From an uncultured Bacteroidales bacterium (GTDB lineage Bacteria > Bacteroidota > Bacteroidia > Bacteroidales > UBA11471), in the NCBI GenBank assembly GCA_944325415.1, contig CALUZW010000016.1, positions 1 through 54,095 on the forward strand: 54,095 nucleotides of DNA, in the 5' to 3' direction. Positions within the stretch are counted from its first letter, which is position 1, and each line of letters begins with the position of its first letter. The position numbers and the translations under genes were made by a program. Positions 1-54,095 of the stretch are shown piece after piece. Below the pieces are notes generated by a model that saw only the letters and a program-made list of their open reading frames with translations, was not told where the DNA came from and searched no databases.

Positions 1-370
1 AGAGCCAAGGTGTGGATACTCACCGGCCGCTAATACCCCGGCAGAAACACAAAACGCCACCTCGGGGCAGGGCTATTCCATGGCCATTCATCGACAAGGC
101 CCAGCCCCGCAAACACGGGAGACAAGACTCCTCCACATCGCCACACACCATCTTTTCCATCGCAGGAGCGCAACTGCCTCTACGCAACATCGCTGTACAG
201 ATATTAAAGGGGCATTGACATCCATAGAAAGTGCCCGTGTAAAAACTTGCCGAACAGAAACTACACGGCCAAACAGCCTATCCAAACCTATGGGCGAAGT
301 CAATGACAGGACGCCCTCAAAGCCGGCGCTTCGATACAACAAGCCCGCCCACACCTTTTCGCAACAGCGT
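1..370. other. Left-edge stretch without a recognisable gene
   Basis: About 370 bases lie between the window edge and the operon terminator. The open frames here (12-218 and 80-427 on plus, 88-375 on minus) overlap one another, have low-complexity Arg/His/Thr-rich translations and match no family I know. No tRNA or rRNA signature was seen. I treat it as intergenic or as the flank of a gene outside the window. Confidence 0.5.
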
Positions 371-410
371 TTCAAACAAAAAAAACGAGTACCGGATGTC
401 CGGTACTCGT
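371..410 (-). terminator. Intrinsic terminator of the ribosomal protein operon
   Basis: A long near-perfect hairpin at 385-410 (ACGAGTACCGG paired with CCGGTACTCGT) is followed, in the minus-strand sense, by a run of eight T from the A-tract at 376-385. It lies 26 bp past the rplQ stop, so it should end the long rpsL-to-rplQ transcript. Confidence 0.85.
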
Positions 411-435
411 TTCTACTATCAAGCTGAAAATAGAG

Positions 436-933
436 TTACTTCTCTGCGGGAGCCTCAGCAGCAGGTGCTTCGGTAGCAGGAGCTTCAACAGCGGGAGCTT
501 CTGCGGCAGGAGCAGCAGCCTTTTTCGAGCGACGGGTGCGGCTCTTCTTGGCAGCTTTCTCTTTCAACATATTTTCGTTGTAGTCGACGAGCTCGATAAA
601 GCAAGTCTTGGCATTGTCGCCCAAGCGGTTTCCGGTTTTAAGAATACGGGTGTAACCTCCGGGACGGTCGGCTACTTTCTCGGCAATGTTTTTGAAAAGC
701 TCGGTAACGGCTTCTTTGCTTTGCAGGTAGCTGAACACGACACGACGCGAAGCGGTGGTGTCTTCTTTGGAGCGATTGATCAGAGGCTCAACATATACTC
801 TCAACGCCTTGGCTTTGGCCAAAGTCGTAAAGATTCTTTTGTGAAGAATCAGCGAAGTTGCCATGTTGGAGAGCAGAGCATCTCTGTGAGATTTGGTGCG
901 TCCTAAGTGGTTGAATTTTTTATTGTGTCTCAT
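436..933 (-). CDS. rplQ: 50S ribosomal protein L17
   Basis: L17 of the large subunit, last gene of the alpha part of the operon, 5 bp after rpoA. The first ~120 residues are canonical, opening [12 protein letters not shown] with the conserved HRxALLxNMxxSLI block. The 165-residue length exceeds the bacterial core because of a C-terminal tail: a basic [13 protein letters not shown] stretch, then repeats of the type APA(V/T/A)EAPA. Such Ala/Pro/Glu tails occur on some Bacteroidales ribosomal proteins and are presumably disordered. Confidence 0.97.
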
Positions 934-938
934 CGTTA

Positions 939-1931
939 TTACTCTTTATCTAATTTATACTTCGAGATATCCATTCCGAAAGAAAGGTTGAGGCTGGCCA
1001 GCAACTCATCGAGTTCGGTGAGCGACTTGCGGCCGAAGTTGCGGAATTTGAGCAGGTCGGTCTTGTTGAAAACAACCAGTTCGCCGAGGGTTTCGACATC
1101 GGCCGATTTGAGGCAGTTCAACGCACGGACCGAAAGATCCATGTCGACGAGCTTGGTTTTGAGCAACTGACGCATGTGCAGCACCTCTTCGTCAAATTCT
1201 TCGTTGCCATCGACATCGGTTGTTTCGAGAGTGATTTTCTCATCGGAGAACAACATGAAGTGATGAATCAGAATCTTGGCGGCTTCTTTCAAAGCGTCTT
1301 TCGGGTGAATTGATCCGTCGGTGGTAATTTCGAGAATCAGTTTTTCGTAGTCGGTTTTCTGCTCAACACGGAAGTTATCCTGAATGTACTTCACATTGCG
1401 GATAGGCGTAAATATCGAGTCGATTGCTATGACATCAACGGGATCGCCGGGATTGCGGTTCTCATCAGCGGGAACGTATCCGCGGCCCTTGTTGATATTG
1501 AGTTCGATTTGGAAGTTTGCGCTCTCATCCATGTTGCAAATCACCAGGTCGGGATTCAGCACTTCAAATCCGGTAAGGTTTTTACCTATATCTCCGGCTT
1601 TGAACACATCGGTTCCCGATACCGAAATCGAAACCTTCTCGGTCTCAATTTCTTCGACGATTTGTTTAAATCTCACCTTTTTGAGGTTGAGAATAATGTT
1701 TGTTACATCTTCAATGACACCGGGTATGGTGGAGAACTCATGCTCTACACCGCTGATGCGTATCGATGTAATGGCAAAGCCTTCAAGAGAGTTGAGGAGG
1801 ATACGGCGCAGGGCGTTACCGATGGTAACGGCATAGCCGGGCTCCAAGGGACGGAATTCGAATTTACCGAAAAACGCGTCGGCCTCGAGCATGAGGACTT
1901 TATCGGGTTTCTGAAATGCTAATATCGACAT
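939..1931 (-). CDS. rpoA: RNA polymerase alpha subunit
   Basis: Alpha subunit of RNA polymerase (330 aa). The N-terminal domain (about 15-235) assembles the core enzyme and contains the conserved [24 protein letters not shown] region, here [17 protein letters not shown], and the [17 protein letters not shown] segment. The C-terminal domain (about 255-325) keeps the helix-hairpin-helix core [19 protein letters not shown] and [12 protein letters not shown] used for UP-element and activator contacts. It lies between rpsD and rplQ, the usual alpha-operon position. Confidence 0.98.
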
Positions 1932-1941
1932 GGACTAATTA

Positions 1942-2547
1942 TTATTTAGAGTACAACTCAACGATCAACTGCTCTTTGATATTTTCGGGAATATCTTCAC
2001 GTTCGGGCATGTGCAGGAACTTGCCGCCCTTGATGTTTTCGTCCCACTCTATCCAAGGATATTTGCTGTGGTTGAATCCCGAAAGGGTATCTCCGATAAC
2101 TTCCAGCGATTTCGATTTTTCGCGAACGGCTACGATTTGGCCGGGGCGAACCGAATAGGAAGGAATGTTCACCACTTTGCCGTCGACCGTGATATGACGG
2201 TGCGATACAATCTGACGGGCTGCGGCGCGAGTAGGAGCTATACCCATGCGATAAACGACGTTGTCGAGACGGGCTTCGAGGAGTTGCAACAGAACGACAC
2301 CCGTAATACCTTTGGTACGCGAAGCTTTTTCAAAGAGGATACGGAATTGTCTTTCGAGTACGCCGTAAGTATATTTGGCTTTTTGTTTCTCCCGAAGCTG
2401 GATACCGTACTCCGAGGTTTTTCTTCTTTTGTTTACGCCATGCTGTCCCGGGGGATAGTTCTTCTTGGAAAGTACTTTATCGGGTCCGAAAATAGGCTCA
2501 CCAAATTTACGGGCAATCTTTGTTTTAGGTCCGGTATATCTTGCCAT
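1942..2547 (-). CDS. rpsD: 30S ribosomal protein S4
   Basis: S4 (201 aa), a primary 16S-binding assembly protein. It begins [21 protein letters not shown]. The S4 RNA-binding domain is at about 91-155 ([35 protein letters not shown]). The sequence lacks the N-terminal zinc Cys cluster of some S4 forms. It is preceded by a 118-bp spacer, long for this operon and partly self-complementary. S4 is a known autoregulator in Escherichia coli and Bacillus, so the spacer may be a control element. Confidence 0.97.
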
Positions 2548-2665
2548 TTTAGTAGATTTTTAAATTTTATATTGATGTGAATCGCAATAGGTGCAGCCGC
2601 GATTGCAGAGAGGATTTGATTGCAATCTTATTCACCGCCTGTGACTCGACAAGGTTAAGAGTGAA

Positions 2666-3055
2666 TTATACTCTACGTCTTTTAGGAGGACGACATCCGT
2701 TATGAGGCAGCGGCGTAACGTCGATAATCTCGGTTACTTCGATACCGGCTCCGTGTACAGTACGGATAGCCGATTCACGACCGTTTCCGGGGCCTTTTAC
2801 ATAAGCCTTTACTTTTCTCAAGCCAAGGTCAAAGGCAACTTTTGCACAATCCTGTGCGGCCATCTGGGCGGCATAGGGAGTATTTTTCTTCGATCCTCTG
2901 AAGCCCATCTTTCCGGCCGACGACCAAGAGATGATCTGTCCTTCGGCATTGGCAAGGGCTACGATGATGTTGTTGAACGAAGAGTGTACGTGAAGTTGGC
3001 CCATGGCTTCAACTTTTACGTTTCTCTTCTTTGCTGCGACTGTCTTTTTTGCCAT
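2666..3055 (-). CDS. rpsK: 30S ribosomal protein S11
   Basis: S11 (129 aa), a platform protein of the small subunit. It shows the family core [21 protein letters not shown], the [17 protein letters not shown] segment and the conserved C-terminal [18 protein letters not shown]. It is 9 bp downstream of rpsM on the same transcript. Confidence 0.97.
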
Positions 3056-3064
3056 ACTTAATTA

Positions 3065-3445
3065 TTATTTAGTAGCTTTTTTCTTGTTTGCAACGGTTTT
3101 CTTCTTGCCTTTGCGGGTACGGGCATTGTTCTTGGTGCTCTGTCCGCGTACGGGAAGGCCGTTACGATGGCGCACGCCACGGTAACAACCGATGTCCATA
3201 AGGCGTTTGATATTGAGTTGAACTTCCGAACGGAGGTCACCCTCTACTTTATATTCTGCGCCGATGATTTCACGCACTTTGGCGGCTTGATCATCATTCC
3301 AGTCTTTTACTTTGATGTCTTTGTCAATGCCGGCTTTTGCCAAAATGGTATTTGCCGCACTGCGACCTATTCCGTAGATATAGGTCAAGGCGATTTCGCC
3401 TCTCTTGTTCTGGGGCAGGTCAACACCTACTATTCTTATTGCCAT
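3065..3445 (-). CDS. rpsM: 30S ribosomal protein S13
   Basis: S13 (126 aa), a head protein that contacts the P-site tRNA and the large subunit. It begins [22 protein letters not shown], contains the helix-two-turn-helix region [17 protein letters not shown] and ends with the basic [20 protein letters not shown] tail typical of the family. It lies 34 bp after rpmJ. Confidence 0.97.
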
Positions 3446-3479
3446 ATAGTCGTAGAATTAGTGTGCAAAAATAATAAAA

Positions 3480-3596
3480 TTATCCTTGACGTTGTTTATA
3501 CTTGGGATTTTTCTTGTTAATAACATACAAGCGGCCCTTTCTTCTTACGATTTTACAGTCGGGCGTACGCTTCTTCAATGATGCTTTTACTTTCAT
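3480..3596 (-). CDS. rpmJ: 50S ribosomal protein L36 (zinc-free form)
   Basis: L36, 38 codons plus stop, starting at the ATG complementary to 3594-3596. The protein begins [20 protein letters not shown] and ends NPKYKQRQG. It is too short for usual ORF cut-offs but sits in its normal slot between infA and rpsM. Of the CxxC...C...H zinc ligands of the metal-binding form, only one Cys (residue 14) remains. The others are Thr, Asn and Tyr, so this is the C-minus paralog type. It binds 23S rRNA near the peptidyl-transferase region. Confidence 0.95.
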
Positions 3597-3609
3597 ATCG
3601 CGATTTTTT

Positions 3610-3828
3610 TTATTTGTATCTGAATGAGATTCGCCCTTTGGTCAGGTCGTAAGGCGACATTTCGACTTTCACCTTGTCTCCGGGCAGGATTTTGATGTAA
3701 TGCATTCTCATTTTTCCGGAAATGTGGGCCGTAATTTCATGCCCGTTTTCCAACTCAACGCGAAACATTGCATTCGACAACGCTTCTACGATTACTCCGT
3801 CTTGCTCTATTGCAGCCTGTTTTGCCAT
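3610..3828 (-). CDS. infA: Translation initiation factor IF-1
   Basis: IF-1 (72 aa), a single OB-fold that occupies the A site of the 30S subunit during initiation. The start is the ATG at 3826-3828 giving [21 protein letters not shown] longer open frame to 4164 overlaps map and has no family support. The core [23 protein letters not shown] and the end [12 protein letters not shown] are canonical. It follows map by 8 bp. Confidence 0.97.
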
Positions 3829-3836
3829 ATATAAGG

Positions 3837-4622
3837 TTACTTTGTTATAGGTATTCCCAATGCTTCTTCCACATAGCGAAAGGTCGACAACACATCGGCG
3901 CCCTCTTCGCGGATTGCTATGGTGTGCTCGAAGTGTGCCGAGGGTTTGCGGTCTTTTGTCCGTGTCGTCCACCCGTCTTTCTCGACGACGATATTGCGTG
4001 AGCCCAGGTTTATCATCGGTTCGATGGCTATGACCATGCCGTTTTTCAGCAGCGGTCCGCAGCCCCGGCGGCCGTAATTGGGAACTTCGGGCTCTTCGTG
4101 GAGCTTCTTTCCTACTCCGTGGCCGCACAACTCGCGTACGACCGAATAGCCCCGATGCTCGCAATAGGTCTGAATAGCATTGCTGATATCACCTATGCGC
4201 TTTCCCTCGATGGCCTGCTCTATTCCCAAGTAGAGAGACTCCTTGGTGGTTTTGAGCAATCGCTTCACCTCATAGGCTACTTCGCCCACCTCAAAGGTGT
4301 AGGCCGAATCGCCATTGAAACCATTCTTCACGACACCGCAATCAATCGACACGATATCGCCCTCTTTCAAGACATAGTCCGACGGTATACCGTGGACAAT
4401 CTGTTCGTTGACCGACACACACAAGGTGTTGGGGTAACCGGCATATCCGAGAAATCCAGGAAGGGCCTGATGATCGCGGATAAACTCTTCGGCGATATGA
4501 TCGAGTTGAAGCGTGGTAACTCCCGGGGCCACCCACTTGGCAAGCTCGCCAAGTGTTTGACCTACCAGGAGATTACTCTCGCGCAATAATTCTATTTCTT
4601 CGTCGGTTTTAAGATAAATCAT
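3837..4622 (-). CDS. map: Type I methionine aminopeptidase
   Basis: Removes the initiator Met from nascent proteins in the cytoplasm. The 261-aa pita-bread-fold protein keeps all five metal ligands: D94 (SIDCGV), D105 (GDSAYTF), H168 ([12 protein letters not shown]), E201 (IEPMI) and E232 (FEHTIAI). There is no N-terminal zinc-finger extension, so it is the type Ia length. It lies between secY (17 bp upstream) and infA, the standard order in Bacteroidetes. Confidence 0.97.
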
Positions 4623-4639
4623 CGCTATGCTTTACCTTA

Positions 4640-5971
4640 TTAATATGCGGCTATCGAACCGGAACGGCCTTTGATGCGTCCCGATTTCAACAATCCGTCG
4701 TAATGACGCATCATCAAATGACTTTCGATTTGCTGCAAGGTATCCAATACCACACCCACCAAAATCAGCAAGGAGGTTCCTCCGAAGAACTGGGAGAACT
4801 CGGCGCTGATACCGGCAATCTGTGCGAAGGCGGGCATGATGGCCACAATAGCGAGGAATATCGAACCGGGCAACGTGATACGCGACATAATGGAGTCGAT
4901 GTATGCAGCCGTTTTCTTACCGGGTTTTACGCCGGGAATGAAGCCGTTGTTGCGCTTCATGTCTTCGGCCATCTGGTTGGGTTGTACCGTTACCGCCGTA
5001 TAGAAGTAGGTAAAGAGGATAATCAATACGGCGAATACGAAGTTGTACCAGAATCCGGTATTGTTCATAAACGATTGCATGAAACGGCTGTTGGCATTGT
5101 CGGCCGAAAATCCTACCAATGCAATAGGGATAAACATGATGGCCTGGGCAAAGATGATAGGCATCACACCGGCGGTATTCACCTTGAGGGGGATATACTG
5201 ACGGGCTCCGCCATATTGTTTGTTACCCACGACACGTTTGGCATATTGCACGGGGATTTTGCGGGTTCCTTGTACCAAAAGTATCGAAGCTGCTATCACG
5301 AGAAGCAGGAATACGATTTCGGCCAGGAACATGACAAGACCACCCGAGGTAGAAGCCGTACGCATGACAAATTCCTGTACGAGTGCCTGCGGCAGACGGG
5401 CGATGATACCGACCAGAATGATAAACGATATACCGTTGCCGATACCTCTGTCGGTGATACGCTCACCGAGCCACATGATAAACATACTGCCTGCGGTGAG
5501 AATTATCGTCGACGAAATCGTAAACAAAAGGTCGGTGGGGAAAGCGCCTCCCATCTGTACACTGAGGTTGACCAGATAGGTCGGACCCTGTATAAGGAGA
5601 ATGAAAACTGTCAGATAACGGGTATACTGGTTCAGTTTGCGTCTTCCGCTTTCACCTTCACGTTGCAGTTTCTGGAAATAAGGCAAAGCCATACCGAGCA
5701 ACTGGATTACGATAGAGGCCGTAATATAAGGCATGATACCCAACGCAAATATAGAGGCATTGGAGAAGGCACCTCCCGAGAACATATCGAGCAACTGCAT
5801 CAGACCGCCACTGGTCTGGGCACGCAGTTGGGTAAGGAACTGAGGATCGATACCGGGCAATACAACATAGGTGCCGGCACGGTAAACCAAGACCAGCAGA
5901 ATCGTCGTAATGATACGTTTTCTCAGATCCTCGATCTTCCAGATGTTTTTTATCGTTTCTATTGCTCTCAT
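4640..5971 (-). CDS. secY: Preprotein translocase subunit SecY
   Basis: Channel subunit of the Sec translocon in the inner membrane (443 aa, ten expected TM helices). The protein opens MRAIETIKNIWKIEDLRKRI. The first TM and plug region include YRAGTYVVLPGIDP, and the conserved loops GERITDRGIGNGISFII and PNQMAEDMKRNNGFIPGVKPG (the cytosolic SecA/ribosome-binding loops) are present. It is 8 bp after rplO. SecE and SecG are not in this window, as expected. Confidence 0.98.
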   Translation of the reverse strand: MRAIETIKNIWKIEDLRKRIITTILLVLVYRAGTYVVLPGIDPQFLTQLRAQTSGGLMQLLDMFSGGAFSNASIFALGIMPYITASIVIQLLGMALPYFQKLQREGESGRRKLNQYTRYLTVFILLIQGPTYLVNLSVQMGGAFPTDLLFTISSTIILTAGSMFIMWLGERITDRGIGNGISFIILVGIIARLPQALVQEFVMRTASTSGGLVMFLAEIVFLLLVIAASILLVQGTRKIPVQYAKRVVGNKQYGGARQYIPLKVNTAGVMPIIFAQAIMFIPIALVGFSADNANSRFMQSFMNNTGFWYNFVFAVLIILFTYFYTAVTVQPNQMAEDMKRNNGFIPGVKPGKKTAAYIDSIMSRITLPGSIFLAIVAIMPAFAQIAGISAEFSQFFGGTSLLILVGVVLDTLQQIESHLMMRHYDGLLKSGRIKGRSGSIAAY

Positions 5972-5979
5972 AGGCTACA

Positions 5980-6426
5980 TTAGAGTTTTACTACGGTACC
6001 ACCGAGAGCCGTGATGGCGGCTTCGGCGCTCTTCGAGAAGGCGTGTGCCTCTACGTCGAGTTTTACCGTAAGGTTTCCTTTTCCCAGAATTTTTACCAGT
6101 TGGTTATTGGAGATGAATCCGGCATCAACCAATGCGGCTACATCGATCTTTTCAAGCTTTTTGCTTTCGGCCAAGGCTTGAAGAGCTTCGAGATTGATAG
6201 CTTTGTACTCTACACGGTTGATATTCTTAAATCCGAATTTGGGCAAGCGACGTTGCAAAGGCATCTGACCACCTTCAAAACCGATTTTCTTTTTGTAACC
6301 CGATCTCGATTTGGCGCCTTTATGACCTCTGGTAGAGGTTCCGCCCAGTCCCGAACCAGGACCGCGACCAATTCTCTTTTTCGTCTTGGTCGAGCCTGCT
6401 GCGGGTTTTAAATTACTCAAGTCCAT
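5980..6426 (-). CDS. rplO: 50S ribosomal protein L15
   Basis: L15 (148 aa), a late-assembly 23S-binding protein. The Gly-rich basic N-terminus [22 protein letters not shown] and the [21 protein letters not shown] block are diagnostic. It sits between rpmD and secY. Confidence 0.97.
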
Positions 6427-6455
6427 ATCTTTGTAATTTTTTATGCGTTATGAAA

Positions 6456-6632
6456 TTAATCTACAACCGTTACCAAGTGTCTTACTTTGGCAACCATCCC
6501 GAGTATTTGAGGAGTGGCCTGGTGTTCTACGACTTGACCTATTCTTTTCAAGCCCAGCGCATCAAGCGTTCTTTTTTGAACTGCGGGACATTTGATTCTG
6601 CTTTTTACCTGTTTGATCTTAATGGTTTCCAT
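6456..6632 (-). CDS. rpmD: 50S ribosomal protein L30
   Basis: L30, 58 aa, read from the ATG complementary to 6630-6632 to the stop at 6456-6458. It begins [20 protein letters not shown] and continues with [20 protein letters not shown], the ferredoxin-like fold typical of bacterial L30. A GGAGG Shine-Dalgarno-like motif lies about 7 nt before the start, notable because most starts in this operon lack one. It lies between rpsE and rplO. Confidence 0.95.
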
Positions 6633-6649
6633 ATCGTGTCCTCCGTTCT

Positions 6650-7165
6650 TTATCCTTTGAATACTTTTTCGAGCGATACGCCACGGTTCTGAGCCACGGT
6701 ATAAGCATCGCGCAATTCACCGAGAGCAGCCATGGTGGCTTTCACGAGGTTGTGGGGGTTCGACGAGCCTTTCGATTTGGCAAGCACGTCGGTAATACCC
6801 ACGCTTTCGAGTACAGCACGCATAGCACCACCGGCTTTTACACCGGTACCGTGAGAAGCGGGTTTGATGTATACCTGGGCACCACCGAACTTGGCAACCT
6901 GGTCGTGGGGAATGGTGCCTTTGCGCACGGGAACCTTGATAAGGTTCTTCTTGGCGGCTTCAACCCCTTTGGAGATAGCGGCGGTTACCTCGCTGGCTTT
7001 TCCCAGACCCCAGCCTACTACACCGTCTTCGTTTCCTACAACGACGATGGCCGAGAAGCTGAAAGTACGTCCACCTTTGGTAACTTTGGTTACACGATTG
7101 ATTGCCACTAAGCGATCTTTCAATTCCAAGTCGTTTGTCGACTTTACTCTATTATCCTTTGCCAT
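6650..7165 (-). CDS. rpsE: 30S ribosomal protein S5
   Basis: S5 (171 aa), important for decoding fidelity and mRNA unwinding at the entry tunnel. The double-stranded-RNA-binding-like N-domain ([41 protein letters not shown]) and the C-domain ([37 protein letters not shown], quoted as separate blocks [13 protein letters not shown] and [15 protein letters not shown]) are both present. It is 5 bp after rplR. Confidence 0.97.
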
Positions 7166-7170
7166 GTTGT

Positions 7171-7512
7171 TTAAAATTTAAGACCTCCGTTACGGGCAGC
7201 ATCGGCAAGTTCCTTGATACGGCCATGATAGAGGTATCCGTTACGGTCGAATACGACAGTTGAAATTCCAGCTTCCTGTGCTTTTTGAGCGATGAGTTGT
7301 CCTACCTTGGCGGCAACCTCTTTCTTGGGGGCTTTTTCCATGCCGGCCGAAGAGGCAGAGGCCAATGTCTTTCCGGCCTCGTCGTCGATCAACTGCACAT
7401 ATATCTGTTTGTTGCTTCTGAACACGGTCATACGGGGGCACTGGGCTGTTCCCGAGATTTTACCACGTATGCGGGTTTTGATTTTAAGTCTTCTTTCTAT
7501 TTTCGTTATCAT
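7171..7512 (-). CDS. rplR: 50S ribosomal protein L18
   Basis: L18 (113 aa), binds 5S rRNA in the central protuberance. It opens [19 protein letters not shown] and keeps [18 protein letters not shown] and the terminal [20 protein letters not shown] motif. It lies between rplF (21 bp upstream) and rpsE. Confidence 0.97.
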
Positions 7513-7533
7513 GATAATGGCGTTTTAACGGTT

Positions 7534-8088
7534 TTACTTAGCACCGGCCGATTTACCCGACTTACGACGTACCACTTCACCCACAAAGCGAATACCTTTT
7601 CCTTTGTAAGGCTCGGGTTTACGGAATGTACGGATTTTGGCGCAAATCTGGCCGAGAAGTTGTTTGTCGCACGATTCGAGAATGATCAGAGGGTTTTTGT
7701 TACGCTCCGACTTGGTCTCTACCTTCACTTCTTTGGGAAGGCGCATATAGATTGCGTGCGAATAGCCGAGCGTAAGGTTCAGAACCTGACCGTTGCTCTC
7801 GGCACGATAACCGACACCTACCAGCTCCATCTCTTTCTTGTATCCGGTAGATACGCCGACAACCATGTTGTGAATCAACGCACGATAGAGGCCGTGCAGC
7901 GAACGATGTTCTTTGTCGTCGCTGGGACGTACTACCGTGAGTTTTCCGTCAGCTTGTTCCAAGGTAATGCCACCGGTGAGTTCTTGCGAAAGTTCGCCTT
8001 TGGGACCTTTGACCGTTACGTTGTTTCCGGCCACGGTAACTGTTACTCCGGCGGGTATATCTATGTGCAAATTTCCTATTCTTGACAT
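7534..8088 (-). CDS. rplF: 50S ribosomal protein L6
   Basis: L6 (184 aa), near the sarcin-ricin loop where elongation factors bind. I chose the ATG at 8086-8088 (MSRIGNLHIDIPAGVTV) over the upstream start at 8139. It gives the family N-terminus and is preceded by a strong GGAGGAGG motif 7 nt away, while the longer form would overlap rpsH by about 32 bp. Two L6 repeats are present. The C-terminal EPYKGKGIRFVGEVVRRKSGKSAGAK region (cited by key blocks EPYKGKGIR and VRRKSGKSAG) is canonical. Confidence 0.96.
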   Translation of the reverse strand: MSRIGNLHIDIPAGVTVTVAGNNVTVKGPKGELSQELTGGITLEQADGKLTVVRPSDDKEHRSLHGLYRALIHNMVVGVSTGYKKEMELVGVGYRAESNGQVLNLTLGYSHAIYMRLPKEVKVETKSERNKNPLIILESCDKQLLGQICAKIRTFRKPEPYKGKGIRFVGEVVRRKSGKSAGAK

Positions 8089-8107
8089 AATACAGCCTCC
8101 TCCTTGG

Positions 8108-8503
8108 TTAGTAGATATAACATAATACTTCGCCACCAATCATTTGCTCACGGGCTTCCTTATCGGTCATCACACCTTTCGAGGTGGAGAGAATGGCAAT
8201 GCCCAGTCCGTTAAGCACACGCGGCATATCTTTGTAGCCGGTATATTGGCGCAAACCGGGGGTGGAGACTCTGATCAGCTTTTTAATAGCGTTCACTTTG
8301 TTCACGGGGTCATACTTCAAGGCGATTTTGATTGTGCCCTGAGGACCGTCTTCTACAAACTTGTAGTTCAAGATGTAGCCTTTGTCAAAAAGGATTTTTG
8401 TAATCTCTTTTTTCAAGTTTGAGGCAGGCACCTCTACCACTCTGTGTTGAGCTTTGATGGCGTTTCTCAATCTTGTGAGATAATCTGCAATGGGATCTGT
8501 CAT
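8108..8503 (-). CDS. rpsH: 30S ribosomal protein S8
   Basis: S8 (131 aa), binds the central domain of 16S rRNA and in Escherichia coli represses the spc operon. It starts MTDPIADYLTRLRNAIKAQH and ends with the diagnostic GLGIAILSTSKGVMTDKEAR and GGEVLCYIY blocks. It lies between rpsN and rplF. Confidence 0.97.
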   Translation of the reverse strand: MTDPIADYLTRLRNAIKAQHRVVEVPASNLKKEITKILFDKGYILNYKFVEDGPQGTIKIALKYDPVNKVNAIKKLIRVSTPGLRQYTGYKDMPRVLNGLGIAILSTSKGVMTDKEAREQMIGGEVLCYIY

Positions 8504-8570
8504 TTTGTTTTTTGTTTAAATTGATCCGGTCTTCCCGGACAATATTTAACACTCAGTTATCTGTCTTCGT

Positions 8571-8840
8571 TTACCAGCTAGCTTTCTTTACGCCGGGGAT
8601 GAGTCCTGCCGATGCCATTTCACGGAATTGAATACGGGAAATGCCAAACTGGCGGATGTATCCTTTGGGACGACCAGTAAGGCTGCAACGGTTGTGCAGA
8701 CGCACGGGCGAAGCGTTTTTGGGAAGTGATTGCAAAGCCTCATAATTGCCTTCGGCTTTGAGCTGAGCGCGCTTGGCTGCGTATTTGGCTACGAGTTTGG
8801 CGCGTTTCACTTCGCGAGCTTTCATCGATTCTTTTGCCAT
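8571..8840 (-). CDS. rpsN: 30S ribosomal protein S14 (long form)
   Basis: S14 (89 aa) of the long, zinc-independent class: there is no CxxC...CxxC cluster. It begins [20 protein letters not shown] and has the C-terminal [20 protein letters not shown] and [12 protein letters not shown] blocks. It is 3 bp after rplE and 67 bp before rpsH. Confidence 0.97.
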
Positions 8841-8843
8841 ATC

Positions 8844-9401
8844 TTAGTTCTTTTTTGCGTTTTTGAAAGGAAGACCAAATTCCCGGAGGAGTGCGTATCC
8901 TTCTTCATCGGTCTGTGCCGAGGTTACAAAGGTAATATTCATTCCCAAAAGTTTGGTAATCGTATCGATATTTATTTCGGGGAAAATGATTTGCTCCTGG
9001 ATACCGAGGGTATAGTTGCCTCTTCCGTCGAACTTGCTTTCGATACCTTTGAAGTCGCGGATACGGGGAAGAGCCACGCGAATGAGACGTTCGAGGAACT
9101 CATACATTCTTTCACGACGGAGGGTTACCATCACGCCGATGGGCATCTTCTTACGCAGCTTGAAGTTTGAGATATCTTTGCGGGAAAGGGTGGCAATGGC
9201 TTTTTGGCCGGTGATGGCAGTGAGCTCATTGATAGCCGTCTCGATAATCTTCTTGTCGGCTACGGCCTGTCCGAGTCCTTGGTTGATGACGATCTTCTTC
9301 AACACGGGCACCTGCATAACGGTCGTGTAGTTGAACTCTTTCATCAAAGCAGGAACGATTCTTTCTTTATAATCGTTTTTAAGGGTTGCGGTAGTTGTCA
9401 T
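8844..9401 (-). CDS. rplE: 50S ribosomal protein L5
   Basis: L5 (185 aa), a 5S-binding central-protuberance protein that contacts the P-site tRNA. The blocks [38 protein letters not shown] and [14 protein letters not shown] are canonical. Its start shares a base with the rplX stop region at 9401, suggesting translational coupling. Confidence 0.97.
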
Positions 9402-9721
9402 TACTTAATCTCCTCTCCTGATTTTTTAGAATAACGTACTTTCTTTCCTGCTTCGTCGAGACGATGACCGATGCGGGTAGGACGGTTGCTCTTGGGGTCA
9501 AGCAGGTTCAGATTCGAAACATGTACAGGGGCCTCCATTGTGATGATACCGCCCTGGGGATGTTTGGCATTGGGTTTGGTATGCTTCGACACCATGTTGA
9601 TACCTTCTACCACGGCACGTTGCTCTTTCACGAGAACACGCAGCACGCGACCGGTCTTACCTTTGTCTTCGCCGGCGTTTACATATACGGTATCACCCTT
9701 TTTAATGTGTAACTTACTCAT
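9401..9721 (-). CDS. rplX: 50S ribosomal protein L24
   Basis: L24 (106 aa), an assembly initiator near the polypeptide exit. The KOW motif is at about 8-30 ([20 protein letters not shown]), followed by [20 protein letters not shown]. The gene is 19 bp after rplN and touches rplE. Confidence 0.97.
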
Positions 9722-9740
9722 TAATGTTCTTTTTTACTGT

Positions 9741-10106
9741 TTAAAGTACTTCGGGGGCCAATGAAACAATTTTCATGTTGGTGGCACGCAATTCACGGGC
9801 TACGGGGCCGAAGATACGGCTACCTCTCATTTCACCGGCACCGTTCAACAATACGCAGGCGTTGTCGTCGAAACGGATATAGGAGCCGTCGGCACGACGT
9901 ATTTCTTTGGTGGTGCGTACGACAACGGCTTTGGATACGGCACCTTTTTTCAGGTCGCTCGAAGGGATGACGCTTTTTACGGCAACAACGATGATGTCGC
10001 CTACCGACGCATAACGACGACCGGTACCGCCTAATACACGGATACAAAGGGCTTCTTTGGCTCCGCTGTTGTCTGCGACTGTAAGTCGGGTTTCTTGCTG
10101 TATCAT
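9741..10106 (-). CDS. rplN: 50S ribosomal protein L14
   Basis: L14 (121 aa), at the subunit interface (bridge B8). It starts [20 protein letters not shown] and contains [20 protein letters not shown] and the [11 protein letters not shown] end block. It lies 1 bp after rpsQ. Confidence 0.97.
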
Positions 10107-10107
10107 A

Positions 10108-10365
10108 TTATTTTACTCTTTCGATGATTTCTACTAATCTCCATCTTTTCAGTTTGCTCAGCGGACGGGTTTCTCTCAGGCGGACGGTATCGCCGATGTT
10201 ACACTCGTTTTTTTCGTCATGAGCATGGTATTTCTTCGTCTTGTTAACGAACTTACCGTAAATAGGGTGTTTTTCTTTCCATTTCACAGCCACAGTGATG
10301 GTTTTGTCCATCTTGTTGCTGGTAACCACACCTATTCTTTCTTTTCTAAGGCTTTTTGTTTCCAT
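10108..10365 (-). CDS. rpsQ: 30S ribosomal protein S17
   Basis: S17 (85 aa), an OB-fold 16S-binding protein. The frame opens with [15 protein letters not shown] chose the second Met (10363-10365), matching the usual METxxLRKERxG start, though the upstream Met two codons earlier is possible. The core [20 protein letters not shown] and [20 protein letters not shown] is canonical. Confidence 0.95.
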
Positions 10366-10379
10366 GAGCACGAGTTCGA

Positions 10380-10577
10380 TTATTTGTTATTGAGTTCTCT
10401 TTGGCGCACCTCGCCTTTCATACGCGCGATTGTCCTGCGAAGAGCTTTTATTTGCGCAGGATTATCCAAGGGAGTAATGCTGTGGTTGATTTCCATGCGG
10501 TTCAAAGCGACAGCCTCAGCCTCGATTCTCTCGAGCAATTCTTTGGTGCTCAGTTCTTTTATTTCTGCAGTTTTCAT
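10380..10577 (-). CDS. rpmC: 50S ribosomal protein L29
   Basis: L29 (65 aa), a small helical protein at the exit tunnel that contacts trigger factor and SRP in characterised ribosomes. The sequence [20 protein letters not shown] and [16 protein letters not shown] fits the two-helix hairpin. It lies between rplP and rpsQ. Confidence 0.96.
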
Positions 10578-10583
10578 ACTTTA

Positions 10584-11015
10584 TCACGCATTTTGATTAG
10601 CATCATAGTCGTGTCTCACGACAAATTTGGTCGTCACGGGAAGTTTCTGGGCGGCCAGGCGGAGTGCTTCCTTGGCGATTTCGTAGGATACGCCTTCTAC
10701 TTCGAGAATGATTCTTCCCGGAGTTACAGGTGCTACGAATCCTTCGGGTGAACCTTTACCTTTACCCATACGTACTTCGGCAGGTTTCTTGGTGATGGGT
10801 TTGTCCGGGAATATTCTGATCCAGATCTGGCCCTGACGTTGCATGTAACGGGTAACGGCGATACGGGCAGCTTCAATCTGACGGCCGGTTATCCATTTCG
10901 ACTGCAAACTCTTTATACCAAAGGAACCGAAGGCCAATTGATTGCCTCGTCCTGCGAGACCTTTCATACGACCTTTTTGTTGTCTTCTGAATTTCGTTTT
11001 CTTCGGTTGTAACAT
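10584..11015 (-). CDS. rplP: 50S ribosomal protein L16
   Basis: L16 (143 aa), organises the A site of the large subunit. Diagnostic blocks are [39 protein letters not shown] and [16 protein letters not shown]. It is 6 bp before rpmC and 19 bp after rpsC. Confidence 0.97.
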
Positions 11016-11034
11016 TTTCTGTCAGTTCAATTCG

Positions 11035-11763
11035 TTAACGATTCGGTTTTGCTTTTTTGAAGCCTTTCTTTCCGCCGGCTTCACGATTACCGCGGGCCTC
11101 TTTGGGGCTCGATGTAAATTGAGGAGCGAGGTCTTTTTTACCGTAGATTTCACCGCGGCAAATCCAAACCTTGATACCGATAAGACCTACTTTGGTGAGT
11201 GCTTCAACCAAAGCATAGTCGATGTCGGCACGGAGAGTGTGCAACGGCGTACGGCCTTCTTTGTACATCTCCGAACGGGCCATTTCAGCGCCGTTGAGAC
11301 GACCCGACACCTGTACTTTGATACCTTCGGCACCGGCACGCATCGTCGAAGCGATAGCCGTCTTCACGGCACGACGATAGGCCATCTTACCTTCTATCTG
11401 GCGAGCGATATTGGTAGCAACGATGGTGGCGTCGACTTCGGGACGTTTTACCTCGAAAATATTGATTTGCACATCCTTATCGGTGATTTTCTTCAACTCT
11501 TCTTTGAGTTTGTCAACCTCTTGTCCACCTTTGCCGATGATGAGACCCGGACGGGCTGTACATACGGTAATGGTAATGAGTTTGAGGGTACGCTCTATCA
11601 CGATACGCGATACGCTTGCTTTTGCAAGACGGGCATTGAGGTATTTACGGAGTTTGCTATCTTCGAGCAATCTTTCGCCGTATTTTCTTCCTCCATACCA
11701 ATTGGAATCCCATCCACGGATAATTCCCAAGCGGTTACTTACTGGATTTACTTTCTGTCCCAT
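11035..11763 (-). CDS. rpsC: 30S ribosomal protein S3
   Basis: S3 (242 aa) lines the mRNA entry channel. It has [20 protein letters not shown] at the N-terminus, a KH domain with [20 protein letters not shown] (about 65-85), and the C-terminal domain with [20 protein letters not shown]. The last ~25 residues are Lys/Gly-rich. It starts 5 bp after rplV. Confidence 0.97.
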
Positions 11764-11768
11764 CCGGC

Positions 11769-12185
11769 TTAATTTTGATTTTCGGGTTTATTACTACTTA
11801 TGGTATCTACAAACAACGTAACGTGATTGGAACGTTTACGTATTCTATATCCGCGTCCTTGGGGAGCGGGACGAAGGCGTTTGAGCATGGCTGCCGAGTT
11901 GACATAGATCTCGGAGATGTAGAGCTCGCCGCTTTCGGCTTTGCGTTCGTTTTTCTGTTCCCAGTTGGCAATGGCCGAACGCAACAGTTTTTCCAGTCTG
12001 GCCGAAGCTTCCTTGTTTGAAAACTTCAATACGCCAAGTGCTTTGAATGCTTCCATTCCGCGTACCATATCGGCCACCAAACGCATTTTGCGGGGCGAGG
12101 TAGGCACGTTGTTGAGCTTGGCGAAATATTTCGTTTTCAGGGCTTCTTTTCTTTTATCGGCTGATATTTTTTTTCTTGCACCCAT
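11769..12185 (-). CDS. rplV: 50S ribosomal protein L22
   Basis: L22 (138 aa); its beta-hairpin lines the peptide exit tunnel. The protein contains [18 protein letters not shown] and the terminal hairpin [20 protein letters not shown]. It is 51 bp after rpsS. Confidence 0.97.
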
Positions 12186-12236
12186 TGTGTTAAAATCTTT
12201 TTTTATTTGAAATTCTCAAATTCCCGATAGCCCTTT

Positions 12237-12506
12237 TTATTTCTTCTTGTTGCCCGAGTGCCCACGGAAGATACGGGTGGGAGCGAATTCGCCCAGTTTG
12301 TGTCCTACCATGTTTTCGGTAACATATACGGGAATAAATTTATTACCATTGTGTACGGCGAAAGTGTGCCCCACGAAATCGGGAGAAATCATAGAGGCTC
12401 TCGACCATGTTTTGATGACGGCTTTTTTGCCCGACTCGGTCATGGCCGATACTTTCTTTTCCAGTTTCACACTGATATATGGGCCTTTTTTTAATGAACG
12501 ACTCAT
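12237..12506 (-). CDS. rpsS: 30S ribosomal protein S19
   Basis: S19 (89 aa), a head protein near the A site. It begins [19 protein letters not shown] and ends [19 protein letters not shown], the expected length and composition. It is 18 bp after rplB. Confidence 0.97.
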
Positions 12507-12524
12507 AGTTGCTTAGTTAACGAG

Positions 12525-13349
12525 TTACTTTTTACGTCTTTCTATAATATACTTCGACGAGAGTTTCTTCGGTGCTCTTGTCTTCAGACCCTTAGCGTAG
12601 AGGCCCTTGCGCGAACGCGGGTGTCCACCGGATGCACGGCCTTCACCACCACCCATCGGGTGATCAACAGGGTTCATTACCACACCACGGTTGCGGGGAC
12701 GACGGCCCAACCAGCGCGAACGTCCGGCTTTTCCGGAGCTTTCGAGAGCGTGGTCAGAGTTTCCGACTACACCTACCGTGGCTTTGCAAGTAGCCAGAAT
12801 CTTACGCGTTTCTCCCGAGGGCAACTTGATGATGGCGTAGTTGCCTTCACGCGAGGTGAGCTGGGCAAATGCTCCGGCCGAACGCACGAGAGCAGCGCCC
12901 TGTCCGGGACGTAACTCGATATTATGCACTACGGTACCTACGGGAATGTTTTGCAGGGGGAGTGCGTTTCCTACTTCGGGGGCTGCGTCGGCACCCGACA
13001 TGATGGTCATGCCTACTTCAAGGCCGTTGGGGGCGATGATGTAGCGCTTCTCGCCGTCGGCGTAAAAGAGCAATGCGATGCGAGCCGAACGGTTGGGGTC
13101 GTACTCGATGGTCTTTACGACAGCGGGAACACCGTCTTTGTTTCTCTTGAAGTCAATGAAGCGGTATTTGCGTTTGTGGCCTCCGCCAATGTAACGCATC
13201 GTCAGGTGGCCTTCGTTGTTGCGGCCACCCGATTTTCTAAATCCTACTACAAGAGACTTTTCTGGTGCGGTAGCAGTGATGTTGTCAAATGCACCAATAA
13301 TCTTGTGTCTCTGCCCCGGTGTTGTGGGCTTTAATTTTCTTACTGCCAT
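12525..13349 (-). CDS. rplB: 50S ribosomal protein L2
   Basis: L2 (274 aa), needed for subunit association and peptidyl transfer. It starts [19 protein letters not shown]. The C-terminal block [20 protein letters not shown] contains the conserved histidine of the PVDHPHGGGE-type motif; here the second His is Met. It lies 8 bp after rplW. Confidence 0.97.
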
Positions 13350-13357
13350 TGCTGTTA

Positions 13358-13648
13358 TTAAATATTGCTATAAAAATCTATCGTATCACCCTCTTTCAAG
13401 GTCACCAGTGCTTTTTTGTATTTGGCGGCACGGCCTTGAATCAAACCCGATTTGGTATAACGACTTTTGAGTTTACCTTTTCTCATGATCGTATTTACCG
13501 AAACAACGGTTACATTGTAGAGGCTTTCTACGGCTGCTTTAATCTGTTGCTTGTCGGCATCGGGGGTTACCGCAAAACCGTAACGGTTGAGTTTCTCTCC
13601 CATTGCGGTTACTTTCTCGGTTACTATTGGTTTAATAATTATTGCCAT
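13358..13648 (-). CDS. rplW: 50S ribosomal protein L23
   Basis: L23 (96 aa), the docking site for SRP and trigger factor at the exit tunnel. It contains [20 protein letters not shown] and the [20 protein letters not shown] loop. The start is preceded by AAAGGAGGT at a 6-nt spacing (plus-strand 13655-13663), the strongest Shine-Dalgarno match in the operon. Confidence 0.97.
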
Positions 13649-13666
13649 TATTTTACCTCCTTTATA

Positions 13667-14287
13667 TTAAAAGTTATTAATAGCAGCCAAAGAGCTTTCG
13701 GTCAATACAAGGCTGGCGCAATCCAGTACTTTGTATGTATTTAGCTCCGAGGTTGTTACAACTTTTGCCTTGGGCACATTTCGAGCCGACAAATATACGT
13801 TTTTATTTTCACTTCCTAAAACCAAAAGCATTTTTTTATCTGCAACTTTCAGATTTTGAGCGAAAGAGACAAAATCTTTGGTTTTGGGAGCTTCAAACGT
13901 AAAGTCTTCTACAACGCAGATGGCGTTTTCCTGTGCTTTGAGGGTAAGGGCCGACTTGCGGGCCAGCGCTTTGACTTTCTTGTTGAGTTTGAAGTCGTAG
14001 TTGCGGGGACGGGGACCGAATACGCGGCCACCACCTACCATGACGGGCGAGTTGATATCACCGCGACGGGCACCGCCAGAACCTTTCTGACGAATGAGTT
14101 TGCGGGTACTGCCCGATACTTCGCTTCTCTCTTTGGATTTGTGAGTACCTTGGCGTTTGTTGGCCATGTATTGTTTCACGTCGAGATAAATGGCGTGTTC
14201 GTTGGGCTCAATGCCGAATACTGCATCGTTCAACGTAACTTTCTTTCCCGTATCTTCGCCTTTGATGTTATATACGCTCAGTTCCAT
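13667..14287 (-). CDS. rplD: 50S ribosomal protein L4
   Basis: L4 (206 aa), with an extended loop in the exit tunnel. It begins [19 protein letters not shown]. The tunnel loop [20 protein letters not shown] and [20 protein letters not shown] is conserved. The N-terminal ATG overlaps the rplC stop by one base, so translation is probably coupled. No S10-type leader is visible upstream. Confidence 0.97.
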
Positions 14288-14904
14288 TACTTTTCAATTA
14301 TTACGATTGAACCTTTACAACCGGGTACCGAACCTTTGATAAGGAGGAGGTTGTGTTCCGGCATGATTTTCAACACTTGCAGGTTTTGCACGGTTACGCG
14401 CTCGTTTCCGGTCTGACCGGCCATGCGGGTACCTTTGAAAACCTTTGCGGGGTAAGAGCAGGCGCCTACCGAACCGGGGGCACGCAGACGGTTGTGCTGA
14501 CCGTGGGTGGTCTGTCCGACACCGCCGAATCCGTGGCGACCTACGACGCCCTTGAAGCCTTTACCTTTCGATGTTCCGATGACGTCTACATACTCGGCAC
14601 CTTCGAAAAGGTCTACCGTGATAACGTCGCCGGCTTTGTAAGCCTCTTCAAATCCTTTGAACTCGGCCAAGTGTCTCTTGGGGGTTACTCCGGCTTTTTT
14701 GAAGTGTCCCATTTCGGGCTGGGTGGTATGTTTCTCTTTCTTTTCGATGAAACCCACCTGTACGGCCTCATAGCCGTCAGCTTCAACCGTTTTTACTTGA
14801 GTAACTACGCAGGGACCTACTTCGATAACAGTGCATGGAACATTTTTTCCCTCGGCACTGAAAACGGATGTCATTCCGATTTTTTTTCCTAATAATCCTG
14901 GCAT
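14287..14904 (-). CDS. rplC: 50S ribosomal protein L3
   Basis: L3 (205 aa), near the peptidyl-transferase centre. It begins [20 protein letters not shown], and the key methylatable Gln region [20 protein letters not shown] and [20 protein letters not shown] is present. It starts 29 bp after the rpsJ stop. Confidence 0.97.
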
Positions 14905-14933
14905 TTCTCTGTGGTTTTTAATATAGGTTTATA

Positions 14934-15239
14934 CTACACTTTGATTTCTACTTCTACGCCGCTGGGCAATTCGAGTTTCATCAGGGCGTCGACTGTCTTG
15001 GCGGTGGAGCTGTAAATGTCGATGAGACGTTTGAACGAAGAGAGTTCGAACTGCTCTCTCGATTTCTTGTTCACAAACGTCGAACGGTTTACAGTGAAGA
15101 TGCGTTTGTGAGTAGGCAGGGGTATCGGTCCGCTGACCACGGCACCGCTGGCCTTAACAGTCTTTACAATCTTCTCGGCCGACTTGTCGACGAGGTTGTG
15201 ATCGTAAGATTTCAGTTTGATTCTAATTTTTTGGCTCAT
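14934..15239 (-). CDS. rpsJ: 30S ribosomal protein S10 (NusE)
   Basis: S10 (101 aa), a ribosomal protein and transcription antitermination factor partner of NusB and NusG. It contains [20 protein letters not shown] and [20 protein letters not shown], the canonical core. It follows fusA by 21 bp, with no tuf gene between, as is usual in Bacteroidetes. Confidence 0.97.
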
Positions 15240-15260
15240 ATTGGTTGTTTCTGTTCTATT

Positions 15261-17387
15261 TTACAATAAATCTACGCGGCCTTGTACTTCGGTGAGCACT
15301 TGTTTGGCAATCTGGGTGCTTACTTCGGCGTAGTGAGAGAACGACATGGTCGAGGTGGCACGACCCGAGGTTATCGTACGCAAAGCGGTTACATAACCGA
15401 ACATTTCGGCCAGAGGAGCTTTGGCTTTAACGATACGGGCACCTGAACGGCTCGATTCCATACCTTCTACCTGTCCACGACGTTTGTTGAGGTCGGATAT
15501 TACATCACCCATGCTCTCTTCGGGGGTTACTACCTCAATCTTCATGATAGGCTCTTGCAGCACGGGTTTGGCTTTTTCGCAGGCTTTCTTGAAGGCCTGG
15601 ATAGCGCACACCTCAAACGAAAGCTGGTCAGAGTCTACGGGGTGGAACGAACCATCGAGTACCGTTACTTTGAGACGGTCGAGGGGATAGCCGGCCAGCA
15701 CACCGTTCTTCATGGCTGTGGTGAAACCTTTCTGAATCGAAGGTATGAACTCCTTGGGAATGTTACCACCTTTTACTTCGTCGACGAATTGCAGACCGCT
15801 GCCTTCGAAGCTGTCGTCAGCGGGTTCTACACGCACGATGATGTCGGCAAATTTACCGCGACCACCGGTCTGTTTCTTATAAACCTCGCGCAGCTCAACC
15901 GGTTTGGTAATGGCTTCCTTGTAGGATACCTGGGGACGACCCTGGTTGCACTCTACCTTGAATTCGCGTTTGAGACGGTCGATAATGATTTCGAGGTGAA
16001 GCTCACCCATACCGCTGATAACGGTTTGTCCGGTCTCTTCGTCGGTCTTAACGGTGAAGGTAGGATCTTCTTCGGCCAGTTTCTGCAAACCGAGGCTGAG
16101 CTTATCCATATCTTTCTGGGTCTTGGGCTCAACGGCGATACCGATAACGGGATCGGGGAAGTCCATGGCTTCGAGTACGATGGGGGCATCTTCGGCGCAG
16201 AGGGTATCACCCGTGCGGATATCTTTGAAACCTACACCGGCTCCGATATCACCGCAACCGATTACCTCTTTGGGGTTCTGCTTGTTGGAGTGCATCTGGA
16301 AGAGGCGAGATACACGCTCTTTCTTACCCGAACGCGAGTTGAGTACATACGAGCCTGCGGGGATTTCGCCCGAGTATACACGGAAGAAGCAGAGACGACC
16401 TACATAGGGGTCAACGGCAATCTTGAAGACGAGGGCCGACATCTTTTCTTCGAAGAGCGGCTTACGTACCTCTTCTTTTTCGGGATCATCGGGGTTGTGA
16501 CCGATAATAGCGGGAGTATCTTCGGGGCTGGGAAGGTAGGCACATACGGCATCGAGCAGCGTCTGTACACCTTTGTTTTTGAAAGAAGAACCGCAAAGCA
16601 TGGGAACAATCGACATACTGAGCGTACCTTTTCTCAAAGCGGCACGAATTTCTTCGGGGGTGATGGTCGAGGGGTCGTCGAAATATTTCTCCATAACCAC
16701 GTCGTCGCACTCGGCGATTTTCTCGAGCATTTTGTCACGCCACTCTTCGGCTTCTTCTTGCAGAGATGCAGGAATTTCCTCCACGGTATAGTCAGCACCC
16801 ATGGTCTCATCGTGCCAATAGATAGCTTTCATCGTAATAAGATCTACTACACCTTTGAAAGTTTCTTCGGCACCGATAGGAATCTGCACGGGGCAAGGAT
16901 TGGCACCCAGCACATCTTTCAACTGGCGCACTACTTCAAAGAAGTTGGCACCCGAACGGTCCATCTTGTTGACATAACCTACACGGGGTACATTGTATTT
17001 GTCGGCCTGGCGCCATACGGTCTCAGACTGGGGCTCAACACCACCTACGGCACAGAAGGTTGCCACAGCTCCGTCAAGAACGCGCAACGAACGCTCTACC
17101 TCGGCGGTAAAGTCGACGTGACCCGGGGTGTCAATAAGATTGATTTTGTATTTATCGTTAGCATAGTTCCACCATGTGGTAGTAGCGGCCGAGGTAATCG
17201 TGATACCACGTTCCTGCTCCTGCTCCATCCAGTCCATCGTAGCGGCACCATCGTGTACCTCTCCGATTTTGTGGGTCAAACCGGTGTAGAAAAGAATACG
17301 CTCCGAAGTGGTCGTCTTTCCCGCATCGATGTGGGCCATGATACCGATATTTCTGGTATATTTGAGTTGTTCGTCTGCTTTTGACAT
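15261..17387 (-). CDS. fusA: Elongation factor G
   Basis: Translocation GTPase (708 aa). The G motifs are complete: [15 protein letters not shown] (G1), [12 protein letters not shown] (G2), DTPGHVDF (G3) and NKMDRSGA (G4). Domains II-V follow, with the domain IV region and the C-terminal [20 protein letters not shown] typical of EF-G. It is 26 bp after rpsG and 21 bp before rpsJ. Bacteroidetes often carry further EF-G paralogs, but this copy in the str position is expected to be the housekeeping one. Confidence 0.98.
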
Positions 17388-17413
17388 TGTTGGTTCCTTT
17401 TACTTGATTAAGA

Positions 17414-17890
17414 TTAGAATCTGAAATGTGCAAATGCCCGGTTGGCTTCGGCCATTTTGTGCATATCCTCCTTACGCTTGAATGCACCTCCTTGCTCGTT
17501 GTAAGCGTCGACAATCTCGGCAGCCAATTTCTCAGCCATCGTCTTGCCGCCTCTTTTACGGGCGTACTGTATCATATTTTTCATAGAGATGGATTCTTTG
17601 CGGTCGGGGCGAATTTCGGTAGGTACTTGAAAGGTGGCACCGCCGACACGACGAGATTTTACCTCAACTTGGGGGGTAATGTTGTCCAACGCTTTCTTCC
17701 AGATTTCGAGAGCGGATTTTTCTTCGTTGGAGAGCTTTTCCTTTACTGTATCCAAGGCCGTATAAAATATAGTATAGGCAATACTTTTCTTGCCGTCATA
17801 CATCAAGTGATTGACAAATTTGGTAACCTTTACGTCACTGAATACGGGATCGGGTATAATGACCCGTTTCTTAGGTTTTGCTTTTCTCAT
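17414..17890 (-). CDS. rpsG: 30S ribosomal protein S7
   Basis: S7 (158 aa), nucleates assembly of the 30S head. It begins [20 protein letters not shown] and shows [19 protein letters not shown] and [21 protein letters not shown] 152-bp spacer separates it from rpsL, the longest gap inside the operon. Confidence 0.97.
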
Positions 17891-18042
17891 TATGTTTTGT
17901 AAATTATTGTTTTTGTTTTTGGTTGCTTTTCACATCTTCAACGGTGCCCTCCGACACCATTTACTCAACCTGAATCAGCCTATCCAATAAACTCAAACAG
18001 TGTTCGACACTAAAAGTAGTTTGTTGGGTTTCTGCTTATGGC

Positions 18043-18447
18043 CTATTTCTTACCTTTTGCGGCAGGAGCTGCTCCGGCTTTCGGTCTCTTGGCTCCGTAT
18101 TTAGAGCGACGTTGAGTACGACCATTCACACCGGCGGTATCCAAAGTTCCGCGAACGATGTGGTAACGCACACCAGGAAGGTCTTTTACACGACCGCCGC
18201 GCACCAGAACAATCGAGTGCTCTTGCAAGTTGTGGCCTTCTCCCGGAATGTAAGAGTTTACCTCTTTACCGTTGGTCAAACGCACACGTGCTACTTTACG
18301 CATGGCAGAGTTAGGCTTTTTGGGAGTCGTCGTGTAAACTCGCACACACACGCCACGTCTTTGAGGACATGAATCGAGTGCCGGAGACTTACTCTTATCT
18401 TCCAAAACAGCTCGCCCTTTTCTTACTAATTGCTGAATTGTAGGCAT
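18043..18447 (-). CDS. rpsL: 30S ribosomal protein S12
   Basis: S12 (134 aa), a decoding-centre protein and the first gene of the operon. It has [20 protein letters not shown], the [20 protein letters not shown] loop with lysines at the streptomycin-related positions, and [19 protein letters not shown] with the Asp that is methylthiolated in many bacteria. The C-terminus has a short [15 protein letters not shown] extension. A strong promoter lies about 140 bp upstream. Confidence 0.97.
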
Positions 18448-18587
18448 CTTTTAAACTTTTTTAAATCTTTAATTCTTCTATTTGTTAGTTTATCTTCTGC
18501 TTTGAATTCGCCACAATACACACCAAAAATCACTCACAATCAGTCGATTACAAGCAACCACCGGTATATACGGGGCGAAAAACACCG

Positions 18588-18619
18588 CAAAGATAGCAAC
18601 TAAATCACTAATTACCAAA
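18588..18619 (-). promoter_or_regulatory. Promoter of the ribosomal protein operon
   Basis: Read on the minus strand, TTTG (complement of 18616-18619), 20 bp, then TATCTTTG (complement of 18588-18595) matches the Bacteroidetes housekeeping consensus exactly. Transcription should start near 18580, giving an rpsL leader of roughly 135 nt. I saw no equally good promoter inside the operon. Confidence 0.8.
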
Positions 18620-18751
18620 CAAAAACAGGAATAAATCTTCAAATAAAATCTACGCCCCGACACAAGAGGCCAGGGCTGTTCGCGAAGTCAAGGAAGGCAA
18701 GGCCTCACAAATTGTAACCAAAAAGGATAGACGGGAGCCACCATTTTTACT

Positions 18752-18759
18752 TATCTTTG
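18752..18759 (+). promoter_or_regulatory. -7 element upstream of rnhB
   Basis: TATCTTTG matches the Bacteroidetes -7 consensus TAnnTTTG and lies 17 bp before the rnhB ATG, implying a very short leader. No good TTTG -33 element is at the ideal distance. The remaining sequence between rpsL and rnhB (18448-18776) holds only this and the divergent operon promoter. Confidence 0.6.
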
Positions 18760-18776
18760 TCGCAGAATCATATTTT

Positions 18777-19379
18777 ATGCTATTACCTTATAAAACAGCG
18801 GGTCGCATCGAAGGCGGATGCGACGAGGCCGGCCGGGGCTGCCTGGCGGGTCCTGTATTTGCGGCAGCCGTCATACTCCCGCCCGACTTTTGCGACGAAC
18901 ATCTCAACGATTCGAAACAGCTCACCGAAAGGCAACGCTACGCCCTGCGGCCTGTCATCGAAGAGAAAGCCATCGCCTGGGGCATAGGTGTTGTAACCCC
19001 GGAGGAGATTGACAAAATCAACATTCTGAAAGCCTCTTTCCTAGCCATGCACCGGGCTATCGATGCCCTGAGTGTCCGACCCGAAGCTCTGCTCATCGAC
19101 GGGAACCGCTTCACCCCTTACCACAATCTACCCTACTCATGCGAAGTAAAAGGCGACGGCCGCTACCTCTCCATTGCCGCCGCGTCGATCCTGGCCAAGA
19201 CCTACCGCGACGATTACATGATGCAGCTGCACGAGGAGTTCCCGCAATACCACTGGGACGAAAACAAAGGCTACCCCACCCGGGCCCACCGTGCCGCCAT
19301 TGCCCAATACGGCCCCAGCCCCTACCACCGCATGACATTCAACCTGTTGGGCATAGAGCGACACTCGCTATTTGAGTAG
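18777..19379 (+). CDS. rnhB: Ribonuclease HII
   Basis: Cleaves RNA in RNA-DNA hybrids and single ribonucleotides in DNA. The 200-aa protein has the N-terminal [20 protein letters not shown] motif with catalytic D16 and E17, then D108 (LLIDGN) and D145 (KTYRDDYM), the four carboxylates of the family. The short GRG plus C-terminal [20 protein letters not shown] region is typical. It is divergent from the ribosomal operon and convergent with the transporter gene. Confidence 0.96.
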
Positions 19380-19426
19380 CCCCGACCGACAACCCACAAA
19401 CAACACAACTCATTCAAAAAAAACAC

Positions 19427-19462
19427 GACAGGGGCGGCTTCCCGATGGGAGCCGCCCCTGTC
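19427..19462. terminator. Bidirectional terminator between rnhB and the POT transporter
   Basis: GACAGGGGCGGCT at 19427-19439 pairs perfectly with AGCCGCCCCTGTC at 19450-19462. An A-tract at 19415-19423 supplies a U-run for minus-strand transcripts. It sits between two convergent genes. Confidence 0.8.
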
Positions 19463-19485
19463 ATACTCAGAAAAGAACAAATATC

Positions 19486-21147
19486 TTATTTTGTAGCCGT
19501 CTCTAACTTTTTCATAATAGCGAAGATGAAGAGAGCCGACAAGAGGCAGAGAGCTATGAGGAGCGTCCAAATGCCCCACAAGGGAAGCTTATCCCAAAGG
19601 AGACCCGGAATAGAAACCAGGTAATTACCGATGGCCGTAGCGGCAAACCAGCATCCCATCATGGCACCCTTGTACTTGGGAGGAGCCACTTTCGAAACGA
19701 AAGAGATACCCATGGGCGAGAGCAGCAGCTCAGCAAAGGTAAGTACGAGATAGGTCGAGATGAGCCAGTTGGGCGACACCAATACATCGCTCACCGTTCC
19801 ACCCAACTCCTTGGGCGAAGCCAGTCCCATAGAACCAACGGTAAGAATAAGGAAGCCGGCAGCGGCCACCAGCATACCAAATCCGATTTTACGGGGAGCC
19901 GACGGCTCTTTACCCTTCGAAGCCAAAGCTCCGAAGATAGCCAGAGACACGGGGGTGAGTGCTACCACAAAGAAGGGATTGAACTGCTGGAAATCGGAGG
20001 GCTGAATCGACACCTCGGCAGGCATCGACAGGTAAATCGCAGCCACGCCGCCCCACAAGGCCAGGGTTATAATGCCAAGAATCACCCGTGTACGGGCCAC
20101 CGTTGCCTGGAAGGTACTGAACAGCGTATAAACCGATATGGCAATAAGCACCAGACTCCAAATGTTAAATCCGATACGGGTAAACCCTTCGGCCAGATTG
20201 GAGGTATAGTCGCGGGCAAATATCGTCATCGTAGCACCGTTCTGATGGAAGGCCATCCAGAAGAAAACCACCACGGCAAAGACAAGCAACAGCGCTGTAA
20301 TACGGCTCTTGGTCTGCGCCGGAGTAAGCTCTACCTCTTCGACATGAGCAGCCTTGGCCTGTACCGAATTGACATCGGCATGCTTGAACCACGAGCGACA
20401 ACCGTAGTAAATGGCTACCGAGATGAGCAAGGAGACACAAGCCACGGCAAATCCGTAATTATAAGCCGCAGAGAGCTTCTCGATATAGAACTGGCTGAAA
20501 GCCGTCATGTCCATACCGTTCACCGACATCTGCGAAGCGAGCTCGGAGAGCTTGGCTGCATTCTCGGCCGAAATCGTACCATCGAGGCACTGGTGCGCCA
20601 GCGAGGGTATATTGGCGTCGTAGAAGAGGCCCGACTTACCCAGGAAAAAGTTGGTAACACTCTTGGCTGCCGAGGGTGCAAACATGGCACCGATATTGAT
20701 AGCCATGTAGAAGAGACTAAATGCAGCATCACGTTTCGAGGCATACTTGGGGTCGTCGTAGAGGTTGCCGACCATCACCTGCAAGTTACCCTTGAAAAGT
20801 CCGGTACCGACAGCGATGAGAGCCAATGCTCCGAACATCAATGTTTTGCCGATAACATCAGCGCCCGTCGGAATGGAGAGACAGAGATAACCGGCAAACA
20901 TAACCACGATACCCAGCGTAACGCATTTGCCATACCCGATACGGTCGGCCAGAATACCACCGAAAAGAGGCATGAAATAAACCGCAGCGAGGAAAATCGA
21001 ATAAATCTGTGTAGCCACCGCTGCACTGAAACCGAATTTTGCCTGTATAAACAACAGGAAAATCGCAAGCATGGTATAGTAGCCAAAACGCTCTCCTGTA
21101 TTGGCAAGCGCCAAGGCAAACAAACCTTTGGGTTGATTTTTAAACAT
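19486..21147 (-). CDS. POT/PTR family peptide transporter (MFS)
   Basis: Inner-membrane proton-coupled oligopeptide transporter, 553 aa with about 14 predicted hydrophobic helices. The first helix carries ANTGERFGYYTMLAIFLLF, the POT signature region, and FGGILADRIGYGKCVTLG is the MFS loop 2-3 motif. The family ExxERF proton-coupling motif is partly changed: the second Glu-Arg is kept (GERF) but the first Glu position is Asn. The C-terminal half also contains several charged loops. It is the last gene of a minus-strand run after sufE (30 bp gap). Substrate is unknown, with di- or tripeptides most likely. Confidence 0.88.
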   Translation of the reverse strand: MFKNQPKGLFALALANTGERFGYYTMLAIFLLFIQAKFGFSAAVATQIYSIFLAAVYFMPLFGGILADRIGYGKCVTLGIVVMFAGYLCLSIPTGADVIGKTLMFGALALIAVGTGLFKGNLQVMVGNLYDDPKYASKRDAAFSLFYMAINIGAMFAPSAAKSVTNFFLGKSGLFYDANIPSLAHQCLDGTISAENAAKLSELASQMSVNGMDMTAFSQFYIEKLSAAYNYGFAVACVSLLISVAIYYGCRSWFKHADVNSVQAKAAHVEEVELTPAQTKSRITALLLVFAVVVFFWMAFHQNGATMTIFARDYTSNLAEGFTRIGFNIWSLVLIAISVYTLFSTFQATVARTRVILGIITLALWGGVAAIYLSMPAEVSIQPSDFQQFNPFFVVALTPVSLAIFGALASKGKEPSAPRKIGFGMLVAAAGFLILTVGSMGLASPKELGGTVSDVLVSPNWLISTYLVLTFAELLLSPMGISFVSKVAPPKYKGAMMGCWFAATAIGNYLVSIPGLLWDKLPLWGIWTLLIALCLLSALFIFAIMKKLETATK

Positions 21148-21177
21148 GTTTTTTCTTAGTTTAGGTTTATACTATGT

Positions 21178-21612
21178 TTACTGTTTCTGTTCTTCTTCGC
21201 GAGCCTTGAACACCATGGCATAGAGCCGCATCTGCTTGACCATGGCCAGCAGACCGTTGGAGCGGGTGGGCGACAAATGCTCGGTGAGGCCTATCTGCTC
21301 GATAAAATAGAGATGGGCATCGAGAATCTCCTGCGGGGTGTGCCCCGACAGCACCTTGATGAGCAGCGACACGATGCCTTTCACAATCACAGCGTCGCTT
21401 TCGGCCTGGAAGTGTATGCGGCCACCGTCGCACTCGGCATGCAGCCACACCCGGCTCTGGCAACCTTCGATAAGGTTGTTCTCGGTTTTGTAGCGTTCGT
21501 CAAGCGGGGGAAGCGAATTGCCCAACTCTATCAGCAACGCATATTTGTCCATCCAGTCGTCAAACGCCGAGAACTCCTCGACGACCTCGTCTTGTATCTG
21601 ATCTATCGTCAT
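21178..21612 (-). CDS. sufE: SufE-family cysteine desulfurase activator
   Basis: SufE accepts persulfide sulfur from the SufS desulfurase for iron-sulfur cluster assembly. The 144-aa protein has the active-site loop NNLIEGCQSRVWLHAE with Cys51 and the C-terminal LSPTRSNGLLAMVKQMR block. No sufS is adjacent in this window. It lies 14 bp after the M28 gene and could be cotranscribed with it. Confidence 0.93.
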   Translation of the reverse strand: MTIDQIQDEVVEEFSAFDDWMDKYALLIELGNSLPPLDERYKTENNLIEGCQSRVWLHAECDGGRIHFQAESDAVIVKGIVSLLIKVLSGHTPQEILDAHLYFIEQIGLTEHLSPTRSNGLLAMVKQMRLYAMVFKAREEEQKQ

Positions 21613-21626
21613 TTTTCCAAATGCTT

Positions 21627-22631
21627 TTATTCATTATATATTACCCACAAGAGGGTCTGACCCACAGCTTTGAGGGTACCTTTGTCGATATTCTCGACCG
21701 TATCGTCGAGCGTATGCCACTGGGGCACGAATCCGCCATCGGCCTCATCGTAAGCGATAATGTCGATGCTGGGCACTCGCCGCCCCACATACACATGGTC
21801 ATCGTTGATATAGCCACCCTGTTCGTCTACAAAATAATCGCCATACCCCAATGCCTGGGCAGCTTTCCACACTTTGTCGACCACCCCGGGGGCCTGCTGC
21901 ATCGACACCCCTTCACGCATGAAGCGACTGTCTTTCCCTCCTACCATGTCGAGCAATATGCCATACCGCGCCCGATAGGCGGGGTTATGGGGCCGACGTG
22001 CCCAATACTGCGAGCCGAGAGCCCAAGTGTCGCCCTCTTCGGGCTGACGGGCAAAATAGGGCTGGCCGTAATCTTCGACATCAAAAAAGATGATATCGAT
22101 ACCCACACGAGGCGAGCAGGCATGTATCTGTCGGGCCGTTTCGAGCAGCACGGCTACACCGCTGGCGCCGTCGTTGGCTCCATCGATGGGTGTACGATGA
22201 TTTTTGGAATCGGGGTCGTTATCGGCATAAGGGCGGGTGTCCCAGTGGGCAAAAAGCAGCACCCGGTCTTTGTTTTCAGGGGCATAGGAGGCTATGATGT
22301 TGCAGGCATTGAGCGTTGTGCCGTCGTAGGCCCGCACCTGAAAATTCTGAGAGATAACCTGTGCGCCATGACGACGCAACTCGTCGGCCAGATAGGCCGC
22401 TGTACGGCGATGTGCCTCGGTATTGGGCACACGGGGACCGAAAGCCACCTGACGTTCGACATAGGCAAATGCCGAGTCGGCGTTGAAGTCGGGCACCTGT
22501 ACGGCCGGCGCTGCCGGGGCAGACGAGACCGACGACGAAGCCGTATTGCGACGACATGCCGTCAACAGCACGACCGCCAGACCGGCCAACCAAAGGCAGG
22601 TATAAACAAAGGAGTAACGTCGACTTCTCAC
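21627..22631 (-). CDS. M28-family glutaminyl-peptide cyclotransferase-like lipoprotein
   Basis: A 334-aa zinc hydrolase-fold protein with a lipoprotein signal peptide (lipobox LLTAC, Cys26), so probably periplasmic or surface anchored. The M28 core is clear: AHWDTRPYADND, GANDGASG (D154), IDIIFFDVEDYG (E186) and WHTLDDTVENID (H306). The single-zinc pattern and the INDDHVYV loop resemble glutaminyl cyclases, which form pyroglutamate at protein N-termini; in Bacteroidetes lipid-type secreted proteins often start with Gln after signal cleavage. An aminopeptidase role is the alternative. Confidence 0.85.
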   Translation of the reverse strand: MRSRRYSFVYTCLWLAGLAVVLLTACRRNTASSSVSSAPAAPAVQVPDFNADSAFAYVERQVAFGPRVPNTEAHRRTAAYLADELRRHGAQVISQNFQVRAYDGTTLNACNIIASYAPENKDRVLLFAHWDTRPYADNDPDSKNHRTPIDGANDGASGVAVLLETARQIHACSPRVGIDIIFFDVEDYGQPYFARQPEEGDTWALGSQYWARRPHNPAYRARYGILLDMVGGKDSRFMREGVSMQQAPGVVDKVWKAAQALGYGDYFVDEQGGYINDDHVYVGRRVPSIDIIAYDEADGGFVPQWHTLDDTVENIDKGTLKAVGQTLLWVIYNE

Positions 22632-22651
22632 GGTATCAGGCTTTTGATTTC

Positions 22652-22687
22652 CAAAGGTAGATGATTTTCGGCAAAGACGTAACCAAA
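22652..22687 (-). promoter_or_regulatory. Probable promoter of the M28-sufE-POT run
   Basis: On the minus strand TACCTTTG (complement of 22652-22659) fits the -7 consensus, with TTTG (complement of 22684-22687) 24 bp upstream, slightly longer than the usual 20. It lies 20 bp before the M28 gene start. Confidence 0.5.
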
Positions 22688-22713
22688 GTTTTCCATATTT
22701 ACACTTTTTAATA

Positions 22714-24615
22714 TTATATTGTTACCGCGCTCTGAACTTCGCGCATCACTCGCAAAAAATTCCCTCCCCATATTTTTTCGAGCATTTCGGGGGTATATCC
22801 CCGCCGCAGGAGGGTCTTGGTGATGTTTATAAGTTCATCGGCAGCTTCACAGCCCGGAATACCGCCTCCGCCGTCAAAGTCGGAACCGATACCTACGTAA
22901 TCGACTCCCACCAACTGCACGACATAGTCGATATGGGCCACAATGTCATCGACCGAAGGCTCTTTGCCTCGTGCCAGAAAATATTCATACAGACATATCT
23001 GCACCACGCCGCCGCGGGCTGCCAACGCCCGTATCTGGTCGTCGGTAAGATTGCGCGGGTGGTCGCACAGAGCCCGGCACGAAGAGTGGGTCGAAACCAC
23101 CGGCACCGTGCTGCACGCCAACACGTCGTAGAAACTCTTTTCGGAGGCATGAGCCAGGTCGACCATCATGCCCACGCGATTCATTTCGCGCACGACCTCA
23201 CGACCGAAAGCACTCAGTCCGTCGTGCTCACCCGCACCCTTGGCCGAGTCGCAGATATCATTGTCGCCGTTATGGCAAAGAGTCATATACACGACACCCA
23301 TCTCCTTGTAATGCCTGATGCGGGAGATGTCGCGCCCGATGGCATATCCATTCTCAATGCCCATGAAAACGGCTTTTTCGCCCGCTCGTTTAGCCGCCAT
23401 AACATCGTCGGGGGTTCGCACCTGACGCACACGCCCGCACCAACGGGCCAACTGTGCCTGCAACTCCGAGAGAATCGACCCTGTCTTTTCTCCGGCGGCT
23501 GCCAAGCCCGCCTCGTCGCGCGCACCCTGGGGTATGTAGGCCACCATGCAGACGGCATCGAGACCACCATCTTCCATCTTGGACAGGTCTACTTTCAGCC
23601 GGGCATCGCGGCATCCGATATCGATTTTCTCGGGGAAAAACATGGGAGTATCGCAGTGCGAGTCGAGCGTGAGATGCTCACGGTGGAAATCTCGGGCCTT
23701 GCGATAGAGACGGGCCTCGTCGACAAGGTATGTAAACAGCGGCAGCATGGTATCGTCGCCGCCGGCCAACAGTTGCTCGGGGTGCCACTGCACGCCGTAA
23801 ACGGGATAACAGGGACTCTCGACCGCCTCATTGACACCGTCGGGCGAGAAGGCCACAGCCCGCAACGAAGGTGCCGTCTGGCACACCGCCTGATGGTGAA
23901 GCGAATTGACGGCCAACCGTTTTTTTCCCAACAGACGGGCAAGGCGGGAGGTCTCGTCCAGGTCGACTTCGTGCGAGGGACGACGCTTGTCGTTCTCCTG
24001 CGAATGGAGCAGCACCTCGGTGGGATATTCCGATGGGAGGTCCTGATAGAGCGTTCCACCCAGAGCCAGATTGAGCAGCTGATGTCCGCGGCAAATACCG
24101 AAGACGGGCAACTGCCGCCGCAAGGCCAGTCGCAGGAGGGCAAACTCGGTGCAGTCCCTCACGGCATCGGTAGCGTCGGCCAGCGGAGAGAGGGCATTGC
24201 CCATCACCGCCTCGGAGAAATCACCGCCACCGGTGAGCAACAGCCCGTCGATGCGATCGACAAGGCGCTCCAACGCCGCCGTGTCGGGACACACCGGCAG
24301 GAGCAGCGGTGCCCCACCGGCCCGGCGCACGGCTTCGACATAGGGGTCGGCAATGCAGGTAAGAGACTCGGCAGCCCGATGGTTGGAGGTTATGCCGATA
24401 ACCGGTTTGTCGGCATAACCGCAACGGTTGTCTATTTCGAGAAAGAGTGCCGAGAGCGGTGCAGTGAGGCGTTCATCGGCAAAAAGAGAGGCGTTCATTT
24501 CACACTGGAATATCCGATACGACACGAGGCGGCTCTGAGAGGCCGCCTCGCAAATATAGGGAAAAAACAGGATACTTAAAACAAGGAAGCGAAGAATCCT
24601 ACAATGCATTTTCAC
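22714..24615 (-). CDS. Secreted fusion of class I amidotransferase-like C26 domain and M19 dipeptidase
   Basis: A 633-aa two-enzyme protein with an N-terminal signal peptide (about residues 1-24, ending ICEA), so likely periplasmic. Residues about 70-300 form a C26 gamma-glutamyl hydrolase-like domain: [17 protein letters not shown], nucleophile C175 in [11 protein letters not shown], and H278/E280 in VQWHPEQ. Residues about 312-630 form an M19 membrane-dipeptidase domain: H320 and D322 (DSHCDTP), bridging E421 (GIENGY), H489 (DLAHAS), H510 (STHSSC) and D579 (GIGSDFDG). Both active sites look intact. Known families hydrolyse gamma-glutamyl bonds and dipeptides respectively, so sequential breakdown of gamma-glutamyl peptides such as glutathione or cell-wall fragments is a reasonable inference. 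It overlaps asd by 17 bp. Confidence 0.85.
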
Positions 24616-25606
24616 GTATCAAATATTCGGCAATCTGCACGGCATTCAGAGCCGCACCTTTCTTTATCTGGTCGCTCACAGCCCAGAAGGTAAGCCCGTT
24701 GGGATTGGAGAGGTCTTTGCGTATGCGGCCCACATAGACGGGATCTTTTCCGGCAATGTCGAGAGGCATGGGATATACGCGGTTCTCGGGCTCGTCCATC
24801 AACACAACGCCATCGGCCTTGGCAAAGGCTTCGCGGGCCTCTTCGACCGACACAGGGCGTTCGGTCTCTATCCAGATAGCCTCGGAGTGAGCCCGCATCA
24901 CCGGCACGCGCACACACATGGCACTCACTTTCACATCGGAGTGCATAATCTTGCGGGTCTCGTTAAACATCTTCATCTCCTCTTTGGTATAGAGATTGTC
25001 GGTAAAGACATCGACCTGAGGTATCACGTTGTAGGCCAGCTGGTAGTAGAATTTCTGAATCGTGGGAGCCTCACCCTTCATCAACTCCTCATACTGGTGT
25101 ACGAGTTCGGCCATGGCTGCGGCACCGGCGCCACTGGCAGCCTGGTAAGTGGCCACATGCACCGACTTGATGTGCGAGAGGCGTTCGATGGCCTGCAAAG
25201 CCACAACCATCTGAATGGTGGTGCAGTTGGGGTTGGCAATCACGCCACGGGGACGCACCTTGGCATCGGGACCGTTGACTTCGGGCACAACCAAAGGCAC
25301 ATCATCGTCCATACGGAACGCGCTGGAATTGTCAATCATGACAGCGCCATACTTGGTAATGGTCTTCTCAAACTCTTTCGAGGTTCCCGCTCCGGCCGAC
25401 GTAAAGGCGATATCAACGCCCTTGAAATCGTCGTTGTGCTTCAACTCTTTCACGACAATGTCTTTACCCCGGAAGTTATACGACGTTCCGGCACTACGAG
25501 ACGAACCGAACAAAAGCAATTCGTCAATCGGGAAATTTCTCTCGGAAAGAACCCGCAGGAACTCCTGTCCTACGGCTCCACTTGCTCCGACAATGGCTAC
25601 TTTCAT
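24599..25606 (-). CDS. asd: Aspartate-semialdehyde dehydrogenase
   Basis: Reduces aspartyl phosphate to aspartate semialdehyde, on the route to lysine, diaminopimelate, threonine and methionine. I chose the ATG at 25604-25606 ([20 protein letters not shown]), which gives 335 aa; the longer frame adds 24 residues without support. The nucleotide-binding GASGAVG loop, [10 protein letters not shown], the catalytic Cys in [13 protein letters not shown] and the substrate loop with [13 protein letters not shown] are present. It overlaps the downstream C26/M19 gene. Confidence 0.96.
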
Positions 25607-25686
25607 GTTCTTTATAATAGATGATTCGACAATCGGTTCCTGAGGGTCGGGGCTACAACCGGCCTTATTTCGACCCAAAAACTTGG

Positions 25687-25722
25687 CAAAATTAACGTTT
25701 TATCTTATATTTCTTGCCCAAA
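25687..25722 (-). promoter_or_regulatory. Possible promoter of asd
   Basis: TAATTTTG on the minus strand (complement of 25687-25694) fits TAnnTTTG, with TTTG (complement of 25719-25722) 24 bp upstream. It lies about 80 bp before the asd start. Confidence 0.45.
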
Positions 25723-25799
25723 CGTCTATTTTTTTATCAAATAAGGCGTTTTTCTGTACAATTTCTGTATTCCTCGTGCCATTATTTCGGCTTTTTTCT

Positions 25800-25807
25800 T
25801 AATTTTG
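25800..25807 (+). promoter_or_regulatory. -7 element upstream of the antiporter gene
   Basis: TAATTTTG fits TAnnTTTG and lies 46 bp before the ATG at 25854. No clear -33 TTTG is at the standard distance. Confidence 0.45.
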
Positions 25808-25853
25808 CTCACCGATTTATTCGCCGAAACCTCACCGCAGATTTTTTTGAGCC

Positions 25854-28037
25854 ATGGACGTCAACCAATTCTTACCCACTTTACCGTTCACCGACCCGGT
25901 ACTGATATTCTTTGTCGTGCTGACGATTATCCTGTTCGCCCCCCTGCTGCTCAACAAACTGCGGATTCCCCACATCATCGGCCTGATTCTGGCGGGAACA
26001 CTCTTCGGCCCGCACGGGCTCGATGTGCTGGCCCACGACAGCAGCTTCAAGATTTTCGGGAACGTGGGTCTGCTCTACCTCATGTTTCTGGTGGGACTCG
26101 AAATGAACCTCAACGACTTCCGCAAGATAAAAACCCGCGGCATCGTCTTCGGCATACACACATTTCTCATCCCCATGATACTGGGCACCCTGTCGAGCAT
26201 CTACCTGCTGCACCTCGACCTCATGACCTCGATATTGCTGGCCAGCATGTATGCCTCGCACACATTGGTCGCCTACCCCATCGTGTTGCGTTATGGGGTA
26301 GGTCGCAACCCAGCCGTGACCATCACCATCGCGGGAACCATCATCACAGTGGTTGGAGCCCTCATCATCCTTGCAGTCATCGTAGGCATGCAGACGGGCA
26401 CCATCAACGAATGGTTTTGGGTGCGGCTCATTCTCTCCATGACGGCCTACTGCCTCTTTATCCTCTATGCATTTCCACGCATTGCCCGCTGGTTTTTCAA
26501 GAAATACAACGACAACGTCTCGCAATACATCTTCGTGCTGGCACTGGTGTTCCTGGCCTCGGCACTGGCCAAGCCGGCCGGCCTCGAACCCATACTCGGA
26601 GCCTTTTTCGCCGGAGTCGTTCTCAACCGGTTTATTCCTTCGGTGTCACCCCTGATGAACCGCATCGAGTTTGTGGGCAACGCCCTTTTCATACCCTACT
26701 TTCTCATCGGCGTGGGTATGCTCATCGACCCCTCGGTCATCTTCTCGGGCTGGGACGCCTTGTTTGTAGCCATTGTCATGTCGGTAATTGCCACTGTGGC
26801 CAAATGGCTGGCAGCCTGGATTACCCAGAAGAATTTCGGGCTCACCAAAATCGACCGAGCTATGATTTTCGGCCTGAGCAACGGGCAGGCGGCCGCGACT
26901 TTGGCCGCCGTCCTCATCGGATATGACATCGGCATGTTCGACATCAACATTCTCAACGGCACCATCGTCATGATTTTGGTCACCTGCACCATCAGCTCCT
27001 TCGCCACCGAACGGGCGGCAAAAAAAATGGCGACCCAGCAACCGGCCGACGAGAACGACAAGAACCGCGACAATACCGGCCAGGCACGCATTCTCATACC
27101 CGTAGCCAACCCTTACACGCTCGAAAACCTCGTCAATCTCGCCATACTGGCCAAAGGCCCGCACAAGCAGCAGCCCGTCTATGCCATGCACGTCATCGAC
27201 GACAACAAAACACCCCTTCACTCCGGCGATGTGGGACAGGTGCTGCTCGACCGAGCCGCCAAAATCGCCGCCGCCTCGGACATCAAACTCGTGGGTCTCT
27301 CTCGCTATGACGCGAACATCACCAGCGGCATCGTCCACACCATCAAAGAACAGAACATCACCGAAGTCATACTGGGCCTGCACCACAAGAGCAACATCGT
27401 TGACAGCTTCTTCGGCACCAAAATCGAGAACCTGCTCAAAAGCACCCACAAAATGGTTGCCATCACCAAATGCACCATTCCCATCAACATGACCACCCGC
27501 ATCGTCGTGGCCGTACCCGAAAAAGCCGAATACGAGAGCGGATTTACCAAATGGATCGACCGTATTGCCAACATCGGCAAGCAAATCGGATGCCGTGTCA
27601 TTTTCCACGCCCACCACGACACAATCGTCGTACTGCGCAACGTCTTGCATCAGAAACGATACAACATCGACTGCGAATTTGAGGTACTCGACGACTGGGC
27701 CGACATTCTCACCCTCACGGGCGTCGTCCTGCAAGACGACCTGCTGGTCATCATCAGCGCCCGCCACACATCGCTCTCCTACAACACCGAATTTGAGAAA
27801 CTCCCCCTGCAACTCTCTCGTTACTTTGCCGGGAATAACCTCATCGTCCTCTTCCCCGAACAGTTCGGCGAGGAAAACGAGCAGCTCACCTTCACTACCG
27901 ATCCGCTCTCCATCGACGTGCAGCGCAACTACTCGTCATTTACATCGGTGCGCGATTTCTTCGAGAAATTCTCCCGGCGGAGGAAACTCTGGAATCACCG
28001 CCGGCAGAAAATCAGACAGAGCCGCAAGGAGAAATAA
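25854..28037 (+). CDS. CPA2-type cation/proton antiporter with C-terminal USP-like region
   Basis: A 727-aa inner-membrane antiporter. Residues about 15-395 hold 12-13 hydrophobic segments with the CPA2 features RIPHIIGLILAGTLFGPHGL, FLVGLEMNL and FFAGVVLNRFIP. The cytosolic C-terminal ~320 residues contain two alpha/beta stretches (ARILIPVANPYTLENLVNLA and TTRIVVAVPEKAEYESGFTK) like universal stress protein domains, which often bind nucleotides and gate such transporters. No TrkA-N domain is seen. The ion (Na+ or K+) cannot be told from the sequence. Confidence 0.88.
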   Translation: MDVNQFLPTLPFTDPVLIFFVVLTIILFAPLLLNKLRIPHIIGLILAGTLFGPHGLDVLAHDSSFKIFGNVGLLYLMFLVGLEMNLNDFRKIKTRGIVFGIHTFLIPMILGTLSSIYLLHLDLMTSILLASMYASHTLVAYPIVLRYGVGRNPAVTITIAGTIITVVGALIILAVIVGMQTGTINEWFWVRLILSMTAYCLFILYAFPRIARWFFKKYNDNVSQYIFVLALVFLASALAKPAGLEPILGAFFAGVVLNRFIPSVSPLMNRIEFVGNALFIPYFLIGVGMLIDPSVIFSGWDALFVAIVMSVIATVAKWLAAWITQKNFGLTKIDRAMIFGLSNGQAAATLAAVLIGYDIGMFDINILNGTIVMILVTCTISSFATERAAKKMATQQPADENDKNRDNTGQARILIPVANPYTLENLVNLAILAKGPHKQQPVYAMHVIDDNKTPLHSGDVGQVLLDRAAKIAAASDIKLVGLSRYDANITSGIVHTIKEQNITEVILGLHHKSNIVDSFFGTKIENLLKSTHKMVAITKCTIPINMTTRIVVAVPEKAEYESGFTKWIDRIANIGKQIGCRVIFHAHHDTIVVLRNVLHQKRYNIDCEFEVLDDWADILTLTGVVLQDDLLVIISARHTSLSYNTEFEKLPLQLSRYFAGNNLIVLFPEQFGEENEQLTFTTDPLSIDVQRNYSSFTSVRDFFEKFSRRRKLWNHRRQKIRQSRKEK

Positions 28038-28136
28038 GCGGCAAAAAACGCGGGAAAAACGGGGCGGCAGCAAGGCCGCAGGTATTCCCTCGAAGCTATT
28101 TCTTTCAAAAGAATATCATTTTACTATAAATTTACA

Positions 28137-28144
28137 TACCTTTG
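28137..28144 (+). promoter_or_regulatory. -7 element of the nfnAB-like pair
   Basis: TACCTTTG matches TAnnTTTG and is followed 28 bp later by the ATG of the first gene. The -33 region is AT-rich but lacks a clear TTTG. Confidence 0.55.
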
Positions 28145-28172
28145 CATCACAATATAACACACTACCCACCAT

Positions 28173-28964
28173 ATGAATAAAATTGTCAGCAAAGAGTATT
28201 TCTCGGCCAACGTCGTAAAATTCGACGTAGAAGCGCCGCTCATTGCCAAAGCCCGCAAAGCCGGGCACTTCGTCATTGTCCGCGTCGGAGAAAAAGGCGA
28301 ACGCATACCCCTGACCATCACATCGTCCGACCCCGAACGGGGCACCATCACCCTCGTCGTGCAAGCCGTCGGGAAATCTTCACGCAAACTGTGCGCCCTC
28401 GAAGTGGGCGACTACATTACCGACGTCGTAGGCCCGCTGGGCCAAGCCACCCACATCGAAAAAGTGGGCACGGTCGTATGCTGCGGAGGCGGTGTGGGCG
28501 TTGCCCCGCTGCTGCCCATCGTCGAAGCCATGAAAAAAGCCGGCAACCGCGTCATCACCGTACTGGCCGCCCGCACCAAGGAACTCGTCATACTGGAAGA
28601 CCAGGTGCGCCCCTACTCCGACGAGGTCATCATCATGACCGACGACGGCTCCTACGGCAAGAAAGGTCTCGTAACCGACGGCGTCGAAGAGGTCATCAAA
28701 CGCGAGAAGGTCGACCTGTGTGTAACGATAGGCCCCGCCATCATGATGAAATTTGTATCCCTCCTCACCAAGAAATACAACCTCCCGACCATGGCCTCGC
28801 TCAACACCATCATGGTCGACGGCACCGGCATGTGTGGTGCCTGCCGTGTTACCGTAGGCGGAAAGACCAAATTTGTCTGCGTCGACGGGCCCGAATTCGA
28901 CGCCCATCAGGTCGACTTCGACGAAATGATCATGCGCCTCTCTTCGTACAAAGGAATCGAATAA
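28173..28964 (+). CDS. NfnA-like ferredoxin-NADP+ reductase subunit alpha
   Basis: Small FAD/[2Fe-2S] subunit (263 aa) of an NADH-dependent reduced ferredoxin:NADP+ oxidoreductase, or of a related sulfide dehydrogenase. The FAD domain is at about 1-95 (RIPLTITSSDPERGTITLVV), the NAD-binding GGGVGVAPLLPI at 105-116, and a C-terminal cluster site with D216, C221, C224 and C236 (VDGTGMCGACRV). An Asp plus three Cys is the known ligand set of characterised NfnA [2Fe-2S] clusters. It is followed 12 bp later by the large subunit. Confidence 0.88.
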   Translation: MNKIVSKEYFSANVVKFDVEAPLIAKARKAGHFVIVRVGEKGERIPLTITSSDPERGTITLVVQAVGKSSRKLCALEVGDYITDVVGPLGQATHIEKVGTVVCCGGGVGVAPLLPIVEAMKKAGNRVITVLAARTKELVILEDQVRPYSDEVIIMTDDGSYGKKGLVTDGVEEVIKREKVDLCVTIGPAIMMKFVSLLTKKYNLPTMASLNTIMVDGTGMCGACRVTVGGKTKFVCVDGPEFDAHQVDFDEMIMRLSSYKGIE

Positions 28965-28976
28965 TTGCAAACTCCC

Positions 28977-30452
28977 ATGGACAATAAAGAATATCTAAGC
29001 GCCGAACGCGCTGCATCGTGGCGCGAAGCACTGCGCAAAGCCAAACCCAACAAAGAGCGCATCGCCATAGCCCGCACCCAAATGAACGAACTGGCCCCGG
29101 ACTACCGCATCACCTGCAACGAAGAGGTAAACCAAGGCCTCACCCGCGAACAGGCCATCGTCGAAGCCTCCCGCTGCCTCGACTGCCCCGAACCCCTGTG
29201 CATCACCGGTTGCCCCGTAGGCATCAACATACCCAAGTTTGTCAAGAACATCGAACGGGGCGAGATACTCGAAGCCGCCAAGACACTGAAAGAGACCAGC
29301 GCCCTGCCGGCCGTGTGTGGCCGCGTGTGCCCGCAGGAAAAACAGTGCGAATCGAAATGCTTCTACCTGCAAAAGCTGCACAAGGAGCCCGTTGCCATCG
29401 GTTATCTCGAACGCTTTGCCGCCGACTACGAGCGCGAAAGCGGACAAATATCCATCGCCGACATTCCCGTACGTAACGGCATAAAGGTAGCCGTCGTAGG
29501 TTCCGGCCCTGCCGGACTCTCCTTTGCCGGCGACATGATAAAGAAAGGCTACTCCGTTACCGTATTCGAAGCCCTGCACGAGATAGGCGGCGTACTGAAA
29601 TACGGTATTCCCGAATTCCGTCTGCCCAACCGCATCGTCGACGTCGAGATAGACGGCCTGCGAAAAATGGGCGTCGAATTCATCACCGACTGCATCATCG
29701 GCAAGACCCTCACCTACGAAGACCTGCATGAAATGGGATTCAAAGGCATCTTCGTTGCCAGCGGTGCCGGTCTGCCCCGCTTCATGAACATTCCCGGCGA
29801 GAACCTCATCGGCGTCATGTCGAGCAACGAATACCTCACCCGCGTAAACCTCATGCACGCCGCCGAAAGCGATGCCGACACCCCCGTCTTCCACGGCAAG
29901 CATGTAGCCATCATCGGTGGCGGCAACACCGCCATGGACTCGGTGCGTACCGCCCGTCGCCTGGGAGCCGAACGTGCCATGATTGTCTACCGCCGCAGCG
30001 AAGCCGAAATGCCCGCCCGCAGCGAAGAGGTGAAACACGCCAAGGAAGAGGGCATAGAGTTTCTCACCCTGCACAACCCCATAGAATACCTGGGCGATGA
30101 AAAAGGCCATGTAACCAAAATGCGCCTGCAAAAGATGGAACTTGGCGAGCCCGACGCATCGGGTCGCCGCAGCCCCGTAGCCATACCGGGTGCCATCGAA
30201 GAGATAGATGTCGACATGGTTGTCGTGAGCATCGGCGTGTCGCCCAACCCCCTTATACCCAGCACCGTGAAGGGCCTCACCATCAGCAAATGGGGTACCA
30301 TCGTCGTCAACCAGGAAACGATGCAAAGCGACTTGGCCGACCTCTACGCCGGAGGCGACATCGTACGGGGCGGAGCCACCGTCATTCTGGCCATGGGCGA
30401 CGGCCGACGGGCTGCCGCAGCCATGGACGCCCAACTCTCCCCGACGCGCTGA
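28977..30452 (+). CDS. NfnB-like NADPH-dependent glutamate synthase-type flavoprotein
   Basis: Large subunit (491 aa from ATG 28977; an in-frame TTG at 28965 would add four residues). The N-terminal ferredoxin-like part has two Cys clusters, CLDCPEPLCITGCPVG and CGRVCPQEKQCESKC, for two [4Fe-4S] centres. FAD binding follows (VAVVGSGPAGLSFAGDMIKK), then NADPH binding (VAIIGGGNTAMDSVRTARRL) and the C-terminal YAGGDIVRGGATVILAMGDG. It resembles GltD, but pairing with the NfnA-like subunit and the absence of gltB point to an electron-bifurcating transhydrogenase. Confidence 0.88.
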   Translation: MDNKEYLSAERAASWREALRKAKPNKERIAIARTQMNELAPDYRITCNEEVNQGLTREQAIVEASRCLDCPEPLCITGCPVGINIPKFVKNIERGEILEAAKTLKETSALPAVCGRVCPQEKQCESKCFYLQKLHKEPVAIGYLERFAADYERESGQISIADIPVRNGIKVAVVGSGPAGLSFAGDMIKKGYSVTVFEALHEIGGVLKYGIPEFRLPNRIVDVEIDGLRKMGVEFITDCIIGKTLTYEDLHEMGFKGIFVASGAGLPRFMNIPGENLIGVMSSNEYLTRVNLMHAAESDADTPVFHGKHVAIIGGGNTAMDSVRTARRLGAERAMIVYRRSEAEMPARSEEVKHAKEEGIEFLTLHNPIEYLGDEKGHVTKMRLQKMELGEPDASGRRSPVAIPGAIEEIDVDMVVVSIGVSPNPLIPSTVKGLTISKWGTIVVNQETMQSDLADLYAGGDIVRGGATVILAMGDGRRAAAAMDAQLSPTR

Positions 30453-30687
30453 GAACAGCCCTACTCCCGCTCCTAACAACTGCCGAGGTGCGTGAACATA
30501 AGTCTCACCCCCCGGCAACAAACATTCATCGGCGCAGATTTCTCAGCCTAAACCGTAGAAAGCATGGGAGAGGGAACTATCGGCCCAACAAATCAACAAA
30601 AAATTGCCCCCTCACTTGTGAGTAAATCCAAGAGAGGGGACATCATTATTTCAAAATTTAAAAGAGAGGAAAAAGTCTCTTCGCATC

Positions 30688-31515
30688 TCACGGCAGGAAT
30701 CCCGTCGAGACATTGGTCCGATAATTAATACGCAGAGGCACATCTTCGAAACATTGAGCAGGAGCCATCTCTACCCCGTCACGCAAGAGAGTAACCGAGA
30801 ATTGAGCCACTCCGTCCTGTTCCGGTGCCACCCAGATGTAATCAACCGTCAACTCCCCGGCATCGGCACTCTCCACCGCCGCCGTATAAGTCACCGGCTG
30901 AGAATCGCCCGGCACACCAGTCAACAGATTATAACTAGTGGGTATGGCTGTAAACTCCACCCGGGCATGGGTAGGCTTCAAAGCATCAGATGTCGACGCA
31001 CCAATATCATCGGCCATCACGCACAACTGGGCAAACGGCCGGGTAAGGGTAATGCTCTGGGTAAAACTCTCGGTCACGGTACAGGAGAAGCGGGCACAGA
31101 AAGCATCGAAGCCATCGTCATTGCCGGTATAAGGCTTACGGGCCGAAACCGACGACAAGTCGGCCGTGTTGTAATAGCCGTCATCGAGCCCGTCGGCACA
31201 ATCGGCCCACAGCACAAAGTCATAGGTCTGCATAGGCACCAACATGAGGTTGGGGAAAGAGACCTGACCAGCCACAACGGCTTGTACCTGCCGCTCCCCA
31301 TAACGCACCCCGTTGCGATAAACCTCCAAGATGCAGCGATTGATGCGTCCTCCCGTCCCGTAATCGGAAACCGAACGCAACAGACTCTCCTGAGGGACTA
31401 CGGCCGACAGGGAGACCGAGACTTCATTAGTCACAGCCTCGTCGCTCTGCCCACAGGAAAAGAGACCGAACAGCCACACCGCGGCACATATCATCAACGA
31501 CACTCTCTTTACCAT
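30688..31515 (-). CDS. DUF6562-type lipoprotein (short)
   Basis: A 275-aa lipoprotein (lipobox LFSC, Cys21), predicted to be surface or outer-membrane anchored. The body is one DUF6562-like domain: INRCILEVYRNGVRYGERQV, SYDFVLWADCADGLDDGYYN-type text (here TYDFVLWADCADGL), PYTGNDDGFDAF, TRPFAQLCV and FTAIPTSYNLLTGVPG. It is clearly paralogous to the N-terminal half of the neighbouring 782-aa protein, but stops at RTNVSTGFLP, where the paralog goes on into GNLLTKSGELVVTIDPGF. Last gene of the four-gene surface locus. Confidence 0.78.
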   Translation of the reverse strand: MVKRVSLMICAAVWLFGLFSCGQSDEAVTNEVSVSLSAVVPQESLLRSVSDYGTGGRINRCILEVYRNGVRYGERQVQAVVAGQVSFPNLMLVPMQTYDFVLWADCADGLDDGYYNTADLSSVSARKPYTGNDDGFDAFCARFSCTVTESFTQSITLTRPFAQLCVMADDIGASTSDALKPTHARVEFTAIPTSYNLLTGVPGDSQPVTYTAAVESADAGELTVDYIWVAPEQDGVAQFSVTLLRDGVEMAPAQCFEDVPLRINYRTNVSTGFLP

Positions 31516-31547
31516 ACGTTTATCATACTAATAATCAAACGAAGTCT

Positions 31548-31576
31548 CTTCGTGGGAGGTGTTTCCTCCCACGAAG
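31548..31576 (-). other. 12-bp perfect stem-loop between lipoprotein genes
   Basis: CTTCGTGGGAGG at 31548-31559 pairs with CCTCCCACGAAG at 31565-31576 across a 5-nt loop, 8 bp after the stop of the 782-aa gene. No U-run follows in the minus-strand sense, so it may be a processing or stability element or a weak attenuator. Confidence 0.6.
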
Positions 31577-31584
31577 GTTATGCT

Positions 31585-33933
31585 TTATTCCTTAACAATG
31601 GAATAGGGATAGGTGGAATCTCCGGTTTCGGCATATTTATACCCTTCTTCGGCCGGCCATATCGTACCGTCGTCGTTCTTGGGCTGCGAACTGTATCTTC
31701 CGCCCTTCAAGATAAATCTGCCCAGCGGGGCACCGGCCTGGTCGTCATCCGAGGCATAGGCACAAGGCGTACGGTCGGAATAGAAGTCGCCGCTAATTAC
31801 CTCGATGACTCCCAGCGAAGCCGCATAGAGTGCATAGAAAGCATCTTGACGTCCGGCTTCGGAATTACGGGCCGAGACAGTAACATTCTCTACCGTAACT
31901 TTCGACTCCTCAATAGAGGCTATGGCACCTTGTACGCCTTCAATCACAGCATCTTTTATCGTCATCGTAGCGCCACCCTGCGCTCTGACGCAGTAGGCCC
32001 AGGGACCGTATTTATTCGACGATGTCGATGTGATAGAGCCTCCGTTGATATGGATTTCGCCGGGACCGGCCACAGCAAAGAACGAAGCGTCAACGTCGAC
32101 ATTGTTCAGCGTCATGACAGCATCGGGACTGTTGTTCCAGAAGGCCGTTCCTCCATTATTGACAGCCGTCGTGTAAGTTCCACCTTCGACAGTAAGGGTT
32201 CCATAGTTCTCGACCACCCGGCGTTGCATGTTGGCCACACCGTCTCCGTTGATGGTAAGTACACTGTTATTGACAATCCGCACCTCTTCGTTGGTCGAAG
32301 ACAACCGCCCGTTGAGGGTAATGGTCGTGGGGTGGTTGATTTCCAACCCGGCGTTCAGCGAAGAGATGTCAATATCGGCCGCCTCATCGATAACGAGAGC
32401 GCCACCTTCGGCAGCAATGGTCTGAATGGCTGTCTGCAAGCCGCTCATGTCGCTTACATTGACACTCTTCACGACCTGATAGGTTCCGAAAGGTGCAGGC
32501 GAATCGCTGATTTTTACCGAAGAATAGCCTTCGGCCAAAAAGTTATCGCTCACGCCGGCCGGTTCGGTATTGGTGTTTGCAGGATCGCAGTTTTCAAAAG
32601 TACCGCCCGTAATGGTAATGGTGTTGGGTTGGTTATCCTGCAAGTTCACGACAAAATAGACACCGTTGTAGGGTTGTGCCACCTTGAAGTAACCACCGTT
32701 TATCTCGATGTGGGCATTGTCTTTGGCCTGAATACAGCTACCGTTTCCCAGGTAGCTGCCACCGTTGATTACGACGTTGGCATCGCCGGTAGCCCAGATG
32801 GCATAATAGCCCTCGCCGGTAGCCTTGATTTCGCCATCGCCGTTGACAATCAGCGTACCGCCATCGACATGAATAGCATCTTTCATATAAAGTTTGCAAT
32901 CGATGGTATGGCCGTTGAGGTCGATTTCAAGCGTTTTGCCCTCGGGAACCACCAGGGCAGGCATGGTACCGGAGAAGACCAGGTCGCTGTTCAGCGTCAC
33001 GCTACCACCGTTGGTAGCTGCTTCAATGAGATATTCATAGGCATAATCCATCTCTTCAAATCCGGGGTCGATGGTTACTACAAGCTCTCCCGACTTGGTG
33101 AGCAGATTACCCGACACATTGGTGCGATAATTGCGACGCACGGGAATGTTATTGAAGTTGTCGTTGGTATTGATAGTCGTACCGTTGTTCAGGAAAGTCA
33201 TCGTAAAGTCATGAAGATCGGCCTCATCGTCCGATGCCAGGATATAATCGACCGTCAGTTCGCCGGCTTCAACATCCTCAACGGCTGCCGTATAGCTCAG
33301 CGGCTGCGGATTTCCGGCCTCACCGGTAAGCACATTGAAACTTGTGGGCACCGAAACAAAATCTACCTTCACGTGCGTAGGTTTCAAATCGTCATGTCCG
33401 TCAGTAATCCCGGCAATGTCGTTGGTCTTCACGTTCAGCTGTCCGAAAGGCCGGGTAAGGGTGATGTTCTGCGAGAATGCCCCGTCGACCTCATAGGTAA
33501 CATGAGCAAAGAAGGCGTCATAGCCATCATCGTTTCCGGTGTAGGCATCCTTTACGGTAACGGCCGAAAGATCGGTCGTGTTATAATACTTGTCGTCCAA
33601 GCCCTCGGCACAGTCGGCCCACAACACAAAGTCATAGCTCTGCGATGCCACCAGCCGCAGCCCCGAGAAGACAACCTCTCCACCGCTCACGGGTTGCACC
33701 AGACGTTCGCCATACAACACGCCATTGCGATAGATTTCCAAGATACAGCGGTTAACACTTGCTCCTGTTCCGTAATCAGAAGCCGAACGTTGCTGTATTC
33801 CATGCGGAATAGTAACCGTCAACGATGCAGGCATTCCCGCATCGACTGCCATAAGGTCTTCCTTACAAGAGGAAATACCCACGATCAAGAGGCAAGACAG
33901 AAAAAATAAAAAACAGGTTTTTCTCATAGCCAT
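31585..33933 (-). CDS. DUF6562 lipoprotein with long C-terminal beta-helix
   Basis: A 782-aa lipoprotein (Cys23 in VGISSC). Residues about 30-290 are a DUF6562-like domain nearly parallel to the two neighbours: VNRCILEIYRNGVLYGERLV, SYDFVLWADCAEGLDDKYYN, AYTGNDDGYDAFFAHV, TRPFGQLNVKTNDI and RRNYRTNVSGNLLTKSG. Residues about 300-780 are repeats of short strands such as TLIVNGDGEIKATGEGYYAI, NVVINGGSYLGNGS, HIEINGGYFKV, TITITGGTFEN and MTIKDAVIEGVQGA, the pattern of a right-handed parallel beta-helix. Asn/Gly-rich turns dominate. The protein is probably displayed on the outer surface. The start could be the Met two codons later (33927). Confidence 0.8.
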   Translation of the reverse strand: MAMRKTCFLFFLSCLLIVGISSCKEDLMAVDAGMPASLTVTIPHGIQQRSASDYGTGASVNRCILEIYRNGVLYGERLVQPVSGGEVVFSGLRLVASQSYDFVLWADCAEGLDDKYYNTTDLSAVTVKDAYTGNDDGYDAFFAHVTYEVDGAFSQNITLTRPFGQLNVKTNDIAGITDGHDDLKPTHVKVDFVSVPTSFNVLTGEAGNPQPLSYTAAVEDVEAGELTVDYILASDDEADLHDFTMTFLNNGTTINTNDNFNNIPVRRNYRTNVSGNLLTKSGELVVTIDPGFEEMDYAYEYLIEAATNGGSVTLNSDLVFSGTMPALVVPEGKTLEIDLNGHTIDCKLYMKDAIHVDGGTLIVNGDGEIKATGEGYYAIWATGDANVVINGGSYLGNGSCIQAKDNAHIEINGGYFKVAQPYNGVYFVVNLQDNQPNTITITGGTFENCDPANTNTEPAGVSDNFLAEGYSSVKISDSPAPFGTYQVVKSVNVSDMSGLQTAIQTIAAEGGALVIDEAADIDISSLNAGLEINHPTTITLNGRLSSTNEEVRIVNNSVLTINGDGVANMQRRVVENYGTLTVEGGTYTTAVNNGGTAFWNNSPDAVMTLNNVDVDASFFAVAGPGEIHINGGSITSTSSNKYGPWAYCVRAQGGATMTIKDAVIEGVQGAIASIEESKVTVENVTVSARNSEAGRQDAFYALYAASLGVIEVISGDFYSDRTPCAYASDDDQAGAPLGRFILKGGRYSSQPKNDDGTIWPAEEGYKYAETGDSTYPYSIVKE

Positions 33934-34010
33934 AAGTTATATTTAAGTGATGAATCTATTTCACAATGGTTCGCTCCCGGCATTAGCGGAAAGGCGACAG
34001 CGCACCAGCC

Positions 34011-35054
34011 TCAGTCGGGAATAACCACGTCGAACTCTCCGTCGAAACCGGGGTCGATACCGATACCCGACGAGAACGACCGTGTGAGAAATTCTCCCCG
34101 TATCGTCGTCAACTTTCCGCGAACCAGCGGCACTTTGAGCCCCTCGACTTCGTTGAGCAGAACGCCGTTCCGGTCTTTAACTTGAAGATTGACGGTTACA
34201 GCCGACTCGGTACCGTTGACAAAGACATGGTCGCCCGCCAGCCGCAACTCGGCCTGGCTCAACGGCCTGGCCGTGGCATCGAACGACATGCCCTGTGTCG
34301 CATCGTTAGGTTTGCCGGTATAGGCATTGTATCCCGACGGGAAGTATCCGGCATAGAGTACCGACACCTGTATCTGCGACAAGTCAACATCGCCCGTATA
34401 GGGAACTCCCGCTTTGGTAAAGTGATGCTCTCCGTTCGAATTGGATACCTTTTCGAGCAACCTATCATAATCCGTAGCGACAAATTCGATACGGGCCATC
34501 GGCATTTCGAGCCTCATCTCATAAGCCATATCGGCCCGCCAGATGTCATAATAGCGGGTCAGGTCGAGTTCATCCCGACCGGTATAGGCATCTTTGCGTT
34601 CCTCATCGCCCACATAAGACGAAGCATCGGGAATATGTATCGCCGACAGAGCGGTGGCCTTGTAATACTTGTCGGCAAGAGAGCCGTCGTCGACATAATC
34701 CAGCCAGGCCACGACAGAATATCGGCCGGCATGGAGCGCCAGCGGCATCGTTACGACAGGATTTCCGTCGGGCGACGGATCGCAACCGACGATACGGCGT
34801 TCGACCAGTTCTCCTCCGATATTGTCTTTGAACACCTCCACGATGCAACGCATATCGAGACTATCGCCCTCCGAGGTTGCCGACAGAGATTTCACCGCCC
34901 GGTAAGGTTCGACTGTCGTGTCGGCCCGAAGCGTCAACGACACCTGAACGAGCGTCGGGTCTATCCCGCCGTTCTCCGGAGTCTCCAAGACAGAGCATAT
35001 GCAACCCGTCAGCATCAAGAGACAAAAGACCATGTATCCGAACACTCTTTTCAT
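34011..35054 (-). CDS. DUF6562/Mfa2-like surface lipoprotein
   Basis: A 347-aa lipoprotein (lipobox MLTGC, Cys18). The fold resembles the other two DUF6562 proteins but is more distant: MRCIVEVFKDNIGGELVERR, HAGRYSVVAWLDYVDDGSLA, DKYYKATALSAIHI, MPMARIEFVATDYDRLL, PSGYNAYTGKPNDAT and VPLVRGKLTTIRGEFLT. The end IDPGFDGEFDVVIPD matches the IDPGF tail in the 782-aa paralog. FimB/Mfa2-type anchor subunits of Bacteroidales type V pili have comparable beta-sandwich domains. It lies 6 bp after the DUF3575 gene. Confidence 0.75.
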   Translation of the reverse strand: MKRVFGYMVFCLLMLTGCICSVLETPENGGIDPTLVQVSLTLRADTTVEPYRAVKSLSATSEGDSLDMRCIVEVFKDNIGGELVERRIVGCDPSPDGNPVVTMPLALHAGRYSVVAWLDYVDDGSLADKYYKATALSAIHIPDASSYVGDEERKDAYTGRDELDLTRYYDIWRADMAYEMRLEMPMARIEFVATDYDRLLEKVSNSNGEHHFTKAGVPYTGDVDLSQIQVSVLYAGYFPSGYNAYTGKPNDATQGMSFDATARPLSQAELRLAGDHVFVNGTESAVTVNLQVKDRNGVLLNEVEGLKVPLVRGKLTTIRGEFLTRSFSSGIGIDPGFDGEFDVVIPD

Positions 35055-35060
35055 ATCGCA

Positions 35061-36200
35061 TCACTTCTGTTGGCCCAACGTATATACCAGCCCAATACCG
35101 GCACGGGTTATTCCCCAATAATGATAGGGGATGTCCTTTTTATAACGAGCCCCGTTGGGTATGTTGTAGTAGACATCGTAGCGGGTATAGACATATCCGG
35201 CACCGATGGTAAATTCCAACGCCCAGTGACGGGGCAAAGCCAGCGAATAGCCATAACTGAGACCCATGCCGTAGAAACCTTTGGGCGACTGGTAACGGGT
35301 TTTCTTATCGACCGACACGTTGAATACTCCGGCGTGGAGATGTGCCCCTAAAAAGTGCCCTTTAAACTGGTTTTTCAACCAGTAACGGAATTCTGGCTGA
35401 ACCGTCATAAAACGGAATCTGAAATCCGTGGCTACGGTATAGGGGCTGTACACAAACGGCACATCGAGGGTGTAGCGCTCGCCCAGGGCCAGTTCCACCC
35501 CGAGATTGGCCACGGCCACCGCCCAATAGGCAATATTTGTTTTTATCGCGAAAAGGGGGCGGTATGTACCGGCATATCTCCGAGCGGGAGTCTTTGTCTC
35601 GGAGAAAAGGGGTGAAGGCACGCACGACAACCGGTGCGAAAGGGGGGCAAACGTCGTGTCGCACAACGCCAGGGATATTTTCTCCGGGTTATAGAGCGGA
35701 GTGATAACGGCCGTTCTGGCCCGGACGGCTTCCATGTCGAGCGGACTGTCGGGACTACCGGCCGTATTGAAGAGATAGGTTATCGCCACCAAATCGTCGG
35801 AGTTGCGCCAAGGACGCACCGTATTGGTCGTCTTGAAATGTTCTTCTTTCAATCCGTCCGTTACGATATAGTAAGATTTTATCTGATTGCTCCAATTCTT
35901 AACCTCGGAGAGTTTCTTGGAGATGGTATCGCAAGAGGAGTGGAAACCGAGTACGCGCACCTTCACATCGCCTGCCTCGATTGCCGTGCGGAAGGTATTT
36001 ATAAGTTGAGACAATGCCCGTATCGACTCTCTGTTCTTTTTGTAATCGGCATAAAAAAGGATTTTACGTGCCGGAGCCTTATATATTATTGAATCAAGGG
36101 CTGAACGTTCTTCCTCGGACCGACACTCTCCTTGCGCCCGCACCAGTGCAGGGACAAACAGAAGCACGACAAGCAACAGCGATAAACGGTATCTCATCAT
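35061..36200 (-). CDS. DUF3575 outer-membrane beta-barrel protein with OmpA-like N-domain
   Basis: About 379 aa from the Met pair at 36195-36200 (MMRYRLSLLLVVLLFVPALV), with a signal peptide cleaved near VRAQ. Residues about 40-150 look like a degenerate OmpA C-terminal domain: ILFYADYKKNRESIRALSQL, VRVLGFHSSCDTI, KKLSEVKNWSNQIKSYYI, but the peptidoglycan-binding Asp/Arg positions are not obvious. Residues about 215-379 are the DUF3575 barrel: FAIKTNIAYWAVAVANLGVE, YSPYTVATDFRFRFMTVQPE and GMGLSYGYSLALPRHWALEF. First gene of the surface locus. In Bacteroidales DUF3575 proteins often neighbour fimbrial-type lipoproteins. Confidence 0.78.
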   Translation of the reverse strand: MMRYRLSLLLVVLLFVPALVRAQGECRSEEERSALDSIIYKAPARKILFYADYKKNRESIRALSQLINTFRTAIEAGDVKVRVLGFHSSCDTISKKLSEVKNWSNQIKSYYIVTDGLKEEHFKTTNTVRPWRNSDDLVAITYLFNTAGSPDSPLDMEAVRARTAVITPLYNPEKISLALCDTTFAPLSHRLSCVPSPLFSETKTPARRYAGTYRPLFAIKTNIAYWAVAVANLGVELALGERYTLDVPFVYSPYTVATDFRFRFMTVQPEFRYWLKNQFKGHFLGAHLHAGVFNVSVDKKTRYQSPKGFYGMGLSYGYSLALPRHWALEFTIGAGYVYTRYDVYYNIPNGARYKKDIPYHYWGITRAGIGLVYTLGQQK

Positions 36201-36230
36201 CAGCACAATCCTCTCAATATTTGATAATAA

Positions 36231-36238
36231 CAAAGATA
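36231..36238 (-). promoter_or_regulatory. -7 element of the DUF3575/DUF6562 locus
   Basis: TATCTTTG on the minus strand lies about 30 bp before the first gene. Upstream sequence is AT-rich; a TTG is present at about 24 bp, but no clean TTTG. The interval 36239-36423 otherwise contains only AT-rich sequence and the divergent promoter. Confidence 0.6.
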
Positions 36239-36396
36239 AAAACCTTTTTTATTTTTATATTATACAATATAATTTTTAACATTATTTTATGCATTAATAT
36301 AATTTACACAAATCTGGCTGATATGAAGCGCTCAGAGAAACAGTATGAAGGGAACAGGTTTCTTTACAAACCTTGAATTTCACTAAAATGGTTTTA

Positions 36397-36431
36397 TTTG
36401 TCTGTTCTGTCACCAAGTATTATTATCTTTG
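36397..36431 (+). promoter_or_regulatory. Probable promoter of the TPR/YD-repeat gene
   Basis: TTTG at 36397-36400 and TATCTTTG at 36424-36431 are separated by 23 bp, a slightly long version of the Bacteroidetes promoter, 46 bp before the ATG at 36477. Confidence 0.55.
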
Positions 36432-36476
36432 TTGATTAAAATACACGCATAACAACCTTTGACTTTTCTATTTAAG

Positions 36477-38135
36477 ATGTTGCCGACTTTCAGCGTTCTG
36501 CCCACTCACATATCGTTCCGCTGGCTGTTCCTCACCCTTTTGGTTCTCTTGCCAGCAGGAAATATGCTGTATGCCCAGAATCCGGGACAAATCTATGACC
36601 TGATTATCGACAAAAAAATCGACAAAGCCATAGAACGCCGCAACAAAGTCTATGACAGCAGCAAGAAAAGCGACCTCTTGCTCATCGACTTGTGCGACTG
36701 CCTGCTGTTCAATACTCCCGAATACGCCGCCTACGACCCCGAAAAATCATACGACATATTCAACCGCGCGCTGCTGCCCAACAGCAAGGAGCGCACACTC
36801 ATACGCTTTCTCGACAAAAAAGAGAACTCCCTCGACTCTATTCGCGTGCAAATCGAGCGCAACCTCTACCGCCAGGCCCGCCAGGAAAACAGCGAGGCGA
36901 GCTATGCCCACTTCATCGGTCTCTGCCCCCAAAGCCCATGGGCCGCTGAGGCATATGCCCGACAAGAAGAGATAGCCTACCGTCAGGCGCTCGAAAAGGG
37001 CACCATCGAGGCCTACAACTACTTTCTCACACACTACACCTCATCGCCTCATGTGGTAGAGATAACCCGACTGGCCGACAAAACCACGTTTGCCCAACTC
37101 GACAACACCATTGAGGACTACAAAAAGTTTATCGAACTTTACCCCCAGTCGCCTCTTGTCGAGGAGGCCCGCGATCGCATCTACCGGCTGGCTTATGCAC
37201 AAGCCCGCGACACGCACACCAAGGAGGCCTACCTGGCCCTATTGGACGAATACCCCGACCTCCCGATGAAAGAAGAGGTACAATCGGCCATCGAATCGTT
37301 TGACTACATGGCCATTACCCAGCAGCCCACCCAATATGGCTACGACCGGTTTGTCAGCAACTACCCCAACTCCACCTACCTCACCCCCCTCAAAGACTGG
37401 TTGGGTTACCTTCAAAAAAGCAGTTGGCACTGGTCGAGCTACAACCTCAAAGGCTACGTAAAAAGCATACAGGAAACTTCGTCGGAACTGCGCAACGGAA
37501 AAGAGACACAGACAACGACTACCTACCGCTATGACCAGTTGGGACAACTCATCTTCCGGGAAAAACAGAGCGGAGGGAAGAGTGTAGAGACAAATTATCT
37601 CTACCACCCCGACTTTACCCTCAGTTCCATCATCTCTTCCGGAAGTCAGAAAAACTTCTACTACACGCCCCAACGGGAAATCGACCGCATTACCGAAATC
37701 GACAAAGCAGGGAAGGAGCAGGTTATCAGCACGCTCGAATATGGAGACAAGCGGCTGGCCACCCGCATAGACTACACGCAAGGGTCAAAGAAAAAGCGCA
37801 AGACCGAATATACCTATAACGAAAGCGGAAACCTTATCTCATCTAAAAGCTACGACACCGACAAACCGCAGAACACGACCACCACATATTATACCCCCGA
37901 CGGAAACGTCAAGCTCGAAATCGACATTAACGGCCGCTCACGCCGGGAAAAAATCTATTACTACAACGAGCACAACGACGTGGCCAAAATCACGACGGTG
38001 AGTGGCAGCCGGAAGGAAGACACGACATTTGAGTATGTCTACGACGACCAAAACAACTGGATATCCCGCACCCAGCACTCCGCAGACGGACACATCGACA
38101 CCCAACGCACCATCGAGTACTACTCCTATGAATAG
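36477..38135 (+). CDS. Exported protein with TPR-like repeats and C-terminal YD repeats
   Basis: A 552-aa protein; I chose ATG 36477 over the in-frame TTG at 36459. The hydrophobic segment FRWLFLTLLVLLPAGNMLYAQ at about 14-34 is a signal peptide. Residues about 40-310 are helical repeats like TPR/YbgF-type solenoids, e.g. DTIEDYKKFIELYPQSPLVE-like text (here NTIEDYKKFIELYPQSPLVE) and EAYLALLDEYPDLPMKEEV. Residues about 345-540 hold YD-type repeats: TYRYDQLGQLIFREKQ, YTYNESGNLISSKS, YYYNEHNDVAKI and YVYDDQNNWISRTQ. YD repeats occur in RHS/teneurin shells, but here there are only a few and no toxin domain. The function is unknown; a periplasmic or surface scaffold is possible. Confidence 0.72.
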   Translation: MLPTFSVLPTHISFRWLFLTLLVLLPAGNMLYAQNPGQIYDLIIDKKIDKAIERRNKVYDSSKKSDLLLIDLCDCLLFNTPEYAAYDPEKSYDIFNRALLPNSKERTLIRFLDKKENSLDSIRVQIERNLYRQARQENSEASYAHFIGLCPQSPWAAEAYARQEEIAYRQALEKGTIEAYNYFLTHYTSSPHVVEITRLADKTTFAQLDNTIEDYKKFIELYPQSPLVEEARDRIYRLAYAQARDTHTKEAYLALLDEYPDLPMKEEVQSAIESFDYMAITQQPTQYGYDRFVSNYPNSTYLTPLKDWLGYLQKSSWHWSSYNLKGYVKSIQETSSELRNGKETQTTTTYRYDQLGQLIFREKQSGGKSVETNYLYHPDFTLSSIISSGSQKNFYYTPQREIDRITEIDKAGKEQVISTLEYGDKRLATRIDYTQGSKKKRKTEYTYNESGNLISSKSYDTDKPQNTTTTYYTPDGNVKLEIDINGRSRREKIYYYNEHNDVAKITTVSGSRKEDTTFEYVYDDQNNWISRTQHSADGHIDTQRTIEYYSYE

Positions 38136-38170
38136 CCCTGCCCACGGCAAATAAAAAGTGATAAGAACAG

Positions 38171-38197
38171 TTTGTATTATAAAAAGTCATACCTTTG
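38171..38197 (+). promoter_or_regulatory. Probable promoter of panB
   Basis: TACCTTTG at 38190-38197 fits the -7 consensus and is 28 bp before the ATG. A TTTG at 38171-38174 is upstream, but at only 15 bp, shorter than usual. Confidence 0.55.
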
Positions 38198-38225
38198 CAG
38201 CAACATACAAACACAATCTTTCACT

Positions 38226-39044
38226 ATGTCAACTTATACCGAAGATACCCGGAAAGTAACCACACGCCGCCTTATCGAAATGAAACAGCGCGGCGAAAAA
38301 ATAGCCATGCTCACCGCATATGACTACTCCATGGCCACACTCATCGACCGCTCGGGCATGGATGTCATTCTCGTAGGCGACTCGGCCTCGAACGTCATGG
38401 CCGGAAACATCACCACCCTGCCCATGACCCTCGACCAGATGATCTACCACGGACAGGCCGTCGTGCGAGCCGTAAAGCGGGCCCTGGTCGTTGTCGACAT
38501 GCCCTTCGGCTCCTATCAGGGCAACTCCAAGGAGGCTCTGGCATCGGCCATCCGCATCATGAAGGAGACCGGCGCCGACGCCGTAAAGCTGGAAGGCGGC
38601 GAAGAGATTAAAGAATCTATCGTGCGTATTCTCAGTGCCGGCATACCCATCATGGGGCATCTCGGACTCACCCCGCAATCCATCAACAAATTCGGCACCT
38701 ATGCCGTGCGCGCCAAAGAAGAGGCCGAAGCCCAGCAACTCATCAAAGATGCCCACCTGCTCGAAGAGCTTGGCTGCTTTGCCCTCGTACTGGAAAAGAT
38801 TCCTGCCAAACTGGCCGAACGTGTTGCCAGCGAGATAAGCATACCCGTCATCGGTATCGGAGCCGGCGGTGGTGTCGACGGGCAGGTACTGGTCATGCAC
38901 GACATGCTGGGTATCAACAAGGATTTCTCTCCGCGGTTCCTGCGCCGGTATGCCGACCTGCACAGTATCATCACCGGAGCCGTTTCGCAATACATCTCCG
39001 ACGTCAAGTCGAAAGACTTCCCCAACGCCTCGGAACAATATTGA
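38226..39044 (+). CDS. panB: 3-methyl-2-oxobutanoate hydroxymethyltransferase
   Basis: Transfers a hydroxymethyl group from methylene-THF to 2-oxoisovalerate, the first committed step of pantothenate synthesis. The start at 38226 gives 272 aa ([20 protein letters not shown]). Motifs: [40 protein letters not shown], the Mg-binding [18 protein letters not shown] and [16 protein letters not shown]. Standalone in this window; no panC or panD is adjacent. Confidence 0.96.
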
Positions 39045-39066
39045 TGTAACAGCGACAAAAAAACAA

Positions 39067-39100
39067 GAGAGGGTACGACAGCATGCTGTCGTACCCTCTC
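39067..39100. terminator. Perfect 34-bp palindrome, bidirectional terminator
   Basis: GAGAGGGTACGACAGCA at 39067-39083 pairs with its exact reverse complement at 39084-39100. It is flanked by an A-rich tract on the left (39058-39063) and by CTTATATAA on the right. It lies between the convergent panB and DUF3109 genes. Confidence 0.8.
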
Positions 39101-39128
39101 CTTATATAAGTAGGAAGGTAACCGGGTT

Positions 39129-39719
39129 TTACAATTCGCCCCGCTCCTTCTGCTGCAAATAGGCCTCGGCCGCACCATCGAGTTCATCGTACCACTCCTG
39201 TCCGAAACAGCGAATCAGGGGCTCGCGCAGGAAACGGTACACCTTCACTACCTCTTTACGTCCCAGCACCTCGGCAGCCTTGCATATCTTCCAACGGTGG
39301 TAATTGACCGCCGTAAAAGAGGGATAACGGCTTATCCTCACCGGATAGAGGTGGCACGAAAGCGGTTTATAGAACGATATGCGTCCCTCGCGGAAGGCCT
39401 TCTCGATGGCACACATGCACATGCCGTCTTCGCCATAACAGGTAAACACACAATCCTTACCGTTGACAATCGAGGTTACCAGGTCGCCCTCCTCGTCGAC
39501 ATAGGCCACTCCCTGCGCGCGAATCACTTCGCGGGCGGCAGGTGTGAGGTCGTCCCACACCTCGGGGAGCAGCGTTTTGAGCAGGGCGTGCTCCTCTTCG
39601 GTAATCGGAGCCCCGGCATCGCCTTCGATGCAACAGGCACCCCGGCACGCGGAGAGGTTACACACAAATTCCCGCTCGACCACGTCGAGACTGACAAGCA
39701 CATCGCCTATCTGCAACAT
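39129..39719 (-). CDS. DUF3109 family cysteine-rich protein
   Basis: A 196-aa cytosolic protein of unknown function. The start at 39717-39719 (MLQIGDVLVSLDVVEREFVC) matches the usual N-terminus of the family; an upstream Met at 39755 would overlap gpmI by 19 bp. It has several conserved Cys groups: CNLSACRGACCIEGDAGAP, CVFTCYGEDGMCMCAIEKAF and SCHLYPVRI, a set resembling metal- or iron-sulfur-binding proteins of the YkgJ type. It lies 17 bp after gpmI. Confidence 0.83.
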   Translation of the reverse strand: MLQIGDVLVSLDVVEREFVCNLSACRGACCIEGDAGAPITEEEHALLKTLLPEVWDDLTPAAREVIRAQGVAYVDEEGDLVTSIVNGKDCVFTCYGEDGMCMCAIEKAFREGRISFYKPLSCHLYPVRISRYPSFTAVNYHRWKICKAAEVLGRKEVVKVYRFLREPLIRCFGQEWYDELDGAAEAYLQQKERGEL

Positions 39720-39736
39720 ATAGGTTTCTTCGTCGG

Positions 39737-41263
39737 TTAATCCTTGATGAGACATTTTCCCGTCATTTGAGCCGGCAGTTCGATGCCCATGATGTGGCAT
39801 ATCGAGGGAGCCACATCGGCCAGAATACCGTTCTCGACGTGAGCCTGCTTGTTGGCGGTTACATACACGAAAGGAACGGGATTGAGCGAGTGGGCCGTAT
39901 TGGGGGTACCGTCGGCATTGAGAGCATGGTCGGCATTACCGTGATCGGCGATGATGATGGCCTCGTATCCGTTGGCAACGGCGGTATCGATAACCGAACC
40001 GACACACTCGTCGACAGCCTTCACGGCTTTTTCGATGGCATCGTATACACCGGTGTGGCCCACCATGTCGCCGTTGGCAAAGTTGCACACCACCAGGTCG
40101 TACTTGCCCGATGCCAGAGCGGTGTTGAGGGCATCTTTCACCTCATAGACACTCATCTCGGGTTTCAGGTCATAGGTAGCCACTTTGGGCGAGGGAATGA
40201 GTATGCGCTCTTCGCCGTCGAACTCTTTCTCGCGACCGCCCGAGAAGAAGAAGGTTACGTGTGCATATTTCTCGGTCTCGGCAATACGCAACTGTTTCCG
40301 GCCGGCTTTGGCAACGATTTCGCCGAGGGTATTCTCTACATTCTCCTTATCGAAGAGGATATGCAGCCCGGTGAACTTGGCATCGTAGGGTGTCATGCAG
40401 CAGTAATAGAGCGGCATGGTGTGCATACCGGCTTCGGGCATATCCTGCTGGGTGAGTACGATGGTGAGCTCCTTGGCCCGGTCGTTGCGGTAGTTGAAGA
40501 AGATAACGACATCGCCCTCTTCAATGACCGAGAGAGGTTTGCCGGCAGCATCGACATGAACGATGGGTTTTACAAACTCGTCGGTTACGCCTTCGTCGTA
40601 CGAGGCCTGCATGGCGGCCACCATATCGGTAGCGGGAGTACCCTTGCCCGAGACAAGCAGGTCGTAAGCCTCTTTCACGCGCTCCCAGCGTTTGTCGCGG
40701 TCCATGGCATAGTAGCGGCCTATAATCGAGGCGATGGCGCCTTTCTTGCCGGCCAGGTGTTTTTCGAGCGACTCGATAAAGCCCTTACCGCTGTGGGGGT
40801 CGGTGTCGCGACCGTCCATGAAGCAGTGCACAAAGGTCTTGTCGATGCCATACTCGGCTGCAATATCGCACAATACAAAAAGGTGATCGAGCGAACTGTG
40901 TACACCACCGTCGGAAACAAGGCCCATCAGATGCACCTGTTTGCCGTTGTCGCGGGCGTAGGTAAAGGCCTTCACGATTTCGGGATTGGTAAATATCGAC
41001 TTGTCGGCGCAAGCGCGGTTTATCTTCACAAGGTCCTGATATACAACACGGCCGGCGCCGATGTTGAGGTGACCCACTTCGGAGTTACCCATCTGACCGT
41101 CGGGCAGACCTACATTCTCGCCCGAAGCTTGCAACTGCGAGTGCGGATAGGTAGCCAGCAACTTGTCCCAATGGGGTGTGGGGGTGTTATAAATCACATC
41201 GTCTTTGGCCCGGTCGCCTATGCCCCAGCCGTCGAGAATCAACAGAAATGCTTTTTTGTTCAT
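39737..41263 (-). CDS. gpmI: 2,3-bisphosphoglycerate-independent phosphoglycerate mutase
   Basis: Interconverts 3- and 2-phosphoglycerate in glycolysis, using two Mn ions and a phosphoserine intermediate. The 508-aa protein opens [20 protein letters not shown] with metal-binding D11. The catalytic Ser61 is in [16 protein letters not shown], and [30 protein letters not shown] and [14 protein letters not shown] are also present. Length and motifs are complete. It follows the acyl-CoA synthetase gene by 36 bp. Confidence 0.97.
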
Positions 41264-41299
41264 AGTCGTAATCTTTTAAATATCTTTTTTACCGAAATA

Positions 41300-42985
41300 T
41301 TATTCGTTTTTGTCGGGAAGCGGAGTGAAATTGGTGTAGAGGTAACGTTTGATACTGCGTTTCGGGGTCTTTTCAAACTCCGACTGGTAGATGTATATGT
41401 GAGCGATGTTCTCATAGGGAGCCACCTCCTTGTTCAGGTTGCAGCGTACCTCCTCCATGGCGACAGGCAAATCTTCATTGGTGAGGCCATAGGTATCAAT
41501 CGCTTCAAAGTCGGGATAGACCAGTGCCACGAGTTTTCCGTCTTTCTCGATGACGAGGCTCTCCATGACAAAGGGCATATTATTGAGCTTCGACTCGATT
41601 TCTTCGGGATAAATATTCTGTCCGTTGGCACCAAGTATCATGGTTTTATAACGTCCTTTGATGAAAATGGTTCCGTCTTCGCTCACCGTACCCATGTCGC
41701 CGGTGCGCAGCCAGCCGTCGACAAGCACCTTTTCGGTAGCTTCGGGATTTTTGTAGTATCCCTTCATGACATTCTCGCCACGCACACATATTTCGCCGGG
41801 AATGAGCTGCGGGTCGGACGAGTCGATTTTCACCTCCATAATACCGGGCAGGATACGTCCCGACGAACGGGGCACAAACTCTTTCCAATGGGTGTAACTG
41901 ATGAGCGGGGCACATTCGGTCATGCCATAGCCCACCGTGAAGGGGAACTTGATTTTATGCAGGAAAGCCTCGACCTCGACATTGAGCGGGGCACCGCCCA
42001 CGATAACCTGTTCGAAACGGCCGCCGAAGGCATCGACCAGTTTCTTGCACACCTGCCCGTAGATGCGGCTGTCGATGACCGGGAGCGAAAGCGCCCAGCG
42101 CATCGTACGCTTGTTGAGCAGCGGCAATATCTGTTTGCGGTAAACCTTTTCGAGAATCAGCGGCACGCAGATGATGAGGTTGGGCTTGACCTCTTCGAGG
42201 GCTTTGAGCAGAATCTTCGGCGAGGGTATTTTTCCCAACAGCGTAACGTGCGTACCTACGGCCAGCGGAGTGAGCAGATCGAACGCGCAACCGTAGGCAT
42301 GCGCCAGCGGGAGGAACGACAGGCACTTGCTGCCCTTGTAATGAAGTTTCGACTGAATACCGAAACAGGTATTTCCGGCCAGATTGTTTCCGGTAAGCAT
42401 CACTCCTTTGCTGAATCCCGTCGTACCCGAGGTATAATTGATGAGGCACACCTTGTCGTTGTCGAGCTCGGCATACTTGATGTCTTTCTCGCTAAACCCA
42501 TGAGGATAGGCCTTTTCAAAGTGTTGCTCCATATCGGTAAGATACTGCATGATGTCCTCACCGTCGCGCTGGTCGAGACAACTGTAATCTTCGAGCGAGA
42601 TGGCGCCTCTCACCTGATTGATTTTCTCCATCTCGATATGCTCCCAGGCAAGACTTCCCGAAAAAAGCAACACCGCATCGGAGTGGTTGATGATGTGATG
42701 CACGTCGTTGGGATTGAAGTCCTGCAAGATGGGCACAATGATTGCGCCATAGGTAACCGAGGCAAAAAAGGCCATCACCCAGCGCGGGGTATTACGGCCG
42801 ATGAGGGCTATCTTGTCGCCGCGGCGTATCTGGCAATGGCGGAACAGCAGATGTATGCGGGCTATCTGGCGCGCCATATCGCCATAGGTAAATGTCTCTC
42901 TGGTATTGTAATCGGTCAATGCGGGCAGCGCCCAGTTTTCTTTAAAACTCTTCTCGTAGATTTTAATGAAATTCTCGTCTATCAT
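41300..42985 (-). CDS. Long-chain acyl-CoA synthetase (AMP-binding)
   Basis: A 561-aa ANL-superfamily ligase that adenylates a fatty acid and transfers it to CoA. Motifs: the P-loop INYTSGTTGFSKGVMLTG, YGMTECAPLISY (A5), GWLRTGDMGTVSEDG (A7) and the hinge KGRYKTMILGANGQNIYPEE. It begins MIDENFIKIYEKSFKENWAL. The specific acyl chain cannot be judged. It has its own -7 element upstream and may be cotranscribed with gpmI. Confidence 0.9.
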   Translation of the reverse strand: MIDENFIKIYEKSFKENWALPALTDYNTRETFTYGDMARQIARIHLLFRHCQIRRGDKIALIGRNTPRWVMAFFASVTYGAIIVPILQDFNPNDVHHIINHSDAVLLFSGSLAWEHIEMEKINQVRGAISLEDYSCLDQRDGEDIMQYLTDMEQHFEKAYPHGFSEKDIKYAELDNDKVCLINYTSGTTGFSKGVMLTGNNLAGNTCFGIQSKLHYKGSKCLSFLPLAHAYGCAFDLLTPLAVGTHVTLLGKIPSPKILLKALEEVKPNLIICVPLILEKVYRKQILPLLNKRTMRWALSLPVIDSRIYGQVCKKLVDAFGGRFEQVIVGGAPLNVEVEAFLHKIKFPFTVGYGMTECAPLISYTHWKEFVPRSSGRILPGIMEVKIDSSDPQLIPGEICVRGENVMKGYYKNPEATEKVLVDGWLRTGDMGTVSEDGTIFIKGRYKTMILGANGQNIYPEEIESKLNNMPFVMESLVIEKDGKLVALVYPDFEAIDTYGLTNEDLPVAMEEVRCNLNKEVAPYENIAHIYIYQSEFEKTPKRSIKRYLYTNFTPLPDKNE

Positions 42986-43007
42986 AGGAAGCCGTTTATA
43001 TTTCCTG

Positions 43008-43015
43008 CAAAGATA
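43008..43015 (-). promoter_or_regulatory. -7 element upstream of the acyl-CoA synthetase gene
   Basis: TATCTTTG on the minus strand, 23 bp before the start codon. No good -33 element. The remaining sequence to 43196 has no gene. Confidence 0.5.
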
Positions 43016-43196
43016 GAAAATAAATATTAATTCAGCATCGTATCAATAAAGAAGGGTAAGAAAATCAACCGCTTCGACCTGTCCGGCAAGACAGACGGAG
43101 CAACGGGAGCGAAGACTTCCCGCCATTCAGGCCCGACCTCCGCACCAGTGGCACCTCCGCCGGAACAAAAACTCCGCAACTCGCCACACCCCGGCC

Positions 43197-43886
43197 TCAC
43201 TCATAAACCCACATCATCACCGGCTTGTGCTGTGCCTTTATGACCTTTGCCACCGTCTTATAGGTCTCAAAAGGTATCGTAACGCACCCTTCGCTGTAAG
43301 GCCGTATCGTATACAGCCCCAGGTCGTGAACCTTTACCGGTATCATGAAGGGGAAAATCGAAAAGGTGGGCAGATGCACCGGGTGTATCAGTATGCCGCG
43401 ACGCAAGGCGTTGCTGTTGCTCTTGTCTTTTCCGTAGAGAAGAAGAGCCTTTCGTCCCCGAGGTTTCGACATGGTCTTCTCCTTTCCTATCCGGTAATGC
43501 CCCAGCGACGAGCAGAAACTGCCATACTCGTTGCTGAACACCGGATTGCCGGCCGTACTGCCTTTCCCGTATCCGTGGGCACAGAGGCTCTTGGCGGCCA
43601 CCTCGCCCTTGTTGAAATCCCAAAGGAAGAATCGGGTCTTGCCCGAATGGCGCCCATAATCGACCAGCACGCAATAGTCGCGGCTGTAACCATATTTCTT
43701 GCAATAGGCCAGCGCCTCCTCGGCACGCTCGTCGAGGTCGGCCGGCTCGGAACGGCCTATCGCCACACAGACGACAGCCCCCAAAATAGAAAGCACCACC
43801 ACACCCAAGACAATACGCCACTGTGCCAACAAACCCTTTACGCACGACAGCAACCACTGCCGGAAATCAATATGCCACATAATCAA
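43197..43886 (-). CDS. YkuD_2-type murein L,D-transpeptidase-like protein
   Basis: A 229-aa membrane-anchored protein. One TM helix at about 23-44 (WRIVLGVVVLSILGAVVCVA) is followed by a periplasmic domain: CVLVDYGRHSGKTRFFLWDF, GNPVFSNEYGSFCSSLGHYR, GILIHPVHLP (H168) and the catalytic SEGCVTIPF (C201). The His and Cys arrangement is that of L,D-transpeptidases, and the YkuD_2 family is common in Bacteroidetes. It may cross-link or trim peptidoglycan stem peptides. The start may be the third codon. Confidence 0.85.
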   Translation of the reverse strand: MIMWHIDFRQWLLSCVKGLLAQWRIVLGVVVLSILGAVVCVAIGRSEPADLDERAEEALAYCKKYGYSRDYCVLVDYGRHSGKTRFFLWDFNKGEVAAKSLCAHGYGKGSTAGNPVFSNEYGSFCSSLGHYRIGKEKTMSKPRGRKALLLYGKDKSNSNALRRGILIHPVHLPTFSIFPFMIPVKVHDLGLYTIRPYSEGCVTIPFETYKTVAKVIKAQHKPVMMWVYE

Positions 43887-43928
43887 AACGTAAAAACAAT
43901 CTATCTATCAATCATTCAAATAAGGCTC

Positions 43929-43936
43929 CAAAGTTA
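43929..43936 (-). promoter_or_regulatory. -7 element upstream of the L,D-transpeptidase gene
   Basis: TAACTTTG on the minus strand fits TAnnTTTG, 43 bp before the start. No -33 element is evident. Confidence 0.4.
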
Positions 43937-44059
43937 CAAAAAAAGAGCGGCCCCGTCTCTGTCTTCCCGAGAAAAAAATAGGAAACGATATTTATCGAGG
44001 CTGTCGTCCGGCAACGTTTTTTCCGGCAGATTTCCATACAGCATGAAAAGCAGGCAAAA

Positions 44060-44091
44060 TTTGGTCAGGCACCCAGGATATGTTATCTTTG
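44060..44091 (+). promoter_or_regulatory. Promoter of the GH43 gene
   Basis: TTTG at 44060-44063, 20 bp, then TATCTTTG at 44084-44091: an exact match to the Bacteroidetes housekeeping promoter, 26 bp before the ATG. Confidence 0.8.
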
Positions 44092-44117
44092 TAAAAAACA
44101 AAAAAATTTATTCCGAC

Positions 44118-45179
44118 ATGAAACACGCACGCACACTGGCCGTCATGCTGGCGGCTGCCGCCACCCTGTCGTATGCCACGGCACAAGAAAAAAGCGACGA
44201 CACCCCGCTCAACACCCCGGCCCGCTACCTCTTCCCCGACGATTACATGGCCGACCCGTCGGCCCACGTCTTCGAAGGCAAACTCTACATCTACCCTTCG
44301 CACGACTGGGAATCGGGTGTTACCGACCCCACCGACGGCAACCACTTCAATATGCGCGACTACCATGTATTCTCGACAAAAGACCCTGAAAAAGGAAAGG
44401 TTACCGACCACGGCGTGGTACTGAGCCTCGAAGAGATCCCTTGGGCCGGACGGCAACTCTGGGCGTGCGATGTGGCCGAGAAAGACGGCAAATACTATAT
44501 GTACTTTCCCGCCAAAGACAAGAACGACATCTTCCGTATAGGTGTAGCCGTCGCCGACAAACCCTACGGCCCCTTCAAGCCGCAACCCCACCCCATGCGC
44601 GGCAGTTACAGCATCGACCCGGCCGTGCTTGAAGACAACGGCTCCTACTACATCTATTTCGGCGGACTGCAAGGCGGCCAGCTGCAACGCTTCCGCGACA
44701 ACAAGGCCATCGAGTGCGGCACCATACCCGGCAAAGACGAAGAGGCCCTGCCCGCCCGCGTAGCCCGTCTCAGCGACGACATGCTCGAATTTGCCGAAGA
44801 GCCCCGGCCCGTCGTCATTCTCGACGCCGAAGGCAATCCGCTGAAAAACGGCGACCCGCACCGCTTCTTCGAAGCTGCCTGGGTACACAAGTACAACGGC
44901 AAATACTATTTCTCCTACTCCACCGGAACGACCCACATGCTCTGCTACGCCATCGGCGACAATCCCTACGGGCCGTTTACCTACCAGGGAGTGATTCTCA
45001 CTCCGGTCGTGGGCTGGACCACCCACCACTCGATATGCCAGTACAAGGGCAAATGGTATCTGTTCTTCCACGACAGCACCCCCTCGGGCGGACACTCACA
45101 CCTGCGCAGCATGAAGGTGTGCGAGTTGCAATACAACCCCGACGGTACCATACGCACCATCGCCGGAGAGCCCCGATAA
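44118..45179 (+). CDS. Secreted GH43-family glycoside hydrolase
   Basis: A 353-aa five-bladed beta-propeller hydrolase. The start at 44118 gives a signal peptide MKHARTLAVMLAAAATLSYA followed by TAQ; the much longer open frame from 43227 is antisense to the transpeptidase gene and is rejected. The expected GH43 catalytic residues are D46 (MADPSAHVF, base), D167 (SYSIDPAVLE, pKa modulator) and E252 (RFFEAAWVHKYNG, acid). Repeats of the type GKYYMYFPA, GSYYIYFGG and GKYYFSYST mark the propeller blades. Family members are xylosidases or arabinofuranosidases. No SusCD pair is adjacent, so the substrate is uncertain. Confidence 0.9.
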   Translation: MKHARTLAVMLAAAATLSYATAQEKSDDTPLNTPARYLFPDDYMADPSAHVFEGKLYIYPSHDWESGVTDPTDGNHFNMRDYHVFSTKDPEKGKVTDHGVVLSLEEIPWAGRQLWACDVAEKDGKYYMYFPAKDKNDIFRIGVAVADKPYGPFKPQPHPMRGSYSIDPAVLEDNGSYYIYFGGLQGGQLQRFRDNKAIECGTIPGKDEEALPARVARLSDDMLEFAEEPRPVVILDAEGNPLKNGDPHRFFEAAWVHKYNGKYYFSYSTGTTHMLCYAIGDNPYGPFTYQGVILTPVVGWTTHHSICQYKGKWYLFFHDSTPSGGHSHLRSMKVCELQYNPDGTIRTIAGEPR

Positions 45180-45202
45180 CCACACGTTTCCAGTCAAACG
45201 CC

Positions 45203-45232
45203 GGCCCGGGAACACCGGGCCGGTGCATCTTT
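45203..45232 (+). terminator. Terminator of the GH43 gene
   Basis: A GC-rich hairpin, CCGGCCCGG paired with CCGGGCCGG, lies about 25 bp past the GH43 stop and is followed by a short T-rich stretch (TCTTTT). Confidence 0.7.
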
Positions 45233-45299
45233 TCGGGCAAGCCGCAGGTTAAATAATAAGAAAGTCGCCCCGAAGGGCCGGCACTTCCCGCCGGAATTG

Positions 45300-45309
45300 T
45301 TATTTTTGC
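45300..45309 (+). repeat. Candidate attachment-site core (attL)
   Basis: TTATTTTTGC matches 9 of 10 positions of the CTnDOT-type GTAnnTTTGC core, and also contains TATTTTTG, a promoter -7-like element. Sequence on the left is chromosomal in character; on the right it is AT-richer. The duplicate that would prove the site lies outside the window. Confidence 0.4.
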
Positions 45310-45363
45310 ATCGGAAAGTGATTGCGCATAACTGACTGCAACGAATTAGAACCAACTATAACG

Positions 45364-45390
45364 AAGCCACTGTAAATCAGTGGCTTTTTT
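45364..45390 (+). terminator. Intrinsic terminator near the element end
   Basis: AAGCCACTG (45364-45372) pairs with CAGTGGCTT (45378-45386) around TAAAT, followed by TTTT. It could stop chromosomal transcription from entering the element, or end a short RNA that starts at the promoter-like element near 45300. Confidence 0.7.
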
Positions 45391-45413
45391 ATTTGTCCAA
45401 AATCCGGCTGATA

Positions 45414-45430
45414 GCAGTTGGAGGCAGTTG
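45414..45430 (+). repeat. Tandem GCAGTTG repeats, candidate recombinase arm sites
   Basis: GCAGTTG occurs at 45414-45420 and again at 45424-45430, ten bases apart. About 110 bp from the putative att core, this is a typical position for integrase arm-type binding sites. No functional evidence beyond position and repetition. Confidence 0.4.
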
Positions 45431-45506
45431 TTCATCCTATTTTTCTACCGTATTTCTACCACGAAACAATTTCGGGATTTGCCCCGATGTCACACTGACG
45501 CAGTAG

Positions 45507-45541
45507 TTGACGTGTGTTGACAATGGTTTACGTGTATTGAC
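45507..45541 (+). promoter_or_regulatory. 15-bp operator-like direct repeat
   Basis: TTGACGTGTGTTGAC at 45507-45521 and TTTACGTGTATTGAC at 45527-45541 differ at two positions and are spaced 20 bp centre to centre, about two helical turns. They sit 51 bp before the zinc-ribbon/HTH gene. This suggests binding by a dimeric or repeat-domain regulator, possibly that gene's own product. Confidence 0.55.
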
Positions 45542-45591
45542 AGATTTGTGGAGAAATAAAGAGACAGAACCTCAAAATAAATTAGAAGAAT

Positions 45592-46467
45592 ATGGAAGTA
45601 AGAAAGATTTGCCAATGGTGTGGAAAACCATTCATCGCCAAGAAAACGACGACTTGCTATTGCAGTCATCAGTGTTCAAATCTCGGTTACAAAGAACGCA
45701 TCCGGGAACGCAAGCGCGAATTGAAGAAAATGCAGGAATTGCTGCAGCCCAAACAGGCATCCGAGGGACAAGACTTCTTTTCGTTTGCACAAGCGGCCAA
45801 ACTTATGGGTGTTACCCGTCAGTACATTTATAAGTTGGTCAAAGAAAACAAACTTCGGGCTTCCCGTATTAGCGGCAAGAAGTCACTTATCCGGCGTGCG
45901 GACATTGAGCTGATGCTGAAAACCAAACCTTACGAAAGCATTAAGCCCAAAGATGATGTAGATATTACCGAATATTATACTGCCGAGCAGATAGCTGAAA
46001 AGTACAAGGTAAACACCAAATGGGTATGGACATACACCAGAGAGCACGATGTTCCAAAGGTCAAGATTCGCCAGTTCAACTACTACAGCAAAAAACACAT
46101 TGATGCGATATTCGCCAAATACAGGACGGATGATGCCCTGACCGAATGGTACACTCCTGAAGAGATTGAGAAGAAGTACGGCATGACCCGTGTCGCCATC
46201 CGCTCGCAAGTCTATCGCAACAACATCCCTTCAAAGAAGGAACACGGACAGATATTCTACTCCAAACTTCATTTCGACCTGTCCAAGCAGACCGCCGAGA
46301 ACGATTCATCGGAATACTACACCGTGCAGGAAGCCATGAAGAAATACAACCTTACCAGGGATTCGGTTTACGGCATCCTACAATTTCACGAAATCAAACG
46401 GGAGAAGAAAGGCCGCTTCGTTCGGTTCCTGAAAGTAGAATTCGACCACATCATGGGAGCCCGTTAG
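45592..46467 (+). CDS. Zinc-ribbon protein with four tandem HTH repeats
   Basis: A 291-aa protein. The N-terminus has a Cys-rich zinc-binding motif (C7, C10, C22/C24, C28 in ICQWCGKPF and TTTCYCSHQC) and a basic helix (ERIRERKRELKKMQEL). Four repeats of an excisionase/MerR-like HTH_17 unit follow at about 63-110 (FSFAQAAKLMGVTRQYIYKL), 128-178 (YTAEQIAEKYKVNTKWVWTY), 186-233 (WYTPEEIEKKYGMTRVAIRS) and 242-289 (YYTVQEAMKKYNLTRDSVYG). This product type is found next to integrases in Bacteroides elements. Likely role: control of integrase expression or of excision. Confidence 0.75.
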   Translation: MEVRKICQWCGKPFIAKKTTTCYCSHQCSNLGYKERIRERKRELKKMQELLQPKQASEGQDFFSFAQAAKLMGVTRQYIYKLVKENKLRASRISGKKSLIRRADIELMLKTKPYESIKPKDDVDITEYYTAEQIAEKYKVNTKWVWTYTREHDVPKVKIRQFNYYSKKHIDAIFAKYRTDDALTEWYTPEEIEKKYGMTRVAIRSQVYRNNIPSKKEHGQIFYSKLHFDLSKQTAENDSSEYYTVQEAMKKYNLTRDSVYGILQFHEIKREKKGRFVRFLKVEFDHIMGAR

Positions 46468-46500
46468 CGGCTAAATGCAACCGACTGTAATTATCCGGAA

Positions 46501-46553
46501 ATTATTTCCTGCTGATTACGGTCTGCACAACATCATTAAAGATTTTCGCAGCA
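46501..46553 (+). repeat. 53-bp direct repeat, copy 1
   Basis: Matches 48658-48710 at about 40 of 53 positions without gaps, including TTCCTGCTGATTAC, TCTGC, ATCATT and GCAGCA blocks. This copy lies in the spacer before the integrase gene. Confidence 0.7.
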
Positions 46554-46586
46554 AAAATCAGTTATAACCATTTAATATTCATCATT

Positions 46587-47702
46587 ATGTCAGAATGCAA
46601 AACAGTAACATTGAGAACACGCCCATTGAAGAAGGGTATGCTGTCTTTCTACCTTGATTACTATCCGGGCTACCGTGACCAAGAAACGATGAAGACCATC
46701 CGTCATGAGGGATTGAATATTTACATCTATGCCAACCCGAAGAACCAGCGTGAACGGGACTTCAATGCCGTCATGTCGGAAAAGGCAGAAGCCATCCGAT
46801 GCCGGAGGTTTGAAGCCATCGTGAACGAAAGGTACGACTTTTTCGACAAGCACAAGTACAAGGCCGACTTTCTGGAGTATTACCGGAAGCAGCTCCGCAA
46901 GCACGACCAGAAATGGGCGTTTGTCTATCAGCACTTTTACAACTTCGTTCATGGTAAGTGTACTTTCGAAGAGATTGATGTCGACCTGTGCAACAAGTTC
47001 CGTGAATACCTGCTTAATGCAAGGCAGCTAAAGCGAAACAGACCGGTCTCAAGAAATTCCGCTGCGGGTTATTGGTCCACATTCAGAGGATTCCTGAAAA
47101 TCCTCTATCGTAACAGGATGATTAAGAGCAATGTCAATGACTTTCTGGATAAGATTGAAACGGAAGATATCGCAAAAGACTATCTGTCGGTCGAAGAACT
47201 GTACAGACTGGCCGAGACACCTTGCAAGATACCTGTTCTTAAAACTGCTTCCCTCTTTTCGTGTCTGACCAGCCTGCGGCTCAGTGATGTGCTTTCCCTT
47301 TGCTGGGAAGAAATCGTTGACTTTGCCGCCGGAGGAAAATGCGTCCATACCATCACGCAAAAAACAAAGACAGAAGACATCATCCCGATAAGCGATGAAG
47401 CGTTGAGACTGATAGACTACAGCCCTGAAAAGACAGGATTGGTTTTCAAAGGTCTGAAACGGAGTTGGACACAGCATCCGATGAAAGAATGGATTCGTTC
47501 TGCTGGAATCACGAAGGACATAACTTTCCACTCATACCGCAGAACATTCGCTACCCTGCAAGCTGCCGCAGGGACAGATATCCGTACCATCCAAAGCATG
47601 ATGGCGCACAAGTGCATTACTACCACGCAACGATATATGAAAGTCGTGGACAGCAACAAGCGTGAAGCGAGCACTAAAATCACTTTGACAAGGAAGGGCT
47701 GA
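46587..47702 (+). CDS. Tyrosine recombinase (site-specific integrase)
   Basis: A 371-aa phage-type integrase. An N-terminal arm-binding region and a SAM-like core-binding domain (about 85-185) precede the catalytic domain. Active-site residues: R231 (LTSLRLSDVL), a Lys at 259 or 261 (TQKTKTEDII), H315 and R318 (FHSYRRTFAT), H341 (MMAHKCITTTQ) and nucleophile Y350 (QRYMKV). All are intact, and the first Arg is present, unlike IntDOT. It should insert and excise the element. A strong terminator follows. Confidence 0.95.
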   Translation: MSECKTVTLRTRPLKKGMLSFYLDYYPGYRDQETMKTIRHEGLNIYIYANPKNQRERDFNAVMSEKAEAIRCRRFEAIVNERYDFFDKHKYKADFLEYYRKQLRKHDQKWAFVYQHFYNFVHGKCTFEEIDVDLCNKFREYLLNARQLKRNRPVSRNSAAGYWSTFRGFLKILYRNRMIKSNVNDFLDKIETEDIAKDYLSVEELYRLAETPCKIPVLKTASLFSCLTSLRLSDVLSLCWEEIVDFAAGGKCVHTITQKTKTEDIIPISDEALRLIDYSPEKTGLVFKGLKRSWTQHPMKEWIRSAGITKDITFHSYRRTFATLQAAAGTDIRTIQSMMAHKCITTTQRYMKVVDSNKREASTKITLTRKG

Positions 47703-47729
47703 CCGGCTTGTCTTTGCCCCCTTTTTATC

Positions 47730-47779
47730 GGTTAGAGTATGATTTTTCGCTGGAAATCATACTCTAACCATATTTTTTC
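47730..47779 (+). terminator. Strong terminator after the integrase gene
   Basis: GGTTAGAGTATGATTT (47730-47745) and AAATCATACTCTAACC (47754-47769) form a perfect 16-bp stem with an 8-nt loop, followed by ATATTTTTTCT. Confidence 0.9.
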
Positions 47780-47833
47780 TTAATTCCCGGTTGATTTTCT
47801 ATCGTTATTTATTACTATCTGCAAACGGGCATC

Positions 47834-47841
47834 TAATTTTG
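47834..47841 (+). promoter_or_regulatory. -7 element before the membrane-protein gene
   Basis: TAATTTTG matches TAnnTTTG, 31 bp before the ATG at 47872 and downstream of the integrase terminator, consistent with a separate transcription unit. Confidence 0.45.
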
Positions 47842-47871
47842 CCGTAGTGAAATTTCAAATAACGACAGTCT

Positions 47872-48672
47872 ATGGCAGATAACAACAGACCCACCATCAA
47901 GAAAGCAAGCCTTGTCCTTGCATTGACGTGCATCATTTTTGCGACAGTTGCCACAATATTGTACAAGAATCATCAGATTGGTTCGATTGGCTACTCTGCT
48001 CCATTTGTAATTGGCACAGTAGTGGCAATCCTTTCATGTGCTGCACTGCAACGCCTGTTCTGTTCACTGTTCGGCAAGGGCTATTTTTCTTTTGGCTGTA
48101 AAGTTTCTCCTAAAACAGAAGCCGTTTCAATAGGGATAAACACTGATAACCCAAAGGTACTTTCGCAAACAGACAATACAGCCAGTGCGGTCAGTACTAT
48201 ACCTTCGTACCTCAAAGAATATGAAACACGCATGGAAGAACTGGAGCGTGCGAAAAAGGAAAGACGGACTGCAATAGTCCGCACCATTCATGACTATACC
48301 ACATATATAATGGCAGAGTTTTTCACCAAAGAAAAACTTGAAACGCTCCATGAGAACATAGACGCTTTGGCTTACGGACAACCGGAACTATACAAACCAA
48401 TCCGTTCTAAAGAGGAAAATCCCATCAAGTCTCCTGCTTTAAGGCATTTTGCATGGAATATCGGAGAGAGACTTGACATTCCGCTAATCGACAGAGCAAA
48501 ATTCATAAAAGAAATATTCCCACATGAGCTAGGAAGTGCGACGATCGAATATCTTTCCAAGAACCTCAGAGACTCTGTTACGAGCAAAATCAAGATCGAT
48601 GTGCCTGAAAATGGGGACTATCAGTTTGACTGCATGAGAAATTTTGCTGACGGAAAAATTAGTTCCTGCTGA
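47872..48672 (+). CDS. Two-TM hypothetical membrane protein of the element
   Basis: A 266-aa protein of unknown function. Two hydrophobic helices at about 12-31 (ASLVLALTCIIFATVATILY) and 41-66 (YSAPFVIGTVVAILSCAALQ) are followed by a mostly hydrophilic cytosolic part with a charged helix around EYETRMEELERAKKERRTAI. No catalytic motif is recognisable. It lies between the integrase and the HTH gene, and its last codons overlap the second copy of the 53-bp repeat. Confidence 0.6.
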   Translation: MADNNRPTIKKASLVLALTCIIFATVATILYKNHQIGSIGYSAPFVIGTVVAILSCAALQRLFCSLFGKGYFSFGCKVSPKTEAVSIGINTDNPKVLSQTDNTASAVSTIPSYLKEYETRMEELERAKKERRTAIVRTIHDYTTYIMAEFFTKEKLETLHENIDALAYGQPELYKPIRSKEENPIKSPALRHFAWNIGERLDIPLIDRAKFIKEIFPHELGSATIEYLSKNLRDSVTSKIKIDVPENGDYQFDCMRNFADGKISSC

Positions 48673-48710
48673 TTACAATCTGCCTAATATCATTGTATTG
48701 GTTTGCAGCA
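48658..48710 (+). repeat. 53-bp direct repeat, copy 2
   Basis: Pairs with 46501-46553. It overlaps the 3' end of the membrane-protein gene and runs to the leader of the excisionase-like gene. Confidence 0.7.
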
Positions 48711-48735
48711 TGTTAAACAATTAAATCGTTTAGTC

Positions 48736-49110
48736 ATGCTAAAAGAAAACCTTACATTCAACGACCTGCCGGAAATGGTAGGCAAACTTTGCGAAAGAAT
48801 CGAGAGCCTTGAAAATGCGTTGAAAGACACCCTCGTAAAACAGGCTCCGGTCAAAGAAAACCTGCATGTCCCCATGACTGTGGAGGAAGTATGCAGCTAT
48901 CTCGGAATATCAAAATCTTCCTTCTATTACAAAGCCAAGCACGGAGGAATTCCCACCATCAAACAGGGCAAGCACCTGTTTGTCTATCGTGACGAACTGG
49001 ACAAATGGCTGGAGACTGGGAGAATAGGTCAGGTGCCGCTGAGCATCGAAGAAGAACACGAACAAATGCTTGCGGCGACAAGACACAAGGCTAATCCTAA
49101 GAACTTGTAG
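48736..49110 (+). CDS. Excisionase-like HTH protein
   Basis: A 124-aa protein; ATG 48736 is preferred over the in-frame TTG at 48703. An N-terminal helix (FNDLPEMVGKLCERIESLEN) is followed by an HTH_17 domain (about 45-95: MTVEEVCSYLGISKSSFYYK, HLFVYRDELDKWLETG), typical of excisionase/recombination directionality factors in Bacteroidetes elements. It lies 4 bp before the RepA-like gene and is probably cotranscribed with it. Confidence 0.8.
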   Translation: MLKENLTFNDLPEMVGKLCERIESLENALKDTLVKQAPVKENLHVPMTVEEVCSYLGISKSSFYYKAKHGGIPTIKQGKHLFVYRDELDKWLETGRIGQVPLSIEEEHEQMLAATRHKANPKNL

Positions 49111-49114
49111 GAAT

Positions 49115-50185
49115 ATGGAAAAGACAAACAGCAATATTCCTACTCCGGAGGAACTGAAAGCCTACATAGATGAATCGGTCATCAGCGTAACCGGAACATA
49201 CGAGCAGTCCGCTTCCGTGCTGATGGTGGATGATTCCATAATCGGGACTCTCGGAAACTTCAGTGCATCCATTGGAAAAGCCAAAAGCAAGAAGACCTTC
49301 AATGTCTCAGCTATCACTGCGGCTGCCCTGATAAACGGCACGGTGCTGCATTACCGTGCCTGCTTCCCGGAGGACAAAAGAAAGATCCTCTACATTGACA
49401 CGGAACAGGGGAAAAACCATTGTCAGATTGTTCTGAATAGAATCCTAAGACTGGCAGGTCTGCCAAATGATAGTAATACAGACAACTTGATGATGCTGGC
49501 ACTTCGGAAATATTCGCCCGAAGTGCGATTGGCTATAACGGAACAGGCAATCGGCATGATACCGGACTTGGGACTGGTCATTATCGATGGCATCCGTGAT
49601 TTCGTCTATGACATCAATTCACCCGGTGAGTCCACCGAAGTAATATCCAAACTCATGCGGTGGACTGATGACAGGCAGATACACATTCATACCATCCTGC
49701 ATCAGAACAAGAATGATGAACACGCACGGGGACATGTCGGCACGGAACTGAACAACAAGGCGGAAACCATCATGCAGATTGAAGCGGACAAGGACGACAA
49801 ATCCATAAGCGTGGTGAAAGCACTACATATCCGTGACCGTGAGTTTGAATCTTTTGCTTTCCGGATAAACGATGAATGCCTGCCCGAAACGGTAGAGTTC
49901 TACCAGCCTCAAAAACGGCAGGTTGGACGACCATCCAAAGAACCGTTTGACCCTTATAAAGAAATCCCGGAGAATATGCACCGTTCCGCCCTAAACGCTG
50001 CTTTTGAGGACGGTAATATCAACGGCTATGACAACTTTCTCGAACGGCTGAAAGAGGGCTATGGACGGCAAGGTATAAAATTGGGATACAACAAGGCTGT
50101 GAAGATGGCTACATTCCTGAGCAACAAGCGAATGGTTGTAAAAGAGGGCAAGGAATACAGGTATAACCGAGATTTCCATTATTGA
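49115..50185 (+). CDS. RepA-like RecA-fold ATPase of the mobile element
   Basis: A 356-aa AAA/RecA-like protein (start ATG 49115, 4 bp after the HTH stop). The P-loop reads IGKAKSKKTF at 53-62, so Lys stands where the second Gly of GxxxxGKT is expected. Walker B is LVIIDGIRD (D158), and HQNKNDEHARGHVGTELNNK fits the conserved sensor region. The C-terminal ~90 residues contain FDPYKEIPENMHRSAL. Related plasmid RepA proteins are replicative helicases, so a role in element replication or post-excision maintenance is likely. Confidence 0.78.
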   Translation: MEKTNSNIPTPEELKAYIDESVISVTGTYEQSASVLMVDDSIIGTLGNFSASIGKAKSKKTFNVSAITAAALINGTVLHYRACFPEDKRKILYIDTEQGKNHCQIVLNRILRLAGLPNDSNTDNLMMLALRKYSPEVRLAITEQAIGMIPDLGLVIIDGIRDFVYDINSPGESTEVISKLMRWTDDRQIHIHTILHQNKNDEHARGHVGTELNNKAETIMQIEADKDDKSISVVKALHIRDREFESFAFRINDECLPETVEFYQPQKRQVGRPSKEPFDPYKEIPENMHRSALNAAFEDGNINGYDNFLERLKEGYGRQGIKLGYNKAVKMATFLSNKRMVVKEGKEYRYNRDFHY

Positions 50186-50904
50186 GACACTGGCGTTAAA
50201 CTCTATCGGTGTGACATTTCCCGGCTTTACTTTATTGCTGGGGTGTAGATATAAGAATAAAGCAAAGTGATGGCAGGTTTCATCATGCAGGTGCAATCTG
50301 CCATTTTCCTTTTGTATGTTCGCTGGAATCCGGACAGCCCCCGCATCGTATGAGATGTAGTATCAATCCGTACCGGGCTTGCCCGTATGCCAGTAGAACT
50401 CCGTAGGGGGGAGCCTAATACCCCACTCGCCTTTCGGCGGCGGGATGCGTGCCATTTCAAGCAGCAAACTGGGCACGGAAAATCACTATCGGGATTGGAC
50501 AGAGCACGAAAGGTTCTTTCTCTCGTATAGTCGACTATGTTTCGGCTCTATGCACATAGTTTCCGGATAAAAACCGGTTAGGACTTTAACCAAGTTATGC
50601 TTTCGAGGAACTGTTGCCTTCGGAACAAAAAAGTATCAAAGATACCCATCGCTACCTAAGCGAAAAATCGTCATCATAGTATACGGAATTATTCGGCAGG
50701 ACATTGTACAATTCAACACCCTAACTGTTGGATATGATGTTGATTTTATCTCCCCTATTTTCGGACTTGGGTTGCCGTGTCTATAACCAAAATCTCTATC
50801 GGAACTAAGCAGTGAATGTCCAATGCGCATACCACATCCACTTCTGCTAAGATTGGCTCATGTTATGGCAGACTTCTATCATGGGATTTGGCAGGTGAAA
50901 TTTC

Positions 50905-51009
50905 GTGGATTGGATAATCTTTGCCATGATTGACTTTGAAAATCCGGTAAACACTGAGATAACATCTGACAAGATAAATTTTAAGTCTTGGTCAACATAT
51001 CCAATCCAC
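50905..51009. repeat. 12-bp inverted repeat flanking 81 bp
   Basis: GTGGATTGGATA at 50905-50916 is the exact reverse complement of TATCCAATCCAC at 50998-51009. It may form a long-range stem or mark the ends of a small inserted element; no transposase is present. Confidence 0.55.
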
Positions 51010-51152
51010 CAATATCATAAGTACCGCTTCTATAGCCTGTGCAAATCGGCACCACTATATTTGAAACGAAGAAAAATCAGATTAAATCTGTGTAAATTTT
51101 TACAAATCCTATATCACATCTTGAGAGGCGATATAGACTACTAATCCCATAA

Positions 51153-51197
51153 AATGTTTAATTAGGAACATTTATTGAATATCCCTAATTAAACATT
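51153..51197 (-). terminator. Probable terminator of the drmAB transcript
   Basis: AATGTTTAATTAGG (51153-51166) pairs perfectly with CCTAATTAAACATT (51184-51197), 24 bp past the drmB stop. In the minus-strand sense a TTTTA stretch follows. The stem is AT-rich, so the terminator may be weak. Confidence 0.6.
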
Positions 51198-51220
51198 GGC
51201 GTATTATAGTATAATCATTA

Positions 51221-53374
51221 TTATAAACGATCTATTGCAACAAGATTCTTAAAGAATCCGTATTCTTCATCTATTAATGCTCGTCTGTCTAATCCCATAT
51301 TCTGATGTTCACACGAAGTCTCAGAAACCATGGTACAACTAAAACATGACGCCTTATTTAAACTATCTTCATTTTCCCAACACAAAGGATCTGATGAACA
51401 ATTTACTGCACGTTTCATTGCAGATTCAATAATGCCACTAATAAGTCGAGGTTGTCCTTGCCATACAAGGCCACCCATACTACCTTCTGCACCATCTGCT
51501 GTATAAATAAGTACACCACACATTTTATCTGAATAATATAGGCGCTCGCTCAGACTTGCAGTAGGATAACCACAAGTAAACTCAAGCTCCTTCATTAACA
51601 CATGGCTGAATGTATGAAGTAGATAAAATTTAGCTCTCCCATAAAGAGAAATTTCCTCATATAAGAACTCTCCTAATGCTCCACTATCAAGTTGACATTT
51701 ATAATGATCATTTAAATTATGTTCCTCAGTCCACTTTTCAATTGCCTCCATATTAAATGCAAAAAATAAACCTTCGCCGTACGTTTGATTAGCAGGTAAC
51801 ACATATATGTCGGTAGGTGTACCATCAAAAATAGCTTTCATTTCATCACCTGGAGGGACAATCTTTCCATTATTATCAAGTTTAGATGTCGGCATATTTA
51901 CTCGGCCAAAACCCAATTGTATATTTGTAAGAGAAAGTGTATTTACTTGCTTTATTGTTTTAAAATACGGCTGCAAAGAACTTGGAATAATAATTTCATT
52001 AAATTCCAACCCTTTTGATTTTCGATTGGGATCATTAACATCTGTAAGGACTTCAAATTCTGTTAATCTATACGTTGCAACAGGATCATTATCTTCCTCT
52101 TCTATCATTAACCCAAGAAACAAATTTTTAATATTTTCATAATCAATATCTGTCAAATTACACTGCCAATTAATATTTGCATCTTCAATAAAATCATCAC
52201 AATCATTATACTTTTTCTCCCAAAATTCTTTTTTTGACATTCCTGGTTTTCTAGCAATCATTGCGTTGTATTTTTCTATAACTTTACTTAACGCAGTTCG
52301 AGCTTCATCATTTAACTGACCAGATTTCTGTGGAATAAAATCCTTAGGAATATACAAACTACTAAAACCACTTGCATAGTATATGCTATTACTTGTTACC
52401 ATAGCTACTTGCATCTTAGTCTTTTGTCCCATTGACAAACATCGTTCGTATGTATTTTCTCTGTTAACCCATGGACGTTCACCTCGACAATAAGGCTTAA
52501 TATTCATTATACCAGCTAATGAAACAGAACGTTCACATTTTGAACATTTTAGTGTTCCCCATGATTCAGCCTGATTACGAGAATTTAGCCATTTAATATT
52601 ATGCTTACCCCCACAACTACAATCTTCACAGTCGTAACCAAACAATTCAAAACCGGCATCATCGTCCATTTTCTCATGTTTAAGAGAGGCACAGAAGAAT
52701 TTATACCAAGGAATATCTGATATATGCCCATTAGGACAAATAAGAATAAGTGGAACCGGTTTTAATAGACCATATTCTATATCATCATGTAAAACTTCAG
52801 CCTTTATTTTTCTAGAAGTTTTCTTATTTGGATCACGTGGAGGAACAAAATATGTCATTTTCCCATCGTTACATTTACGTATCTGCCATTCCTTACGCCA
52901 TTCATTAAGTGGTTTGATTTCAGAATTAACAGATATGAACCACTGAGGGAAATTAATAGCCGGGATATAGAACATATCTTCGCCCAACTCTGTTCCTAAT
53001 CGTGCCTTAATAAATTCATAAAGTGGATTGCCTTTACGTTGTATTTGGTTATATGAATTCAGTTGAATATGGGGAATTGCAATAAAACATTTTAATTGGG
53101 AAAATCCTTTTTTGATATTTAAAAATTCCACAAAACGCTGGTCTTCAATTAGTTCAACCCCACAATCTTCTTGAATTTTGGGGATATTTAAAGCTTGTGG
53201 AAGTATTTCCTTTATTTTATTTGATACGACCTCTACAAATTTCCAGTTATCAATACTTAATGGCATAATAAAACCTCCCCACTTAGTAGTGATGATAGAT
53301 CCTACTCCTGCAGTAGACAAGATTTTATACTTGCCCATAGATTGGTTATATTGATTCTCTTTACGTATATCCAT
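51221..53374 (-). CDS. drmB: DISARM protein DrmB (DUF1998)
   Basis: A 717-aa protein. The N-terminus MGKYKILSTAGVGSIITTKW is the family opening. Two Cys clusters suggest zinc binding: C249/C252/C254 with C277/C280 (YDCEDCSCGG, LKCSKCERS), and the C-terminal DUF1998 set around C659-C688 (CSSDPLCWENED, SCFSCTMVSETSCEHQN, GLDRRAL). The core includes LHTFSHVLMKELEFTCGYPT and DGAEGSMGGLVWQGQPRLIS. In known DISARM, DrmB forms a complex with the DrmA helicase and the pair acts on invading phage DNA. It starts 4 bp after drmA, so the genes are cotranscribed. Base composition is AT-rich, a sign of horizontal transfer. Confidence 0.88.
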   Translation of the reverse strand: MDIRKENQYNQSMGKYKILSTAGVGSIITTKWGGFIMPLSIDNWKFVEVVSNKIKEILPQALNIPKIQEDCGVELIEDQRFVEFLNIKKGFSQLKCFIAIPHIQLNSYNQIQRKGNPLYEFIKARLGTELGEDMFYIPAINFPQWFISVNSEIKPLNEWRKEWQIRKCNDGKMTYFVPPRDPNKKTSRKIKAEVLHDDIEYGLLKPVPLILICPNGHISDIPWYKFFCASLKHEKMDDDAGFELFGYDCEDCSCGGKHNIKWLNSRNQAESWGTLKCSKCERSVSLAGIMNIKPYCRGERPWVNRENTYERCLSMGQKTKMQVAMVTSNSIYYASGFSSLYIPKDFIPQKSGQLNDEARTALSKVIEKYNAMIARKPGMSKKEFWEKKYNDCDDFIEDANINWQCNLTDIDYENIKNLFLGLMIEEEDNDPVATYRLTEFEVLTDVNDPNRKSKGLEFNEIIIPSSLQPYFKTIKQVNTLSLTNIQLGFGRVNMPTSKLDNNGKIVPPGDEMKAIFDGTPTDIYVLPANQTYGEGLFFAFNMEAIEKWTEEHNLNDHYKCQLDSGALGEFLYEEISLYGRAKFYLLHTFSHVLMKELEFTCGYPTASLSERLYYSDKMCGVLIYTADGAEGSMGGLVWQGQPRLISGIIESAMKRAVNCSSDPLCWENEDSLNKASCFSCTMVSETSCEHQNMGLDRRALIDEEYGFFKNLVAIDRL

Positions 53375-53378
53375 AATA

Positions 53379-54095
53379 TTATTTATTTAAAATGTGAAGA
53401 ACTGCTTCAGGTTCAACTAATCTTAATGCAGATGGCACAACCCATTTGCTGGCAGCTTTTTGTTCCGAATAATCATCTGTAGAAACAAACAGAGATACTT
53501 CTTCAGTTTCTCTCCGACCAGCCGCATAATAGACTAGGGAATCGCTGTATTGTTCCGTTTTATTTACCCATTGATCAAGGCTTTCATCAATCCATTGATA
53601 TATGTAACATAATTGTTCCTTTGTTATAATTTCGCGCTCTAGCGCATGCATTATGGGATCAAGAGCCTGAGTTCTTGTATAACGATTTTCAAAATATTTT
53701 TTCAGTTCACGTTTTAATTCTGCTGCGGTTGGGACTAACATCCTGCTTGCATTTTTACGGTCAGCAAGATTTTTATATAAATGCCTAATCATGGTTGCCA
53801 TATATAGAGGCATATACTTTTCCACAGCCTTTGGTGAAAATGGAGTAATAGAAATCGGCTCAACATAATAATACAACTTTTCATGAAATTCTCTAAACCT
53901 CTCAAAATGTGACACATCCCGAGAACGAAAGGGATTGTGTAATGTTAAGACTAATCCTTCTTTATCACGTGCTACACGAGAACTTGCCTGAATATACTCA
54001 GCAATGTTTCTAGGCATGGAATTAATTATGATTGTATTAAAACGACTTACATCAAGTCCCACTGATATCATATTTGTTGCTAAAATATAATCAGC
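53379..54095 (-). CDS. drmA: DISARM helicase DrmA, C-terminal part (cut by window edge)
   Basis: An open frame runs off the right edge. The 238 visible residues are the C-terminal part of a superfamily 2 helicase. Motif V reads ADYILATNMISVGLDVSRFN and motif VI EYIQASSRVARDKEGLV (R-finger region), followed by the helical tail of DrmA-type proteins (FRSRDVSHFERFREFHEKLY). Motifs I-IV and any N-terminal domain lie outside. It is directly upstream of drmB with a 4-bp gap. It could be another DUF1998-associated helicase, but pairing with DrmB makes DrmA the best call. Confidence 0.85.
   Translation of the reverse strand, partial: ADYILATNMISVGLDVSRFNTIIINSMPRNIAEYIQASSRVARDKEGLVLTLHNPFRSRDVSHFERFREFHEKLYYYVEPISITPFSPKAVEKYMPLYMATMIRHLYKNLADRKNASRMLVPTAAELKRELKKYFENRYTRTQALDPIMHALEREIITKEQLCYIYQWIDESLDQWVNKTEQYSDSLVYYAAGRRETEEVSLFVSTDDYSEQKAASKWVVPSALRLVEPEAVLHILNK

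Follow-up and report, generated by a model that had tools for sequence, protein, structure and literature searches.

A DISARM-family drmA-drmB operon end without drmC in an uncultured Bacteroidales bacterium

The window that we analyzed spans an entire contig (54095 bases). Its right end holds drmB and the remainder of drmA, both on the minus strand; the features of this region are collected in Table 1. The drmB gene is complete, with start and stop both within the window, and encodes a protein of 717 aa. This protein scores 291 bits against the NCBIfam model NF038324 (DrmB_fam), above the cut-off of 240 that marks a DUF1998-family DrmB, and it matches the PADLOC DrmB model at 2.2e-52. Among solved structures it matches 7s9v_B alone (4.5e-39). 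The same chain is the best Foldseek match of the predicted DrmB model (2.3e-17); the pLDDT of this model is only 63, and we used it solely for this one clear match. Each of the four cysteines of the predicted zinc-binding cluster, C659, C665, C677, and C680, is a cysteine in 28 of 28 aligned DrmB homologues.

Table 1. Features at the right end of the window
Feature	Position	Strand	Evidence
Excisionase-family protein, three HTH_17 repeats	45592..46467	+	PF12728, three stretches; TIGR01764
Tyrosine integrase	46587..47702	+	PF00589, 2.7e-20
Excisionase-family HTH protein	48703..49110	+	PF12728; TIGR01764
AAA_25 ATPase	49070..50185	+	PF13481, 28.3 bits, cut-off 27
Stretch from the ATPase gene to drmB, without drmC	50186..51220	.	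ORF list, Rfam
Hairpin after drmB, possible transcription end	51153..51197	-	20-nt arms, 5-nt loop, z-score -5.1
drmB, DUF1998/MZB family, complete	51221..53374	-	ORF, PADLOC, NCBIfam, 7s9v_B
MZB (DUF1998) zinc-binding domain, DrmB residues 589-681	51332..51610	-	PF09369, 27.1 bits, cut-off 24.2
DrmB four-cysteine cluster C659, C665, C677, C680	51335..51400	-	Predicted zinc binding
drmA, last 238 codons, no start	53379..54095	-	ORF, PADLOC, NCBIfam, 7s9v_A
DrmA motif VI, QASSRVAR	53967..53990	-	Read from translation
DrmA motif V, ATNMISVGLD	54051..54080	-	Read from translation

The drmA gene has no start, as it is cut off by the contig edge at 54095. What is left is the helicase end of the protein, with motifs V and VI, plus a C-terminal arm. 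We take ATNMISVGLD to be helicase motif V and QASSRVAR to be motif VI with its arginine finger. The fragment matches only the C-terminal quarter of PADLOC DrmA (614-828 of 837 model positions, 8.7e-47) and 7s9v_A from motif V onward (4.5e-25), and this C-terminal piece also matches the NCBIfam DrmA model. The drmA stop lies 4 bases before the drmB ATG, and the two are separate genes. The family matches of DrmB and of the DrmA fragment support the drmA-drmB pair that had been proposed in a sequence-only reading of this DNA.

Since the fragment cannot fetch full-length relatives, we used the C-terminal part of the DrmA of a related genome, G359, as the query and kept the best 120 of 3147 homologues. 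Thirteen of these 120, with lengths of 1356-1372 aa, share 80-85% identity with the fragment; 25 of the 120 rows of this comparison were viewed one by one. All 112 DrmA proteins in the set that reach 1250 aa keep GGGKT, DELH, motif V, and motif VI, and the patterns ATNM.S.G.D and Q..SR..R each occur in 112 of the 112. The full-length DrmA of G359 scores 742 bits against NF038325, whose equivalog cut-off is 950; by the NCBIfam rule it is therefore DrmA-like, not DrmA, and this counts against our best explanation.

That the locus is a decayed relic, with drmA broken past the edge or a drmAB remnant stranded beside an integrative element, is very improbable. Only 238 drmA codons are present, and the DrmA model found no further piece of the gene in the source assembly, which is 83% complete. 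However, the break in drmA coincides with the contig end, the reading frame that remains is uninterrupted and keeps motifs V and VI, and the four cysteines of DrmB are conserved. The sequence-only reading would have taken loss of the helicase P-loop or a broken drmA as signs of a relic. The P-loop belongs to the missing part of drmA, outside the window, where only motifs V and VI are visible; the close relatives, with their full-length drmA and intact motifs, disfavor a relic. Up to the contig edge the locus is intact, nothing points to decay, and the truncation is the contig end. Because the assembly yielded no other drmA piece, what lies upstream is knowable only from relatives.

On the other side of drmB lies an A+T-rich inverted repeat with arms at 51153-51172 and 51178-51197 that are 90% complementary. 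The transcript of this hairpin folds 5.1 sd better than shuffled sequences, and a terminator scan made no call on it; the inverted repeat that had been described as terminator-like is present. The gene-poor kilobase reported there is confirmed: the stretch from drmB to the ATPase gene wholly contains no ORF of at least 80 codons and no Rfam match at gathering score. A RepA gene had been placed next, on the opposite strand. Both the strand and the ATPase hold, with the AAA_25 match just above its cut-off; the RepA name belongs to the sequence-only reading, and we take the protein to be RepA-like, a name that fits. Together with the excisionase-like protein and the tyrosine integrase, this ATPase looks like a mobile-element module. 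The DISARM genes may therefore be its cargo. DrmB had no match in the six other genomes of the same genus among 149 relatives searched (0/6), which fits a recent gain of the gene.

To place the locus, we built a tree of 47 DrmB proteins. The window falls in an 18-row clade (support 100/100) with G359, G873, and database proteins. A sister clade of four (97/94) comprises G035 (locus L031), G301 (L032), G458 (L050), and G774 (L051), and the two clades are joined at 100/98. The nearest DrmB proteins with DNA context are those of G359 and G873, both 50% identical to that of the window. Near homologues (P0001-P0043) are listed as proteins without DNA context. Besides the window's own genome, no relative of at least 80% identity with DNA context was found in a search that covered 149 relatives, 393 + 393 + 329 genomes of the order (overlapping draws), 15 of the family of G359, 395 of the phylum, 301 of the family of G065, and 4 of one genus. 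On viral contigs there was no DrmB, and DrmA appeared there at five distant loci (31-34%). The phages searched gave no match. Among plasmids, 65 records matched, all less than 60% identical, and a scan of genome contigs gave three flavobacterial loci at 28%.

DrmC, the PLD-family protein that PADLOC requires for DISARM types I and II, is absent after drmB in the window. Here the sequence-only reading was right: drmB is followed by the hairpin and then by the divergent ATPase gene. The one PADLOC match in the window with the DrmC label scores 18 bits and falls on the excisionase-family protein. The relatives show the same absence. None of 23 ORFs downstream of drmB in 20 relative loci has PLDc_2 (0/23), and a Planktothrix drmC used as a control does match. 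These 20 come from 30 relative loci besides the control; the scan left out L032 and L034 (whose next ORFs are 1015 and 1133 aa), the plasmid loci L055, L058, L059, and L060, and L006, L035, L054, and L057, which have <400 bp after drmB. Of the 37 Pfam families in the table for the downstream ORFs, 25 were viewed. Turning to whole contigs, PF13091 (PLDc_2) is found on the drmB contig in 0/7 genomes (those of the window, G359, G873, G035, G301, G458, and G774), and four of these contigs, that of the window among them, stop inside drmA, just upstream of it, or within the preceding gene. With no PLDc_2 after drmB or on the drmB contigs of the relatives checked, the lack of a neighboring drmC seems characteristic of the lineage.

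Elsewhere in the genome, PF13091 matches occur in all seven. G458 and G774 are listed as 100% complete, and such matches are confined there to frames of 699 and 709 aa, a length that would suit polyphosphate kinase. Two other contigs of the window's genome, C3 and C9, hold PLDc_2 frames of 486 and 693 aa. A PLD enzyme could therefore act from a distance, which speaks against our best explanation.

The genes upstream of drmA can be seen in the sister clade. All three loci with an intact upstream region (L031, L050, and L051) have the order C5 methylase, NERD nuclease-helicase, 829-aa protein, drmA, drmB. Their genes abut, with the methylase at 568-598 aa and the NERD nuclease-helicase at 576-582 aa; in L032, the contig ends inside the gene of the 829-aa protein. 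The five-gene operon of L050 occupies 4850-17378. The methylase of L031 is a C5 enzyme (PF00145), and cytosine methylases also lie upstream in L046 and L055. L031 is the one sister operon of which every gene before drmB was compared with the PADLOC models; no DrmD was listed for it, and DrmMI did not appear in the top 25 of its 48 methylase matches.

In the NERD nuclease-helicase, read by eye, E, D, and ExK of NERD and Walker A/B of the helicase, which we take to be the catalytic residues of the nuclease and the motifs of the helicase, are kept in 7 of 7 aligned copies. Of 31 relative loci, 9 have a gene that matches a profile of this protein at <=2e-70, and 7 of the 9 had supplied sequences for that profile; one of the nine, L058, counts by its profile match. 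Both the profile and the motif check were made without the L059 reference. At two plasmid loci, from Rhizobium and Azospirillum, an annotated NERD gene sits directly 3' of drmB, in the place of drmC. The 829-aa protein has a predicted fold that resembles an SF2 helicase and lacks a P-loop motif (the family alignment has 44 rows, of which 15 were viewed). It has no detectable sequence relation to DrmE, whether to the NCBIfam model or to the DrmE of L046. The family was not found in the window's own assembly, a weak negative. Among the matches listed, and judged by eye from the length of the longest contig, no member of the 829-aa family shares an apparent source assembly with a DrmB or DrmA, whereas several DrmA-DrmB pairs do share one, and this too counts against our best explanation.

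These neighbors bear on whether the locus is a conventional DISARM whose drmC and methylase lie upstream of drmA, past the contig edge. This is improbable. Although the region upstream of the window's drmA is beyond view and cytosine methylases do lie upstream in the sister-clade loci, L046, and L055, no drmB contig of the seven genomes carries PF13091, and the only matches in G458 and G774 are in the 699- and 709-aa frames. Among ORFs before drmA in L031, L050, L051, and L046, there was no match to drmC in a weak scan with a single drmC query. The sequence-only reading had offered drmC upstream of drmA as one option, and this finds no support: in the sister clade, the position is taken by the methylase, the NERD nuclease-helicase, and the 829-aa protein. 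Its other option, a DrmAB system that works with other partners, agrees better with these data, but no such partner is visible in the window's own clade.

Another possibility is that the operon of this clade begins with drmA and that drmAB is a two-gene unit using nucleases from elsewhere in the genome. Among relatives in the window's clade, G359 alone retains DNA ahead of drmA: 117 bp without a recognizable gene, followed by the contig end. By this evidence drmA may be the first gene in the window's clade. The PLDc_2 proteins on other contigs of the window's genome would suit such a unit, and nuclease recruitment from elsewhere has been proposed for DrmAB in the available text of PMC9142583. 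We nevertheless consider a two-gene unit unlikely. The argument comes from one locus, where the contig ends; two frames of the 117 bp are closed by stops, but one stays open over 39 codons up to the edge and may be the tail of a gene. Moreover, all three upstream-intact sister loci have three more genes directly before drmA. A five-gene operon for the window would follow by analogy with the sister clade; the three upstream genes are not visible in the window itself.

The visible genes fit neither PADLOC DISARM type, because both types I and II require DrmC; type II (class 2) comprises DrmA, DrmB, DrmC, DrmE, and DrmMII, according to the part of PMC9252829 available to us. For the same reason, such loci would not be reported as those types (PMC9252829, in part). 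Given this demand for DrmC and the score of the G359 DrmA below its cut-off, we call the locus DISARM-family and not type I or II. With type II it shares the split DrmA and DrmB genes, and the sister clade has, as type II does, a C5 methylase and an ~830-aa protein, the size of DrmE, upstream of drmA. It differs in having no DrmC, and the sister clade differs in that its 829-aa protein has no DrmE match and that it has the NERD nuclease-helicase. The Serratia DISARM (7s9v/7s9w) is matched by the DrmB of the window and, from motif V onward, by its DrmA, but its operon includes drmC and adenine and cytosine methylases, as far as PMC9142583 was available, and none of these is visible in the window. 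L046, from a genome of the same order (G363), has the NERD-helicase in its operon and, in the one ORF scanned after drmB, no match to drmC; it differs in having DrmE (NF038316, 7.5e-181) and a strong DrmMII, and its DrmB is distant from that of the window.

Two further systems share parts of this layout. Nhi-like NERD-helicase systems (PF08378) have the NERD and helicase layout of the sister-clade gene, and the NERD-helicase homologues of L045 and L046 match PADLOC Nhi weakly. In the accessible text of PMC10952713, however, Nhi-like systems are listed as systems of their own, whereas the sister-clade gene sits in a drmAB operon. ARMADA, like this locus, has a YprA-family helicase and a DUF1998 module at its core. 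There, the helicase and OB-CON-DUF1998 usually form a single protein that carries a C-terminal Vsr nuclease (PMC12458937, in part), whereas the window has two genes, and drmA with its own stop codon is not fused to drmB. Helicase and DUF1998 as separate genes are the DISARM arrangement, sporadic elsewhere, in the same text.

We think it fairly probable that this is the end of a DISARM-family operon without drmC, in which a predicted DrmAB motor loads on single-stranded ends of phage DNA, blocks replication, and likely hands cutting to a nuclease other than DrmC. In the available text of PMC9142583, DrmAB binds single-stranded and 5'-overhang DNA once a loop of DrmA is displaced, ATP hydrolysis is needed, and DrmAB may block replication and recruit a nuclease, possibly one encoded elsewhere. 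By analogy with those structures, the DrmA-DrmB pair of the window would be an ATP-driven DNA motor, held autoinhibited by a loop in DrmA, that loads on exposed single-stranded ends of phage DNA and translocates. It would then block replication of the phage DNA.

A candidate for the loop is at hand. An acidic stretch of 40 residues, with 13-22 acidic residues and starting at residues 62-96, is present in 23 of 23 aligned listed DrmA relatives, and this region, near DrmA residues 60-130, could be the autoinhibitory loop. The stretch is not specific to the branch, because DrmA proteins of other clades (L004, L046, and L061) also have one.

Cutting of the phage DNA, if any, is likely by a nuclease of another family than DrmC. 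If the sister clade is a guide, this would be the NERD-domain nuclease-helicase, and the cytosine methylase would mark self DNA. We advance more tentatively, as a possibility short of an even chance, that these loci form a separate and widespread Bacteroidota branch of DISARM. In it, the NERD nuclease-helicase would replace DrmC, a helicase-like scaffold or sensor without a P-loop would replace DrmE, and DrmAB would capture ends for NERD to cut.

DISARM without DrmC is not new. DrmC is dispensable and often missing, and the way DNA is degraded is called a mystery, in the available text of PMC9142583. PMC12458937, also seen in part, describes the YprA family, DISARM in which the PLD protein DrmC follows the DUF1998 gene, and a clade of DISARM-like systems that includes many uncharacterized classes; NERD is linked there with TALON and not with DISARM. 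It was the only paper we found that treats DISARM, DUF1998, and NERD together, and in literature judged largely by titles, we found no description of a NERD-DISARM. The suggestion of a variant defense system had therefore overstated the novelty, given the DrmC-less DISARM already reported and the many uncharacterized DISARM-like classes. The window locus is a variant and not a new kind of system. A DrmC-less branch with a NERD nuclease in the sister operon would bear directly on how DISARM destroys phage DNA.

Beside drmB lies a module of the window that resembles a mobile element, as judged by Pfam and family-model matches. Its products are a tyrosine integrase and an AAA_25 ATPase, together with two HTH proteins of the excisionase family and a 266-aa protein with no match in Pfam. 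Elsewhere in the window, an S4-Bacteroidia ribosomal protein leader RNA scores above the gathering score.

Coordinates of the module, the RNA element and genes near drmAB in related loci
Locus	Position	Feature
Window	2594-2627	leader RNA
Window	45592-50185	module
L004	1793-3904	Argonaute
L005	725-3883	Argonaute
L059	9410-11017	NERD
L060	9421-11106	NERD
L045	10537-12552	MzaE/AbiU match
L050	4051-4767	HNH

In two flavobacterial loci (L004 and L005), a prokaryotic Argonaute gene immediately precedes an ~800-aa gene, drmA and drmB, and the one in L005 additionally matches a SIR2-containing Argonaute model. Annotated NERD-domain genes stand immediately 3′ of drmB, in the position of drmC, in plasmid drmAB loci of Rhizobium and Azospirillum (L059 and L060); in L060, a DarT-family gene comes next. 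Other genes also follow drmB in relatives: in Psychroflexus sp. CAK1W (L050), 83 bp separate drmB from a downstream HNH endonuclease gene, and 12 bp past drmB in genome G221 (L045) is a gene matching PADLOC MzaE and AbiU, which probably accounts for the AIPR match among the ORFs scanned after drmB.
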